DNA from: Diospyros lotus
Lineage: Eukaryota > Streptophyta > Magnoliopsida > Ericales > Ebenaceae
NCBI RefSeq assembly: GCF_014633365.1
Contig: NW_026267104.1
Span: 186,001 to 250,000, forward strand
Direction of reading: 5' to 3'
Length of the DNA: 64,000 nt
The first letter of the stretch is position 1. Each line of letters begins with the position of its first letter. Below are positions 1 through 64,000 of the stretch, piece by piece. Under the pieces are notes generated by a model. It worked only from the letters and a program-made list of their open reading frames with translations, was not told the DNA's origin and searched no databases. Position numbers and translations under genes: made by a program.

Positions 1-3000
1 ATTCTGAATTGTTAAAAACAAATGAGTCAATTTTGAGATAACTGTGATTGAACAAAGTTGACTCTTTCTTGTTTCAAATGTTCTACTATGGACCCATGAC
101 TAAAACTCAAGTTTTCAAAAATTCTCGAAATCCAAATTTGAACTTTTTTGCTGTAATTAGTGTATCAAAATATCGTCTTTCACATGCATTCGGAATCGTT
201 AAAAACAAATGAGTCAATTTTGAGATAACTTTGATTGAACAAAGTTGACTCTTTCTTGTTTCAATTGTTCTACTATGGACCCATGACTAAAACTCAATTT
301 TCAAAACTTCTCGAAATCCAAAATTGAACTTTCTTTAGTGTATTTAGTGTATCAAAATATCGTCTTTCACATACATTCAGAATCGTTAAAAACAAATGAG
401 TCAATTTTGAGATAAGTTTGATTGAACAAAGTTGACTCTTTCTTGTTTCAATTGTTCTACTATGGACCCTTGACTAAAACTCAACTTTTCAAAACTTCCC
501 GAAATCCAAATTTGAACTTTCTTTAGTGTATTTATTGTATCAAAACGTCGTCTTTCAAAATTATTAGGAATCGTCGAAAGCAAATAAGTCAATTTTGAGA
601 TATCGTTGATTGAACAAACTTGAATCTTTCTTGTTTCAAGTGTTCTACTATGGACCCATGGCTAAAACACATGTTTTCAAAACATCCCAAAAATCGAATT
701 TGAACTTTCTTTAGTGTATTTAGTGTATCAAAATATCGTCTTTCACAAAGATTCGGAATCGTTAAAAACAAATGAGTTAATTTTGACATATCTTTGATTG
801 AACAAAGTTGACTCTTTGTTGTTTCAATTGTTCTACTATGGACCCATGGCTAAAACTCAAGTTTTCAAAACTTCTCGAAAGCCAAATTTGAACTTTCTAA
901 AGTGTTTTTAGCGTATCAAAATGTCGTCTTTCACAATTATTAGGAATCTTCAAAAGCAAATAAATCAATTTTGAGATATCGTTGATTGAACAAACTTGAC
1001 TCTTTCTTGTTTCAAGTGTTCTACTATGGACCCATGGCTAAAAGTCATGTTTTCAAATCTTCCCAAAAATCGAATTTGAACTTTCTTTAGTGTATTTAGT
1101 GTATCAAAATATCGTCTTTCCCATAGATTCGAAATCGTCAAAAAGGAATGAGTCAATTTTGAGATATCGTTGATTGAATAAAGTTGAGTCTTTCTTGTTT
1201 CAAGTGTTCTACTATGAACCCATGGCTAAAAGTCATGTTTTCAAAACCTCCCAAAATCCAAATTTGAACTTTCTTTAGTGTATTTAGTGTATCAAAATAT
1301 CGTCTTTCACATAGATTCGGAATCGTTAAAAACAAATGAGTCAATTTTGAGATAACTTTGATTGAACAACGTTGACTCTTTCTTGTTTCAATTGTTCTAC
1401 TATGGACCCATGACTAAAACTCAAGTTTTCAAAACTTCCCGAAATCCAAAATTGAACTTTCTTTTGTGTATTTAGTGTATCAAAATATCGTCTTTCACAT
1501 ACATTCAGAATCGTTAAAAACAAATGAGTCAATTTTGAGATAACTTTGATTGTACAAAGTTGACTCTTTCTTGTTTCAATTGTTCTACTATGGACCCTTG
1601 ACTAAAACTCAAGTTTTCAAAACTTCCCGAAATCCAAATTTGAACTTTCTTTAGTGTATTTAGCGTATCAAAATGTCATCTTTCACAATTATTAGGAATC
1701 GTCGAAAGCAAATAAGTCAATTTTGAGATATCGTTGATTGAACAAACTTGAATCTTTCTTGTTTCAAGTGTTCTACTATGGACCCATGGCTAAAACACAA
1801 GTTTTCAAAACTTCCCAAAAATGGAATTTGAACTTTCTTTAGTGTATTTAGTGTATCAAAATATCTTGTTTCACATAGATTCGGAATTGTTAAAAACAAA
1901 TGAGTTAATTTTGACATATCTTTGATTGAACAAAGTTGACTCTTTGTTGTTTCAATTGTTCTACTATGGACCCATGGCTAAAACTCAAGTTTTCAAAACT
2001 TCTCGAAAGCCAAATTTGAACTTTCAAAAGTGTTTTTAGCGTATCAAAATGTCGTCTTTCACAATTTTTAGGAATCTTCAAAAGCAAATAAATCAATTTT
2101 GAGATATCGTTGATTGAACAAACTTGACTCTTTCTTGTTTCAAGTGTTCTACTATGGACCCATGGCTAAAAGTCATGTTTTCAAATCTTCCCAAAAATCG
2201 AATTTGAACTTTCTTTAGTGTATTTAGTGTATCAAAATATCGTCTTTCACAACGATTCGGAATCGTTAAAAACAAATGAGTTAATTTTGACATATCTTTG
2301 ATTGAACAAAGTTGACTCTTTGTTGTTTCAATTGTTCTACTATGGACCCATGGCTAAAACTCAAGTTTTCAAAACTTCTCGAAAGCCAAATTTGAACTTT
2401 CTAAAGTGTTTTTAGCGTATCAAAATGTCGTCTTTCACAATTATTAGGAATCTTCAAAAGCAAATAAATCAATTTTGAGATATCGTTGATTGAACAAACT
2501 TGACTCTTTCTTGTTTCAAGTGTTCTACTATGGACCCATGGCTAAAAGTCATGTTTACAAATCTTCCCAAAAATCGAATTTGAACTTTCTTTAGTGTATT
2601 TAGTGTATCAAAATATCATCTTTCACATAGATTCGGAATCGTTAAAAACAAATGAGTCAATTTTGAGATAACTTTGATTGAACAACGTTGACTCTTTCTT
2701 GTTTCAATTGTTCTACTATGGACCCATGACTAAAACTCAAGTTTTCAAAACTTCCAGAAATTTAAAATTGAACTTTCTTTTGTGTATTTAGTGTATCAAA
2801 ATATCGTCTTTCACATACATTCAGAATCGTTAAAAACAAATGAGTCAATTTTGAGATAACTTTGATTGAACAAAGTTGACTCTTTCTTGTTTCAATTGTT
2901 CTACTATGGACCCTTGACTAAAACTCAAGTTTTCAAAACTTCCCGAAATCCAAATTTGAACTTTCTTTAGTGTATTTATCGTATGAAAATGTTGTCTTTC

Positions 3001-6000
3001 ACAATTATTAGGAATCGTCGAAAGCAAATAAGTCAATTTTGAGATATCGTTGATTGAACAAACTTGAATCTTTCTTGTTTCAAGTGTTCTACTATGGACC
3101 CATGGCTAAAACACAAGTTTTCAAAACTTGCCAAAAATCGAATTTGAACTTTCTTTAGTGTATTTAGTGTATCAAAATATCTTGTTTCACATAGATTCGG
3201 AATCGTTAAAAACAAATGAGTCAATTTTGAGATAACTTTGATTGAACAAAGTTGACTCTTTCTTGTTTCAAGTGTTCTACTATGGACCCATGGCTAAAAC
3301 ACATGTTTTCAAAACTTCCCAAAAATCGAATTTGAACTTTCTTTAGTGTATTTAGTGTATCAAAATATCTTGTTTCACATAGATTCGGAATCGTTAAAAA
3401 CAAATGAGTCAATTTTGAGATAACTTTGATTGAACAAAGTTGACTCTTTCTTGTTTCAAGTGTTCTACTATGGACCCATGGCTAAAAGTCATGTTTTCAA
3501 AACATCCCAAAAACCGAATTTGAACTTTCTTTAGTGTATTTAGTGTATCAAAATATCGTTTTTCACATAGATTCGGAATCGTTAAAAACAAATTAGTCAA
3601 TTTTGAGATAACTTTGATTGAACAAAGTTGACTCTTTCTTGTTTCAATTGTTCTACTATGGACCCTTGACTAAAACTCAAGTTTTCAAAACTTCCCGAAA
3701 TCCAAATTTGAACTTTCTTTAGTGTATTTATCGTATGAAAATGTTGTCTTTCACAATTATTAGGAATCGTCGAAAGCAAATCAGTCAATTTTGAGATATC
3801 GTTGATTGAACAAACTTGAATCTTTCTTGTTTCAAGTGTTCTACTATGGGCCCATGGCTAAAACACATGTTTTCAAAACTTCCCAAAAATCGAATTTGAA
3901 CTTTCTTTAGTGTATTTAGTGTATCAAAATATCGTCTTTCACATAGATTCAGAATCGTTAAAAACAAATGAATCAATTTTGACATAACTTTGATTGAACA
4001 AAGTTGACTCTTTGTTGTTTCAATTGTTCTACTATGGACCCATGGATCAAACTCAAGTTTTCAAAACTTCCCGAAAGCCAAATTTGAACTTTCTTTAGTG
4101 TTTTTAGCGTATCAAAATGTAGTCTTTCACAATTATTAGGAATATTCAAAAGCAAATAAATCAATTTTGAGATATCGTTGATTGAACAAAGTTGACTCTT
4201 TCTTGTTTCAATTGTTCTACTATGCACCCATGGCGAAAACTCAAGTTTTAAAAACTTCCCGAAAGCCAAATTTGAACTTTCTTTAGTGTATTTAGCATAT
4301 AAAAAATTCGTCTTTCACAATTACTAGGAATCTTCAAAAGCAAATAAGTCAATTTTGAGATATCGTTGATTGAACAAACTTGACTCTTTCTTGTTTCAAG
4401 AGTTCTACTACGGACCCATGGCTAAAACACATGTTTTCAAAACTTCCCAAAAATCGAATTTGAATTTTCTTTTGTGTATTTAGTGTATCAAAATATCGTC
4501 TTTCACATAGATTCAGAATCGTCAAAAACAAATGAGACAATTTTGAGATATCGTTGATTGAATAAAGTTGAGTCTTTCTTGTTTCAAGTGTTCTACTATG
4601 GACCCATGGCTAGAAGTCATGTTTTCGAAACTTCCCAAAAACTGAATTTGAACTTTCTTTAGTGTATCAAAATATCGTCTTTCACATAGATTCGGAATCG
4701 TTAAAAACAAATGAGTCAATTTTGAGATAACTTTGATTGAACAAAGTTGACACTTTCTTGTTTCAATTGTTCTACTATGGACCCATGAGTAAAACTCAAG
4801 TTTTAAAAACTTCCCGAAATCCAAATTTGAACTTTCTTTTATGTATTTAGCGTATCCAAATGTCGTCTTTCACAATTATTAGGAATCGTCAAAAGCAAAT
4901 AAGTTAATTTTGAGATATCGTTGATTGAACAAACTTGACTCTTTCGTGTTTCAAGTGTTCTACTATGGACCCATGCCTGAAACTCAAGTTTTCAAAACTT
5001 TCCGAAATCCAAATTTGAACTTTCTTTAGTGTATTTAGCGTATCAAAATGTCGTCTTCCACAATTATGAGGAATTCTCTAAAGCAAATACGTCAATTTTG
5101 AGATATCGTTGATTGAACAAAGTTGACTCTTTCTTGTTTCAAGTGTTCTACTATGGACCCATGGCTAAAAGTCATGTTTTCAAAACTTCCAAAAAATAGA
5201 ATTTGAGATTTCTTTAGTGTATTTAGTTTATCAAAATATCGTCTTTCACATAGATTCAGAATCCTTAAAAACAAATGAGTCAATTTTGAGATAACTTTGA
5301 TTGAACAAAGTTGACTCTTTCTTGTTTCAATTGTTCTACTTTGGACCCATGACTAAAACTCATGTTTCCAAAACTTCCCGAAATCCAAATTTGAACTGCC
5401 TTTAGTGGATTTATCGTATCAAAATGTCATCTTTCCCAGTTATTAGGAATCGTCAAAAGCAAATAAGTTAATTTTGAGATATCGTTGATTGAACAAACTT
5501 GAGTCTTTCTTGTTTCAAGTGTTCTACTATGGACCCATGCCTGAAACTCAAGTTTTCAAAACTTTCCGAAATCCAAATTTGAACTTTCTCTAGTGTATTT
5601 AACGTATCAAAATGTCGTCTTTCAAAATTATTAGGAATCGTCAAAAGCAAATAAGTCAATTTTCAGATATCGTTGATTGAACAAACTTGGATCTTTCTTG
5701 TTTCAAGTGTTCTACTATGGACCCATGGCTAAAACACATGTTTTCAAGACTTCCCAAAAATCGAATTTGAACTTTCTTTAGTGTATTTAGTGTATCAAAA
5801 TATCGTCTTTCACATAGATTCAGAATCGTTAAAAACAAATGAGTCAATTTTGATATAACTTTGATTGAACAAAGTTGACTCTTTCTTGTTTCAATTGTTC
5901 TACTATGGACCCATGGCTAAAACTCATGTTTTCAAAACTTCCTAAAAATCGAATTTGAATTTTCTTTTGTGTATTTAGTGTATCAAAATATCGTCTTTCA

Positions 6001-9000
6001 CATAGATTCAGAATCGTCAAAAACAAATGAGACAATTTTGAGATATCGTTGATTGAATAAAGTTGAGTCTTTCTTGTTTCAAGTGTTCTACTATGGACCC
6101 ATGGCTAGAAGTCATGTTTTCGAAACTTCCCAAAAACTGAATTTGAACTTTCTTTAGTGTATCAAAATATCGTCTTTCACATAGATTCGGAATCGTTAAA
6201 AACAAATGAGTCAATTTTGAGATAACTTTGATTGAACAAAGTTGACTCTTTCTTGTTTCAATTGTTCTACTATGGACCCATGAGTAAAACTCAAGTTTTA
6301 AAAACTTCCCGAAATCCAAATTTGAACTTTCTTTTATGTATTTAGCGTATCCAAATGTCGTCTTTCACAATTATTAGGAATCGTCAAAAGCAAATAAGTT
6401 AATTTTGAGATATCGTTGATTGAACAAACTTGACTCTTTCGTGTTTCAAGTGTTCTACTATGGACCCATGCCTGAAACTCAAGTTTTCAAAACTTTCCGA
6501 AATCCAAATTTGAACTTTCTTTAGTGTATTTAGCGTATCAAAATGTCGTCTTCCACAATTATTAGGAATTCTCTAAAGCAAATACGTCAATTTTGAGATA
6601 TCGTTGATTGAACAAACTTGACTCTTTCTTGTTTCAAGTGTTCTACTATGGACCCATGGCTAAAAGTCATGTTTTCAAAACTTCCAAAAAATAGAATTTG
6701 AGATTTCTTTAGTGTATTTAGTTTATCAAAATATCGTCTTTCACATAGATTTAGAATCCTTAAAAACAAATGAGTCAATTTTGAGATAACTTTGATTGAA
6801 CAAAGTTGACTCTTTCTTGTTTCAATTGTTCTACTTTGGACCAATGACTAAAACTCATGTTTCAAAAACTTCCCGAAATCCAAATTTGAACTGCCTTTAG
6901 TGGATTTATCGTATCAAAATGTCATCTTTCCCAGTTATTAGGAATCGTCAAAAGCAAATAAGTTAATTTTGAGATATCGTTGATTGAACAAACTTGAGTC
7001 TTTCTTGTTTCAAGTGTTCTACTATGGACCCATGGCTAAAAGTCATGTTTTCAAAACTTCCAAAAAATAGAATTTGAGATTTCTTTAGTGTATTTAGTTT
7101 ATCAAAATATCGTCTTTCACATAGATTCCGAATCCTTAAAAACAAATGAGTCAATTTTGAGATAACTTTGATTGAACAAAGTTGACTCTTTCTTGTTTCA
7201 ATTGTTCTACTTTGGACCAATGACTAAAACTCATGTTTCAAAAACTTCCCGAAATCCAAATTTGAACTGCCTTTAGTGGATTTATCGTATCAAAATGTCA
7301 TCTTTCCCAGTTATTAGGAATCGTCAAAAGCAAATAAGTTAATTTTGAGATATCGTTGATTGAACAAACTTGAGTCTTTCTTGTTTCAAGTGTTCTACTA
7401 TGGACCCATGCCTGAAACTCAAGTTTTCAAAACTTTTCGAAATCCAAATTTGAACTTTCTTTAGTGTATTTAACGTATCAAAATGTCGTCTTTCAAAATT
7501 ATTAGGAATCGTCAAAAGCAAATAAGTCAATTTTCAGATATCGTTGATTGAACAAACTTGGATCTTTCTTGTTTCAAGTGTTCTACTATGGACCCATGGC
7601 TAAAACACATGTTTTCAAAACTTCCCAAAAATCGAATTTGAACTTTCTTTAGTGTATTTAGTGTATCAAAATATCGTCTTTCACATAGATTCAGAATCGT
7701 TAAAAACAAATGAGTCAATTTTGATATAACTTTGATTGAACAAAGTTGACTCTTTCTTGTTTCAATTGTTCTACTATGGACCCATGGCTAAAACTCAAGT
7801 TTTCAAAATTTCCCGAAATCCAAATTTGAACTTTCTTTAGTGTATTTAGTGTATCAAAATATCGTCTTTCACATACATTAGGAATCAATAAAAACAAATG
7901 AGTCAATTTTGAGATAACTTTGATTGAACAAAGTTGACTCTTTCTTGTTTCAATTGTTCTACTATGGACCCATGACTAAAACTCAAGTTTTCAAAACTTC
8001 CCGAAATCCAAATTTGAACTTTCGTTAGTATATTTAGCGTATCAAAATGTCGTCTTTCACAATTATTAGGAATCGTGAAAAGCAAATAAGTCAATTTTGA
8101 GATATCGTTGATTGAACAAACTTGAATCTTTCTTGTTTCAAGTGTTCTACTATGGACCCATGGCTAAAACACATGTTTTCAAAACTTCCCAAAAATCGAA
8201 TTTGAACTTTCTTTAGTGTATTTAGTGTATCAAAATATCGTCTTCCACATAGATTCGGAATCGTCAAAAACAAATGAGTCAATTTTGAGATATCGTTGAT
8301 TGAATAAAGTTCAGTCTTTCTTGTTTCAAGTGTTCTACTATGGACCCATGGCTAAAAGTCATGTTTTGGAAACTTCCCAAAAACCGAATTTGAACTTTCT
8401 TTAGTGTATTTAGTGTATCAAAATATCGTCTTTCACATAGATTCGGAATTGTTAAAAACAAATGAGTCAATTTTGAGATAACTTTGATTGAACAAAGTTG
8501 ACTCTTCCTTGTTTCAATTGTTCTACTATGGACCCATGGCTAAAACTCAAGTTTTCAAAACTTCCCGAAATCCAAATTTGAACTTTCTTTAGTGTATTTA
8601 GCGTATCAAAATGTCGTCTTTCACAATTATTAGGAATCGTGAAAAGCAAATATGTCAATTTTGAGATATCGTTGATTGAACAAACTTGGATCTTTCTTGT
8701 TTCAAGTGTTCTACTATGGACCCATGGCTAAAACACATGTTTTCAAAACTTCCCAAAAATCGAATTTGAACTTTCTTTAGTGTATTTAGTGTATCAAAAT
8801 AACGTCTTTCACATAGATTCGGAATCGTCAAAAAAAAATGAGACAATTTTGAGATATCGTTGATTGAATAAAGTTGAGTCTTTCTTGTTTCAAGTGTTCT
8901 ACCATGGACCCATGGCTAAAAGTCATGTTTTCAAAACTTCCCAAAAACCAAATTTGAACTTTCTTTAGTGTATTTAGTGTATCAAAATATCGTCTTTCAC

Positions 9001-9246
9001 ATAGATTCGGAATCGTCAAAAACAAATGAGTCAATTTTGAGATATCGTTGATTGAACAAACTTGACTCTTTCTTGTTTCAAGTGTTCTGCTTTGGACCCT
9101 TGGCTAAAACACATGTTTTTAAAACTTCCCAAAAATCGAATTTGAACTTTCTTTAGTGTATTTAATGTATCAAAATATCGTCTTTCACATAGAATCGGTC
9201 AAAACTTCACGAAATCCAAATTTGAACTTTCTTTAGTGTATTTAGT
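1..9246. repeat. Satellite array block 1, ~188-bp monomer
   Basis: About 49 head-to-tail monomers of ~188 bp. Landmarks that recur at 188-bp steps are TTGAGATATCGTTGATTGAA, CTACTATGGACCCATGG, GAACTTTCTTTAGTGTATTT and CGTCTTTCACA. Monomers fall into classes: one has AACTCAAGTTTTCAAAAC and an ATTATTAGGAATCGT end, others have ACACATGTTTTC or AGTCATGTTTTC and CATAGATTCGGAATCG. Higher-order copies are visible: offsets of 1128 bp (965 versus 2093), 752 bp (2845 versus 3597) and 1495 bp (4522 versus 6017). Each monomer is open on the minus strand for 63 codons, from TTG to a TGA that overlaps the next TTG, but this is a by-product of shared descent. The block ends exactly at the TSD of the solo LTR at 9247. 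Its length and homogeneity are typical of a plant centromeric satellite; this role is inferred. Confidence 0.97.
4349..7338. repeat. Higher-order segmental duplication within the satellite
   Basis: The block 4349-5467 (about six monomers) recurs as 5844-6962 at an offset of 1495 bp, which is eight monomers minus nine bases. Shared private variants include the GAATTCTCTAAAGCAAATACG junction near 5071 and 6566, and a shortened ACTTTCTTTAGTGTATCAAA segment near 4660 and 6155. A dimer (6587-6962) is then duplicated again at an offset of 376 bp (6963-7338). The next monomers (5468, 5656) reappear at 7339 and 7527. This is a record of recent unequal exchange or replication slippage in the array. 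Confidence 0.85.
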
Positions 9247-12200
9247 TGTCACGACCCGAAATCTGGTATGTCATGACCGGCACTAATCCCTAGGCCCAGC
9301 GGCCCCAAAATGGACTAGTAAGCCTCTTCTCTAGCTCGATTTGAATAAAACAATATTACTGACAAGATATAGAACATGAATAAAATACCAATTCACCTTC
9401 TAACATAATATCTCAATATTTCATATACAGCAGCTGTACAAAATAAGAATATCTATCACACTGCTGTTAATAATACATACCCGATCCCGTATCTCGGGCC
9501 CTTGGCACAATTATGTGCCAACAAAATAAAGACAAAACATCAGACTCTACAACATGGGTATGTCTCCACAGAGCATCCTATAATACATCCGAAATCAAAA
9601 GAGGGTATGATATCATACCAGAAGATCTGCTGGACCAATAATCAAAAGGAGAATTCCCTGAAAATATTTTTAATAAAACGAGGTGAGTCTTGTGGATTCG
9701 CGAGTATAAGGTATGTCATGCCCACTAGGAGAGTATACAATAAAATGCTAGGATGATCATCATGAGTATAATAACGTAATAACAATATAAACAGTGGAAT
9801 TATAAACCATAAGTTAAATAATTTGAGATTTCAAAGGAAAACATAGTGTAGGAAAAATAGGTGCTTAAAGACAACCCCCATAAGTTGTTCCCTAACCACC
9901 CAAGTCCCCTATACTTTTGTATGAGATGCATGCACTGATTCTGAGGACACACTAGTAGAAACTGGCCTAACGCCTATATACACATGCACACAAGTATATA
10001 TATCGGCACATACATCATCATCACACAATATCATCATAAAGGCCCACGTGATAGCAGTGCTGAAACATACTATCCGTGTCTCTCATGGCCTTGGCATGCC
10101 AAGCCTCACAGTACCATGATCTTTTCCTGCTGTGAGTCACCAGGGAATCTACTAGATAGTCCTCTAATAATAATGCAAATAATACCCTAATTTATGCACA
10201 AGTCATAATCATTTATCATTTCATGTGGTGCCTAAAATACACCATATCATTCAATAATTCACATTCTCAAAACAAGAAATCAATTAGGGTATCTTTCAAT
10301 TTATGTCTCTCCCAGTAGGATGAAAATATTTCATGCAAATTAGAAACATTTAAGAGTATTTTTCTATGATCCGCATATAAAAATCATGTACGAGTTATGC
10401 ATATAAAAATTTATACAAGGTTATAATATTTATGAATAAAACAGTATATACGTGCATAATATAAGGTAATCATAACATATCCTGTCTACTCGCCTGGGAA
10501 ATGATGACTCAAGTCCGAGTCTGGGGAGAAGATCAAACAAAATCCTGAGAATCTGAGCCTACAATAAATAGAATGGGGTGTCACATTTAGGTAACAAGAA
10601 TAACGACGTAAAGAAATTACCGAAAATCCTAACCATTGCCTAACACCCTAAATCGATTATTTGGTACCTTGGCCCGCGCAATATTCAAATCTGGCGTCAT
10701 GGAATTCGTCGAGCTAAGCCATCGACTACGTCATCATGTCTCGCTTTGCTTGCTACGCGTAAGTGTATAGTGGAACTACACACCCACTTATAGGCTGCAA
10801 TATCATAATATATATATATATTTACCCATAAACTAGTTTTCTTTTAATATAGATAATATATTTTTTATCTAAATTCCTCCTTTATCAAAAATACATACAT
10901 ATATATATTTATAACTAAATTGATAAATTTTCTTGAAAACTTAATAATTAATTAATAATTTAATAAATGGTTTAAAAGGAATAAATTGCAATATTCTAGC
11001 CTCAGATAAAAGGAATCCATCAGAAATCAGGATTCGAAATAAACCCACGTCATCATCATAGGCTAGCCTAGAACGCACTCGGGGTCAGTCTTACTCGGCC
11101 TCGGGTCGTCTAATAGGGCTTCGTCCTTAGGACTCCGATCAACAAAATGACTCGCCAATCATATCGCCAATTCTAGGAGACCTAAAGAGAACCCAAATTA
11201 AACTGACATCGATATCCCGAGTAGGACCAACCTAACCAAGTCATCCTAGGTTCCCGGACAAGCGACAAGGGAGAACAAGCCGAGTGGGCCAGCCCAAGGG
11301 CTGCCACAATTGGGTCAGTCATGCCCAACACATTGGGCCATCCTAAAACCCAATCGGGCCCCGCCATCCTAGGCTAAAACCTAACCCGACATGCCCAACC
11401 CCAAAAGCCCTCATTTCCTTTTTCCTTATATTTTATTTATTTTTTTATTTTTATTTCCTTTTATTCTTTTTCCTTTCTTTTCTTTTCTTTCTTTTTCTTT
11501 TCTTTTTTCTTTTCTTTCCAACACACTGCCACCGCCGGCGACCGCCGCCGGCCAGCCAAAAATGGCCGACCAATATACCGATACGAAGCCCTCGCCACGA
11601 ATAACAACATATATTAAAATGAAACCCATCGGACGGTCAGATCTTACTAGATCTGAGATTTAATTTTCGGCCGAAAATAGGGGCGAATCTGGCCATCGCC
11701 GTTCGCCGGTCGCCGGCCATTTTTTCGACGATCAGAAACTACCCCGAGGTGCGCAACACTAAGGAGAGCAACATACCCAAAAATGAGAAAGATCGGACGG
11801 CTAGATCTTCGTAGATCTAGAGTCGAAGTTTCAGCCAAAAAGAGAAAAAAATACTGCCAACGTCGCCGGCCACCGTGGCCGGCGATTTCCAGCGATCCAA
11901 GACCGCCACCCAACCCTCTTAAGCAAACCGACCATCATATCCAAGAATCACAAAAATCCAACGGTTGGATCTTCGTAGATCTAACCTCAAACATTCGGCC
12001 AACAAGCCCCATCGCGCCTCAAGCCTCATTTCACGAAAACAACAAGCAAAACAGAGAGGATGAAGCCAAAACACTTACCTCCTTGTAGATCGGGGGCACT
12101 TTAACGGTGAAAGCGAAGTCGGATCAACGATCGAACGGCCGGATCGCTTGGAATCGAAGAAAATCCGAGAGGAAATCAAGAGAAAATAAAAGAGAGAGAG

Positions 12201-12348
12201 AGAGAGATTTTCTGATTTGGGGGGGGGGGGGGGCTGCCGAGCGCCTCCCCCTTTTCTTTTTATATTTTTGTTTTTTTTTTAATTATTATATATATAATTT
12301 AATTAATTTAATTAATTAAGTTTTTTTTTTTTTTTTTGGATCTTTACA
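9247..12348 (-). mobile_element. Solo LTR, family A (3.1 kb), inserted in the satellite
   Basis: The sequence begins TGTCACGACCC and ends GGATCTTTACA on the plus strand, so it has TG...CA ends. It is flanked by the 5-bp duplication TTAGT (9242-9246 and 12349-12353), which reconstitutes the satellite motif TTTAGTGTATC. Sense is the minus strand: it starts TGTAAAGATCC, then has an AT-rich TATA region (about 12254-12300), a C16 tract, a CT microsatellite and a splice-donor-like AGGAGGTAAGTG (near 12078), and ends GGGTCGTGACA. A second copy starts at 55900 on the plus strand and shares the TATA, poly-C, CT-repeat and GGAGGTAAGTG order. No internal region or second LTR is present, so it is a solo LTR left by LTR-LTR recombination. 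The superfamily is probably Ty3/gypsy, not proven. Short open frames inside are low-complexity. Confidence 0.88.
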
Positions 12349-15300
12349 TTAGTGTATCAAAATATCGTCTTTCACATACATTCGGAATCAATAAAAACAA
12401 ATGAGTCAATTTTGAGATAACTTTGATTGAACAAAGTTGACTCTTTCTTGTTTCAATTGTTCAACTATGGTCCCATGACTAAAACTCAAGTTTTCAAAAC
12501 TTCCTGAAATCCAAATTTGAACTTTCTTTAGTGTATTTAGCGTATCAAAATGTCGTCTTTCACAATTATTAGGAATCGTGAAAAGCAAATAAGTCAATTT
12601 TGAGATATCGTTGATTGAACAAACTTGAATCTTTCTTGTTTCAAGTGTTCTACTATGGACCCTTGGCTAAAACACATGTTTTCAAAACTTCCCAAAAATC
12701 GAATTTCAACTTTCTTTATTGTATTTAGTGCATCAAAATATCGTCTTTCACATACATTCGGAATCGTCAAACACAAATGAGACAATTTTGAGATATCGTT
12801 GATTGAATAAAGTTGAGTCTTTCTTGTTTCAAGTGTTCTACTATGGACCCATGGCTAAAAGTCATGTTTTCAAAACTTCCCAAAAACCAAATTTGAACTT
12901 TCTTTAGTGTATTTAGGGTATCAAAATATCGTCTTTCACATAGGTTCGGAATCGTTAAAATCAAATGAGTCAATTTTGAGATAACTTTGATTGAACAAAG
13001 TTGACTCTTTCTTGTTTCAATTGTTCTACTATGGACCCATGACTAAAACTCAAGTTTTCAAAACTTCCCGAAATCCAAATTTGAACTTTCGTTAGTATAT
13101 TTAGCGTATCAAAATGTCGACTTTCACAATTATTAGGAATCGTGAAAAGCAAATAAGTCAATTTTGAGATATCGTTGATTGAACAAACTTGAATCTTTCT
13201 TGTTTCAAGTGTTCTACTATGGACCCATGGCTAAAACACATGTTTTCAAAACTTCCCAAAAATCGAATTTGAACTTTCTTTAGTGTATTTAGTGTATCAA
13301 AATATCGTTTTTCACATAGATTCGGAATCGTTAAAAACAAATTAGTCAATTTTGAGATAACTTTGATTGAACAAAGTTGACTCTTTCTTGTTTCAATTGT
13401 TCTACTATGGACCCATGGCTAAAACTCAAGTTTTCAAAACATCTCGAAATCCAAATTTGAACTTTCTTTAGTGTATTAAGTGTATCAAAATATCGTCTTT
13501 CACATACATTCGGAATCAATAAAAACAACTGAGTCAATTTTGAGATAACTTTGATTGAACAAAGTTGACTCTTTCTTGTTTCAATTGTTCTACTATGGAC
13601 CCATGACTAAAACTCAAGTTTTCAAAACTTCCCGAAATCCAAATTTGAACTTTCTTTAGTGTATTTAGCGTATCAAAATGTCGTCTTTCACAATTATTAG
13701 GAATCGTCAAAAGCAAATAAGTCAATTTTGAGATATCGTTGATTGAACAAACTTGGATCTTTCTTGTTTCAAGTGTTCTACTGTGGACCCATGGCTAAAA
13801 CACATGTTTTCAAAACTTCCCAAAAATTGAATTTGAACTTTCTTTAGTGTATTTAGTGTATCAAAATAATGTCTTTCACATACATTCGGAATCGTCAAAA
13901 ACAAATGAGACAATTTTGAGATATCGTTGATTGAATAAAGTTGAGTCTTTCTTGTTTCAAGTGTTCTACTATGGACCCATGGCTAAAAGTCATGTTTTCA
14001 AAACTTCCCAAAAACCAAATTTGAACTTTCTTTTGTGTATTTAGTGTATCAAAATATCGTCTTTCACATAGATTCGGAATCGTCAAAAACAAATGAGACA
14101 ATTTTGAGATATCGTTGATTGAATAAAGTTGTGTCTTTCTTGTTTCAAGTGATCTACTATGGACCCATGGCTAAAAGTCATGTTTTCAAAACTTCCAAAA
14201 AACAGAATTTGAGATTTCTTTAGTGTATTTAGTGTATCAAAATATCGTCTTTCACATAGATTCGGAATCGTGAAAAACAAATGAGTCAATTTTGAGAAAA
14301 CTTTGATTGAACAAGGTTGACTCTTTCTTGTTTCAATTGTTCTACTATGGACCCATGACAAAAACTCAAGTTTTCAAAACTTCCCGAAATACAAATTTGA
14401 ACTTTCTTTAGTGTATTTAGTGTATCAAAATATCGTCTTTCACATAGATTCGGAATCGTTAAAATCAAATGAGTCAATTTTGAGATAACTTTGATTGAAC
14501 AAAGTTGACTCTTTCTTGTTTCAAATGTTCTACTATGGACCCATGACTAAAACTCATGTTTTCAAAACTTCCCGAAATCGAAATTTGAACTTTCTTTAGT
14601 GTATTTAGCGTATCAAAATGTCGTCTTTCACAATTATTAGGAATCGTCAAAAGCAAATAAGTCAATTTTGAGATATCGTTGATTGAACAAACTTGACTCT
14701 TTCTTGTTTCAAGTGTTCTACTATGGACCATGGCTAAAACACATGTTTTCAAAACTTCCCAAAAATCGAATTTGAACTTTCTTTAGTGTATTTAGTGTAT
14801 CAAAATATCGTCTTTCACATAGATTCAGAATCGTCAAAAACAAATGAGACAATTTTGAGATATCGTTGATTGAATAAAGTTGAGTCTTTCTTGTTTCAAG
14901 TGTTCTACTATGGACCCATGGCTAAAAGTTATGTCTTCGAAACTTCCCAAAAACTGAATTTGAACTCTCTTTAATGTATTTAGTGTATCAAAATATCGTC
15001 TTTCACATAGATTCGGAATCGTTAAAAACAAATGAGTCAATTTTGAGATAACTTTGATTGAACAAAGTTGACTCTTTCTTGTTTCAATTGTTCTACTATG
15101 GACCCATGACTAGAACTCAAGTTTTAAAAACTTCCCGAAATCAAATTTGAACTTTATTTTATGTATTTAGCGTATCCAAATGTCGTCTTTCACAATTATT
15201 AGGAATCGTAAAAAGCAAATAAGTTAATTTTGAGATATCGTTGATTGAACAAACTTGACTCTTTCTTGTTTCAAGTGTTCTACTATGGACCCATGCCTGA

Positions 15301-15954
15301 AACTCAAGTTTTCAAAACTTTCGAAAATCCAAATTTGAACTTTCCTTAGTGTATTTAGCGTATCAAAATGTCGTCTTCCACAATTATTAGGAATTCTCTA
15401 AAGCAAATACGTCAATTTTGAGATATCATTGATTGAACAAAGTTGACTCTTTCTTGTTTCAATTGTTCTACTTTGGACCCATGACTAAAACTCATGTTTC
15501 CAAAACTTCCCGAAATCCAAATTTGAACTGCCTTTAGTGGATTTATCGTATCAAAATGTCATCTTTCCCAGTTATTAGGAATCGACAAAAGCAAATAAGT
15601 TAATTTTGAGATATCGTTGATTGAACAAACTTGAATCTTTCTTGTTTCAAGTGTTCTACTATGGACCCATGCCTGAAACTCAAGTTTTCAAAACTTTCCG
15701 AAATCCAAATTTGAACTTTCTTTAGTGTATTTAGTGTATCAAAATGTCGTCTTTCAAAATTATTAGGAATCGGCAAAAGCAAATAAGTCAATTTTCAGAT
15801 ATCGTTGATTGAACAAACTTGGATCTTTCTTGTTTCAAGTGTTCTACTATGAACCCATGGCTAAAACACATGTTTTCAAAACTTCCCAAAAATCGAATTT
15901 GAACTTTCTTTAGTGTATTTAGTGTATCAAAATATCGTCTTTCACATAGATGAA
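12349..15954. repeat. Satellite array block 2, ~188-bp monomer
   Basis: This is a continuation of the same satellite, about 19 monomers. A three-monomer order is clear here: an AACTCAAGTTTTC monomer, then ACACATGTTTTC, then AGTCATGTTTTC (12406, 12594 and 12767 onwards, repeated at 13534, 13722 and 13895), giving a ~564-bp higher-order unit. Towards the right it changes to the variant with CCATGCCTGAAACTCAAG (near 15290 and 15670), also seen in blocks 1 and 3. It breaks off within a monomer at about 15950, where Athila pol sequence begins. Confidence 0.96.
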
Positions 15955-17808
15955 AATGTCAGCATACCAAGGGACAACAGATGATGCACGAATAACATTC
16001 ACTTCAAACAGTTGCTTATCAGGGAAATTGTCATGAATTGGTTCATCAAATTGTGTGAGATCTTGACTTGGAATCCTTGACAAATGGTCAGCCACCACAT
16101 TTTCTACTCCCTTCTTGTCTCTGATTTCAATGTTGAACTCTTGCAGGAGTAAGATCCATCGGAGCAGACGGGGTTTTGCATCTTTCTTTGTGAACAAATA
16201 CTTCAGAGCAGCGTGATCAGTAAAAATGATCACTAGTGAACCTACGAGGTAAGATCGGAACTTGTCCAGGGCAAAGACAACTGCTAGTAACTCTTTCTCT
16301 GTAGTGGTGTAATTCTTTTGTGCCTCATTAAGAGTTTTGCTAGCATAGTATATCACATGAGGTTTCTTATCCTTCCTCTGCCCTAACACAGCTCCTACCG
16401 CGTAATCACTAGCATCGCACATAAGTTCAAACGGGAGGGACCAATCAGGGGACTGAATGATAGGTGCTGAAATGAGTGCATCTTTCAATTTATCAAAAGC
16501 ATTTTGACAGGCAGGACTCCATTCAAACGGAACATCTTGAGACAACAAATGGCACAAGGGTCTTGTTATGGTGCTAAAGGAAGCAATGAATCTCCTATAA
16601 AACCCTGCATGTCCCAAAAAACTTCTGATGTCTTTCACATTCCTAGGGATGGGGAGTTTTTGAATTGTTTCAATTTTTGATCTGTCTACCTCCATCCCCC
16701 TAGATGAAACGATGTGCCCCAAGACTATGCCCTGTTTCACCATGAAGTGACATTTTTCCCAATTGAGTATCAGATTTGTTTCCTCACATCTTGCTAAAAC
16801 CTTTTTCAAATTCTCCAAACAGGCCTCAAAGTTACTTCCATAAACAGAAAAGTCATCCATAAATACTTCAACAATCTGCTCAACCATTTCACTGAAAATG
16901 CTCATCATACACCTTTGAAAGGTGGCTGGAGCATTGCATAACCCAAATGGCATGCGCCTGTATGCAAATGTCCCAAATGGACATGTGAAAGTTGTCTTCT
17001 CTTGATCTTCTAGTGCAATTTCTATCTGATTGTACCCTGAGTACCCATCTAAGAAACAATAGTAGGCTTGGCCTGCTATTCTCTCCAGAACTTGATCCAA
17101 GAAAGGCAAAGGAAAATGATCTTTCCTTGTCACAGAATTGAGCTTTCTATAATCAATGCACATACGCCATCCTGTCTGGATGCGTGTGGGAATCAGTTCA
17201 TTGTTCTCATTTTTTACAACAGTGACTCCAGACTTTTTGGGTACTACTTGTGTTGGACTTACCCACTTAGAATCAGAGATTGGGTAAATTATTCCAGCAT
17301 CCAATAGCTTCAGCACTTCTTTTCTGACAACTTCTTTCATGTTGGGATTTAATCTCCTTTGCATTTGCCTAACTGGTTTTGCTCCTTCTTCCAAGAATAT
17401 CTTATGAGTACAGATCAAAGGGCTAATACCTTGCAAATCTGAAATGGTCCATCCTAATGACTTCCTGTGTGCTTTTAGAACTTTTATCAGTTGTTGCTCT
17501 TGCTGAGGTGTCAAACTTGAAGAGATCACTACTGGGAATGCTTCCCCTTCTCCTAGAAAGACATACTTCAAATCACTGGGCAATGGCTTTCTCTCAGGCG
17601 TGGACTGATGGCTATCAGGAGCCATGAGCTTACTGTCCAAGTTCCTTAATGGCTCTAAACCAGGCATCCATGTAGGCTTCTCACTTTCTTTGCTTATGAC
17701 TTCCATTTCTTTTATTTCTTCAAAATCTTGACTTCCTTCTTTGGGTCTTCTCATGAACTCTTCAAAATAGTCATTGGTCAGTGTTTGGATCAAGTCTACC
17801 TCCTCCAC
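15955..17808 (-). pseudogene. pol: Athila pol, 5' part only (truncated copy)
   Basis: This is the second, partial copy of the pol ORF. It encodes the linker, the whole reverse transcriptase and RNase H, and ends in the linker before integrase, after a Val-Val-Pro-Trp-Tyr-Ala-Asp-Ile motif. It then runs into satellite DNA, which adds about ten meaningless codons before a stop at 15919. Compared with the full copy at 24130-27267 it lacks one Lys codon near residue 392 (3-bp deletion near 16630). It also differs at two positions I could see: Lys for Gln in the RNase H region and Lys for Glu after it. The frame is otherwise open. Without integrase it cannot support transposition. Confidence 0.92.
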
Positions 17809-17902
17809 TTCACTCTCAGTGTCCTGATGTTTGGCTACCCGAATTTATCAGGAGATGCTTCTTCTTTCTCTTTTTTTTTTCTTTTTGTTTTTGCCTCAAT
17901 CT

Positions 17903-17919
17903 CCCCGGCAACGGCGCCA
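17903..17919 (-). other. Primer-binding site of the left Athila unit
   Basis: On the minus strand this reads TGGCGCCGTTGCCGGGG, the tRNA-Asp-complementary PBS characteristic of Athila/Tat elements. It lies a few bases inside the end of the LTR, fixing element orientation as minus. The identical site of the full unit is at 27362-27378. Confidence 0.9.
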
Positions 17920-17924
17920 AAATT

Positions 17925-20028
17925 TGACTGCACTCTCACCCTGCATTTAAAACACAAAACAAAACACAATAAAAATTTTATATTTTTTTTTATTTATTTA
18001 GGCGAGAGGTTTATACTCGTCAGTGTACGAGTGCAGTTGTAGTCCAAATTTAAATTTATACTTTCTGGATAAGTCCAGGTCGTCCACTGAGAGATTTATT
18101 TATGGCAAAAGAAAAAGAATGTCACACACACACACACGCATTTAGAGGATGGATAACATGATTTTTTATGATTTTTTTTAGATAACAAATACTAGAAAAT
18201 AAAACAAGACAGAAGTTGAAATAAATACTGAACGTGAGAATATGAAATTGGATAGTACTTGAGTTAAGACAATTTCAGTGCCAACCCGTTGATTCCCAAA
18301 TTTAAGCATAAAAGATTAGCAACATTAATTTAATTTCAGATATGAGGGTTTGTTATTAAATGCAATTAAAGATAATGATAGCTCTAGTTTCAGCAATCCC
18401 CATACATGATATGCGGGATTCTAAGTTAAGAAACTACCATAAATTCAATTACAATTAATACACAAAACAACTAAATTAATCATCCGGGTTTGGGTATGAT
18501 AGCGTTTCCAGTTCTAGTAACTCTCATGCATGACATGAAAGCTCTAAGTTAGGCTTACGCTCCAATCCAAACCTAGTGATTTTTCAATAATCAAAACACA
18601 CTCATATTGAAGTTTAAACTAATGTTACTCATTTAAAGCGTAACTTTATTTGGGAATCATTAGCGTTGGACACTGTCCTTGCCTTAACCCAAGATTAGAT
18701 TTAGCTACTCATCTCCATTAAATTAATTGACAGGAATTTAAATGACATAATTTAAATAACAGAATTTAAATGACAGAATTTAAATGACAGGAATTAAAAT
18801 AGAAGAAACTAACCGGCCATTTAGGCGGTAGATAATTAAAATACAAGAATTAAAATTGCAAGAATTTAAAGGCATAAACTAACCGTCCATTTAGGCGGTG
18901 AACAATTAAAATACAAGAATAAAAATTACAGAAATTTAAAGGCATAAACTAACCGTCCATTTAGGCGGTGAATAATAAAGTAATAATAAATGACATAAGA
19001 ATTTAAAAGAAGAAAGAAATGAAGGTAGTAAGATCACAAGAGAAAATACTAAAGAAAATGAGAGAGAACAAAAGCAATTCTCAAAGAGAGAATTCTAAGG
19101 AAATAACTAAACTTTGATTCAAGAATAATAATCACACTTACAAATGCAATCAAGTGAGCTATTTATAGGCCACAAGATGCAATACAAACCACACAATTTC
19201 AATTATTCAATTAGACATAATTATATCTAATGGGCACTCACACACTTAAAGTTAAATGGATTTTAGCTATAATACACACCTAATATTAAATGGATTTTAG
19301 CTAAAATACATACCTAATAAAGCACTCATAAAGTTAAATGGATTTTAGCTATAATATCCACCTAATAGTTAAATGGATTTTAGCTAAAAAACATACCTAA
19401 TAAAGCTCTCACATAAAAAATAAAAATAGATTTCTATAAATTGGTTTTTTAATCTTTATTAGGATTAAAAATAATCCTTGGGCCTTCTCCAAATAATATC
19501 TTCCATGGGTTGCTCAAATTGGGCCTTAATTCTTCATGGGCTTGAATTCTTCATGGATTTGAATTTTTCATGGGCTTGATTTCTTCATGGATTTGATGTC
19601 TTCATGGACTTTAAATCTTCATGGGTTGATTTCTTCATGGGTTTGATTTCTTCATGGATTTGATGTCTTCATGGACTTTAAATCTTCATGGGCTTGAATT
19701 CTTCATGCCTAAAAAAAAAATAATTTAATGTTATTAATAAATTATATATTATATATATGTATTACACATGGCACACATATATATATATTAGATTATATTA
19801 TATATATATATTACATGCATGCATATAATGATGTATATGTATTATATATAATTTTATATATTATTATTATTATTATTAAATTTTACTTTAAAATTTCATT
19901 TCATTCATTTTTCAATTTAAACTTGCATATAACCATAAAATATATATTAATATCTAATTTAAACCATTTTTAAGATCAAAAGAAGGGTATAATTATAACA
20001 AAATTTTTACAAAATTAACCACTAATCA
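17925..20028 (-). mobile_element. Athila LTR (left copy, 3' LTR of the full unit)
   Basis: Plus-strand edges are TGACTGCACTC and CACTAATCA, giving TG...CA ends and a length of ~2.1 kb. It is followed on the right by the C6 tract that is the polypurine tract in sense. The left edge is uncertain by about four bases (17925 or 17929). Inside are three AACTAACCG(T/G)CCATTTAGGCGG repeats (18810-18970), an AAATGGATTTTAGCTA repeat group (19255-19400), and many TTCTTCATGGGCTTGA-like repeats (19530-19710). It is nearly identical to 27384-29488, so the two units are recent or homogenised. Confidence 0.85.
19159..19167 (-). promoter_or_regulatory. TATA box in Athila LTR
   Basis: On the minus strand the sequence is CCTATAAATAGCTC, a strong plant TATA box. 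It would place transcription start ~30 bp further left, splitting the LTR into ~0.9 kb U3 and ~1.2 kb R/U5. The right LTR has the same box at 28619-28627. Confidence 0.6.
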
Positions 20029-20040
20029 TACCCCCCAACT
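20029..20040 (-). other. Polypurine tract next to the Athila LTR
   Basis: In sense this reads AGTTGGGGGGTA immediately before the TGATTAGTGG start of the LTR, the expected position for plus-strand priming. The right partial unit has the same tract at 29489-29500. Two more copies of the same motif occur internally at about 21523 and 23806. Confidence 0.75.
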
Positions 20041-21522
20041 TAAACATTGCTAGTCCCTTAGCAATCAGACTATACACATGCCAAGTTTTAATAACTGTAT
20101 GAATGTAAAAATTTCAAATTTGAAATCGAAATGCATAAAATTGAATAAATAATTTAGCATTCTAAATCAGATTTTTGGTTAAAGATCATACAATCTCAGG
20201 AATAGCAATTAGGATGACCAACACACAGACTTACTCTCTTGAAGTTTTGACTCAAATCTCACTATGGATTTTCCCTCCAATAAAAAGGATTTCTCAGGTG
20301 TACACACAAGGGGGTGCACCGTTATAAGAGTAAATGCAGAACAAGTTCAAAACTCAGTGTCATCCCAAATACAAGGAACGTATTTTCATGAAAGAACAAG
20401 GAAATTGATATAGCTTCATGATTGGAATAATGCTCTAGATGAGTAACTTCTGAATTTAAACATGATTCCCTACTCCAAACTCGAATTCTGAGATCACATG
20501 ATTTATAGCATAAAATGGGACCAGACTGGGTTGTAATGGGGCTATGAGGTTAATACGGGTTGTCAAAGAAAAGGTAGATTATGGAAAGTGTGTGTGCCGG
20601 GATTTTTTTTTTTTTTTTTTTTTAAGCAGTTATGCTGAATAGCTAAGAGAAGTTGCCCCATTTTTTTTCACTTTTTTTTTTTCTTTCTTTTTTTTTCTCT
20701 CTTTTTTTTTTTTTTTCTCTCTTTTTCTCTTTTTCTTTCTCTTTAAATATGAAAATAGATAGACAGATTAATTCCCAAAAACACACCAGGTTGGTCAAAA
20801 TTCATATTGTTTTGGGTAAAACGAAGGTAGCGAAGAAAGTTGTACTACAAATGGCTCAAAAGGGCTACCAAAGGAGGTTAATTTAAAGAAAGAAAAAGGT
20901 TTAATAAGCTCAAAATGAAAGAAATTGATCCCCCTATCATGCTTCTACAAAACGATGATACTCAGTCATCTAATTCAGAGTTTGAAACCAGTCAAACTTA
21001 TCCGTTATCATACTAGACATTCAATGCGAATTGATGTTTTGAAGCCATTGAAAAGATAAGATAAACAATAAAGCATATTTAGAGTAAGTGTTATTTCACT
21101 CAGAATTAACGGTTATTAGGCTCAAACACTCACTTGGGTAATAGTCTCCACTTTTGTTGAGAGATCATACAGTGTACTAATCAGCTAATTACTGTTACCT
21201 TTGACTTTATGACCGATAACTAATTTTTAAATTTTGAATCCCCGATGAATGCAAATTACTTATTCTAATGCATATACGTTTTCAAATAAGAAATCAATGC
21301 ATTCATGTTTTGTATTGCAAACTTAACCGGCTATCAGTGCATAACTTCAAGCTTTAGGAATAGCATTATTTAAAACACATAATTTTTTTTTTTTATTATT
21401 ATTATTTTTTATTTTTTTAATAAGAGCAGATAAAGATAATCAAAATCACACAATACTACAAACTAGCAATAGCAAACTCACAGTTAAATATGAACCAGAT
21501 AATTCATAATTAGACCTTACAC
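20041..21522. other. Athila 3' internal region, no gene seen
   Basis: This AT-rich stretch between the cargo genes and the PPT holds long poly-T and CT-rich runs (about 20599-20745 and 21390-21420). I find no coding sequence on either strand. The segment 20041-20193 is the part also present at the right edge of the concatemer (29501-29653). Confidence 0.6.
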
Positions 21523-21545
21523 CCCCCAACTTGAATTGCAGTAAT
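21523..21545 (-). other. Second PPT-like tract, downstream of LOG
   Basis: Plus-strand CCTTACACCCCCCAACTTG closely matches the tract at 23801-23822 and contains the same C6AACTT core as the true PPT at 20029. It bounds the cargo genes on their 3' side. Confidence 0.5.
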
Positions 21546-21697
21546 AAACTAGGGTTGTTAGGAATACCTGTAACTCCACAAGTCCATAGATTTGCTGTGA
21601 ACTGCTAAAACTTAAACAACAAATGAGCATACCATATATATATATATTTATATTTTCACACCAAAATAAAAATTCCATGCAAGTCATAAGATAAAAA

Positions 21698-21772
21698 AAA
21701 TGCGTCTCAAGAGTACAAAAAGTACTCCTTACTCAGCCATCTTATCAAAGACTTTGCCTAACAACATTCCAC

Positions 21773-21814
<42 letters not shown>

Positions 21815-21902
21815 ACACAACCAAGAAAAATCCTGCAAGTTGTTCAATACTTAAAATGCGTCTCAAGAGTACAAAAAGTACTCCTTACTCAGCCATCTTA
21901 AT
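21698..21902 (-). repeat. Two degenerate fragments of the cysteine-rich gene
   Basis: AATGCGTCTCAAGAGTACAA followed by AAAGTACTCCTTACTCAGCC occurs at about 21698-21745 and again at 21855-21902. Both resemble 22889-22945, inside the cysteine-rich ORF, where the two halves are separated by ~18 additional bases. The copies carry the same internal deletion and an in-frame stop, so they share one origin and were then duplicated around a T30 tract (21776-21810). They are probably remnants of a 3' copy of that gene. Confidence 0.7.
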
Positions 21903-21914
21903 AAAGAGCATTTC

Positions 21915-22574
21915 TCACAGTGATAAATCTAAATTAATCGGACCCCTTTGGCGCTTGTTACTAATTGCCTTAGACCAGTCTATCCAAGGCTCATAAGGAT
22001 CGTGCTGTGGAACATAAGTGTGTAATTTTTCTAGCAGCTCATCAATGGTGGATGCGGAAATGAGAATCTTTCTTGCTGAAAGAGAAATGAACTTTTGATC
22101 CACAGCCTGATCAAGAAAAGAGAGCAACCCATCAAAAAAATGGTTAACATTTAAAAGTCCAATGGGTTTGGTATGGAGATTACTCTTGGCCCAGGAGATT
22201 ATACAAAACATTTCTTCAAGTGTTCCAAAACCTCCTGGTAAAGCAATGAAGGCGTCTGACTGATAAATCTTACAAGCCATACGCTCAGACATAGAAGTCG
22301 TTTCTATAAGTTGACCGCGTGTAATCCTAGAAATATGTGGTTCAGCTAAAGGGAATGGCATTACACCTACCACAGATGAATTTCCAAGATGTACAGCTTG
22401 TGAAACATAACCATTCAATCCACGACTTCCCCCTCCATATACCAAATTAATTTTTTTCTCTCCTAATTTTTTACCTAGTTCGCTTGCTGCAAGTGCGTAA
22501 CAAATATCACTCCCAAGTTGAGAGCCACAAAGTACACATATGGTTTTGATTCGACGAACTAACTGACCTTCCAT
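21915..22574 (-). CDS. LOG-like: LOG-family cytokinin riboside 5'-monophosphate phosphoribohydrolase carried by the retrotransposon
   Basis: The product is 219 aa, starts at a true ATG and has no stops or introns. LOG enzymes release active cytokinin bases from their riboside 5'-monophosphates. The Rossmann-like fold is evident: ICVLCGS at 12-18, VYGGGSRGLNG at 45-55, then the catalytic block with Arg98 and the LOG signature PGGFGTLEE at 113-121, followed by KPIGLLNV. Length is normal for plant LOGs. It is divergent around the substrate loop: the usual Met-His-Gln-Arg-Lys reads Met-Ser-Glu-Arg-Met (95-99), and the usual Gly-Leu-Met-Gly reads GLNG. It has a basic C-terminal tail. Plant LOG genes normally contain introns, so an intronless copy inside an LTR element suggests capture through RNA. 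It lies in sense with pol, 167 bp after the cysteine-rich ORF. Activity is not proven. Confidence 0.9.
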   Translation of the reverse strand: MEGQLVRRIKTICVLCGSQLGSDICYALAASELGKKLGEKKINLVYGGGSRGLNGYVSQAVHLGNSSVVGVMPFPLAEPHISRITRGQLIETTSMSERMACKIYQSDAFIALPGGFGTLEEMFCIISWAKSNLHTKPIGLLNVNHFFDGLLSFLDQAVDQKFISLSARKILISASTIDELLEKLHTYVPQHDPYEPWIDWSKAISNKRQRGPINLDLSL

Positions 22575-22741
22575 GTTTGTTCCTTTTGTATGCCCTGGAA
22601 AGAGATTTAGCGATCAAAAGTAGCTATACAACAATTCAACAAGAAATAAATACAAACAAAAATCATGCGTATGTATAAGTAGTTGTGATTGTGGCTCACA
22701 TCTTCCTCTGGTTTTACGTCCAGAAACGGCTTAAACACTTT

Positions 22742-23230
22742 CTATGAAGCGGGGATAAGCTTCCCATCCAATTTTCTTATAGATTGGCAAACAGGGTCGT
22801 TTTTAGTCAGATTCCCAAGACTATAGCGTTGGTGGTCACTTCTGAACTGGGTCCATAAAGCAAGAAGTTCTCTTTGCACTATTCCACATGGATGCGTCTC
22901 AAGAGTCAATCGGATATCATCCAAAGACTCCTTACTCAGTCCATCCTTTATGAAACTAATTTTATCTTCTCGATTTATGGACGTAAACCCCACAGATTTG
23001 CATCGTGTGTTACAGGTCCATCGAGCACATTTGTAACAACCATTCACTCTTTTCGCTCTTCTTTTCTTCGAAAAACTACTCTTCCCTAAACCTGGAAAGT
23101 GCTTAAAACTCGGTGAAGTTTCACCAGCTAATCGAACTTTTGCTTCGATCAGCCAACGAATATCTTCAGGAATGTTATTATGCATCAACAGCCTAAGTCT
23201 TTCACACCTAGCAGCATAAATCTTTTTCAA
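22742..23230 (-). CDS. Small basic cysteine-rich protein, possible virus-type CRP, function unproven
   Basis: The frame is open for 162 codons from a TTG at 23230; the first ATG is codon 16 (23183-23185), giving 147 aa and the more likely start. The frame also stays open upstream into a poly-A run. Visible features are an N-terminal helix-like part with Ile-Pro-Glu-Asp-Ile, a basic patch SSFSKKRRAKR (51-61), a compact knuckle Cys65-x2-Cys68-x4-Cys73-x3-Cys77, and a following Phe-Ile-x-x-Gly. A basic patch directly before a Cys knuckle in a protein of this size is the layout of the cysteine-rich nucleic-acid-binding proteins of carlavirus-like plant RNA viruses, several of which suppress RNA silencing. 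The spacing of the last two cysteines differs from that family, so the resemblance is suggestive only. It is not a retroviral nucleocapsid knuckle (CCHC). It lies between pol and LOG in the same orientation. Confidence 0.6.
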   Translation of the reverse strand: MKKIYAARCERLRLLMHNNIPEDIRWLIEAKVRLAGETSPSFKHFPGLGKSSFSKKRRAKRVNGCYKCARWTCNTRCKSVGFTSINREDKISFIKDGLSKESLDDIRLTLETHPCGIVQRELLALWTQFRSDHQRYSLGNLTKNDPVCQSIRKLDGKLIPAS

Positions 23231-23800
23231 ATCATTCTGTGGGAGAGATGGATAGTATTTGTGAATTTTTGAGAGATAAAAATCCTTTTTTTTTTTTTTT
23301 TTTTAAATAACTATACTGAAAAGAAAGTAAAGAACTATAAACTTTGCAAAAGGGATGAGAGTACCTGATCGGAGGATAACACAAAGGAGAGAAGATTGAG
23401 CTCAAGAAGGGTGACTTGCCTCATACAGATATGGAGTCTCTTATAGAGCAACGGTCATCACTATTCTACACTCGAGTCGAGACATGTCACAATTACAGGG
23501 TCAGGCTTGGCGTCTCTTTTTCAACGCTTGGTGCCTCATTTTTCAACATTTGGCAGTGTGCCTTATCCTTTATAGGGCAGTGTGATTGCACTGCCCAAGA
23601 AAAGATAGCTACCACCAGCGTCAATTCTGTCTCTCTCAATTCAAATTTTTTTTTTTTTTTTTTTTTAATTTTTTTTTTTTTTTTTGGTAAATTTTTTTTT
23701 TTTTTTTTTTTAGTAGGGGCCCAATAAAATCATATATATCACACAAGACAATATTATCAAGTCAATCAAAATTATTTCACTAATAAATCAATAAGTACAC
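23231..23800. other. Spacer between PPT-like tract and the cysteine-rich gene
   Basis: The stretch holds a T22 run (23287-23304) and two longer poly-T blocks (23647-23711). On the minus strand CTTTACTTTCTTTTCAG (near 23320) resembles a 3' splice site ahead of the cysteine-rich ORF. No gene seen. Confidence 0.5.
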
Positions 23801-23822
23801 CTTACCCCCCAACTTAAATTGC
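23801..23822 (-). other. Third PPT-like tract, between pol and cargo genes
   Basis: Plus-strand CCTTACCCCCCAACTTAAAT matches the tract at 21523 and the core of the PPT at 20029. Athila/Tat elements are known to have PPT-like tracts downstream of pol. Here it bounds the cargo genes on their 5' side. Confidence 0.55.
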
Positions 23823-24129
23823 GCATTGTCCTCAATCGGCAATAAAAGGATAGAAGATAGGCATACCTGACGGTCTTCAATACATGAACTCGTATGGAAA
23901 AATTTTTATTTAGACTGCATACAGAGAAACACTATTTGAATCAAAGTTAATTAAGTAATGCAGAAAATGAACAACTTATATATATACTTCTTTATTATTA
24001 TTATTATTATTATTATTTTTTTTATTTTTTTTTTATTTTTTTTTTTTTTTCAGATCTATAAACATCCATTTAACCTAAATGGAAAGGTGGTCTTTTAACG
24101 TCAGATTCCCAGACGACATGAAACTTCCC

Positions 24130-27100
24130 TTATTCATCAGATGATGGTGGATCATCCAAATCCACAACTCCTTCATTCTCCTCAACACTACCCTGGTATG
24201 GTTTCAACCTATGACCATTGACTGTTAGAAGCTGTCCTGACTCCGGATTTTCTATCTCAAATGACCCATATCCTGAGATGAACTTGATTACAAAAGGGCC
24301 GACCCATCGAGACTTCAATTTTCCTGGGAATAGATGCAATCGAGAATCGTACAAGAGTACCTGTTGCCCTACCTGAAAGCTTTTTCGAATGATGTGCCGA
24401 TCATGTAACTCTTTCATGCGAACCTTGGCCAATCGTGCATTTTCAAATGCTTCATTCCGAATTTCCTCAAGTTCATTCAATTGGAGCTTCCTGGATAAGC
24501 CTGCTTCAGTTAGACTCTTGTTGATCTTATGAATTGCCCAATATGCTTTATGCTCAATTTCCACCGGCAGATGACAAGATTTACCGTATACTAGCCTATA
24601 GGGAGACATTCCCAAAATTGTTTTGTAAGCTGTCCTGTATGCCCAAAGAGCGTCTACTAGTCTTAAGGACCAATCCTTACGATTAGCAGCAACAGTCTTT
24701 TCCAATATGCGCTTAATCTCCCTATTGGCTAGCTCGGCTTGACCATTGGTTTGGGGATGGTATGGTGTTGCAACCTTATGCAGTACACCATATTTCTTCA
24801 TTAATCCTGCCACAACTTTATTACAAAAATGGGAACCCCCATCACTGATGATTGCTCGTGGCATCCCAAATCGACTGAATATGTTTTCTTTCAAAAATTT
24901 CACGACAGTCCTATGGTCATTTGTTCTGGCCGGGATTGCTTCTACCCATTTGGACACATAGTCAACAGCAAGTAAGATATATTCATGACCAAATGAATTG
25001 ACAAATGGGCCCATAAAATCCATACCCCAACAGTCAAAAACTTCTAACACTTGGATCGGATGTAATGGCATCATGTTTCTCCTTGACAGACTTCCTAACC
25101 TTTGACATCGATCACAATTTGAACAGAACTTGTACACATCCTTGAACAATGTCGGCCAATAAAATCCACTCTGAAAAATTTTTGCAACTGTTTTCTTGAC
25201 AGAAAAATGGCCTCCACATGCAAGAGTATGACAGAAATTGATGACACTTTGTTGCTCATGATCGGGTATGCATCTACGGATGATTTGATCAGGACAATAC
25301 TTGAAGAGGTAGGGCTCATCCCAAAAGAAGGTTCTGACTTTTCTGAAAAATTTATGCCTATCTTGCTTACTCCAATGGTCTGGGATCAGACCAGTTGCCA
25401 GGTAGTTCGCAATGTCAGCATACCAAGGGACAACAGATGATGCACGAATAACATTCACTTCAAACAGTTGCTCATCAGGGAAATTGTCATGAATTGGTTC
25501 ATCAAATTGTGTGAGATCTTGACTTGGAATCCTTGACAAATGGTCAGCCACCACATTTTCTACTCCCTTCTTGTCTCTGATTTCAATGTTGAACTCTTGC
25601 AGGAGTAAGATCCATCGGAGCAGACGGGGTTTTGCATCTTGCTTTGTGAACAAATACTTCAGAGCAGCGTGATCAGTAAAAATGATCACTAGTGACCCTA
25701 CGAGGTAAGATCGGAACTTGTCCAGGGCAAAGACAACTGCTAGTAACTCTTTCTCTGTAGTGGTGTAATTCTTTTGTGCCTCATTAAGAGTTTTGCTAGC
25801 ATAGTATATCACATGAGGTTTCTTATCCTTCCTCTGCCCTAACACAGCTCCTACCGCGTAATCACTAGCATCGCACATAAGTTCAAACGGGAGGGACCAA
25901 TCAGGGGACTGAATGATAGGTGCTGAAATGAGTGCATCTTTCAATTTATCAAAAGCATTTTGACAGGCAGGACTCCATTCAAACGGAACATCTTGAGACA
26001 ACAAATGGCACAAGGGTCTTGTTATGGTGCTAAAGGAAGCAATGAATCTCCTATAAAACCCTGCATGTCCCAAAAAACTTCTGATGTCTTTCTTCACATT
26101 CCTAGGGATGGGGAGTTTTTGAATTGTTTCAATTTTTGATCTGTCTACCTCCATCCCCCTAGATGAAACGATGTGCCCCAAGACTATGCCCTGTTTCACC
26201 ATGAAGTGACATTTTTCCCAATTGAGTATCAGATTTGTTTCCTCACATCTTGCTAAAACCTTTTTCAAATTCTCCAAACAGGCCTCAAAGTTACTTCCAT
26301 AAACAGAAAAGTCATCCATAAATACTTCAACAATCTGCTCAACCATTTCACTGAAAATGCTCATCATACACCTTTGAAAGGTGGCTGGAGCATTGCATAA
26401 CCCAAATGGCATGCGCCTGTATGCAAATGTCCCAAATGGACATGTGAAAGTTGTCTTCTCTTGATCTTCTAGTGCAATTTCTATCTGATTATACCCTGAG
26501 TACCCATCTAAGAAACAATAGTAGGCTTGGCCTGCTATTCTCTCCAGAACTTGATCCAAGAAAGGCAAAGGAAAATGATCTTTCCTTGTCACAGAATTGA
26601 GCTTTCTATAATCAATGCACATACGCCATCCTGTCTGGATGCGTGTGGGAATCAGTTCATTGTTCTCATTTTTTACAACAGTGACTCCAGACTTTTTGGG
26701 TACTACTTGTGTTGGACTTACCCACTTAGAATCAGAGATTGGGTAAATTATTCCAGCATCCAATAGCTTCAGCACTTCTTTTCTGACAACTTCTTTCATG
26801 TTGGGATTTAATCTCCTTTGCATTTGCCTAACTGGTTTTGCTCCTTCTTCCAAGAATATCTTATGAGTACAGATCAAAGGGCTAATACCTTGCAAATCTG
26901 AAATGGTCCATCCTAATGACTTCCTGTGTGCTTTTAGAACTTTTATCAGTTGTTGCTCTTGCTGAGGTGTCAAACTTGAAGAGATCACTACTGGGAATGC
27001 TTCCCCTTCTCCTAGAAAGACATACTTCAAATCACTGGGCAATGGCTTTCTCTCAGGCGTGGACTGATGGCTATCAGGAGCCATGAGCTTACTGTCCAAG

Positions 27101-27267
27101 TTCCTTAATGGCTCTAAACCAGGCATCCATGTAGGCTTCTCACTTTCTTTGCTTATGACTTCCATTTCTTTTATTTCTTCAAAATCTTGACTTCCTTCTT
27201 TGGGTCTTCTCATGAACTCTTCAAAATAGTCATTGGTCAGTGTTTGGATCAAGTCTACCTCCTCCAC
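24130..27267 (-). CDS. pol: Athila pol polyprotein: reverse transcriptase, RNase H, integrase (no gag or protease)
   Basis: Open for 1045 codons from a GTG; an in-frame TAA lies just upstream and the first ATG is codon 19 (27211-27213). Domains in order: linker 1-140; reverse transcriptase ~150-410 with [12 protein letters not shown] and the catalytic FMDD at 316-319; RNase H ~455-580 with Asp466, Glu506, Asp532 and Asp575 as likely acidic residues; integrase zinc finger with His680, His687, Cys715 and Cys718; integrase core Asp750, Asp809, Glu845 (D-D-35-E spacing intact); and a GPF-type C-terminus without a chromodomain. All expected catalytic residues are present, so RT and integrase could be functional. 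The frame starts only ~100 bp from the PBS, so gag and protease have been lost. The product would depend on a partner element for particles and processing. Confidence 0.95.
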
Positions 27268-27361
27268 TTCACTCTCAGTGTCCTGATGTTTGGCTACCCG
27301 AATTTATCAGGAGATGCTTCTTCTTTCTCTTTTTTTTTTCTTTTTGTTTTTGCCTCAATCT
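27268..27361 (-). other. Shortened Athila leader between PBS and pol
   Basis: Only ~94 bp, A-rich in sense, separate the PBS from the pol frame. A normal Athila element has several kilobases of leader, gag and protease here. The same short leader is in the left unit (17809-17902), so the deletion predates the tandem arrangement. Confidence 0.75.
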
Positions 27362-27383
27362 CCCCGGCAACGGCGCCAAAATT

Positions 27384-29488
27384 TGACTGCACTCTCACCC
27401 TGCATTTAAAACACAAAACAAAACACAATAAAAATTTTATATTTTTTTTTATTTATTTAGGCGAGAGGTTTATACTCGTCAGTGTACGAGTGCAGTTGTA
27501 GTCCAAATTTAAATTTATACTTTCTGGATAAGTCCAGGTCGTCCACTGAGAGATTTATTTATGGCAAAAGAAAAAGAATGTCACACACACACACACGCAT
27601 TTAGAGGATGGATAACATGATTTTTTATGATTTTTTTTAGATAACAAATACTAGAAAATAAAACAAGACAGAAGTTGAAATAAATACTGAACGTGAGAAT
27701 ATGAAATTGGATAGTACTTGAGTTAAGACAATTTCAGTGCCAACCCGTTGATTCCCAAATTTAAGCATAAAAGATTAGCAACATTAATTTAATTTCAGAT
27801 ATGAGGGTTTGTTATTAAATGCAATTAAAGATAATGATAGCTCTAGTTTCAGCAATCCCCATACATGATATGCGGGATTCTAAGTTAAGAAACTACCATA
27901 AATTCAATTACAATTAATACACAAAACAACTAAATTAATCATCCGGGTTTGGGTATGATAGCGTTTCCAGTTCTAGTAACTCTCATGCATGACATGAAAG
28001 CTCTAAGTTAGGCTTACGCTCCAATCCAAACCTAGTGATTTTTCAATAATCAAAACACACTCATATTGAAGTTTAAACTAATGTTACTCATTTAAAGCGT
28101 AACTTTATTTGGGAATCATTAGCGTTGGACACTGTCCTTGCCTTAACCCAAGATTAGATTTAGCTACTCATCTCCATTAAATTAATTGACAGGAATTTAA
28201 ATGACATAATTTAAATAACAGAATTTAAATGACAGAATTTAAATGACAGGAATTAAAATAGAAGAAACTAACCGGCCATTTAGGCGGTAGATAATTAAAA
28301 TACAAGAATTAAAATTGCAAGAATTTAAAGGCATAAACTAACCGTCCATTTAGGCGGTGAACAATTAAAATACAAGAATAAAAATTACAGAAATTTAAAG
28401 GCATAAACTAACCGTCCATTTAGGCGGTGAATAATAAAGTAATAATAAATGACATAAGAATTTAAAAGAAGAAAGAAATGAAGGTAGTAAGATCACAAGA
28501 GAAAATACTAAAGAAAATGAGAGAGAACAAAAGCAATTCTCAAAGAGAGAATTCTAAGGAAATAACTAAACTTTGATTCAAGAATAATAATCACACTTAC
28601 AAATGCAATCAAGTGAGCTATTTATAGGCCACAAGATGCAATACAAACCACACAATTTCAATTATTCAATTAGACATAATTATATCTAATGGGCACTCAC
28701 ACACTTAAAGTTAAATGGATTTTAGCTATAATACACACCTAATATTAAATGGATTTTAGCTAAAATACATACCTAATAAAGCACTCATAAAGTTAAATGG
28801 ATTTTAGCTATAATATCCACCTAATAGTTAAATGGATTTTAGCTAAAAAACATACCTAATAAAGCTCTCACATAAAAAATAAAAATAGATTTCTATAAAT
28901 TGGTTTTTTAATCTTTATTAGGATTAAAAATAATCCTTGGGCCTTCTCCAAATAATATCTTCCATGGGTTGCTCAAATTGGGCCTTAATTCTTCATGGGC
29001 TTGAATTCTTCATGGATTTGAATTTTTCATGGGCTTGATTTCTTCATGGATTTGATGTCTTCATGGACTTTAAATCTTCATGGGCTTGATTTCTTCATGG
29101 GTTTGATTTCTTCATGGATTTGATGTCTTCATGGACTTTAAATCTTCATGGGCTTGAATTCTTCATGCCTAAAAAAAAAATAATTTAATGTTATTAATAA
29201 ATTATATATTATATATATGTATTACACATGGCACACATATATATATATTAGATTATATTATATATATATATTACATGCATGCATATAATGATGTATATGT
29301 ATTATATATAATTTTATATATTATTATTATTATTATTAAATTTTACTTTAAAATTTCATTTCATTCATTTTTCAATTTAAACTTGCATATAACCATAAAA
29401 TATATATTAATATCTAATTTAAACCATTTTTAAGATCAAAAGAAGGGTATAATTATAACAAAATTTTTACAAAATTAACCACTAATCA
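27384..29488 (-). mobile_element. Athila LTR (right copy, 5' LTR of the full unit)
   Basis: Same edges and internal repeats as 17925-20028 and almost identical in sequence; one extra C near 29090 is the clearest difference. The PBS follows at 27362-27378. On its other side it does not meet target DNA. The PPT and ~150 bp of internal sequence of a further, truncated unit follow (29489-29653), then satellite. Confidence 0.88.
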
Positions 29489-29653
29489 TACCCCCCAACT
29501 TAAACATTGCTAGTCCCTTAGCAATCAGACTATACACATGCCAAGTTTTAATAACTGTATGAATGTAAAAATTTCAAATTTGAAATCGAAATGCATAAAA
29601 TTGAATAAATAATTTAGCATTCTAAATCAGATTTTTGGTTAAAGATCATACAA

Positions 29654-32600
29654 AGTTGACTCTTTCTTGTTTCAATTGTTCTACTATGGACCCATGACAA
29701 AAACTCAAGTTTTCAAAACTTCCCGAAATCAAAATTTGCACTTTCTTTAGTGTATTTAGTGTATCAAAATATCGTCTTTCACATAGATTCGGAATCGTTA
29801 AAAACAAATGAGTCAATTTTGAGAAAACTTTGATTGAACAAAGTTGACTCTTTCTTGTTTCAATTGTTCTACTATGGACCCATGACAAAAACTCAAGTTT
29901 TCAAAACTTCCCGAAATCAAAATTTGCACTTTCTTTAGTGTATTTAGTGTATCAAAATATCGTCTGTCACATACAATCGGAATCGTTAAAAACAAGTGAG
30001 TCAATTTTGAGGTAACATTGATTGAACAAAGTTGACTCTTTCTTGTTTCAATTGTTCTACTATGGAACCATGACTAAAACTCAAGTTTTCAAAACTTCCT
30101 GAAATCCAAATTTGAACTTTCTTTAGTGTATTTAGCGTATCAAAATATCGTCTTTCACAATTATTAGGAATCGTCAAAAGCAAATAAGTCAATTTTGAGA
30201 TATCGTTGATTGAACAAACTTGAATCTTTCTTGTTTCAAGTGTTCTACTATGGACCCTTGGCTAAAACACATGTTTTCAAAACTTCCCAAAAATCGAATT
30301 TGAACTTTCTTTAGTGTATTTAGTGTATCAAAATATCGTCTTTCACATAGATTCGGAATCGTTAAAATCAAATGAGTCAATTTTGAGATAACTTTGATTG
30401 AACAAAGTGGACTCTTTCTTGTTTCAATTGTTCTACTATGGACCCATGACTAAAACTCATGTTTTCAAAACTTCTCTTAATCCAAATTTGAACTTTCTTT
30501 TGTGTATTTAGTGTATCAAAATGTCGTCTTTAACAATTATTAGGAATCGTCAAAAGCAAATAAGTCAATTTTGAGATATCGTTGATTGAACAAACTTGAC
30601 TCTTTCTTGTTTCAAGTGTTCTACTATGGACCCATGGCTAAAACACATGTTTTCAAAACTTCCCAAAAATCGAATTTGAACTTTCTTTAGTGTATTTAGT
30701 TTATCAAAATATCGTCTTTCACACAGATTCGGAATCGTCAAAAACAAATGAGACAATTTTGAGATATCGTTGATTGAATAAAGTTGAGTCTTTCTTGTTT
30801 CAAGTGTTCTACTATGGACCCATGGCTAAAAGTCATGTTTTCAAAACTTCCCAAAAACCAAATTTGAACTTTCTTTAGTGTATTTAGTGTATCAAGATAT
30901 CGTCTTTCACATAGATTCGGAATCGTTAAAATCAACTGAGTCAATTTTGAGATAACTTTGATTGAACAAAGTTGACTCTTTCTTGTTTCAATTGTTCTAC
31001 TATGGACCCATGACTAAAACTCATGTTTTCAAAACTTTTCGAAATCCAAATTTGAACTTTCTTTTGTGTATTTAGTGTATCAAAATGTCGTCTTTCACAA
31101 TTATTAGGAATCGTCAAAAGCAAATAAGTCAATTTTGAGATATCGTTGATTGAACAAACTTGACTCTTTCTTGTTTCAAGTGTTCTACTATGGACCCATG
31201 GCTAAAACACATGTTTTCAAAACTTCCCAAAAATCGAATTTGAACTTTCTTTAGTGTATTTAGTTTATCAAAATAACGTCTTTCACATAGATTCGGAATC
31301 GTCAAAAACAAATGAGACAATTTTGAGATATCGTTGATTGAATAAAGTTGAGTCTTTCTTGTTTCAAGTGTTCTACTATGGACCCATGGCTAAAAGTCAT
31401 GTTTTCAAAACTTCCCAAAAACCAAATTTGAACTTTCTTTAGTGTATTTAGGGTATCAAAATATCGTCTTTCACATAGGTTCGGAATCGTTAAAAACAAA
31501 TGAGTCAATTTTGAGATAACTTTGATTGTACAAAGTTGACTCTTTCTTGTTTCAATTGTTCTACTATGGACCCATGACTAAAACTCAAGTTTTAAAAACT
31601 TCCCGAAATCCAAATTTGAACTTTCTTTTATGTATTTAGCGTATCCAAATGTCGTCTTTCACAATTATTAGGAATCGTCAAAAGCAAATAAGTTAATTTT
31701 GAGATATCGTTGATTGAACAAACTTGACTCTTTCTTGTTTCAAGTGTTCTAGTATGGACCCATGCCTGAAACTCAAGTTTTCAAAACTTTCCGAAATCCA
31801 AATTTGAACATTCTTTAGTGTATTTAGCGTATCAAAATGTCGTCTTCCACAATTATTAGGAATTCTCTAAAGCAAATACGTCAATTTTGAGATATCGTTG
31901 ATTGAACAAAGTTGACTCTTTCTTGTTTCAAGTGTTCTACTATGGACCCATGGCTAAAAGTAATGTTTTCAAAACTTCCAAAAAATAGAATTTGAGATTT
32001 CTTTAGTGTATTTAGTTTATCAAATATCGTCTTTCACATAGATTCGGAATCCTTAAAAACAAATGAGTCAATTTTGAGATAACTTTGATTGAACAAAGTT
32101 GACTCTTTCTTGTTTCAATTGTTCTACTTTGGACCCATGACTAAAACTCATGTTTCCAAAACTTCCCGAAATCCAAATTTGAACTGCCTTTAGTGGATTT
32201 ATCGTATCAAAATGTCATCTTTCCCAGTTATTAGTAATCGTCAAAAGCAAATAACTTAATTTTGAGATATCGTTGATTGAACAAAGTTGACTCTTTCTTG
32301 TTTCAATTGTTCTACTATGGACCCATTACTAAAACTCAAGTTTTCAAAACTTCCCGAAATCCAAATTTGAACTTTCGTTAGTATATTTAGCGTATCAAAA
32401 TGTCGTCTTTCACAATTATTAGGAATCGTGAAAAGCAAATAAGTCAATTTTGAGATATCGTTGATTGAACAAACTTGAATCTTTCTTGTTTCAAGTGTTC
32501 TACTATGGACCCATGGCTAAAACACATGTTTTCAAAACTTCCCAAAAATCGAAATTGAACTTTCTTTAGTGTATTTAGTGTATCAAAATATCGTCTTTCA

Positions 32601-35600
32601 CATAGATTCGGAATCGTTAAAAACAAATGAATCAATTTTGAGATAACTTTGATTGAACAAAGTTGACTCTTTCTTGTTTCAATTGTTCTACTATGGACCC
32701 ATTGCTAAAACTCAAGTTTTCAAAACTTCTCGAAATCCAAATTTGAACTTTCTTTAGTGTATTTAGTGTATCAAAATATCGTCTTTCACATACATTCGGA
32801 ATCAATAAAAACAAATGAGTCAATTTTGAGATAACTTTGATTGAACAAAGTTGACTCTTTCCTGTTTCAATTGTTCTACTATGGACCCATGACTAAAACT
32901 CAAGTTTTGAAAACTTCCCGAAATCCAAATTTGAACTTTCTTTAGTGTATTTAGCGTATCAAAATGTCGTCTTTCACAATTATTAGGAATCGTGAAAAGC
33001 AAATAAGTCAATTTTGAGATATCGTTGATTGAACAAACTTGGATCTTTCTTGTTTCAAGTGTTCTACTATGGACCTATGGCTAAAACACATGTTTTCAAA
33101 GTTCCGAAAAATCGAATTTGAACTTTCTTTAGTGTATTTAGTGTATCAAAATATCGTCTTTCACATAGAATCGGTCAAAACTTCCGAAAAACCAAATTTG
33201 AACTTTCTTTAGTGTATTTAGGGTATCAAAATATCGTCTTTCACATAGGTTCGGAATCGTTAAAATCAAATGAGTCAATTTTGAGATAACTTTGATTGAA
33301 CAAAGTTGACTTTTTCTTGTTTCAATTGTACTACTATGGACCCATGACTAAAACTCAAGTTTTCAAAACTTCCCGAAATCAAAATTTGAACTTTCTTTAG
33401 TGTATTTAGTGTATCAAAATGTCGTCTTTCACAATTATTAGGAATCGTCAAAAGCAAATAAGTCAATTTTGAGATATCGTTGATTGAACAAACTTGACTC
33501 TTTCTTGTTTCAAGTGTTCTACTATGGACCCTTGGCTAAAACACATGTTTTCAAAACTTCCCAAAAATTGAATTTGAACTTTCTTTAGTGTATTTAGTGT
33601 ATCAAAATATCGTCTTTCACATTGATTCGGAATCGTCAAAAACAGATGAGTCAATTTTGAGATATCGTTGATTGAATAAAGTTGAGTCTTTCTTGTTTCA
33701 AGTGTTCTACTATGGACCCATGGCTAAAAGTCATGTTTTCAAAACTTCCCAAAAACCAAATTCGAACTTTCTTTAGTGTATTTAGGGTATCAAAATATCG
33801 TCTTTCACATAGATTCGGAATCGTTAAAATCAAATGAGTCAATTTTGAGATAACTTTGATTGAACAAAGTTGACTATTTCTTGTTTCAATTGTTCTACTA
33901 TGGACCCATGACTAAAACTCATGTTTTCAAAACTTCCCGAAATCCAAATTTGAACTTTCTTTTGTGTATTTCGTGTATCAAAATATCGTGTTTCACATAG
34001 ATTCGGAATCGTCAAAAACAAATGAGACGATTTTGAGATATCGTTGATTTAATAAAGTTGAGTCTTTCTTGTTTCAAGTGTTCTACTATGGACCCATGGC
34101 TAAAAGTCATGTTTTCGAAACTTCCCAAAAACTGAATTTGGACTTTTTTTAGTGTATTTAGTGTATCAAAATATCGTCTTTCACATAGATTCGGAATTGT
34201 TAAAAACAAATGAGTCAATTTTGAGATAACTTTGATTGAACAAAGTTTACTCTTTCTTGTTTCAATTGTTCTACTATGGACCCATGACTAAAACTCAAGT
34301 TTTCAAAACATCCCGAAATCCAAATTTGAACTTCCTTTTATGTATTTAGCGTATCCAAATGTCGTCTTTCACAATTATTAGGAATCGTCAAAAGAAAATA
34401 AGTCAATTTTGAGATATCGTTGATTGAACAAACTTTACTCTTTCTTGTTTGAATTGTTCTACTATGGACCCATGACTAAAACTCAAGTTTTCAAAACTTC
34501 CCGAAAACCAAATTTGAACTTTCTTTAGTGTATTTAGCGTATCAGAATGTCGTCTTCCACAATTATTAGGAATTGTCTAAAGCAAATACGTCAATTTTGA
34601 GATATCGTTGATTGAACAAAGTTGACTCTTTCTTGTTTCAAGTGTTCTACTATGGACCCATGGCTAAAACACATGTTTTCAAAACTTCCAAAAAATCGAA
34701 TTTGAACTTTCTTTAGTGTATTTAGTGTAACAAAATATCGTCTTTAAAATTGATTCGGAATCTTAAAAAACAAATGAGTTAATTTTGAGATATCGATGAT
34801 TGAATAAAGTTGAGACGTTCTTGTTTCAAGTGTTCTACTACGGACCCATGGCTAAAAGACATGTTTTCGAAACTTCCCAAAAATCCAATTTGAACTTTCT
34901 TTAGTGTATTTAGTGTATCAAAATATCGTCTTTCACATAGATTTGGAATCGTTAAAATCAAATGAGTAAATTTTGAGATAAGTTTGATTGAACAAAGTTG
35001 ACTTTTTCTTGTTTCAATTGTTCTGCTATGGACCCTTGACTAAAACTCAAGTTTTCAAAACTTCCCGAAATCCAAATTTGAACTTTCTTTAGTGTATTTA
35101 GGGTATCAAAATATTGTCTTTCACATAGATTCGGAATCGTCAAAACCAAATGAGACAATTTTGAGATATCGTTGATTGAATAAAGTTGAGTCTTTCTTGT
35201 TTCAAGTGTTCTACTATGGACCCATGGCTAAAAGTCATCTTTTCGAAACTTCGCAAAAACTGAATTTGAACTTTCTTTACTGTAATTAGTGTATCAAAAT
35301 ATCGTCTTTCACATACATTCGGAATCGTTAAAAACAAATGCGTCAATTTTGACCAAACTTTGATTGAACAAAGTTGACTCTTTGTTGTTTCAATTGTTCT
35401 ACTATGGACCCATGGCGAAAACTCAAGTTTTCAAAACTTCCCGAAAGCCAAATTTGAACTTTCTTTAGTGTATTTAGCATATAAAAATGTCGTCTTTCAC
35501 AATTACGAGGAATCTTCAAAAGCAAATAAGTCAATTTTGAGATATCGTTGATTGAACAAACTTGACTCTTTCTTGTTTCAAGTGTTCTACTATGGACCCT

Positions 35601-36522
35601 TGGCTAAAACACATGTTTTCAAAACTTCCCAAAAATCGAATTTGAACTTTCTTTAGTGTATTTAGTGTATCAAAATATCGTCTATCACATTGATTCGGAA
35701 TCGTCAAAAACAGATGAGTCAATTTTGATTTATCGTTGATTGAATAAAGTTGAGTCTTTCTTGTTTCAAGTGTTCTACTATGGACCCATGGCTAAAAGTC
35801 ATGTTTTCAAAACTTCCCAAAAACCAAATTTGAACTTTCTTTAGTGTATTTAGGGTATCAAAATATCGTCTTTCACATAGATTCGGAATCGTTAAAATCA
35901 AATGAGTCAATTTTGAGATAACTTTGATTGAACAAAGTTGACTCTTTCTTGTTTCAATTGTTCTACTATGGAACCATGACTAAAACTCATGTTTTCAAAA
36001 CTTCCCGAAATCCAAATTTGAACTTTCTTTTGTGTATTTCGTGTATCAAAATATCGTCTTTCACATAGATTCGGAATCGTCAAAAACAAATGAGACAATT
36101 TTGAGATATCGTTGATTTAATAAAGTTGAGTCTTTCTTGTTTCAAGTGTTCTACTATGGACCCATGGCTAAAAGTCATCTTTTCGAAACTTCGCAAAAAC
36201 CGAATTTGAACTTTCTTTACTGTATTTAGTGTATCAAAATATCATCTTTCACATAGATTCGGAATCATTAAAAACAAATGAGTCAATTTTGAGATAACTT
36301 TGATTGAACAAAGTTGACTCTTTCTTGTTTCAATTGTTCTACTATGGACCCATGACTAAAAGTGAAGTTTTCAAAACTTCCTGAAATCCAAATTTGAACT
36401 TTCTTTAGTGTATTTAGCGTATCAAAATGTCGTCTTTCACAATTATTAGGAATTGTGAAAAGCAAATAAGTCAATTTTGAGATATCGTTGATTGAACAAA
36501 CTTGAATCTTTCTTGTTTCAAG
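29654..36522. repeat. Satellite array block 3, ~188-bp monomer
   Basis: About 36 monomers of the same satellite resume in mid-monomer at CAAAGTTGACTC, directly after the truncated Athila unit. The three-monomer order of block 2 is seen again (30189/30565/30738 and 30941/31129/31302). A monomer shortened to ~79 bp occurs near 33165-33250. The array ends abruptly at about 36522 after CTTTCTTGTTTCAAG, where retrotransposon sequence starts. This is the right end of the array within the window. Confidence 0.96.
33165..33250. repeat. Shortened satellite monomer (~79 bp)
   Basis: CACATAGAATCGG is joined directly to TCAAAACTTCC, skipping about 109 bp of a monomer. The same unusual joint is found near 9190-9205 in block 1. 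Shared breakpoints show that the two arrays descend from one deleted monomer. Confidence 0.8.
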
Positions 36523-37721
36523 AGGGTCCATTCACCTCTCATCTCCCAACCTTAGGCGTCTCACCAGACCCCAAGCGTCATAATGAGAGTTTTGATTAAC
36601 CCCTTATCCATCAATCATATGAACGGTCCTTTGGCCCTTCACAACTAGGACTTCTAACCCAAAGGCTCTCACACGCATATCTACGCATGCCCAACTCCTT
36701 AATCCCAAATCTGGATTCCCCTGGATTCTAGCTCGACTCACTTGGGATTTCCATCTCATACAAACACCCGTTAGGGTCCACTTGCCACATGCCTATCATT
36801 CCCAAGGGTAGACCTCGTCTCATCATGAAACCAACTAAGGTCCACTCATACCCTAGGCACATCCCCGCCGGGATCATTATAACAATACGATCACATCGCT
36901 TCACATACATCAAGCATCCCGACTCCCCTCAGAGTCCTTCCGAAATCTACTTACGTCATGCCTTCACTGGCCGTGACATACAAATGCATTACATGCACAC
37001 TGCCCACAGAGCTTTTCTGCAAGCAACCTTATTCCTAGTAGCTCGTCACATCGCCTGATGTCAAATCTTTTCCTTGGGCCTCGAGCTAACACCCATTTTA
37101 GCTCATTTTACCTCAAGCGTACATGCCTTACTGCACCACTTCCAAGGGATAACTCTATTCCCTCGAACATGCTTTGCAAATCCCTGACATAGGGACGCTC
37201 CACTAATCCCCTCCCGAACTAGTCATGCTTCGGCTTCGTGTCCCCACACGAGCCTCAACACTTCAATCTCAAGGAGCTCTCATCCCTAGAACACTTAATA
37301 TTACCCAAATTCACAAATTCAGGTTTCTTGACGCCACACCCACACTTGGGTTTTCGGTTCCTCATTGCTCAACCCGTATACCTCTCACAGGTATATCATC
37401 TCAATCGAGGGTATTTTCTCATCCCAAGAACAGGAATATCCGAACATACCATTTCAGGCCTCAATAACTCGACCCGATCCCTGAGGGTCCTCGATCCACA
37501 TGTCCAACTTTCAAGGTTATCGGACCAACCTTACATTGAAATCTCAAGATTTCAAATCGATTGTTCTCGACCCCAACTCAGCAGTTAAGACATTCGACTT
37601 ACTTCGAATCATGCCAGACATCCTCTATTCCAAAACTCCGACAATTACTCACATTAATCACTTAACCGACCACACTTAACACTTAAGCACGCTAGCCTTC
37701 CTCACTTATATAGCTAGCCAT
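36523..37721 (-). mobile_element. Internal region of the LTR-C element, truncated, non-coding
   Basis: About 1.2 kb between the end of the satellite and the PBS at 37722. In sense (minus) it is the region downstream of the PBS, where gag would lie. I find no convincing coding sequence. It is GC-richer than the satellite and stops without any recognisable element end at 36522, so the element is truncated there. Confidence 0.6.
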
Positions 37722-37733
37722 GCTCTGATACCA
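37722..37733 (-). other. tRNA-iMet primer-binding site of LTR-C element
   Basis: On the minus strand this reads TGGTATCAGAGC, the usual plant initiator-Met PBS, two bases from the LTR end GGGTCGTTACA. It sets the element on the minus strand. Confidence 0.88.
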
Positions 37734-40701
37734 ACTGTAACGACCCGCTCCCACTTACGGGTGCCACTGGTAAATAATCGACCAGATTACTCACCTATCA
37801 AACCACAACTGAAGGGTTGGACTATGTTTCAACAGGAAACGCCCTAGGTGGGAACTAGGCTTCGTCCTTCCCTTCGCTCCACTCAGGAATCGGTCCTAAC
37901 TCAATCAAGAAGACACAGCGGACTGAGACCCGAAACTCGAGTGAACTTCACCTCTCTTCAGCTCGCCCCATAGCAAGCCAGAGGTGACCCAGGCACAAAG
38001 CTAGCATACAAACACTTCGCTGAGTATTGGGGATTCATGAGAACATACCTCGCTGATCTTTACTCGATCCGAACTTGGCTTCAATAACCCAAGCCATATA
38101 TATAATGAACAATTTCACAATCATTTATCACTCTACGATGATTACAACAATTAGATACAACCAACTCTCAACAAGTATACATTTACTCACAAGGGTATAC
38201 ACACATCACACTACATGACTACATACAAGAGGTAATAAAATACAAAACTCAGGCAACACAGCTAGTTGCCACAACAGCCTCCTGGCGCCATCCCTGCTTG
38301 TATCCGGACTTGCATCATCTACACATGAGGTAAAACCTCATGAGTCATAAAGACTCAGTAAGGGTGCAATGCATGTAAATATGAGTATAATCATGTTTAT
38401 GTATGCCAAATGCATGCAAATGAGGCTAGGCTCACACATCCTCACAACCCACTAAGGTTTGAGGCATCAACCTATCAGCCCCCACCACTAGTCCTCCATA
38501 TGGCCACAGGTCCACTAGTTCTTGCATCACACAAGATATAACCACTACATGCCAATGCAACATAAAAACATTATCAAACACATTTACCAACTTGCAAGGC
38601 CACCTCCACATGGGGCCGTCCCTTACCTGGCTCGAAGCTTCATCTCCGCCTCGGCACGAATTCCAGCCTGAATCTCAAGTTCTTCTAGGATCATCGTCCT
38701 TCCGGTCGAACCTAGATGCAACCACACACAAAATCCCAACTCCATTAACCTCTGGCATTAAACCAATGCCCTCAATTACGCCGCACATCACCAAAATCAT
38801 CCATTAACTAATTTCAAATAACCCTCACACAGGGTTTAATCCAACTAATACTACATAATTCATTATCTCGCATAATGAAAATAATTAAATTAATTTACCT
38901 CAATTAATTCAAAAGAAATAATTAATTACCTCATTCAATTGGAAGGAAAAATTGGCCAATCGCCCACGCCGACGTTGCTTCTCGAGCTACCATCACATGC
39001 CCGAAATCCCATTCTCGAGCTTCCAGTATGCTCTACGAGCCTCAATATAATTTCCAGGACTTTTCCCCAATTTTCTGGAATTTTTCAGGATTTTTCATCT
39101 ATTTTTCAGAATTTCCATTTTTCTTTTTCTTTTCTATTTTTTTTCTTCTTTATTTTCTTTCCTCCTCTCCCGCGCAGCTACTGTTCATTGTCTTCAACCT
39201 TCCGTGCCTTCTTCTCCATTTGCTCTTCTTCTCTTTCACTTCTTCTCACGCACGAGCAGCTCCTTCTTCTTCCCCATCGCGTGCCTGCCTGCGTGCACCA
39301 CCGGCCACCCGCTGCCTGGCCTCCTTCGGTCGCCCCGTAACAGTTGCTCGTCGCCCACTTCGCTACTGCAACTGCTGCGCGCAGCCATGGCTGCGCTTGG
39401 CTGCTGCAACGGCAGCTTCGCAGCTGCCATGGCCGCGCTCCCGGCCCTCTCCGACACTTCCTTGCGCCCCTAAGCTTGTTGATGGTCTCCAGCGTGCGTC
39501 CCCTGACGCTGACCAGCAGCTGGAACAGCAGCGAAGCTGCTCCCAAGGCCGTTCGCCTTTGCTGCACCAGCCATCATCGGCTCTTCCAACGTCGCTGGTC
39601 ACCGCGGCCACCACAGGCTGCCTCTACGCGAGCCATCGCTACCATCAGTCTCTCCTCGAGCTCCATCATCGCTGCCATGGCTGCGTCTTCTCCAAGCAGC
39701 CCCTGCAACCAGCCAGCAACACTGCCATTCTTGGCCGGCCAGCTACCATCTCCCACAATCTCTCTCTCTATTTCACTCTCATTCACAAGCTCTCTCTCAT
39801 TTCTTCTCTGATCTCACTCTCCTCTGCATCTCCCTCTCTCATCCTGCTCCTCTCGGCCATTTCAAATGCCAGAGATGATAACATAGGAAGCTTCCTTGAA
39901 GCTTCCTCTCGTACGGGAGATACATACATATATATATGTATATTTATTGTAACGACCCATTAGAGGGCCCAATATTTATTCAGGAATTATTTAATTAATT
40001 ATTGAAGCATTGATTAAGAGATTTTGCCAATTAATTATTTAATGTGGCAATTTAGAGATTTTAAAGGAAAAGAATAGCATTTATTTCTTTTTAATGTTGG
40101 AGTTAAAGGAATTTGCCAAGGTGGCAATTTAGATTCTTAATTGAGAGAATAGTATTTAAATAGCATTTAAATGACATTTATTTTGTAGAAATTAAATGCA
40201 AGGGCATGAAGGTAATTTTGGACTTTTATTATTATTTGAGAGTTTTAATAATAATTTTTGTATTATTATTAATTAAGTGGGACTACGTATTTAAAGAAGA
40301 ATGAGAATCCATGTATGAGATGGAATTGGATTAAGAGTCTCCTAGTCCCAATAGGAGAAGGTTTTGAGAGTCTCAAAGTTCAATTGGGAGAGGGATTCCA
40401 AGTTATAAAAGGAAAGGGATCTAGGACTTTATGTCTATATATAGAGCCCATAGCTTAGCTTTTCTTCACATTATGTGAAGAACAGAAAGGCCAAGAGATA
40501 GTAGAGGCTTGCTAGAGTCTTCAGGATCGCTCTAGGGTTCGATCAGTGAGTTCTATCAGGCAAGTATTCTTCCTGTATTCCCTTCCATTACAGGTTTATA
40601 TCAGTTTTTCAGATTATTCCAGTTCTTCATTGAGTTCTTAGATTTTATATCAGTAAGTAGAGACATATATATATATATGCGTATAACAGTGAAGTTATGA
40701 G

Positions 40702-41361
40702 CAAGTTTCATTAATCCTTATCCATTTTGGATTGCAAGTTCCATTAATCCTTATCCATTTTGGATTGCAAGTTCCATTAATCCTAATCCATTTTGGATTG
40801 CAAGTTCTATTAATCCTCATCCATTTTGGATTGCAAGTTTCAGTAATCCTAATCCATTTTGGATTGCAAGTTCTATTAATCCTCATCCATTTTGGATTGC
40901 AAGTTCCAGTAATCCTTATCCATTTTGGATTGCAAGTTCCATTAATCCTTATCCATTTTGGGTTGCAAGTTTCAGTAATCCTAATCCATTTTGGATTGCA
41001 AGTTCTATTAATCCTCATCCATTTTGGATTGCAAGTTCCAGTAATCCTTATCCATTTTGGATTGCAAGTTCCAATAATCCTTATCCATTTTGGATTGCAA
41101 GTTCTATAAATCCTTATCCTTTTTGGATTGCAAGTTTTATTAATCCTCATCCATTTTGGATTGCAAGTTCCAGTAATCCTTATCCATTTTGGATTGCAAG
41201 TTCTATTAATCCTCATCCATTTTGGATTGCAAGTTCCAGTAATCCTTATCCATTTTGGATTGCAAGTTCTATTAATCCTTATCCATTTTGGATTGCAAGT
41301 TCTATTAATCCTTATCCATTTTGGATTGCAAGTTCTATTAATCCTTATCCATTTTGGATTG
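40702..41361. repeat. 33-bp minisatellite in LTR-B, 20 units
   Basis: Twenty units of 33 bp with CAAGTTC, TTAATCCTTATCC and ATTTTGGATTG. Because 33 is a multiple of three, both strands give long open frames with an 11-residue repeat. These are artefacts. The second LTR-B copy has 17 units (61268-61828). Confidence 0.95.
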
Positions 41362-41385
41362 CAAGTTCTATTACTCTAAGTTCTA

Positions 41386-41745
41386 ATATCCGGATACCTT
41401 GTATCGTATCCGGATGTATCTAAAGTTCTTCAAGTATGATATCCGAATGGTTTGTTTATACATCCGAAAAGGTCAAGATAATATCCAGATGTCTCGCCTG
41501 ATATCCGGATGCCTCCCTCAAAAGTTGAATTTTTCATTCGAATAGTCCCCAGTTATATCTGAATGCATCAGTGAGATATCCGGAGAACCAAAATCATATC
41601 CGGATGTCCTAGTTCATATCCGAATACTTCCCAGCATATCCGAATAGCTTCTTCTTTGAATGTCAGTGTATCCGGATGAGCCTTCTTCATATCTGGATGT
41701 CTTTCTTCTTATCCTGATATCCTTTCTGATATCCGGATGACTTTT
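41386..41745. repeat. Cluster of ATCCGGAT palindromes in LTR-B
   Basis: About fourteen copies or near-copies of ATATCCGGATG at irregular 20-40 bp intervals. Variants are mostly C-to-T or G-to-A changes (ATCCGAAT, ATCTGGAT, ATCCAGAT). The core ATCCGGAT is an 8-bp palindrome. The cluster is repeated in LTR-B copy 2 (61853-62212). Confidence 0.8.
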
Positions 41746-43347
41746 CCAGAAATCTAATTTAGCTTCCAGTGAGTCCTAATTCAAGTTTAATTCAATCAAT
41801 ATATTCAATACCTTCCAACATTGAATTTATAAGCCAGAACATGACAAGTTAATCATACCCATACCATAAATCATAATTCATAGAATCTTTGTATTCCAAT
41901 ATATAGATGAAGATCATATCATGTTCAGCATTATTTTATTTTGACAAGATCAGCATTATTTTGTGAGATTATGTGCATACATTTTGGTATGAGCATTGAG
42001 CATGACTTTATATGGAGCACTACATATCGTGTGCCAGCATTTATGTGAGCATTGCATTGCATTATGCGCGCTAGGCGGCTTGTCCGCGGGGATCCCATCA
42101 GTTTCAGTTTCAGCTCAGTTTATGAGTTGCTCGCCTGGTGGCAACCAGGGGGCTAGGGGCTTTGCCCACAGTATGTGCTTACAGTTTTTATGTATGCAGG
42201 TTTCAGATCAGACAGGTATGTATTATTATCAGATTATGTGGGCCTATGAGCCAAAGTTGCATACCTGCATTTAGTTTACAGTTTATGTGCATTACATTTT
42301 TATGAATGCAATCAGACAGTGATTATACAGTACAAGTTTAGTCAGTTATTTATCAGTATCGATATTCTTCGATTCAGCTTCAGTATTCTTTCCAGCTTAT
42401 TACTTGCTGAGCTTTTGTAGCTCACCTTGTACTCTTCACCCCTCCAGGTTCTAACAGGGGAGTATCAGATGTGGGGCCTAGTAGCAGTGTTCAGTAGTGT
42501 GTGTACGTGGAGCCGCTCAAGATAAAAGATGTCTGGGAGTCTGTTGAGTTCTATAGAGTTTTCTTAGATTAGATCTTATTTTATATTTCAGTTGAGGGAT
42601 TGTCCCTCAGTAAGAGTTTATGCATTTCAGTTTGTATTGACTATGAGTTTTTATTCCAATTGATTGAGATGTTCAGTCATGGTATCAGATTTCAGATTAT
42701 CAGTTAGTTTATTTTATTTTTCCCATAGCACCTCTTCTCGGGCAGTTCTAGGAGAGGGGGTGTTACATTTATACTAATTACACAATAGCCCCTCAATTTC
42801 CTAATTCCACTTAAGAGAATTGATAATTACACTTGGGGGATTTTATAATTACACTTGGACCCTCCCAAGATTTTAATTAATTTCCCACAAGCCACTAAAA
42901 CATTAATTCTCCAAAATTAATAATTTGACTTTTACTCGATAAAGCCAATTTCGTCCCTATGCCTGCACGGGACCTTAATTTGCCCCGAAAACACTTAAGG
43001 GTTGCCTTACTCAGAAAATCGAACCACCCCTAGGGTCCCCTTAGCTTCCAGGAGGTCCCCTTCAATTACTCGGTAATGGCACCCACTCGGGCTTATACAA
43101 AATTTATTTTGAAATTTATTCCCGATCGAACCGCTTCCAGCGTCATTAATCTCATCTCATGACGCTCATCAATCTTTTACCCTCTTCCCTGGACATCGAA
43201 GTCCCGAGGCATTCCCAGCCGCCAATTCGGTAAATTTCATTAATAAATTACTCGAAATTGACTTTTGGCCTTCCCGGACCACCCGAGGCCCTGTCGAAAT
43301 AGTCAAAACTTATTTATTTTCAATACTATGTAATACTGGGTATTACA

Positions 43348-44986
43348 GCTAGGATGCATTCTTGAAGTGTGGGGAAACTAGTATAAAATGGAATGAAGGG
43401 AAGTCTTCTCTTCCTTTGGCCATTTGGGGAGAAAAATGAAGAAGGGAGGAAATAATGAAGAAGATAGAAAGAAAGTGAAGAAGGAATCAAGGTAAGTTTC
43501 CTTCTTCCTCCCTTTATCTAGTGTTTTTGTATGCAAAGAAAGTGAATCCTTGTTTGAATGCCATCTTAGATGGGAGAAAATGAAGATGGAAGCTCTCTTG
43601 AAATGGAGATTTAAATATTCAAGAAGAGGTAAGGGATGGCCCCATGGGAGGGTGGCCTTGCAATGGGTGGTAAATATGTTTCAATAATGTATATGTTGCA
43701 TTTGGCATGTTCTTTTATGTTCATGAGACATATGGCCATAGGTTAGTATGAGAACATGGTTGAAATGGTGGGTTGATACCTCTAACCTTGGAGGGTTGAG
43801 AAGGCAAAGAAACCTAGCCACACTTGCATGCATTTGGCATCATATAACTTGTTATGTTCATATTTATTTTGCATTGCACCCTTATTGAGCTTAATAGCTC
43901 ATGAGGTTTTTACCCTCACATGTAGGTTGTGAAAGCATGATAAAGTCAAGGCCAAGTGAAATGGCATGGGAAGGCATGGAAGAAGATTCAAGTGTATATT
44001 TTGGCTTATGGAAGCTTATGTGTTTGATTTATGTAATGTAAATGTGTTGCTAGTTGAAGTGTATGTTGTATTTATACAATGAGATAGTGGCTTATGGCAC
44101 ATTGGTGCCTAGGTTGAGTGAGGTCTCATTTTGGTGTGTGTTGTGAGAAACACTAAGAAGTTAAATCATATGGGTTTGTTGGAAAAATAGTGGGTATTTG
44201 GTGTATGTTGTGTGATATTCAAGAGGTGGTTTAAGCCTTAATTTTGGAGAAAAAGAGGCTAAAATTTATGGAAAGTGAAGTGTTTTATTTAAGTTATTTT
44301 TCTGGAAAATATGGGTTTAAATGCCCAAGAAAAAAAAAAGAAATGAAGTGTGTAAGTGCTGCAGATGCAGCAGCAGGGGGGCAGCAGCCTCGCGCGCGCA
44401 GGCCATGCGCACATGCAGGCGCGCGCGGCCGTGCACAGGCAGGCGCACGGCTAGCTGTGCGGCTAGGGCCCCGCGCGGGCCCCGGGGCACTCCGTGGGCC
44501 CCGCCGACCGAAATGTTTTTTAAAAAATTGGATTTTTGGGGAGTTTGGGCCATTTCTTAATTGATTTTGGGCCCCGGAGGAATTTTCAAAATAAAGGGAT
44601 TTTTCGGGCATTTTTGGAGAAAATGCTGAAAATTTGGAAAATTGAAAATTTGAGTTTTTCCTCCAAAATTAGTAATCAATCAATGGATTGATTTAAATGG
44701 TGATTTATGGAGCCCGGTAAAATTCTTGGATGGAAAAGAATTAAATAAAAATGAGAAAATGGCGATTGGGCGTTTGAAGGAGTTTTTCTTTATTAGCATA
44801 TGCGGTGTGGTTAAAGCCCAATTCTGCTAGTGAATCCTGGGGTTCAGGGAAGGGAAGGACGAGCCTAGTTCCCACCTAGGGCATTTCGTCTTGAAACATG
44901 GTCCACCCTTTACCTAAGGCCGGGCAGGTGGACAATTCGGGTGATTATTCACGAGTAACACCCGTAAGTGGGAGCGGGGCGTTACA
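43348..44986 (+). mobile_element. Truncated LTR of family C, plus orientation
   Basis: Its right part matches LTR-C read in reverse: GCCTAGTTCCCACCTAGGGC, then ACCCGTAAGTGGGAGCGGG, and the end GGCGTTACA. An internal block with TTGCATGCATTTGGCAT, GCATTGCACCCTTA and CTCATGAGGTTTT also matches. The two copies are clearly diverged. A GC-rich block (44355-44510) carries open frames on both strands that are composition artefacts. It lacks the TG start and abuts the LTR-C element directly, so the element at 37736 probably inserted into or recombined with this LTR. Confidence 0.75.
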
Positions 44987-46629
44987 CAAGTGTTGCTGCC
45001 TCGGGTGGATTTCAACCCTACGTCAGCCTTCAAGCGTTGAGAGGTAAAATAACTAAACCCCCTATGGCAAGGTTTGGTTTTGATATGCATATAGACATTG
45101 AAAACGAGTCTTGCAAGGTGTTTTCGTTCTTATTTCCGCTGCCGTGTTTAATTTTTTATTTTTTATTTTTTTTTGAAAATGGCTTAAACCCTTGCAATGA
45201 TACTCCAATAGTTGGTGTTTCTCTTTAGTGGTATCAGAGCCTTGGCCTGTTTCCATGTTCTATGCATTTGTTTGTGTGATTTGGATGAGTTTTAGGTGAG
45301 TTTGCTAACTATTTTTGAAGTTGCAGCATCTAAATGTTGACAGTGTATGCAGGGACTGTCGATAGTTTAGAGCAAACCTAGAAACTTTCGACAGTTTCAG
45401 CATAGACTATCAATGGTTTCAAGCATAATTTTGCTATTTTTTAGTTTTTGGTTATTATTTCGATGCAATGAGATTGCTATGATATAAAACTGATTAATGC
45501 TCGTGATCTAAGATATCAGTGACCCAAAAAATGATGCATATCACATTAACAAGATTATTAATTAAAATTGTCATAATATTAAATGAGATTAAAATGGGAG
45601 GGTGATCATGGACTTGCACAATATGATTGTGTTGATGTGTGAATGAATGGATGAATGTTATAGGTATTTAATGGTCTGTAATAATTGTTTTTCATTTTGT
45701 TTTGGGGAATGTAATGAGACATAAGTCTTCTTGTATTTTTATTTTAGTAGCAAAAATGTATAGTATAAATTTCTTGTAAAATGAAGGAGCCATCAAGAGT
45801 TGGTGACCCAAGCAGTAAGAAGGCTGCAAGGAATTTTCCCATTAGATGGGTGTTGCTCGCTTTGGAGTTTAGTTCCTCAAAATGCTATTAATTAAATCTT
45901 GAGGCTCGGATTTAATCAATTAGCAAAAGTCCATGATCACCCTACTTTGTATGAATGCATGAGTGTATGTATGAGATACATAAAAGGAAAACTTAATTCA
46001 TGTGCAAAGTGTAAACTCAAAAGTGAATTGTGAATTTATTTTTGAATGCATGAGTTTATTTGTGTAAGAGATACATAAAGGGAAAACTTAAATGCATGCT
46101 CAAAGCAAAAAAATCTCTGAAAATAAATTATGAATTTATTTTGAATGCATGAATTTTATTTGTGTATGAGATACATAAAGGAAAAACTTAAATGCATGTG
46201 CAAAGTGAGACCTTTTAAAAAAGAGACTAAAATCTTTCCAAATGTGCAAAATATTAGATACGATAAATAAGATTTATCGTGACCCTCCATTGTCGTAGGA
46301 ATTCGTCTCCCAATTGGGGTGTACCCAACATACCACCAAAGAGTTGAGGGTGCATTTTATGAGGGTTGATTGAATTTCCTATCTAAGCATGAGATATTGC
46401 CTGTTACCCCACACGAATATGGCCAATATACCATCAAATTGTTGAGGTCATAGACGTTTCAAGTGGATCGTTAGCTGAGATGATGGGTCTTGTCTATGTA
46501 TGTCACTCTCCAACATACCACCAAAGCGTAAAGGAATAGGTGACATATGGGTTAGTGGATCAAACCTCACATGAGATGTGATAGGCAAGAGTTGCCTACT
46601 CAAATATGTGGGTATCCCAACATACCACC
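44987..46629 (+). mobile_element. Unclassified LTR-element internal region with PBS-like site, non-coding
   Basis: TGGTATCAGAGCC at 45230 resembles a tRNA-iMet PBS, but the sequence before it (TTTCTCTTTAG) is not a standard CA end and no LTR boundary is visible. Downstream are three ~91-99-bp repeats (starting 45952, 46043 and 46142) with GAGATACATAAA and AACTTAA. They are followed by four copies of CCAACATACCACCAAAG-like sequence (about 46327, 46420, 46512 and 46617). No coding sequence found. The last repeat is split by the insertion at 46630 and resumes at 55843. Confidence 0.55.
45952..46205. repeat. Three ~95-bp degenerate tandem repeats
   Basis: TGAATGCATGA starts each unit (45952, 46043 and 46142), and each contains GAGATACATAAA and a GCAAAG end. 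The period varies from 91 to 99 bp. Confidence 0.75.
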
Positions 46630-47374
46630 TGTAATACCCGAGAAATTATTAAGAGTATAAATGATATTTGATGAATGGTACAAGTGGAATTATCAAAAGA
46701 ATAAGGCTTTAGGACACACTAACGCAGTCTTAGATGATTAAATCAGTCGGAGGGAGTAACCCGGACCTTAGATAGCTAAAGAAAATTATACAGTATCGAC
46801 AAGTGATTCGAATTATGATTTTTAGTAATGAAAGAAGTGGGATCGGGAACAGTTTTCGGTACAGCTGTCGACCGGGCTGAGAAAACCGAATCGACGTAGG
46901 AAACGTCCAGAAGATGAACGGAGCACGTCAAGGACTAGTATTTAATGTGTAGAACAACCCTTAAGCGATTTCGGGTTGAATCAAATGGATTTAAGGTCAA
47001 TTTAACCAATCGGGCCTAAGTGTAATTTTCTAATTTTGCCCGAGGGAGGTCAAAACGGTAATCTTTCAGGAGTCTTGAGGGTCAAATGAGATGTACTAAA
47101 CTTGTGGGACTTAGAGGTATATTTGGATTTATCAGGGGAGTTGTAAAAAGGGTAGAATTGTCATTTGAAGAAAACAGGGGTCAAAATGCAAAAAATGGAA
47201 AATGGCATAGTGTGAACGCAAAGGGATTTCGGCCGCCGCACTGCCACCGCACGTGGAGGCCGTTTCCAGCGATGGGACGGCCGAGGCTTGCTTAGGGAAG
47301 GTTGTATACGGCCAGGAGAACACTTGGGGACCAAGCTTGGCCGTTGATTGGTCGGAAAAAGCTCGGATTTTTGA

Positions 47375-47383
47375 TATAAATAG
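47375..47383 (+). promoter_or_regulatory. TATA box in LARD 5' LTR
   Basis: TTTGATATAAATAGAGGCC is a strong TATA context. Start of transcription is expected ~30 bp downstream. The 3' LTR has the same box at 54172-54180. Confidence 0.6.
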
Positions 47384-48354
47384 AGGCCGCGAGTTCGAGC
47401 TTTTGAAGCGTAAATCGATTGAGTTTTTGAATGATTTTGAGCGAGTGATTAAGGGGCTTTTGGTCACGAGGCATCAAGGATCGCTTTGGGCTCGATTTGA
47501 AGCATTTTGGTGCATGTTTGAGGGCTAATCGAAATCGGCCGAGGGTTAGAGGCGGACCGCGCAAGCCGGACCTGTAAATCGATTTTTGAAGGCCTCAACG
47601 ATGTTGTTTCAGCCTGATTTTGGTGCCATTGGGATCGATTCTTCAAGAGCTTCAAGGGGGTACCGGTTTTGCAGCCATCGGAGCAACCGCCGGTGATCGG
47701 TCTTGAGGAAGAAGACGATGCGCGTGGCTGCACGCTCCAGCTTCCACGCGCAGACACGCGCCAGGCGCGTGAGGGCGCGTGTGATAAGGGCATTTTGGTA
47801 TTTTTCTTCCAGTATTTTTAATTAATTATTTGAGGATTTATTGTGTTGAAATATTTCGGAAAATAGTTGAATAAATAATTATTTTGGAATTATCGAAGAG
47901 AAAATTGGGAGAAAATAGAGAAAATTATGGAAAATTGAGGAAAATGGATTTTAATGCTTCCTTAATTAAATATGGTGTTTAGGAAGTATTGTGGCTCGAG
48001 GTTGAGTATAAGTTCAAGCATTTGGGATTTGGCATGCAAGCCGAGGCGTTGCACGAGGATCGAGGCGATCTGAATACATTCGAGGTGAGTGGTTTGATTC
48101 CAGCTTTTCCTTGTCTTGGAAGTGTTTTTAGGTGCTTGTGGTGGGTTCTAGTGAGCGATTATACCCTCCTAGACATAGATTGTTTTACAAGGCTTTTACT
48201 TAAGATCATTGTGTCGATATTTGCTACATTGCATTAACTGTTTATTTTTAAAATATTGGTGCATGGCGTGTAAATTTTCATATCATGTGGGGTCAAGTCT
48301 AATTGCATCATTGGGTCCATATGGGGCGGTATGGGGTCTACTTGAGATTGGGAC

Positions 48355-48498
48355 AATGTTAATCCAGGTGAACGTGTGTCACACTGGGGCACTCGAGGGA
48401 ATAATGTTAAACCAGGTGAACGGGTGTCACGACGGTGCACCCGAGGGATTAACGTTGGACCAGGTGAACTTGTGCCACAGTGGGACATTCGAGGGATT
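48355..48498. repeat. Three 48-bp tandem repeats in LARD LTR
   Basis: Units start AATGTTAATCCAGGTGAAC at 48355, 48403 and 48451, each containing a GTG(T/C)CAC-like box and a CGAGGGA end. The same triplet is in the 3' LTR at 55152-55295. Confidence 0.85.
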
Positions 48499-48638
48499 AA
48501 GTATGTCAAGGTGATATCTCGAGTTAGACGTGTCTTGCATGTTGTCGTATAGTATGTCATGTTCGTATGTCTTTCATGCATTGTATAACTGTTTCATACC
48601 TTCACTTAGATGTTTATCATCTAATCTGGGCTATGCCC

Positions 48639-48659
48639 CTGGAACGTTTAATGTTCCAG
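48639..48659. promoter_or_regulatory. Inverted repeat CTGGAAC...GTTCCAG
   Basis: A near-perfect palindrome with arms CTGGAAC and GTTCCAG around a short GTTTAAT-like centre. It is present in both LARD LTRs (also 55436-55456) and conserved in the otherwise diverged solo LTR at 56958-56978. Confidence 0.55.
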
Positions 48660-49047
48660 CCAGGGACTGCTGCGAAGGCAAGGATGTGGCCGGTTGAGGG
48701 CCAATGGTGCTTAGTTTGTTAGTCGTTGTAACGTTTGGAGGCTTTTTGCAAATGAACAGTTGTATAATAAGCGATTTTATCATTTGATCTGTATTAAGTA
48801 TTTTGCTATGGAAATACAATGGTGTTTTGGTATTAGTGTATCCGCTGCGTTGTATTAAGACTCGTTTAGTTTAAGATTATTGATCTTGATAGTTAAACGA
48901 GCAAGACTGGGGTTCGCGGGGTTTTGTTTCTGCATGTGAAGATTGTTCTTGAAATACCGCGCGTGTGTAACTTAAAGAAAAAAAAAAAAAAAGAAATCCC
49001 GGGAATACCCTTATAATGACACGCCTAGCGAGACGGGGTGTTACAAT

Positions 49048-49059
49048 TGGTATCAGAGC
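49048..49059 (+). other. tRNA-iMet primer-binding site of the LARD-like element
   Basis: TGGTATCAGAGC, two bases after the 5' LTR end. Confidence 0.93.
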
Positions 49060-52000
49060 CCTAGGTTAAAACCCTAGGACGATTTGACTAGGTTGTTGAA
49101 CTTAGCATGATTTGAACTATTGAATGAGAACTTAGAACGGGATTATGGATTCTAGGAGAAATTCGGAACATAGTCGAAATGGTATGGAGACTCTAGAGAG
49201 GTGAAATTTGAGGTTTTCAATTTGAATATACTTTCAGCGTCAAGGGGAGACGAACAAGTTCTATTAACATCTTTTGGAAATTAGGAAGCTAGTGAAGAGG
49301 GTCGTCGAAATGAAAGAGAAATATGATCCAAAACCTTTGAGGAATAAATACCTTGGTAATTTCGGTACAACTTGAAGTATAGTAGAAAATCTCTTTCGAA
49401 AGAATCTTAGTGAATCGTCTTAGTACCCTCCCGTTTGGGACGTGTTAAATAATGGTGATGTCATGCCCTGACAAAGATAAGTGAAACAACGGAGATTATT
49501 AGGAGAACCTGTCAAGGGCATGGGAAAGCGGAACGACTTGAAGATCTTAAGGTTAAGTTTTAAATCTGAATTAAGGACTTAAGGAGAATGGATTCAGTTA
49601 GGGCTAACTACTGAAAATCCCGAATGGAGACTTAGGGGAAAGAAACTAGTAGGTCATAAAAAACAAAATCCTTGCTTGGAGATTTGGGGGTTTGTCGGTT
49701 GAAGTCTTTGGAATTATTAATCGGAGAATACTGGGTTTTGCTAAGTGATGGAACGTTGAATCGGGAGTGAGCATCCAACAATATGGGTCGAATGTAAGGT
49801 TGGTTCGATAAACCATAACTGAGGATTCATAAGATTTGGAAACTATAAATTGGAGATCATTAGTCAAAATCCACTACACTAAATGTTGGGATATCTGGTG
49901 ATTAATAAGAGTAAGCGAGTTGGGATGTTTAGTTTGATATGATATAATCTGATGACAAATTAGGTTTGTGAATAGATGATATGAAGAATCAAGGGTAAGA
50001 ATGACCTGATATAAATCTCGAGAAACGATCTGTAGTAAGCAACCTAGGATGATTCGATAAGAGCTTTGAGAATAAAAAAAAAAATTTGAGTTAGGAATCT
50101 AAAATCGTGGATAGGGATACTGAGACAAAGGATCCAAGATTGAGGACAAAGGAAATAAGGAAAGATTGCTATAAGGAAACGGTGTGTGTTGGTTATTCAA
50201 GGGTAACGAGAGTCAGGTATAGCTTTGAGACTTATGGAAGTTTTAAATAGAAGGAATAATTGTATCAAGGACATTAACCTAGGATCAGACGAGGAAAACA
50301 AATCGGAACTAAATGAGAATCGAATTCTTGTTGAGGTGTTTAGAAGATTTTCTCAGAAAAATTTAGCTTGTATAAAGTATTCTAGGTAGAATTTTCCTTT
50401 TGAATAAAATCTTAGAATGTAATCTCAATCTAATTTTCTTATTAATGGTCACTACTAGACAATGAAGGATCGATTGTAAACCAGCCATAGTTAGGATCAA
50501 GGTACAATAGGAAGTTAATAGGATGTAAAACGTAAAGTTTGCATGTTTCGAGGATTAGGATTTTCCCTTGGAAGTTGAAAGAATCTTTTGGCTTATAGAG
50601 AATTTGCAAAATGGAACCTTACTTGATGATTTTGAGATTGTAAATAATATAGGGAACAACGATAAATTAGAGATTTGTGATTTAAAACGAACATTGGAAA
50701 TTAGAAAAAAAAAAAAAAAAAATCTTGGGATAAGGGAATTATGCATATCACTATTGAGGCTGCTAAAAGAAAATTTACGTGTACCGTATATACTTGGAGA
50801 CAATGCTATTTTAAGCTTGAAATGACCCTAGTCGATTTAAGAAGATACAAACTCAAAGAAAATAGTTAGCATAACGATGATTATCAAGGACTGAGAGGTA
50901 GTCATAAAAGTCTTGGTTTGAATTTTAAGGCACCAAGCAATGAGATAGGCTTGCTAAAGCTTGATTAAGCTCATAAAGATATCTTGGGATTTGATTAGGT
51001 CTTAAAAAAAAAAAAATTAAAGTTGATCCTAATAGATTCAAAGAAATAGGAATGATTGACATAATGACCTATGGAGTGAGTGTTAGTTGAAAGTCAATCG
51101 GGGAAATGACGAGAATCTGGTTGAACGATCTAGTATAAGTTTAGAAAATGATAAACTGGAAATACAATTGATGTTGGAGTGTTTGATAAATTAGGAACGT
51201 CTGCAAGAGCAGCAATAGGAGCGTGAGGTTCCGTCACATGCGTAACAAATTTGGAAAGTAAAAGAGATTAAATTGTGAGAAAGAAATCCGAAGTCTTAGG
51301 AATGGTTAGGATAAGCGTGCTCGATACGATTGAGTGTTACTCTGGAAAAGAACATTAGGAATCCAAAAGATCAGGGAGTTGGATTAGTACCAATAGAACC
51401 ACTGTAGCTCTCAGAAATGGAATGAGGAATTCTAGCATAACGATAACACCATCGATGTTGGTCTTAACAGTGGATCTGAGCCTAGGGACCAAGGCAGAGG
51501 ACTGGTGGTTGGCTCGCGGTTTGGGGTGTGATACCTACAAATCGGAGCAACACAGTGAACTGTGGAGACGGTCAGGTGCCAAAGTTTGGGCAACACTGAG
51601 GATGTTATGTATGGTTTAGAGTCCAAATTCCAAGGGACCGGAGCATCGTGGCAGAATCCCTAATCACTATGGAAAGGGGTAAAAAGCTTGGAAGGTGACC
51701 TAAGCAAGATAGTTGCTATGCGGATTATGATAGTCGATAGTCCAAAGAGAATCGAAAGTAGGAAATGTAATCTCGAGCGACGAAATAATATTTGACGAGT
51801 TGTTAACAGAGATTTGTGAAGGATTCTTCTAGGATAATTACATTCACGACAGAAATTCGTGAAGTTAAGGTTACTAAGAAATGATTAGTTGGCCTGGGAA
51901 TTCAGGAGTTGTGATGAAATAGTAATTATGCTCCTAGGTCAAGGTAGAATAGTCCTTGGTATAGACATATGCTGTGGAGTTGCTTCCAGATTAAGCAAAT

Positions 52001-53411
52001 GGTGGGACAATTGTTTTTCAGATATGGCCTTTAGAAGAATTTAATTACGATTATTTACCTGGTTTTGGTAGTGTATTTAATATTACGCGCCTCAGGAATT
52101 GTGAGCAATAGGCTCTATTTAGTTGTCTCGAATTTTACTTTTGGTGATATAAAAAGATTGAAGCAACAATAGGTATATCTTGATACTCCCGAAAACATGA
52201 GTTGATCTTTAAAAGAGACAAAATCAACATGAGGATGTGGTAAGTTATATGTTGGTAAGTAAACGAAAGTGTTGCTCTTTCCAAGAAACATGTTGCGATT
52301 TTGAGAAAACATATGAGTGAGTTGTTATAAAAGAAGACGTGAGTTTCCAATTTCACTAAGGAAATTTTATTTGGGTTAAAAGACAGTAGGCCAAGCTATT
52401 AAAGTTATGCTAGGTGTTGCTAAAGACTCGGTAAGAATCAAAGGTTATTCAATAAGGTTTTCATTTAAGGAAGTAGTATGAAAAGTAGATCGCCTAGGAA
52501 GGAACGAGATTAAATCTATTCCAAGAATCAAGGATAAGAAGAATCTTGTTTAACTCAATAGAAAAATTGTTCCTCATGTGGAAGAATATGGAAAGCACCG
52601 TTTAGTTGAAGTAAAGCATTTGGCGGTACTAGGTTGAGGAGTCACAAGTGATGGACGTATATAAAAATGGAATGTTGTCAATAAATTGAAACGACACGAG
52701 AATTATGTGTTAAGATAAATTGATTTGATTGATGGATGGTGTTTGAAAGAGAAATAGTATCATGTCAGGATGTTAGGTTCCAGTAAAAGAAATTGTGTTT
52801 TGAGAGACCTAAATGGATAATTTGCATGACCAGCTGTAAGAGGCTAAGAAGTTATTCTTAAAGTTAATATGCAACCAAGGTAATGATAATTGAGAAAGAT
52901 ACGTTGAGTTCGTTCAATGTTATCAATTTTTGTGCAATCATGACAGCTGGGTAAGTTTAATGTTATCAATTTCTGTGCAATGATGGCAGATGGGTAAGTT
53001 CAATGTTATCAATTTCTGTGCAATGATGGCAGCTGGGTAAGTTCAATATTATCAAATTCTGTGCAAAAATGGCATCCAAGTTAGTTCAATCTTTGCATGA
53101 TCATGACATATGCATTAACATAAGAGTGGTTGGGAGAATTATTAGTCAAATAAAATAGGTTTTGAGGACCCAGTTAGAAGTAATATTGGATTTTATAAAT
53201 TATTTTGGAATTCGTGTAGTCGCAGGTATAGAGCTACAACGGGATATTCTGGAAGATCATAAATGGGTCTGGTAAACCCAAACCCTAAGGAGATAAAAGT
53301 TATGAATGATTATTAAGAATTAGGAATGGTGTATAGGGCATTACACTTGGGAATCATTAACACCGGTGGTGATGCAATTGTCACAGACCAAATTTCGAGG
53401 ACGAAATTTAT
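49060..53411 (+). other. Non-coding interior of the LARD-like element
   Basis: AT-rich, with stops in all frames and no recognisable gag, RT, RNase H or integrase motif. Short purine runs and one 43-bp tandem repeat (52912-53083) are the only structure seen. No pol motifs can be recovered by ignoring a few frameshifts, so it is not simply a recently broken coding region. Confidence 0.75.
52912..53083. repeat. 43-bp tandem repeat in the LARD interior, ~4 units
   Basis: Units begin GTTCAATGTTATCAA at 52912, 52955, 52998 and 53041, each with TGTGCAATGATGGCAGCTGG or a variant. A partial fifth unit follows. Confidence 0.9.
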
Positions 53412-53426
53412 TAAAGGGGGGGAGAA
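53412..53426 (+). other. Polypurine tract of the LARD-like element
   Basis: TAAAGGGGGGGAGAA directly before the TGTAATACCC start of the 3' LTR. Confidence 0.9.
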
Positions 53427-55842
53427 TGTAATACCCGAGAAATTATTAAGAGTATAAATGATATTTGATGAATGGTACAAGTGGAATTATCAAAAGAATA
53501 AGGCTTTAGGACACACTAACGCAGTCTTAGATGATTAAATCAGTCGGAGGGAGTAACCCGGACCTTAGATAGCTAAAGAAAATTATACAGTATCGACAAG
53601 TGATTCGAATTATGATTTTTAGTAATGAAAGAAGTGGGATCGGGAACAGTTTTCGGTACAGCTGTCGACCGGGCTGAGAAAACCGAATCGACGTAGGAAA
53701 CGTCCAGAAGATGAACGGAGCACGTCAAGGACTAGTATTTAATGTGTAGAACAACCCTTAAGCAATTTCGGGTTGAATCAAATGGATTTAAGGTCAATTT
53801 AACCAATCGGGCCTAAGTGTAATTTTCTAATTTTGCCCGAGGGAGGTCAAAACGGTAATCTTTCAGGAGTCTTGAGGGTCAAATGAGATGTACTAAACTT
53901 GTGGGACTTAGAGGTATATTTGGATTTATCAGGGGAGTTGTAAAAAGGGTAGAATTGTCATTTGAAGAAAACAGGGGTCAAAATGCAAAAAATGGAAAAT
54001 GGCATAGTGTGAACGCGAAGGGATTTCGGCCGCCGCACTGCCACCGCACGTGGAGGCCGTTTCCGGCGATGGGACGGCCGAGGCTTGCTTAGGGAAGGTT
54101 GTATACGGCCAGGAGAACACTTGGGGACCAAGCTTGGCCGTTGATTGGTCGGAAAAAGCTCGAATTTTTGATATAAATAGAGGCCGCGAGTTCGAGCTTT
54201 TGAAGCGTAAATCGATTGAGTTTTTGAATGATTTTGAGCGAGTGATTAAGGGGCTTTTGGTCGCGAGGCATCAAGGATCGCTTTGGGCTCGATTTGAAGC
54301 ATTTTGGTGCATGTTTGAGGGCTAATCGAAATCGGCCGAGGGTTAGAGGCGGACCGCGCAAGCCGGACCTGTAAATCGATTTTTGAAGGCCTCAACGATG
54401 TTGTTTCAGCCTGATTTTGGTGCCATTGGGATCGATTCTTCAAGAGCTTCAAGGGGGTACCGGTTTTGCAGCCATCGGAGCAACTGCCGGTGATCGGTCT
54501 TGAGGAAGAAGACGATGCGCGTGGCTGCACGCGCCAGCTTCCACGCGCAGACACGCGCCAGGCGCGTGAGGGCGCGTGTGATAAGGGCATTTTGGTATTT
54601 TTCTTCCAGTATTTTTAATTAATTATTTGAGGATTTATTGTGTTGAAATATTTCGGAAAATAGTTGAATAAATAATTATTTTGGAATTATCGAAGAGAAA
54701 ATTGGGAGAAAATAGAGAAAATTATGGAAAATTGAGGAAAATGGATTTTAATGCTTCCTTAATTAAATATGGTGTTTAGGAAGTATTGTGGCTCGAGGTT
54801 GAGTATAAGTTCAAGCATTTGGGATTTGGCATGCAAGCCGAGGCGTTGCACGAGGATCGAGGCGATCTGAATACATTCGAGGTGAGTGGTTTGATTCCAG
54901 CTTTTCCTTGTCTTGGAAGTGTTTTTAGGTGCTTGTGGTGGGTTCTAGTGAGCGATTATACCCTCCTAGACATAGATTGTTTTACAAGGCTTTTACTTAA
55001 GATCATTGTGTCGATATTTGCTACATTGCATTAACTGTTTATTTTTAAAATATTGGTGCATGGCGTGTAAATTTTCATATCATGTGGGGTCAAGTCTAAT
55101 TGCATCATTGGGTCCATATGGGGCGGTATGGGGTCTACTTGAGATTGGGACAATGTTAATCCAGGTGAACGTGTGTCACACTGGGGCACTCGAGGGAATA
55201 ATGTTAAACCAGGTGAACGGGTGTCACGACGGTGCACCCGAGGGATTAACGTTGGACCAGGTGAACTTGTGCCACAGTGGGACATTCGAGGGATTAAGTA
55301 TGTCAAGGTGATATCTCGAGTTAGACGTGTCTTGCATGTTGTCGTATAGTATGTCATGTTCGTATGTCTTTCATGCATTGTATAACTGTTTCATACCTTC
55401 ACTTAGATGTTTATCATCTAATCTGGGCTATGCCCCTGGAACGTTTAATGTTCCAGCCAGGGACTGCTGCGAAGGCAAGGATGTGGCCGGTTGAGGGCCA
55501 ATGGTGCTTAGTTTGTTAGTCGTTGTAACGTTTGGAGGCTTTTTGCAAATGAACAGTTGTATAATAAGCGATTTTATCATTTGATCTGTATTAAGTATTT
55601 TGCTATGGAAATACAATGGTGTTTTGGTATTAGTGTATCCGCTGCGTTGTATTAAGACTCGTTTAGTTTAAGATTATTGATCTTGATAGTTAAACGAGCA
55701 AGACTGGGGTTCGCGGGGTTTTGTTTCTGCATGTGAAGATTGTTCTTGAAATACCGCGCGTGTGTAACTTAAAGAAAAAAAAAAAAAAAGAAATCCCGGG
55801 AATACCCTTATAATGACACGCCTAGCGAGACGGGGTGTTACA
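53427..55842 (+). mobile_element. 3' LTR of the LARD-like element
   Basis: 2416 bp, same length as the 5' LTR. Differences seen include GCGATTTC/GCAATTTC, CGCAAAGG/CGCGAAGG, CCAGCGAT/CCGGCGAT, CTCGGATT/CTCGAATT, GTCACGAG/GTCGCGAG, ACCGCCGG/ACTGCCGG and GCTCCAGC/GCGCCAGC. Confidence 0.93.
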
Positions 55843-55899
55843 CCACCAAAGTGTTGAGGGAAACTCATGGAGGAGAGAACTCGATCACCCGCAACGAGT
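55843..55899 (+). mobile_element. Continuation of the host element interrupted by the LARD
   Basis: CCACCAAAGTGTTGAGGG continues the repeat CCAACATACCACC broken at 46629. About 50 bp further on, LTR-A copy 2 begins. Confidence 0.7.
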
Positions 55900-55924
55900 T
55901 GTAAAGATCTGGAAAAAAATGAAA

Positions 55925-55941
55925 TAAAATAAAATAATAAC

Positions 55942-55973
<32 letters not shown>

Positions 55974-56000
55974 GAATAATAATAAGAATAATAATAATAA
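55925..56000. repeat. (TAA)n microsatellite
   Basis: Interrupted run of TAA/AAT units in LTR-A copy 2. The solo LTR-A at 12290-12320 has TTAATTAA runs in the matching place. Confidence 0.9.
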
Positions 56001-56578
56001 TTCAATTTTAAAAGAAATGTATATAAATAAATAAATAAATATATATATATATAAAAAGCTGAAAATATAAAAAGAAAAAGGGGAGGCGTGCGGGCAACCC
56101 CCCCCCCCCCCCCAAAAAAAAAAATATGATCTCTCTCTCTCTCCCTCTCTCTCTCTTTCTGCTTTTTCTCTCGGATCTTGTTAATTGCTCGCGATCTAGC
56201 CATTCGATCTTCGATCCGACTTCATTTTCGTTGCTTAAGAGTCCCCGATCCATAAGGAGGTAAGTGTTTTACTTTGATCTTTGTTGGGTTTCTATTGTTT
56301 CACAGGAGGTATGTATACAGGCACGATTTCGATTTTTGGCCGATTGTTTAAAGTCAGATCTATGGAGATCTGACCGTTGGATTTGCTTGGTTTTGGGATA
56401 TGTTGGTTGGAATACTCGAGGGTGTCGGATGGCGATCTTAGATCACCAGAAATCACTGGCCACGGTGGCCGGCGGCGACTGGCAGTGAGTTTTATTTTTA
56501 GCTAAAAATTAAATCTTAGATCTATGAAAATCTAGCCGTCTGATCTTTGTTATTTTTGGGTATGTTGATCGCCTAGGT

Positions 56579-58349
56579 TGTAACGCCCTACTTTTCTTTT
56601 TCCAAGGTACACATTCAAAGATGCATGATGACGCTAGCAACCACATGGTAATCAAATGGCGTTTATGGAAGCTTTTGCCAATGGAAGCAAAGGATCCAAC
56701 CTGAAAGCTTTATAAAACCATAAGTTAGATATTTAAGGCTTCCACTATATGCTTTTAACACAAAAACCACCTGAAAAGCCATAATACAACTTGGAAATCT
56801 AGGGATCATTTAGGCTCCCTTTTACAACAAGTAAAACTCACACTAAAGTCACAGTACAATGCTTAGCAATTAAAACATAAAGAAGCTAGCTATCCAAGAA
56901 CCACTTCCTTTCCTTTCCTCTGACTTGATTCCAGGGCACCTGTCACGACTAACCCACCTGGAACGTTGAATGTTCCAGGGATATGAGACACCCAAGTTAG
57001 ATAGTTATATCTAAGTGAGTGCAACAAGAAGAGATAGCATGCATGTAATGAGATATGCAAAATGATATGAAACCGTCTGTGTGGTAGTGACGCCGAGGTG
57101 TTGCAATCACCCCTGCTGATCAATCATGTTCTCACATCTCCATGAATTTTCACCAGTCTAACATGAGATCTTGACTTCAACTAGCCACACACACCAAGTG
57201 ATGCATGACAAAGAAAGAAAAAATGCTTGGTTTAAAGGAAAGTCATGCTTATACAAGTAATCACCCTTACCCATGTGAAGACAAAATGTTCGGTATGTAT
57301 CATAAAGATGCAAGAAGCACTCACCTTGCTGGTTCAGAAGATCTAAGGTACTGTTCACAGGGTTCGGGAAAGCTTTTCTGCAAAAATAACATAATTTCGA
57401 AACTCAAACCTAAAATATTTTTATATGGGATCCTAGAGAAAAATTTAAGGACCAAGTATACAAAATTTGGGGTCAAGGGGGCCCCTCACGTACCCTCACG
57501 AGCTGGGGGGAAGGATCCCCACGCGCTCCACTCGTGGCAGTCGGTGACGCGTGAGCTGCACACGCCGCCCCTTCATCTTTGACGTCTTGAGGTTTTTCGG
57601 CCCGTTCTCCCTCATTCGAACTTTGATTTGACTTCCGTTTGAACCCACGTGACCCTTATTCAATTATCTATCGAAATAAGAAAGAAATTATAATTACCTT
57701 ACTGTCTTGATGCTGTTTAACTCCTTTTATGGTGGCGGTCCAACTTTTCCAACGAAGTATTTTACCACTCTATTTTCGGGCAAAGTTTCTCCTCTCAACT
57801 CACCTCCTTTTTTCCTCTTGATTAATGGTGAGAATTTACCTTCCAAGGCCTTGGTATTTATAGGAATTTATGGCCAATCCAGGAGTGCCATGTGTCACTT
57901 AGATAAGGTTGTAATCATTGTTTTTCGTAGGATCGCGCCACGTGTCCCTTGAGATTTGAGCCACTTCTCCCCCTTGTGACATGTGTCCTTTGAAACATGT
58001 GCCACCACATGTTAATTAGTTTTATCAATATTCCTCATGATTATGTCTCCTAACTAAGTTAGCTTATTTGGTTCCTTTAACTAACTAGTCACAAGATATT
58101 TTTAACTTCTTACAAATACCTTTTTAACCCAAAAACTTATTTATACTTATATCCCTTGGGCCGTAGAACTCCTTAAACTTCTCCAAAATACCTTAGATGA
58201 TGCTCCCTTGTGATAGTTTCCATGATTTTTCAAAAAACCCTTCATTTGTTCCTCGGCGATTACCTTGGAACTTCACATATATCCTTCGATTTCCAAGGGA
58301 ATGTTTTATTTCTTAAACAACAATGCCTAGGAAAACTTTGGGTATTACA
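56579..58349 (-). mobile_element. Solo LTR nested in LTR-A copy 2 (1.77 kb)
   Basis: Plus-strand ends TGTAACGCCC and GGGTATTACA, flanked by the TSD TAGGT (56574-56578 and 58350-58354). In sense (minus) it starts TGTAATACCC and ends GGGCGTTACA, as in Tekay/Del-type LTRs. It shares the CTGGAAC...GTTCCAG inverted repeat and neighbouring sequence with the LARD LTRs, in the matching orientation, so it is a distant relative. No internal sequence, hence a solo LTR. Confidence 0.9.
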
Positions 58350-58728
58350 TAGGTGCTGTGCACCTCATGGTAGATTCTGATTGTCAAAAAAGTTGCTGGT
58401 GGCCGGCCAACGGCGATGGCCAGAACGTGTCCCTATTTTGGCCGAAAATTAATTTTTAGATCTATAAAAATCTAACCGTCCGATGGCTTTCATTTTGAGA
58501 TATGTCGATGTTCGTGGTGAGGGCTTTGATTCGGTATGCTGGTTAACCATGTTTTGTCGGCTAATGGCGGTCGTCGACAGTAACAAAATGTCGGGAAAAG
58601 AAAAGAAAAGAAAAAAAAAGAAGAAAAGAAAAAGAAAAAAAGAGAAAAGAAAAGAAAATAGGGCTTTCGGGGTTTAGACAAGTTGTGTAAGGTTTTGGCC
58701 TAGGATGGTAGGGCCCGATTGAGTTATA

Positions 58729-58854
58729 AAATAACCCATGGTTTTACCAAAGTGTAAGTAGGCAAAGCTTAGGGGGTGAAAGTGTAATAAAAGAGAAGGC
58801 TAAGGGTATAAAAAGAGGAAGAAGACAAAGGAGAGTGGGGGACTATTGATGGGC

Positions 58855-58896
<42 letters not shown>

Positions 58897-60434
58897 CCTT
58901 TGCTTTCTCTGTAAATCTCTCTTAGAGAGGATTTCTCTAGGCCATCTCTCTCGGCAGTAAGGTGGTCCTCTTGGAGAGGACATGTGCATCTCGGAAAGGC
59001 CCCTACTTATTGGTTTTTTGTCTTGGAGAAGGAGTAGCGATCTCCCAGAAGCGGCCATGGAAGATCTCTCTCTCTCTCTCTGTAGCCCCAGCCTCGCAGC
59101 AAGCACCTGCAATGGCTTTTCTCGGCATAGCCCTACAGCAAGCTCTCGCCATGGAGTCCTTAGCAAGAGCCTCGATCAAGGCCTCTCCGCAGCCTCTCGG
59201 CGATCCCAAGCTCTCTCGAAGAGCGCCGCATCGTCTTCCCTCTGCAACTCCTCCCTGCAGTAAGCCATCTCTCTCAAGAAGGATTCTTCCCGATCACAAG
59301 AGCTCTCGCAAGACCCTAGCTAAAGCTTCTCAGCGAGGCGTCTTCCTGAGAGGTCTCTCGGGAAGGCTCCCTCTGAGGTCTTCTAGGAAGGCTGACGTTC
59401 CAGGAATCTCTCTCTGTCTCACTCTATTTCTCTCCTCTGCAACTAATGTATAGCATATGCATACATACATATGTGTATAAAAAGATATTGGGATAAGTTA
59501 TTCAAAGCAATAAGGTCTTGTTTGGCCACCCATGCATATACAATGGATGTATTACATGAGAAGCAAGGTTCATTTTTACATATAGTTTATATATATAATA
59601 AAGGATTCCATAGTTATAAGCCCATGCTCGTGAGCTGGGCGTTTGTATGATCTTAAGGCCCTTTTATCTCATGATAAAGTCTATTAATCTAATTGTCCCA
59701 TAGCATGAGGATTTATCCCACAAGTTTAATCGGTGAGATGCTGCGCATACGTATATGTTAAGGGGTATACACCCTTGCTAAGCGTCATAGCCCCCATGGC
59801 ATGCTCATTACTTTATACTAATGTTAATCACTCACGTAACTCAGCGCACATCCCCCTCGAGACATCTCTCATTAAGCCTGGAGCTACACCCGGGCAAGTG
59901 CCTTAAGGGCTGAAACCTTACTTTGACAGCCTGCTGTGAGGCCCACCTTCTCCCGGAGGGCCTCCTAGGCAGTTCGTCCCTTCGTAGGGGATTCTTCTTA
60001 AGCCCGTCTGAATGCTACTAATGTGCAGGTCCATCCCCGATTCCCTGTAACAATACCAAGATCAACCTACTATGGCCGGGAAAGGTATAATCGTTCTATA
60101 CTTAATGATAACATCCTTTACTTATCTATTGCATTATTCTCCTATCTGTACTAGCTTAAGCATCAGAGGGCATAAACGGGTGAGGAATCCCTACGTGCCT
60201 TCTAACTTGTTCCTATGAGCGCAGATATGCCTCAAGCACCCAGGAGGCCACTTTAAGGTGATACCGAAGATGTTCCCAGAAGATCATCTACGACCCCAGT
60301 CAGGACATCGAGGACTGAAGTTACCCGATGCTTATCTCCACCAGTAAAGTCCTATCAACTGTCCACCTCGCTCTGCCTCGGCTCCAACATTCCCTCTCTA
60401 TAAATTCTATTGTCATGATTTTCAGGCCACAACA
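58729..60434 (+). mobile_element. LTR of family D (gypsy-type), left edge uncertain
   Basis: Ends at GGCCACAACA directly before a TGGCGCTGTCTGTGGGAA PBS. A TATA box (TATAAAAAG, 58807) and a long CT microsatellite (58855-58890) lie near its left end. The left boundary is inferred from the loss of LTR-A similarity near 58728. The part 58900-59450, rich in CTCTCG, has overlapping open frames with no recognisable product. Confidence 0.65.
58807..58815 (+). promoter_or_regulatory. TATA box in LTR-D
   Basis: GGGTATAAAAAGAGG followed ~45 bp later by a CT-rich leader. Confidence 0.5.
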
Positions 60435-60436
60435 AT

Positions 60437-60454
60437 TGGCGCTGTCTGTGGGAA
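60437..60454 (+). other. Primer-binding site of LTR-D element
   Basis: TGGCGCTGTCTGTGGGAA is one base away from the TGGCGCCGTCTGTGGGAA form common in plant Ty3/gypsy elements. Only ~50 bp of the interior follows before LTR-B copy 2. Confidence 0.75.
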
Positions 60455-60507
60455 ACGGACAAGAAGCTAAAATCTACAGGGAAGACAACCAAGTTTGCTA
60501 GCGTCAG

Positions 60508-62424
60508 TGTAACGACCCATTAGAGGGCCCATTATTTATTCAAGAATTATTTAATTAATTATTGAAGCATTGATTAAGAGATTTTGCCAATTAATTATTT
60601 AATGTGGCAATTTAGAGATTTTAAAGGAAAAGAATAGCGTTTATTTCTTTTTAATGTTGGAGTTAAAGGAATTTGCCAAGGTGGCAATTTAGATTCTTAA
60701 TTGAGAGAATAGTATTTAAATAGCATTTAAATGACATTTATTTTGTAGAAATTAAATGCAAGGACATGAAGTTAATTTTGGAGTTTTATTATTATTTGAG
60801 AGTTTTAATAATAATTTTTGTATTATTATTAATTAAGTGGGACTATGTATTTAAAGAAGAATGAGAATCCATGTATGAGATGGAATTGGATTAAGAGTCT
60901 CCTAGTCCCAATAGGAGAAGGTTTTGAGAGTCTCAAAGTTCAATTAGGAGAGGGATTCCAAGTTATAAAAGGAAAGGGATCTAGGATTTTATGTCTATAT
61001 ATAGAGCCCATAGCTTAGCTTTTCTTCACATTACGTGAAGAACAGAAAGGCCAAGAGATAGCAGAGGCTTGCTAGAGTCTTCAGGATCGCTCCAGGGTTC
61101 GATCAGAGAGTTCTATCAGACAAGTATTCTTCCTGTAATCCCTTCCATTACAGGTTTATATCAGTTTTTCAGATTATTCCAGTTCTTCATTGAGTTCTTA
61201 GATTTTATATCAGTAAGCAGAGACGTATATATATATATATATGTGTGTATAACAGTGAAGTTATGAGCAAGTTTCATTAATCCTTATCCATTTTGGATTG
61301 CAAGTTCCATTAATCCTTATCCATTTTGGATTGCAAGTTCCAGTAATCCTAATCCATTTTGGATTGCAAGTTCTATTAACCCTCATCCATTTTGGATTGT
61401 AAGTTCCAGTAATCCTTATCCATTTTGGATTGCAAGTTCCATTAATCCTTATCCATTTTGGATTGCAAGTTCCAGTAATCCTAATCCATTTTGGATTGCA
61501 AGTTCCAGTAATCCTCATCCATTTTGGATTGCAAGTTCCAGTAATCCTTATCCATTTTGGATTGCAAGTTCCAATAATCCTTATCCATTTTGGATTGCAA
61601 GTTCTATTAATCCTTATCCATTTTGGATTGCAAGTTCTATTAATCCTCATCCATTTTGGATTGCAAGTTCCAGTAATCCTTATCCATTTTGGATTGCAAG
61701 TTCTATTAATCCTCATCCACTTTGGATTGCAAGTTCTATTAATCCTCATCCATTTTGGATTGCAAGTTCCAGTAATCCTTATCCATTTTGGATTGCAAGT
61801 TCTATTAATCCTTATCCATTTTGGATTGCAAGTTCTATTACTCTAAGTTCTAATATCCGGATACCTTGTATCGTATCCGGATGTATCTAAAGTTCTTCAA
61901 GTATGATATCCGAATGGTTTGTTTATACATCCGAAAAGGTCAAGATAATATCCAGATGTCTCGCCTGATATCCAGATGCCTCCCTCAAAAGTTGAATTTT
62001 TCATTCGAATAGTCCCCAATTATATCTGAATGCATCAGTGAGATATCCGGAGGACCAAAATCATATCCGGATGTCCTAGTTCATATCCAAATACTTCCCA
62101 GCATATCCGAATAGCTTCTTCTTTGAATGTCAGTGTATCCGGATGAGTCTTCTTCATATCTGGATGTCTTTCTTCTTATCCTGATATCCTTTCTGATATC
62201 CAGATGACTTTTCCTGAAATCTAATTTAGCTTCCAGTGAGTCCTAATTCAAGTTTAATTCAATTAATGTATTCAATACCTTCCAACATTGAATTCATAAG
62301 CCAGAACATGACAAGTTAATCATACCCATACCCTAAATCATAGTTCATTGAATCTTTGTATTCTAATATATAGATGAAGATCATATCATGTTCAGCATTA
62401 TTATAACATGATCAGCATTATTTT
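60508..62424 (+). mobile_element. LTR-B copy 2, 3'-truncated
   Basis: Collinear with 39948-41960, starting TGTAACGACCCATTAGAGGG. It has a 17-unit 33-bp minisatellite (61268-61828) and the ATCCGGAT cluster (61853-62212). Similarity stops near 62424 (CAGCATTATTTT), so the last ~0.8 kb including the GTGTTACA end is missing and no TSD can be shown. Confidence 0.88.
61268..61828. repeat. 33-bp minisatellite in LTR-B copy 2, 17 units
   Basis: Same unit as 40702-41361, with three fewer copies. The long open frames across it on both strands are artefacts of a period divisible by three. Confidence 0.95.
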
Positions 62425-64000
62425 TTAAAGTGAAGCAAGATCGCTACGGGGCAAGCAGCGTAGTTCAAAATTTTGAACCTAACCCCGATCCCGGCGATTG
62501 GATCAACGTCGAAATCAAATAATCACATACATAATAAAGTAAATCTAACCTTTAGATTTTTAAGTCGTTTGCGGATTCAAGCCGTCCAAGTGTCCGGCCT
62601 CTAACTTGTGATACGCGGCGCGCGTCCGTTGGCGAGGAGAGCGGAATGGGAGTGCTAGCTGCTTCTCCTAACAAGGCTTATGAATGGACGGGAAAATAAT
62701 TGATTTTCAACTCTTGAAAACCAACAAAATAAGAGGCATCATTTTAGGCATCCCATAAAGGGCTATTTATAAATAAGCAACCTCCTAGGGTTTTCCCAAA
62801 CCCTAGGGGACATGGATTGGGCTAGCCCATTAATCCTAGTCCAACTAGAAATTAAAGTGGCCCAAATTCATTTATAAATATGTGGCCCAAATCTAATTCA
62901 AGCCCAAATAATTAATATTTAATATTTGGCCCAAATCTTATTTAGCCCAAATATAATATTTATTATTTAATATTTGACCCAAATCTAATTTAGCTCAAAT
63001 ATTTAATTTAATTTAATATTTGGCCCAAATACTTTATTTGGCCCAAGTATTAAATTAAGCCCAAATTATTAAATTAGAAACTTCTTTCTAATTTAATCAT
63101 TAAGTTAGAAACTACTTTCTAATTTAATCAATTGCTATTTTAGGAAACCTTTTCCTTTATGACGACCCCTCGTCATATCGACGTCATTACGTCTGTTTGT
63201 TCTTTTCCCGTGAGAACCTACGACGGCACAACTTCTTGCCGAAGTGTCCCACTTAACCATACGTCCGCTTTCCTAGTTTAAGCCAGGGACCGTGCATATT
63301 GCGTATGACTCATTAGGCTCCCGAATATGTTGGCAATGTGTCGGTACGAACACATAAGACAAGATTGGCCTCTAGCAAGGTATCATGCCTACCCAATTAT
63401 TTAGAAGGATTCATAATCCGCAAATAACCTTTCACGAGCATGGTTACCGTGTAATTCGATCCTCTCGTCAATGTATCCTATGTGATCTCAAGTTGGCAAT
63501 GTGTTGCTTGATTATGATCACATAAGTCTTTCTTCGGTTATCCGGATATCTACACTTAATAGAAAGTGAATCAATAACTCCTTATTGATCTCTTTCACCA
63601 TGGCCATGGATTTAAAGTGAATATCCACCGAAGGCGCCTTAGATACATCATCCTCTATCAAGGGATAGACGAGTCTCATCTTAGTTATGCACCCATCTCC
63701 ATAAGCCTCACGATATGCCCAACGATCGCCCACGTGCAGCCTTTATCTAGGCCCATCAAAACGATGTCAAAGCATATCGGTCTTCTTATGAGATGACCGT
63801 GACAACCTCAGGTCCAAGGATTAGTTACACCCATCTCATATGAGAATTCCATCAACATTTAACCAAAATGGATTCTCATGGCGAGTCATGTCCAGTGACA
63901 TGTTCTCCAAGATTGGTCACCTATGTACTTGTCTAGGCATCCCCATGCCTATGGGTGTGAGTCCCCCATTGCTATCACATAGCAAAAACATAGCACATAC
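62425..64000 (-). mobile_element. Probable LTR or promoter region of another retrotransposon, incomplete
   Basis: In the minus direction there is a TATA box (TATAAATAG, 62763-62771). Ahead of it is an upstream region with many TTTGGGC / AATATTTGGGCC repeats (62870-63060). No coding sequence, PBS or element ends are visible and the right end lies beyond the window. The layout is that of an LTR U3-R region on the minus strand. Superfamily not determined. Confidence 0.4.
62763..62771 (-). promoter_or_regulatory. TATA box, minus strand
   Basis: TTTATAAATAGCCC in sense, preceded by the AT-rich TTTGGGC repeat region. Confidence 0.45.

Follow-up and report, generated by a model that had tools for sequence, protein, structure and literature searches.

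How does a gene of the cytokinin-activating LOG (LONELY GUY) family come to lie in a plant retrotransposon, is it kept there, and what might it do for its carrier? These questions are raised by a locus of Diospyros lotus (assembly GCF_014633365.1, contig NW_026267104.1, positions 186,001 to 250,000 of the forward strand), and all coordinates below are those of this stretch of 64,000 nucleotides, the window. The answer that we favour, and hold to be probable, is that the carrier is a young, gag-less, non-autonomous Athila element whose family long ago captured a spliced plant LOG beside a flexivirus-type ORF. The element is known here from one copy, which is probably a member of a LOG-bearing family.

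Architecture and lineage of the element

The retrotransposon is flanked by arrays of a 188-bp satellite (12349-15948 and 29650-33174, with about 38 monomers in these two) and reads on the minus strand in the order LTR, PBS, RT-RH-INT, NABP-like ORF, LOG, LTR, PBS and truncated pol. Its features, in this order, are:

27384..29488, minus strand: 5' LTR of the LOG-bearing unit, with an alternative start at 29652, at the satellite junction; bounds inferred from the positions of PPT-like tract and PBS
27361..27378, minus strand: PBS-like 18-mer, recognised by sequence; one such 18-mer lies behind each of the two LTRs
27267 to 24130, minus strand: pol with RT, RNase H and integrase (Pfam), 1045 aa from a GTG; the first in-frame ATG is codon 19
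23805..23817, minus strand: PPT-like tract just after pol, recognised by sequence
23302 to 22745, minus strand: NABP-like open frame of 186 codons, with PF05515 at residues 43-124 and a weaker PF01623
22574 to 21915, minus strand: LOG-derived ORF, 219 aa, intronless, resting on its ATG start, Pfam/TIGRFAM matches and structure model
within 21815..21907, minus strand: decayed NABP piece, copy 1 (core about 50 bases long; source 22954-22892); 0/500 shuffles reach its score
within 21658..21751, minus strand: decayed NABP piece, copy 2 (source 22954-22892); 0/500 shuffles reach its score
21522..21534, minus strand: PPT-like tract after LOG, recognised by sequence
20031..20043, minus strand: PPT-like tract next to the inferred start of the 3' LTR, recognised by sequence
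17925..20028, minus strand: 3' LTR of the LOG-bearing unit, common to the next unit, with an alternative start at 20192
15955..17919, minus strand: second unit with PBS and pol start, truncated at the satellite, recognised from the direct repeat

The two units are joined through a direct repeat (29653-25411 and 20193-15955) in which 8 of 4243 alignment columns differ, namely by four substitutions, one 1-base indel and one 3-base indel, with a single-base indel as the only difference in the LTR part. We rejected this 4.2-kb repeat as a plain LTR pair because it includes the PBS and the start of pol, and the element is thus a tandem of two units that have one LTR in common, and satellite cuts it off at one end at least. 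As no purine tract adjoins 20193, the LTR start was placed at the PPT-like tract. Since the LTR parts are almost without differences, the LOG-bearing copy arose very recently, unless the LTR copies were homogenised. The PBS-like 18-mer, which we take to be the complement of the tRNA-Asp 3' end, lies 58 bases from the open pol frame (27303) and 93 bases from the pol GTG; Athila elements have a PBS for a non-Met tRNA, of the tRNA-Asp type. No gag or protease domain was found in the element with Pfam, so that this copy is not autonomous and cannot move alone. Rfam gave 0 matches, and viral-contig scans with pol, the LOG ORF and the NABP-like ORF, by a method that detects close relatives only, returned no relatives of any of the three.

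The pol frame shows the Ty3/gypsy order RT-RH-INT and carries FMDD and integrase motifs. Neither a second RNase H, which marks Tat/Ogre, nor a chromodomain, which marks chromoviruses (both as described in PMC6317226), was listed by Pfam up to E 10, in a scan with filters that remove most matches above 0.1; with these two groups set aside, Athila is the best fit to the sequence. The element resembles Athila, of the OTA clade of Ty3/gypsy, in the order of its pol domains, in lacking both a chromodomain and a second RNase H, in its location in a satellite array and in its extra sense ORFs between pol and the 3' LTR, a region that a review describes as the usual site of extra ORFs (PMC7264820). 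It differs from Athila in that no env-like ORF was recognised and that gag and protease were not found. The preliminary description was correct in placing LOG after pol, in the same sense and ahead of an LTR: RT-RH-INT lies on the same minus strand, and an LTR copy follows beyond LOG.

Origin and probable constraint of the LOG-derived frame

The earlier reading of an ATG-started open frame of 219 codons was borne out, as the frame contains no internal stop; the plus-strand translation is stop-rich. Matches above cut-off were obtained with PF03641 (Pfam, E 4.9e-33) and with TIGR00730 (E 2.4e-43), and the protein carries the motif PGGFGTLEE, which conforms to PGGxGTxxE, together with R98 within the loop M95-S-E-R-M99, exactly as previously read; this motif and the conserved Arg are presumably the catalytic residues of LOG phosphoribohydrolases. 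The equivalog model NF058542, which may not suit LOGs of plants, gave 90.4 bits against a cut-off of 300. An AlphaFold2 model, whose input included 45 bacterial relatives, reached a pLDDT of 90.3, and its top solved structures in Foldseek were the Arabidopsis LOGs 2a33 and 1ydh, followed by type-I bacterial LOGs. With a TM of 0.95 by target length against 2a33, the model has the LOG fold. Identity amounts to 47% with AtLOG3 and 43% with AtLOG8; between these two Arabidopsis proteins it is 70%.

In a tree of 48 proteins, in which the bootstrap had not settled, the frame clusters with AtLOG3 and AtLOG8 (support 98/91) and is drawn outside this pair on a branch flagged as long (1.51, against 0.06 and 0.4 for the Arabidopsis LOGs). 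A position beside AtLOG3 has a log-likelihood 1.69 higher than the drawn tree (p-AU 0.525) and one beside AtLOG8 a p-AU of 0.303; since neither arrangement is rejected, the tree fixes no donor LOG type. Given the grouping with two Arabidopsis LOGs, the lack of introns and the position inside the element, we regard it as supported that an Athila-type element captured a plant LOG. To this extent the captured LOG transcript of the preliminary description stands, although not as a novelty. LOGL4-like ORFs reportedly occurred already in two Athila-like elements, among extra ORFs of the 3' region (Steinbauerova et al. 2011, Genetica 139:1543).

A kindred capture is documented in PMC9289625, a screen of 121 angiosperm genomes in which a YgdH domain, linked to LONELY GUY, was found in gypsy consensuses of Citrus sinensis and C. 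clementina after a filter of at least 5 consensus sequences per species, and in a Populus trichocarpa gypsy element without this n5 filter, in line with that paper's citation of Steinbauerova 2011. Like those of Citrus and Populus, our element is a gypsy LTR element of a plant with a LOG-family domain; it differs from them, as they are described there, in its flexivirus-like ORF and in that gag was not found, neither of which the description mentions (PMC9289625). A looser parallel is the Phalaenopsis gypsy element with an AlkB RNA demethylase, likewise an LTR element with an enzyme plausibly directed against host control, although with a different enzyme, a length of 25 kbp and an assayed activity (PMC9289625). 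Neumann 2019 tallied extra ORFs only from 250 codons upwards (PMC6317226), and both the LOG and the NABP-like ORF would therefore have been missed in that tally as described. LOG in gypsy elements is thus already known, and it is the long LOG branch and the neighbouring NABP-like ORF that reach beyond the earlier reports.

The preliminary description also held that the frame had been kept open. The conservation yardstick consisted of 82 relatives, a skewed set with 80 bacterial rows among the matches listed, picked by two sequence patterns and with internal stops in 8 of the 80. At the columns conserved in at least 90% of this set, the LOG ORF keeps 39/52, against 49/52 for AtLOG3 and 47/52 for AtLOG8. 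It agrees with AtLOG3 at 39/49 conserved columns and at 50/136 others (Fisher p 1.9e-7), which indicates that its changes avoid conserved sites, although the contrast shrinks to 0.80 versus 0.61 kept if the LOG ancestor was 40% different from AtLOG3 at the other columns; part of the divergence could predate the capture and give the same bias. When neutral change was simulated from the LOG ORF (1000 runs, indels not counted), the frame remained stop-free in 0.2% of the runs at 53% identity and in 10% at 82% identity. We read these data as a frame that was probably constrained through most of its history while its active-site shell shifted. Long-term maintenance thus gains from the conserved-column bias and from the 0.2% figure, and it is unproved, given the 10% that stay open at 82% identity and the possible divergence before capture.

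The same observations bear on whether LOG and the NABP-like piece are instead accidental passengers of one sublineage, drifting and intact-looking only because the insertion is young. The near-identical LTRs leave little time for decay, gag was not found, the decayed duplicates of the NABP piece show a region that rearranges, 13 of the 52 columns at the 90% conservation level have changed (K99 and E124 among them), and modest change after capture would leave a free frame open often enough, at the 10% just given. We nevertheless consider such a history unlikely, as a free frame would hardly survive at 53% identity, as the changes avoid conserved columns, if less markedly with a pre-diverged ancestor, and as the LOG-family domain of Citrus passed its filter in each species (PMC9289625).

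The LOG-derived protein keeps only 22 of the 26 columns conserved at 98% or more, against 26/26 in both AtLOG3 and AtLOG8; the altered near-invariant positions are M54N, K99M, M102K and E124C, and other changes, at columns conserved at 90% or more, include E80H and H96S. Altered activity, raised earlier from the substrate loop, has thus become likelier than originally held, since near-invariant residues beyond the loop have changed as well, and these changes could also mean decay. Because four of the 26 near-invariant positions (M54, K99, M102 and E124) are affected, cytokinin activity appears doubtful, and weak production of free cytokinin is possible, although we lean against it. Other proteins of the LOG fold, such as the Moco carrier protein, bind without LOG activity. 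It is nearly an even question whether the LOG-derived protein is likewise a nucleotide-binding protein of the element and not a cytokinin enzyme, a reading compatible with the capture history that we favour. The four changes at columns kept in both Arabidopsis LOGs, the low NF058542 score and the retention of the fold and the PGGFGT loop would all suit such a protein, while R98, which is kept along with the glutamates in the PGG motif, would point the other way; the NF058542 model may simply not fit plant LOGs, and the yardstick relatives were chosen by pattern, 80 of them among the matches listed.

The NABP-like neighbour and the 3' accessory region

Between pol and LOG, the NABP-like frame matches PF05515 (Viral_NABP) with 33.3 bits against a gathering cut-off of 23, and PF01623 (Carla_C4) with 19.5 bits, just below the cut-off of 20.9; a DsrD match at E 0.96 is noise. 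Such proteins of flexiviruses are cysteine-rich, and several are described as RNA silencing suppressors and pathogenicity determinants, that of Chrysanthemum virus B being a weak suppressor as well as a transcription factor that induces hyperplasia (PMC12172455). The frame resembles the NABP/CRP of carlaviruses, allexiviruses and mandariviruses in its PF05515 match and in a basic stretch followed by a four-cysteine cluster, and it is unlike them in its shorter finger spacing and in being carried by a retrotransposon. Specifically, its cluster reads C-x2-C-x4-C-x3-C, whereas that of the carlavirus JaVC, the one description used for comparison, has a basic signal followed by C-X2-C-X12-C-X4-C (PMC8839810). 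The frame lacks an early ATG, the first in-frame one lying at 23185 and giving 147 aa, which counts against the explanation that we favour. The listings of a literature search yielded no retrotransposon with an NABP-like ORF.

The resemblance might be convergent, a basic and cysteine-rich segment unrelated to the flexivirus proteins. The sub-threshold PF01623 match and the deviating finger would fit this view, as would the structure model of the ORF alone, which is unusable at a pLDDT of 36.8, and a PDB sequence search with 0 matches; PHROGs likewise contained no match. We consider convergence quite improbable, however, since PF05515 scores 10 bits above its cut-off, two related families match one stretch of the ORF, the basic stretch precedes the cysteines as in the carlavirus description, and none of eight controls (seven shuffles and one reversal) matched any family up to E 1.

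The two decayed NABP pieces, both downstream of LOG, are 81.9% identical over 94 columns and hence not independent of each other. The stretch around the PPT-like tract after LOG is, moreover, 68% identical over 157 columns, partly of low complexity, to that around the tract after pol. The 3' region has thus expanded through duplication, with LOG sitting between NABP-derived sequences, and this speaks against LOG having inserted alone into this copy; with decayed NABP pieces downstream of LOG, both ORFs look like components of a single accessory region. This arrangement bears directly on the idea of a host LOG retrocopy that was inserted by chance into this element alone and does not belong to its family, for which a 36-base A-run (minus strand, 21810-21775), 104 bases past the LOG stop, might speak. 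As the poly-A tail of a LOG mRNA this run was rejected, since similar A/T runs recur throughout the region and one decayed NABP piece intervenes between the LOG stop and the A-run, with another beyond it. Together with a LOG branch far longer than expected of a recent copy and the earlier report of LOG in gypsy elements (PMC9289625), this leaves a chance retrocopy very unlikely. Spliced expression of the accessory ORFs was likewise considered and found no support beyond chance: acceptor-like sites precede both, but such sites are common: a stretch of 3.9 kb has 41 YAG sites with no AG close by, and 9 of these show at least 10 pyrimidines out of 13. An imperfect palindrome of 44 bp (23564-23607) lies between pol and the NABP-like ORF.

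Based on what the sequences suggest, we think it most likely that the two ORFs make up an accessory region directed at the host, the one acting on nucleic acid and silencing and the other on nucleotides or cytokinin. In the history that we favour, a spliced plant LOG transcript entered the family's 3' accessory region long ago, a region that also holds the flexivirus-type cysteine-rich nucleic-acid-binding ORF, and other copies probably carry LOG as well. Both proteins would be made from LTR-driven transcripts; the NABP-like protein might act on nucleic acid and weaken RNA silencing, the LOG-derived protein might bind nucleotide, either as a weak maker of free cytokinin or as a binding protein, and together they might render the cell more favourable to transposition, with gag and protease supplied in trans by autonomous relatives. 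A more specific version, in which a virus-type silencing suppressor or nuclear regulator and a LOG-derived hormone enzyme form a two-gene cassette of host manipulation, kept for less-silenced and division-prone cells, is in our view rather unlikely.

LOG capture by gypsy elements is reported in PMC9289625, where it is left unexplained as far as described. That LOG has a neighbour akin to silencing suppressors of viruses, among them one with an effect on cell proliferation, suggests that the two serve a shared purpose, and makes it a testable question whether plant retrotransposons employ borrowed genes to counter silencing and to promote cell division. Should the NABP-like ORF be related to the viral proteins by descent, it would also represent an exchange of genes between a lineage of RNA viruses and an LTR element.

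Other repeats in the window

In total, the 188-bp satellite comprises about 105 monomers in four arrays over 1-9198, 12349-15948 and 29650-36522, interrupted at 9199-12348 by other DNA, in which two ORFs searched with Pfam gave no match. The junctions between element and satellite lie at 15948-15955 and 29650-29653, and the left one cuts pol.

Two further repeat pairs lie to the right of the satellite. A direct pair of 2416 bp (46630-49045 and 53427-55842), 99.7% identical and separated by 4.4 kb in which no frame of at least 100 codons is listed, resembles a young non-autonomous LTR element; for two ORFs searched within the repeat, no Pfam match exceeded the cut-off. A second pair (39948-41962 and 60508-62424) is about 95% identical, contains 33-bp tandem arrays of 20.4 and 17.4 units, and may be an outer LTR pair with the 2416-bp-repeat element nested inside.
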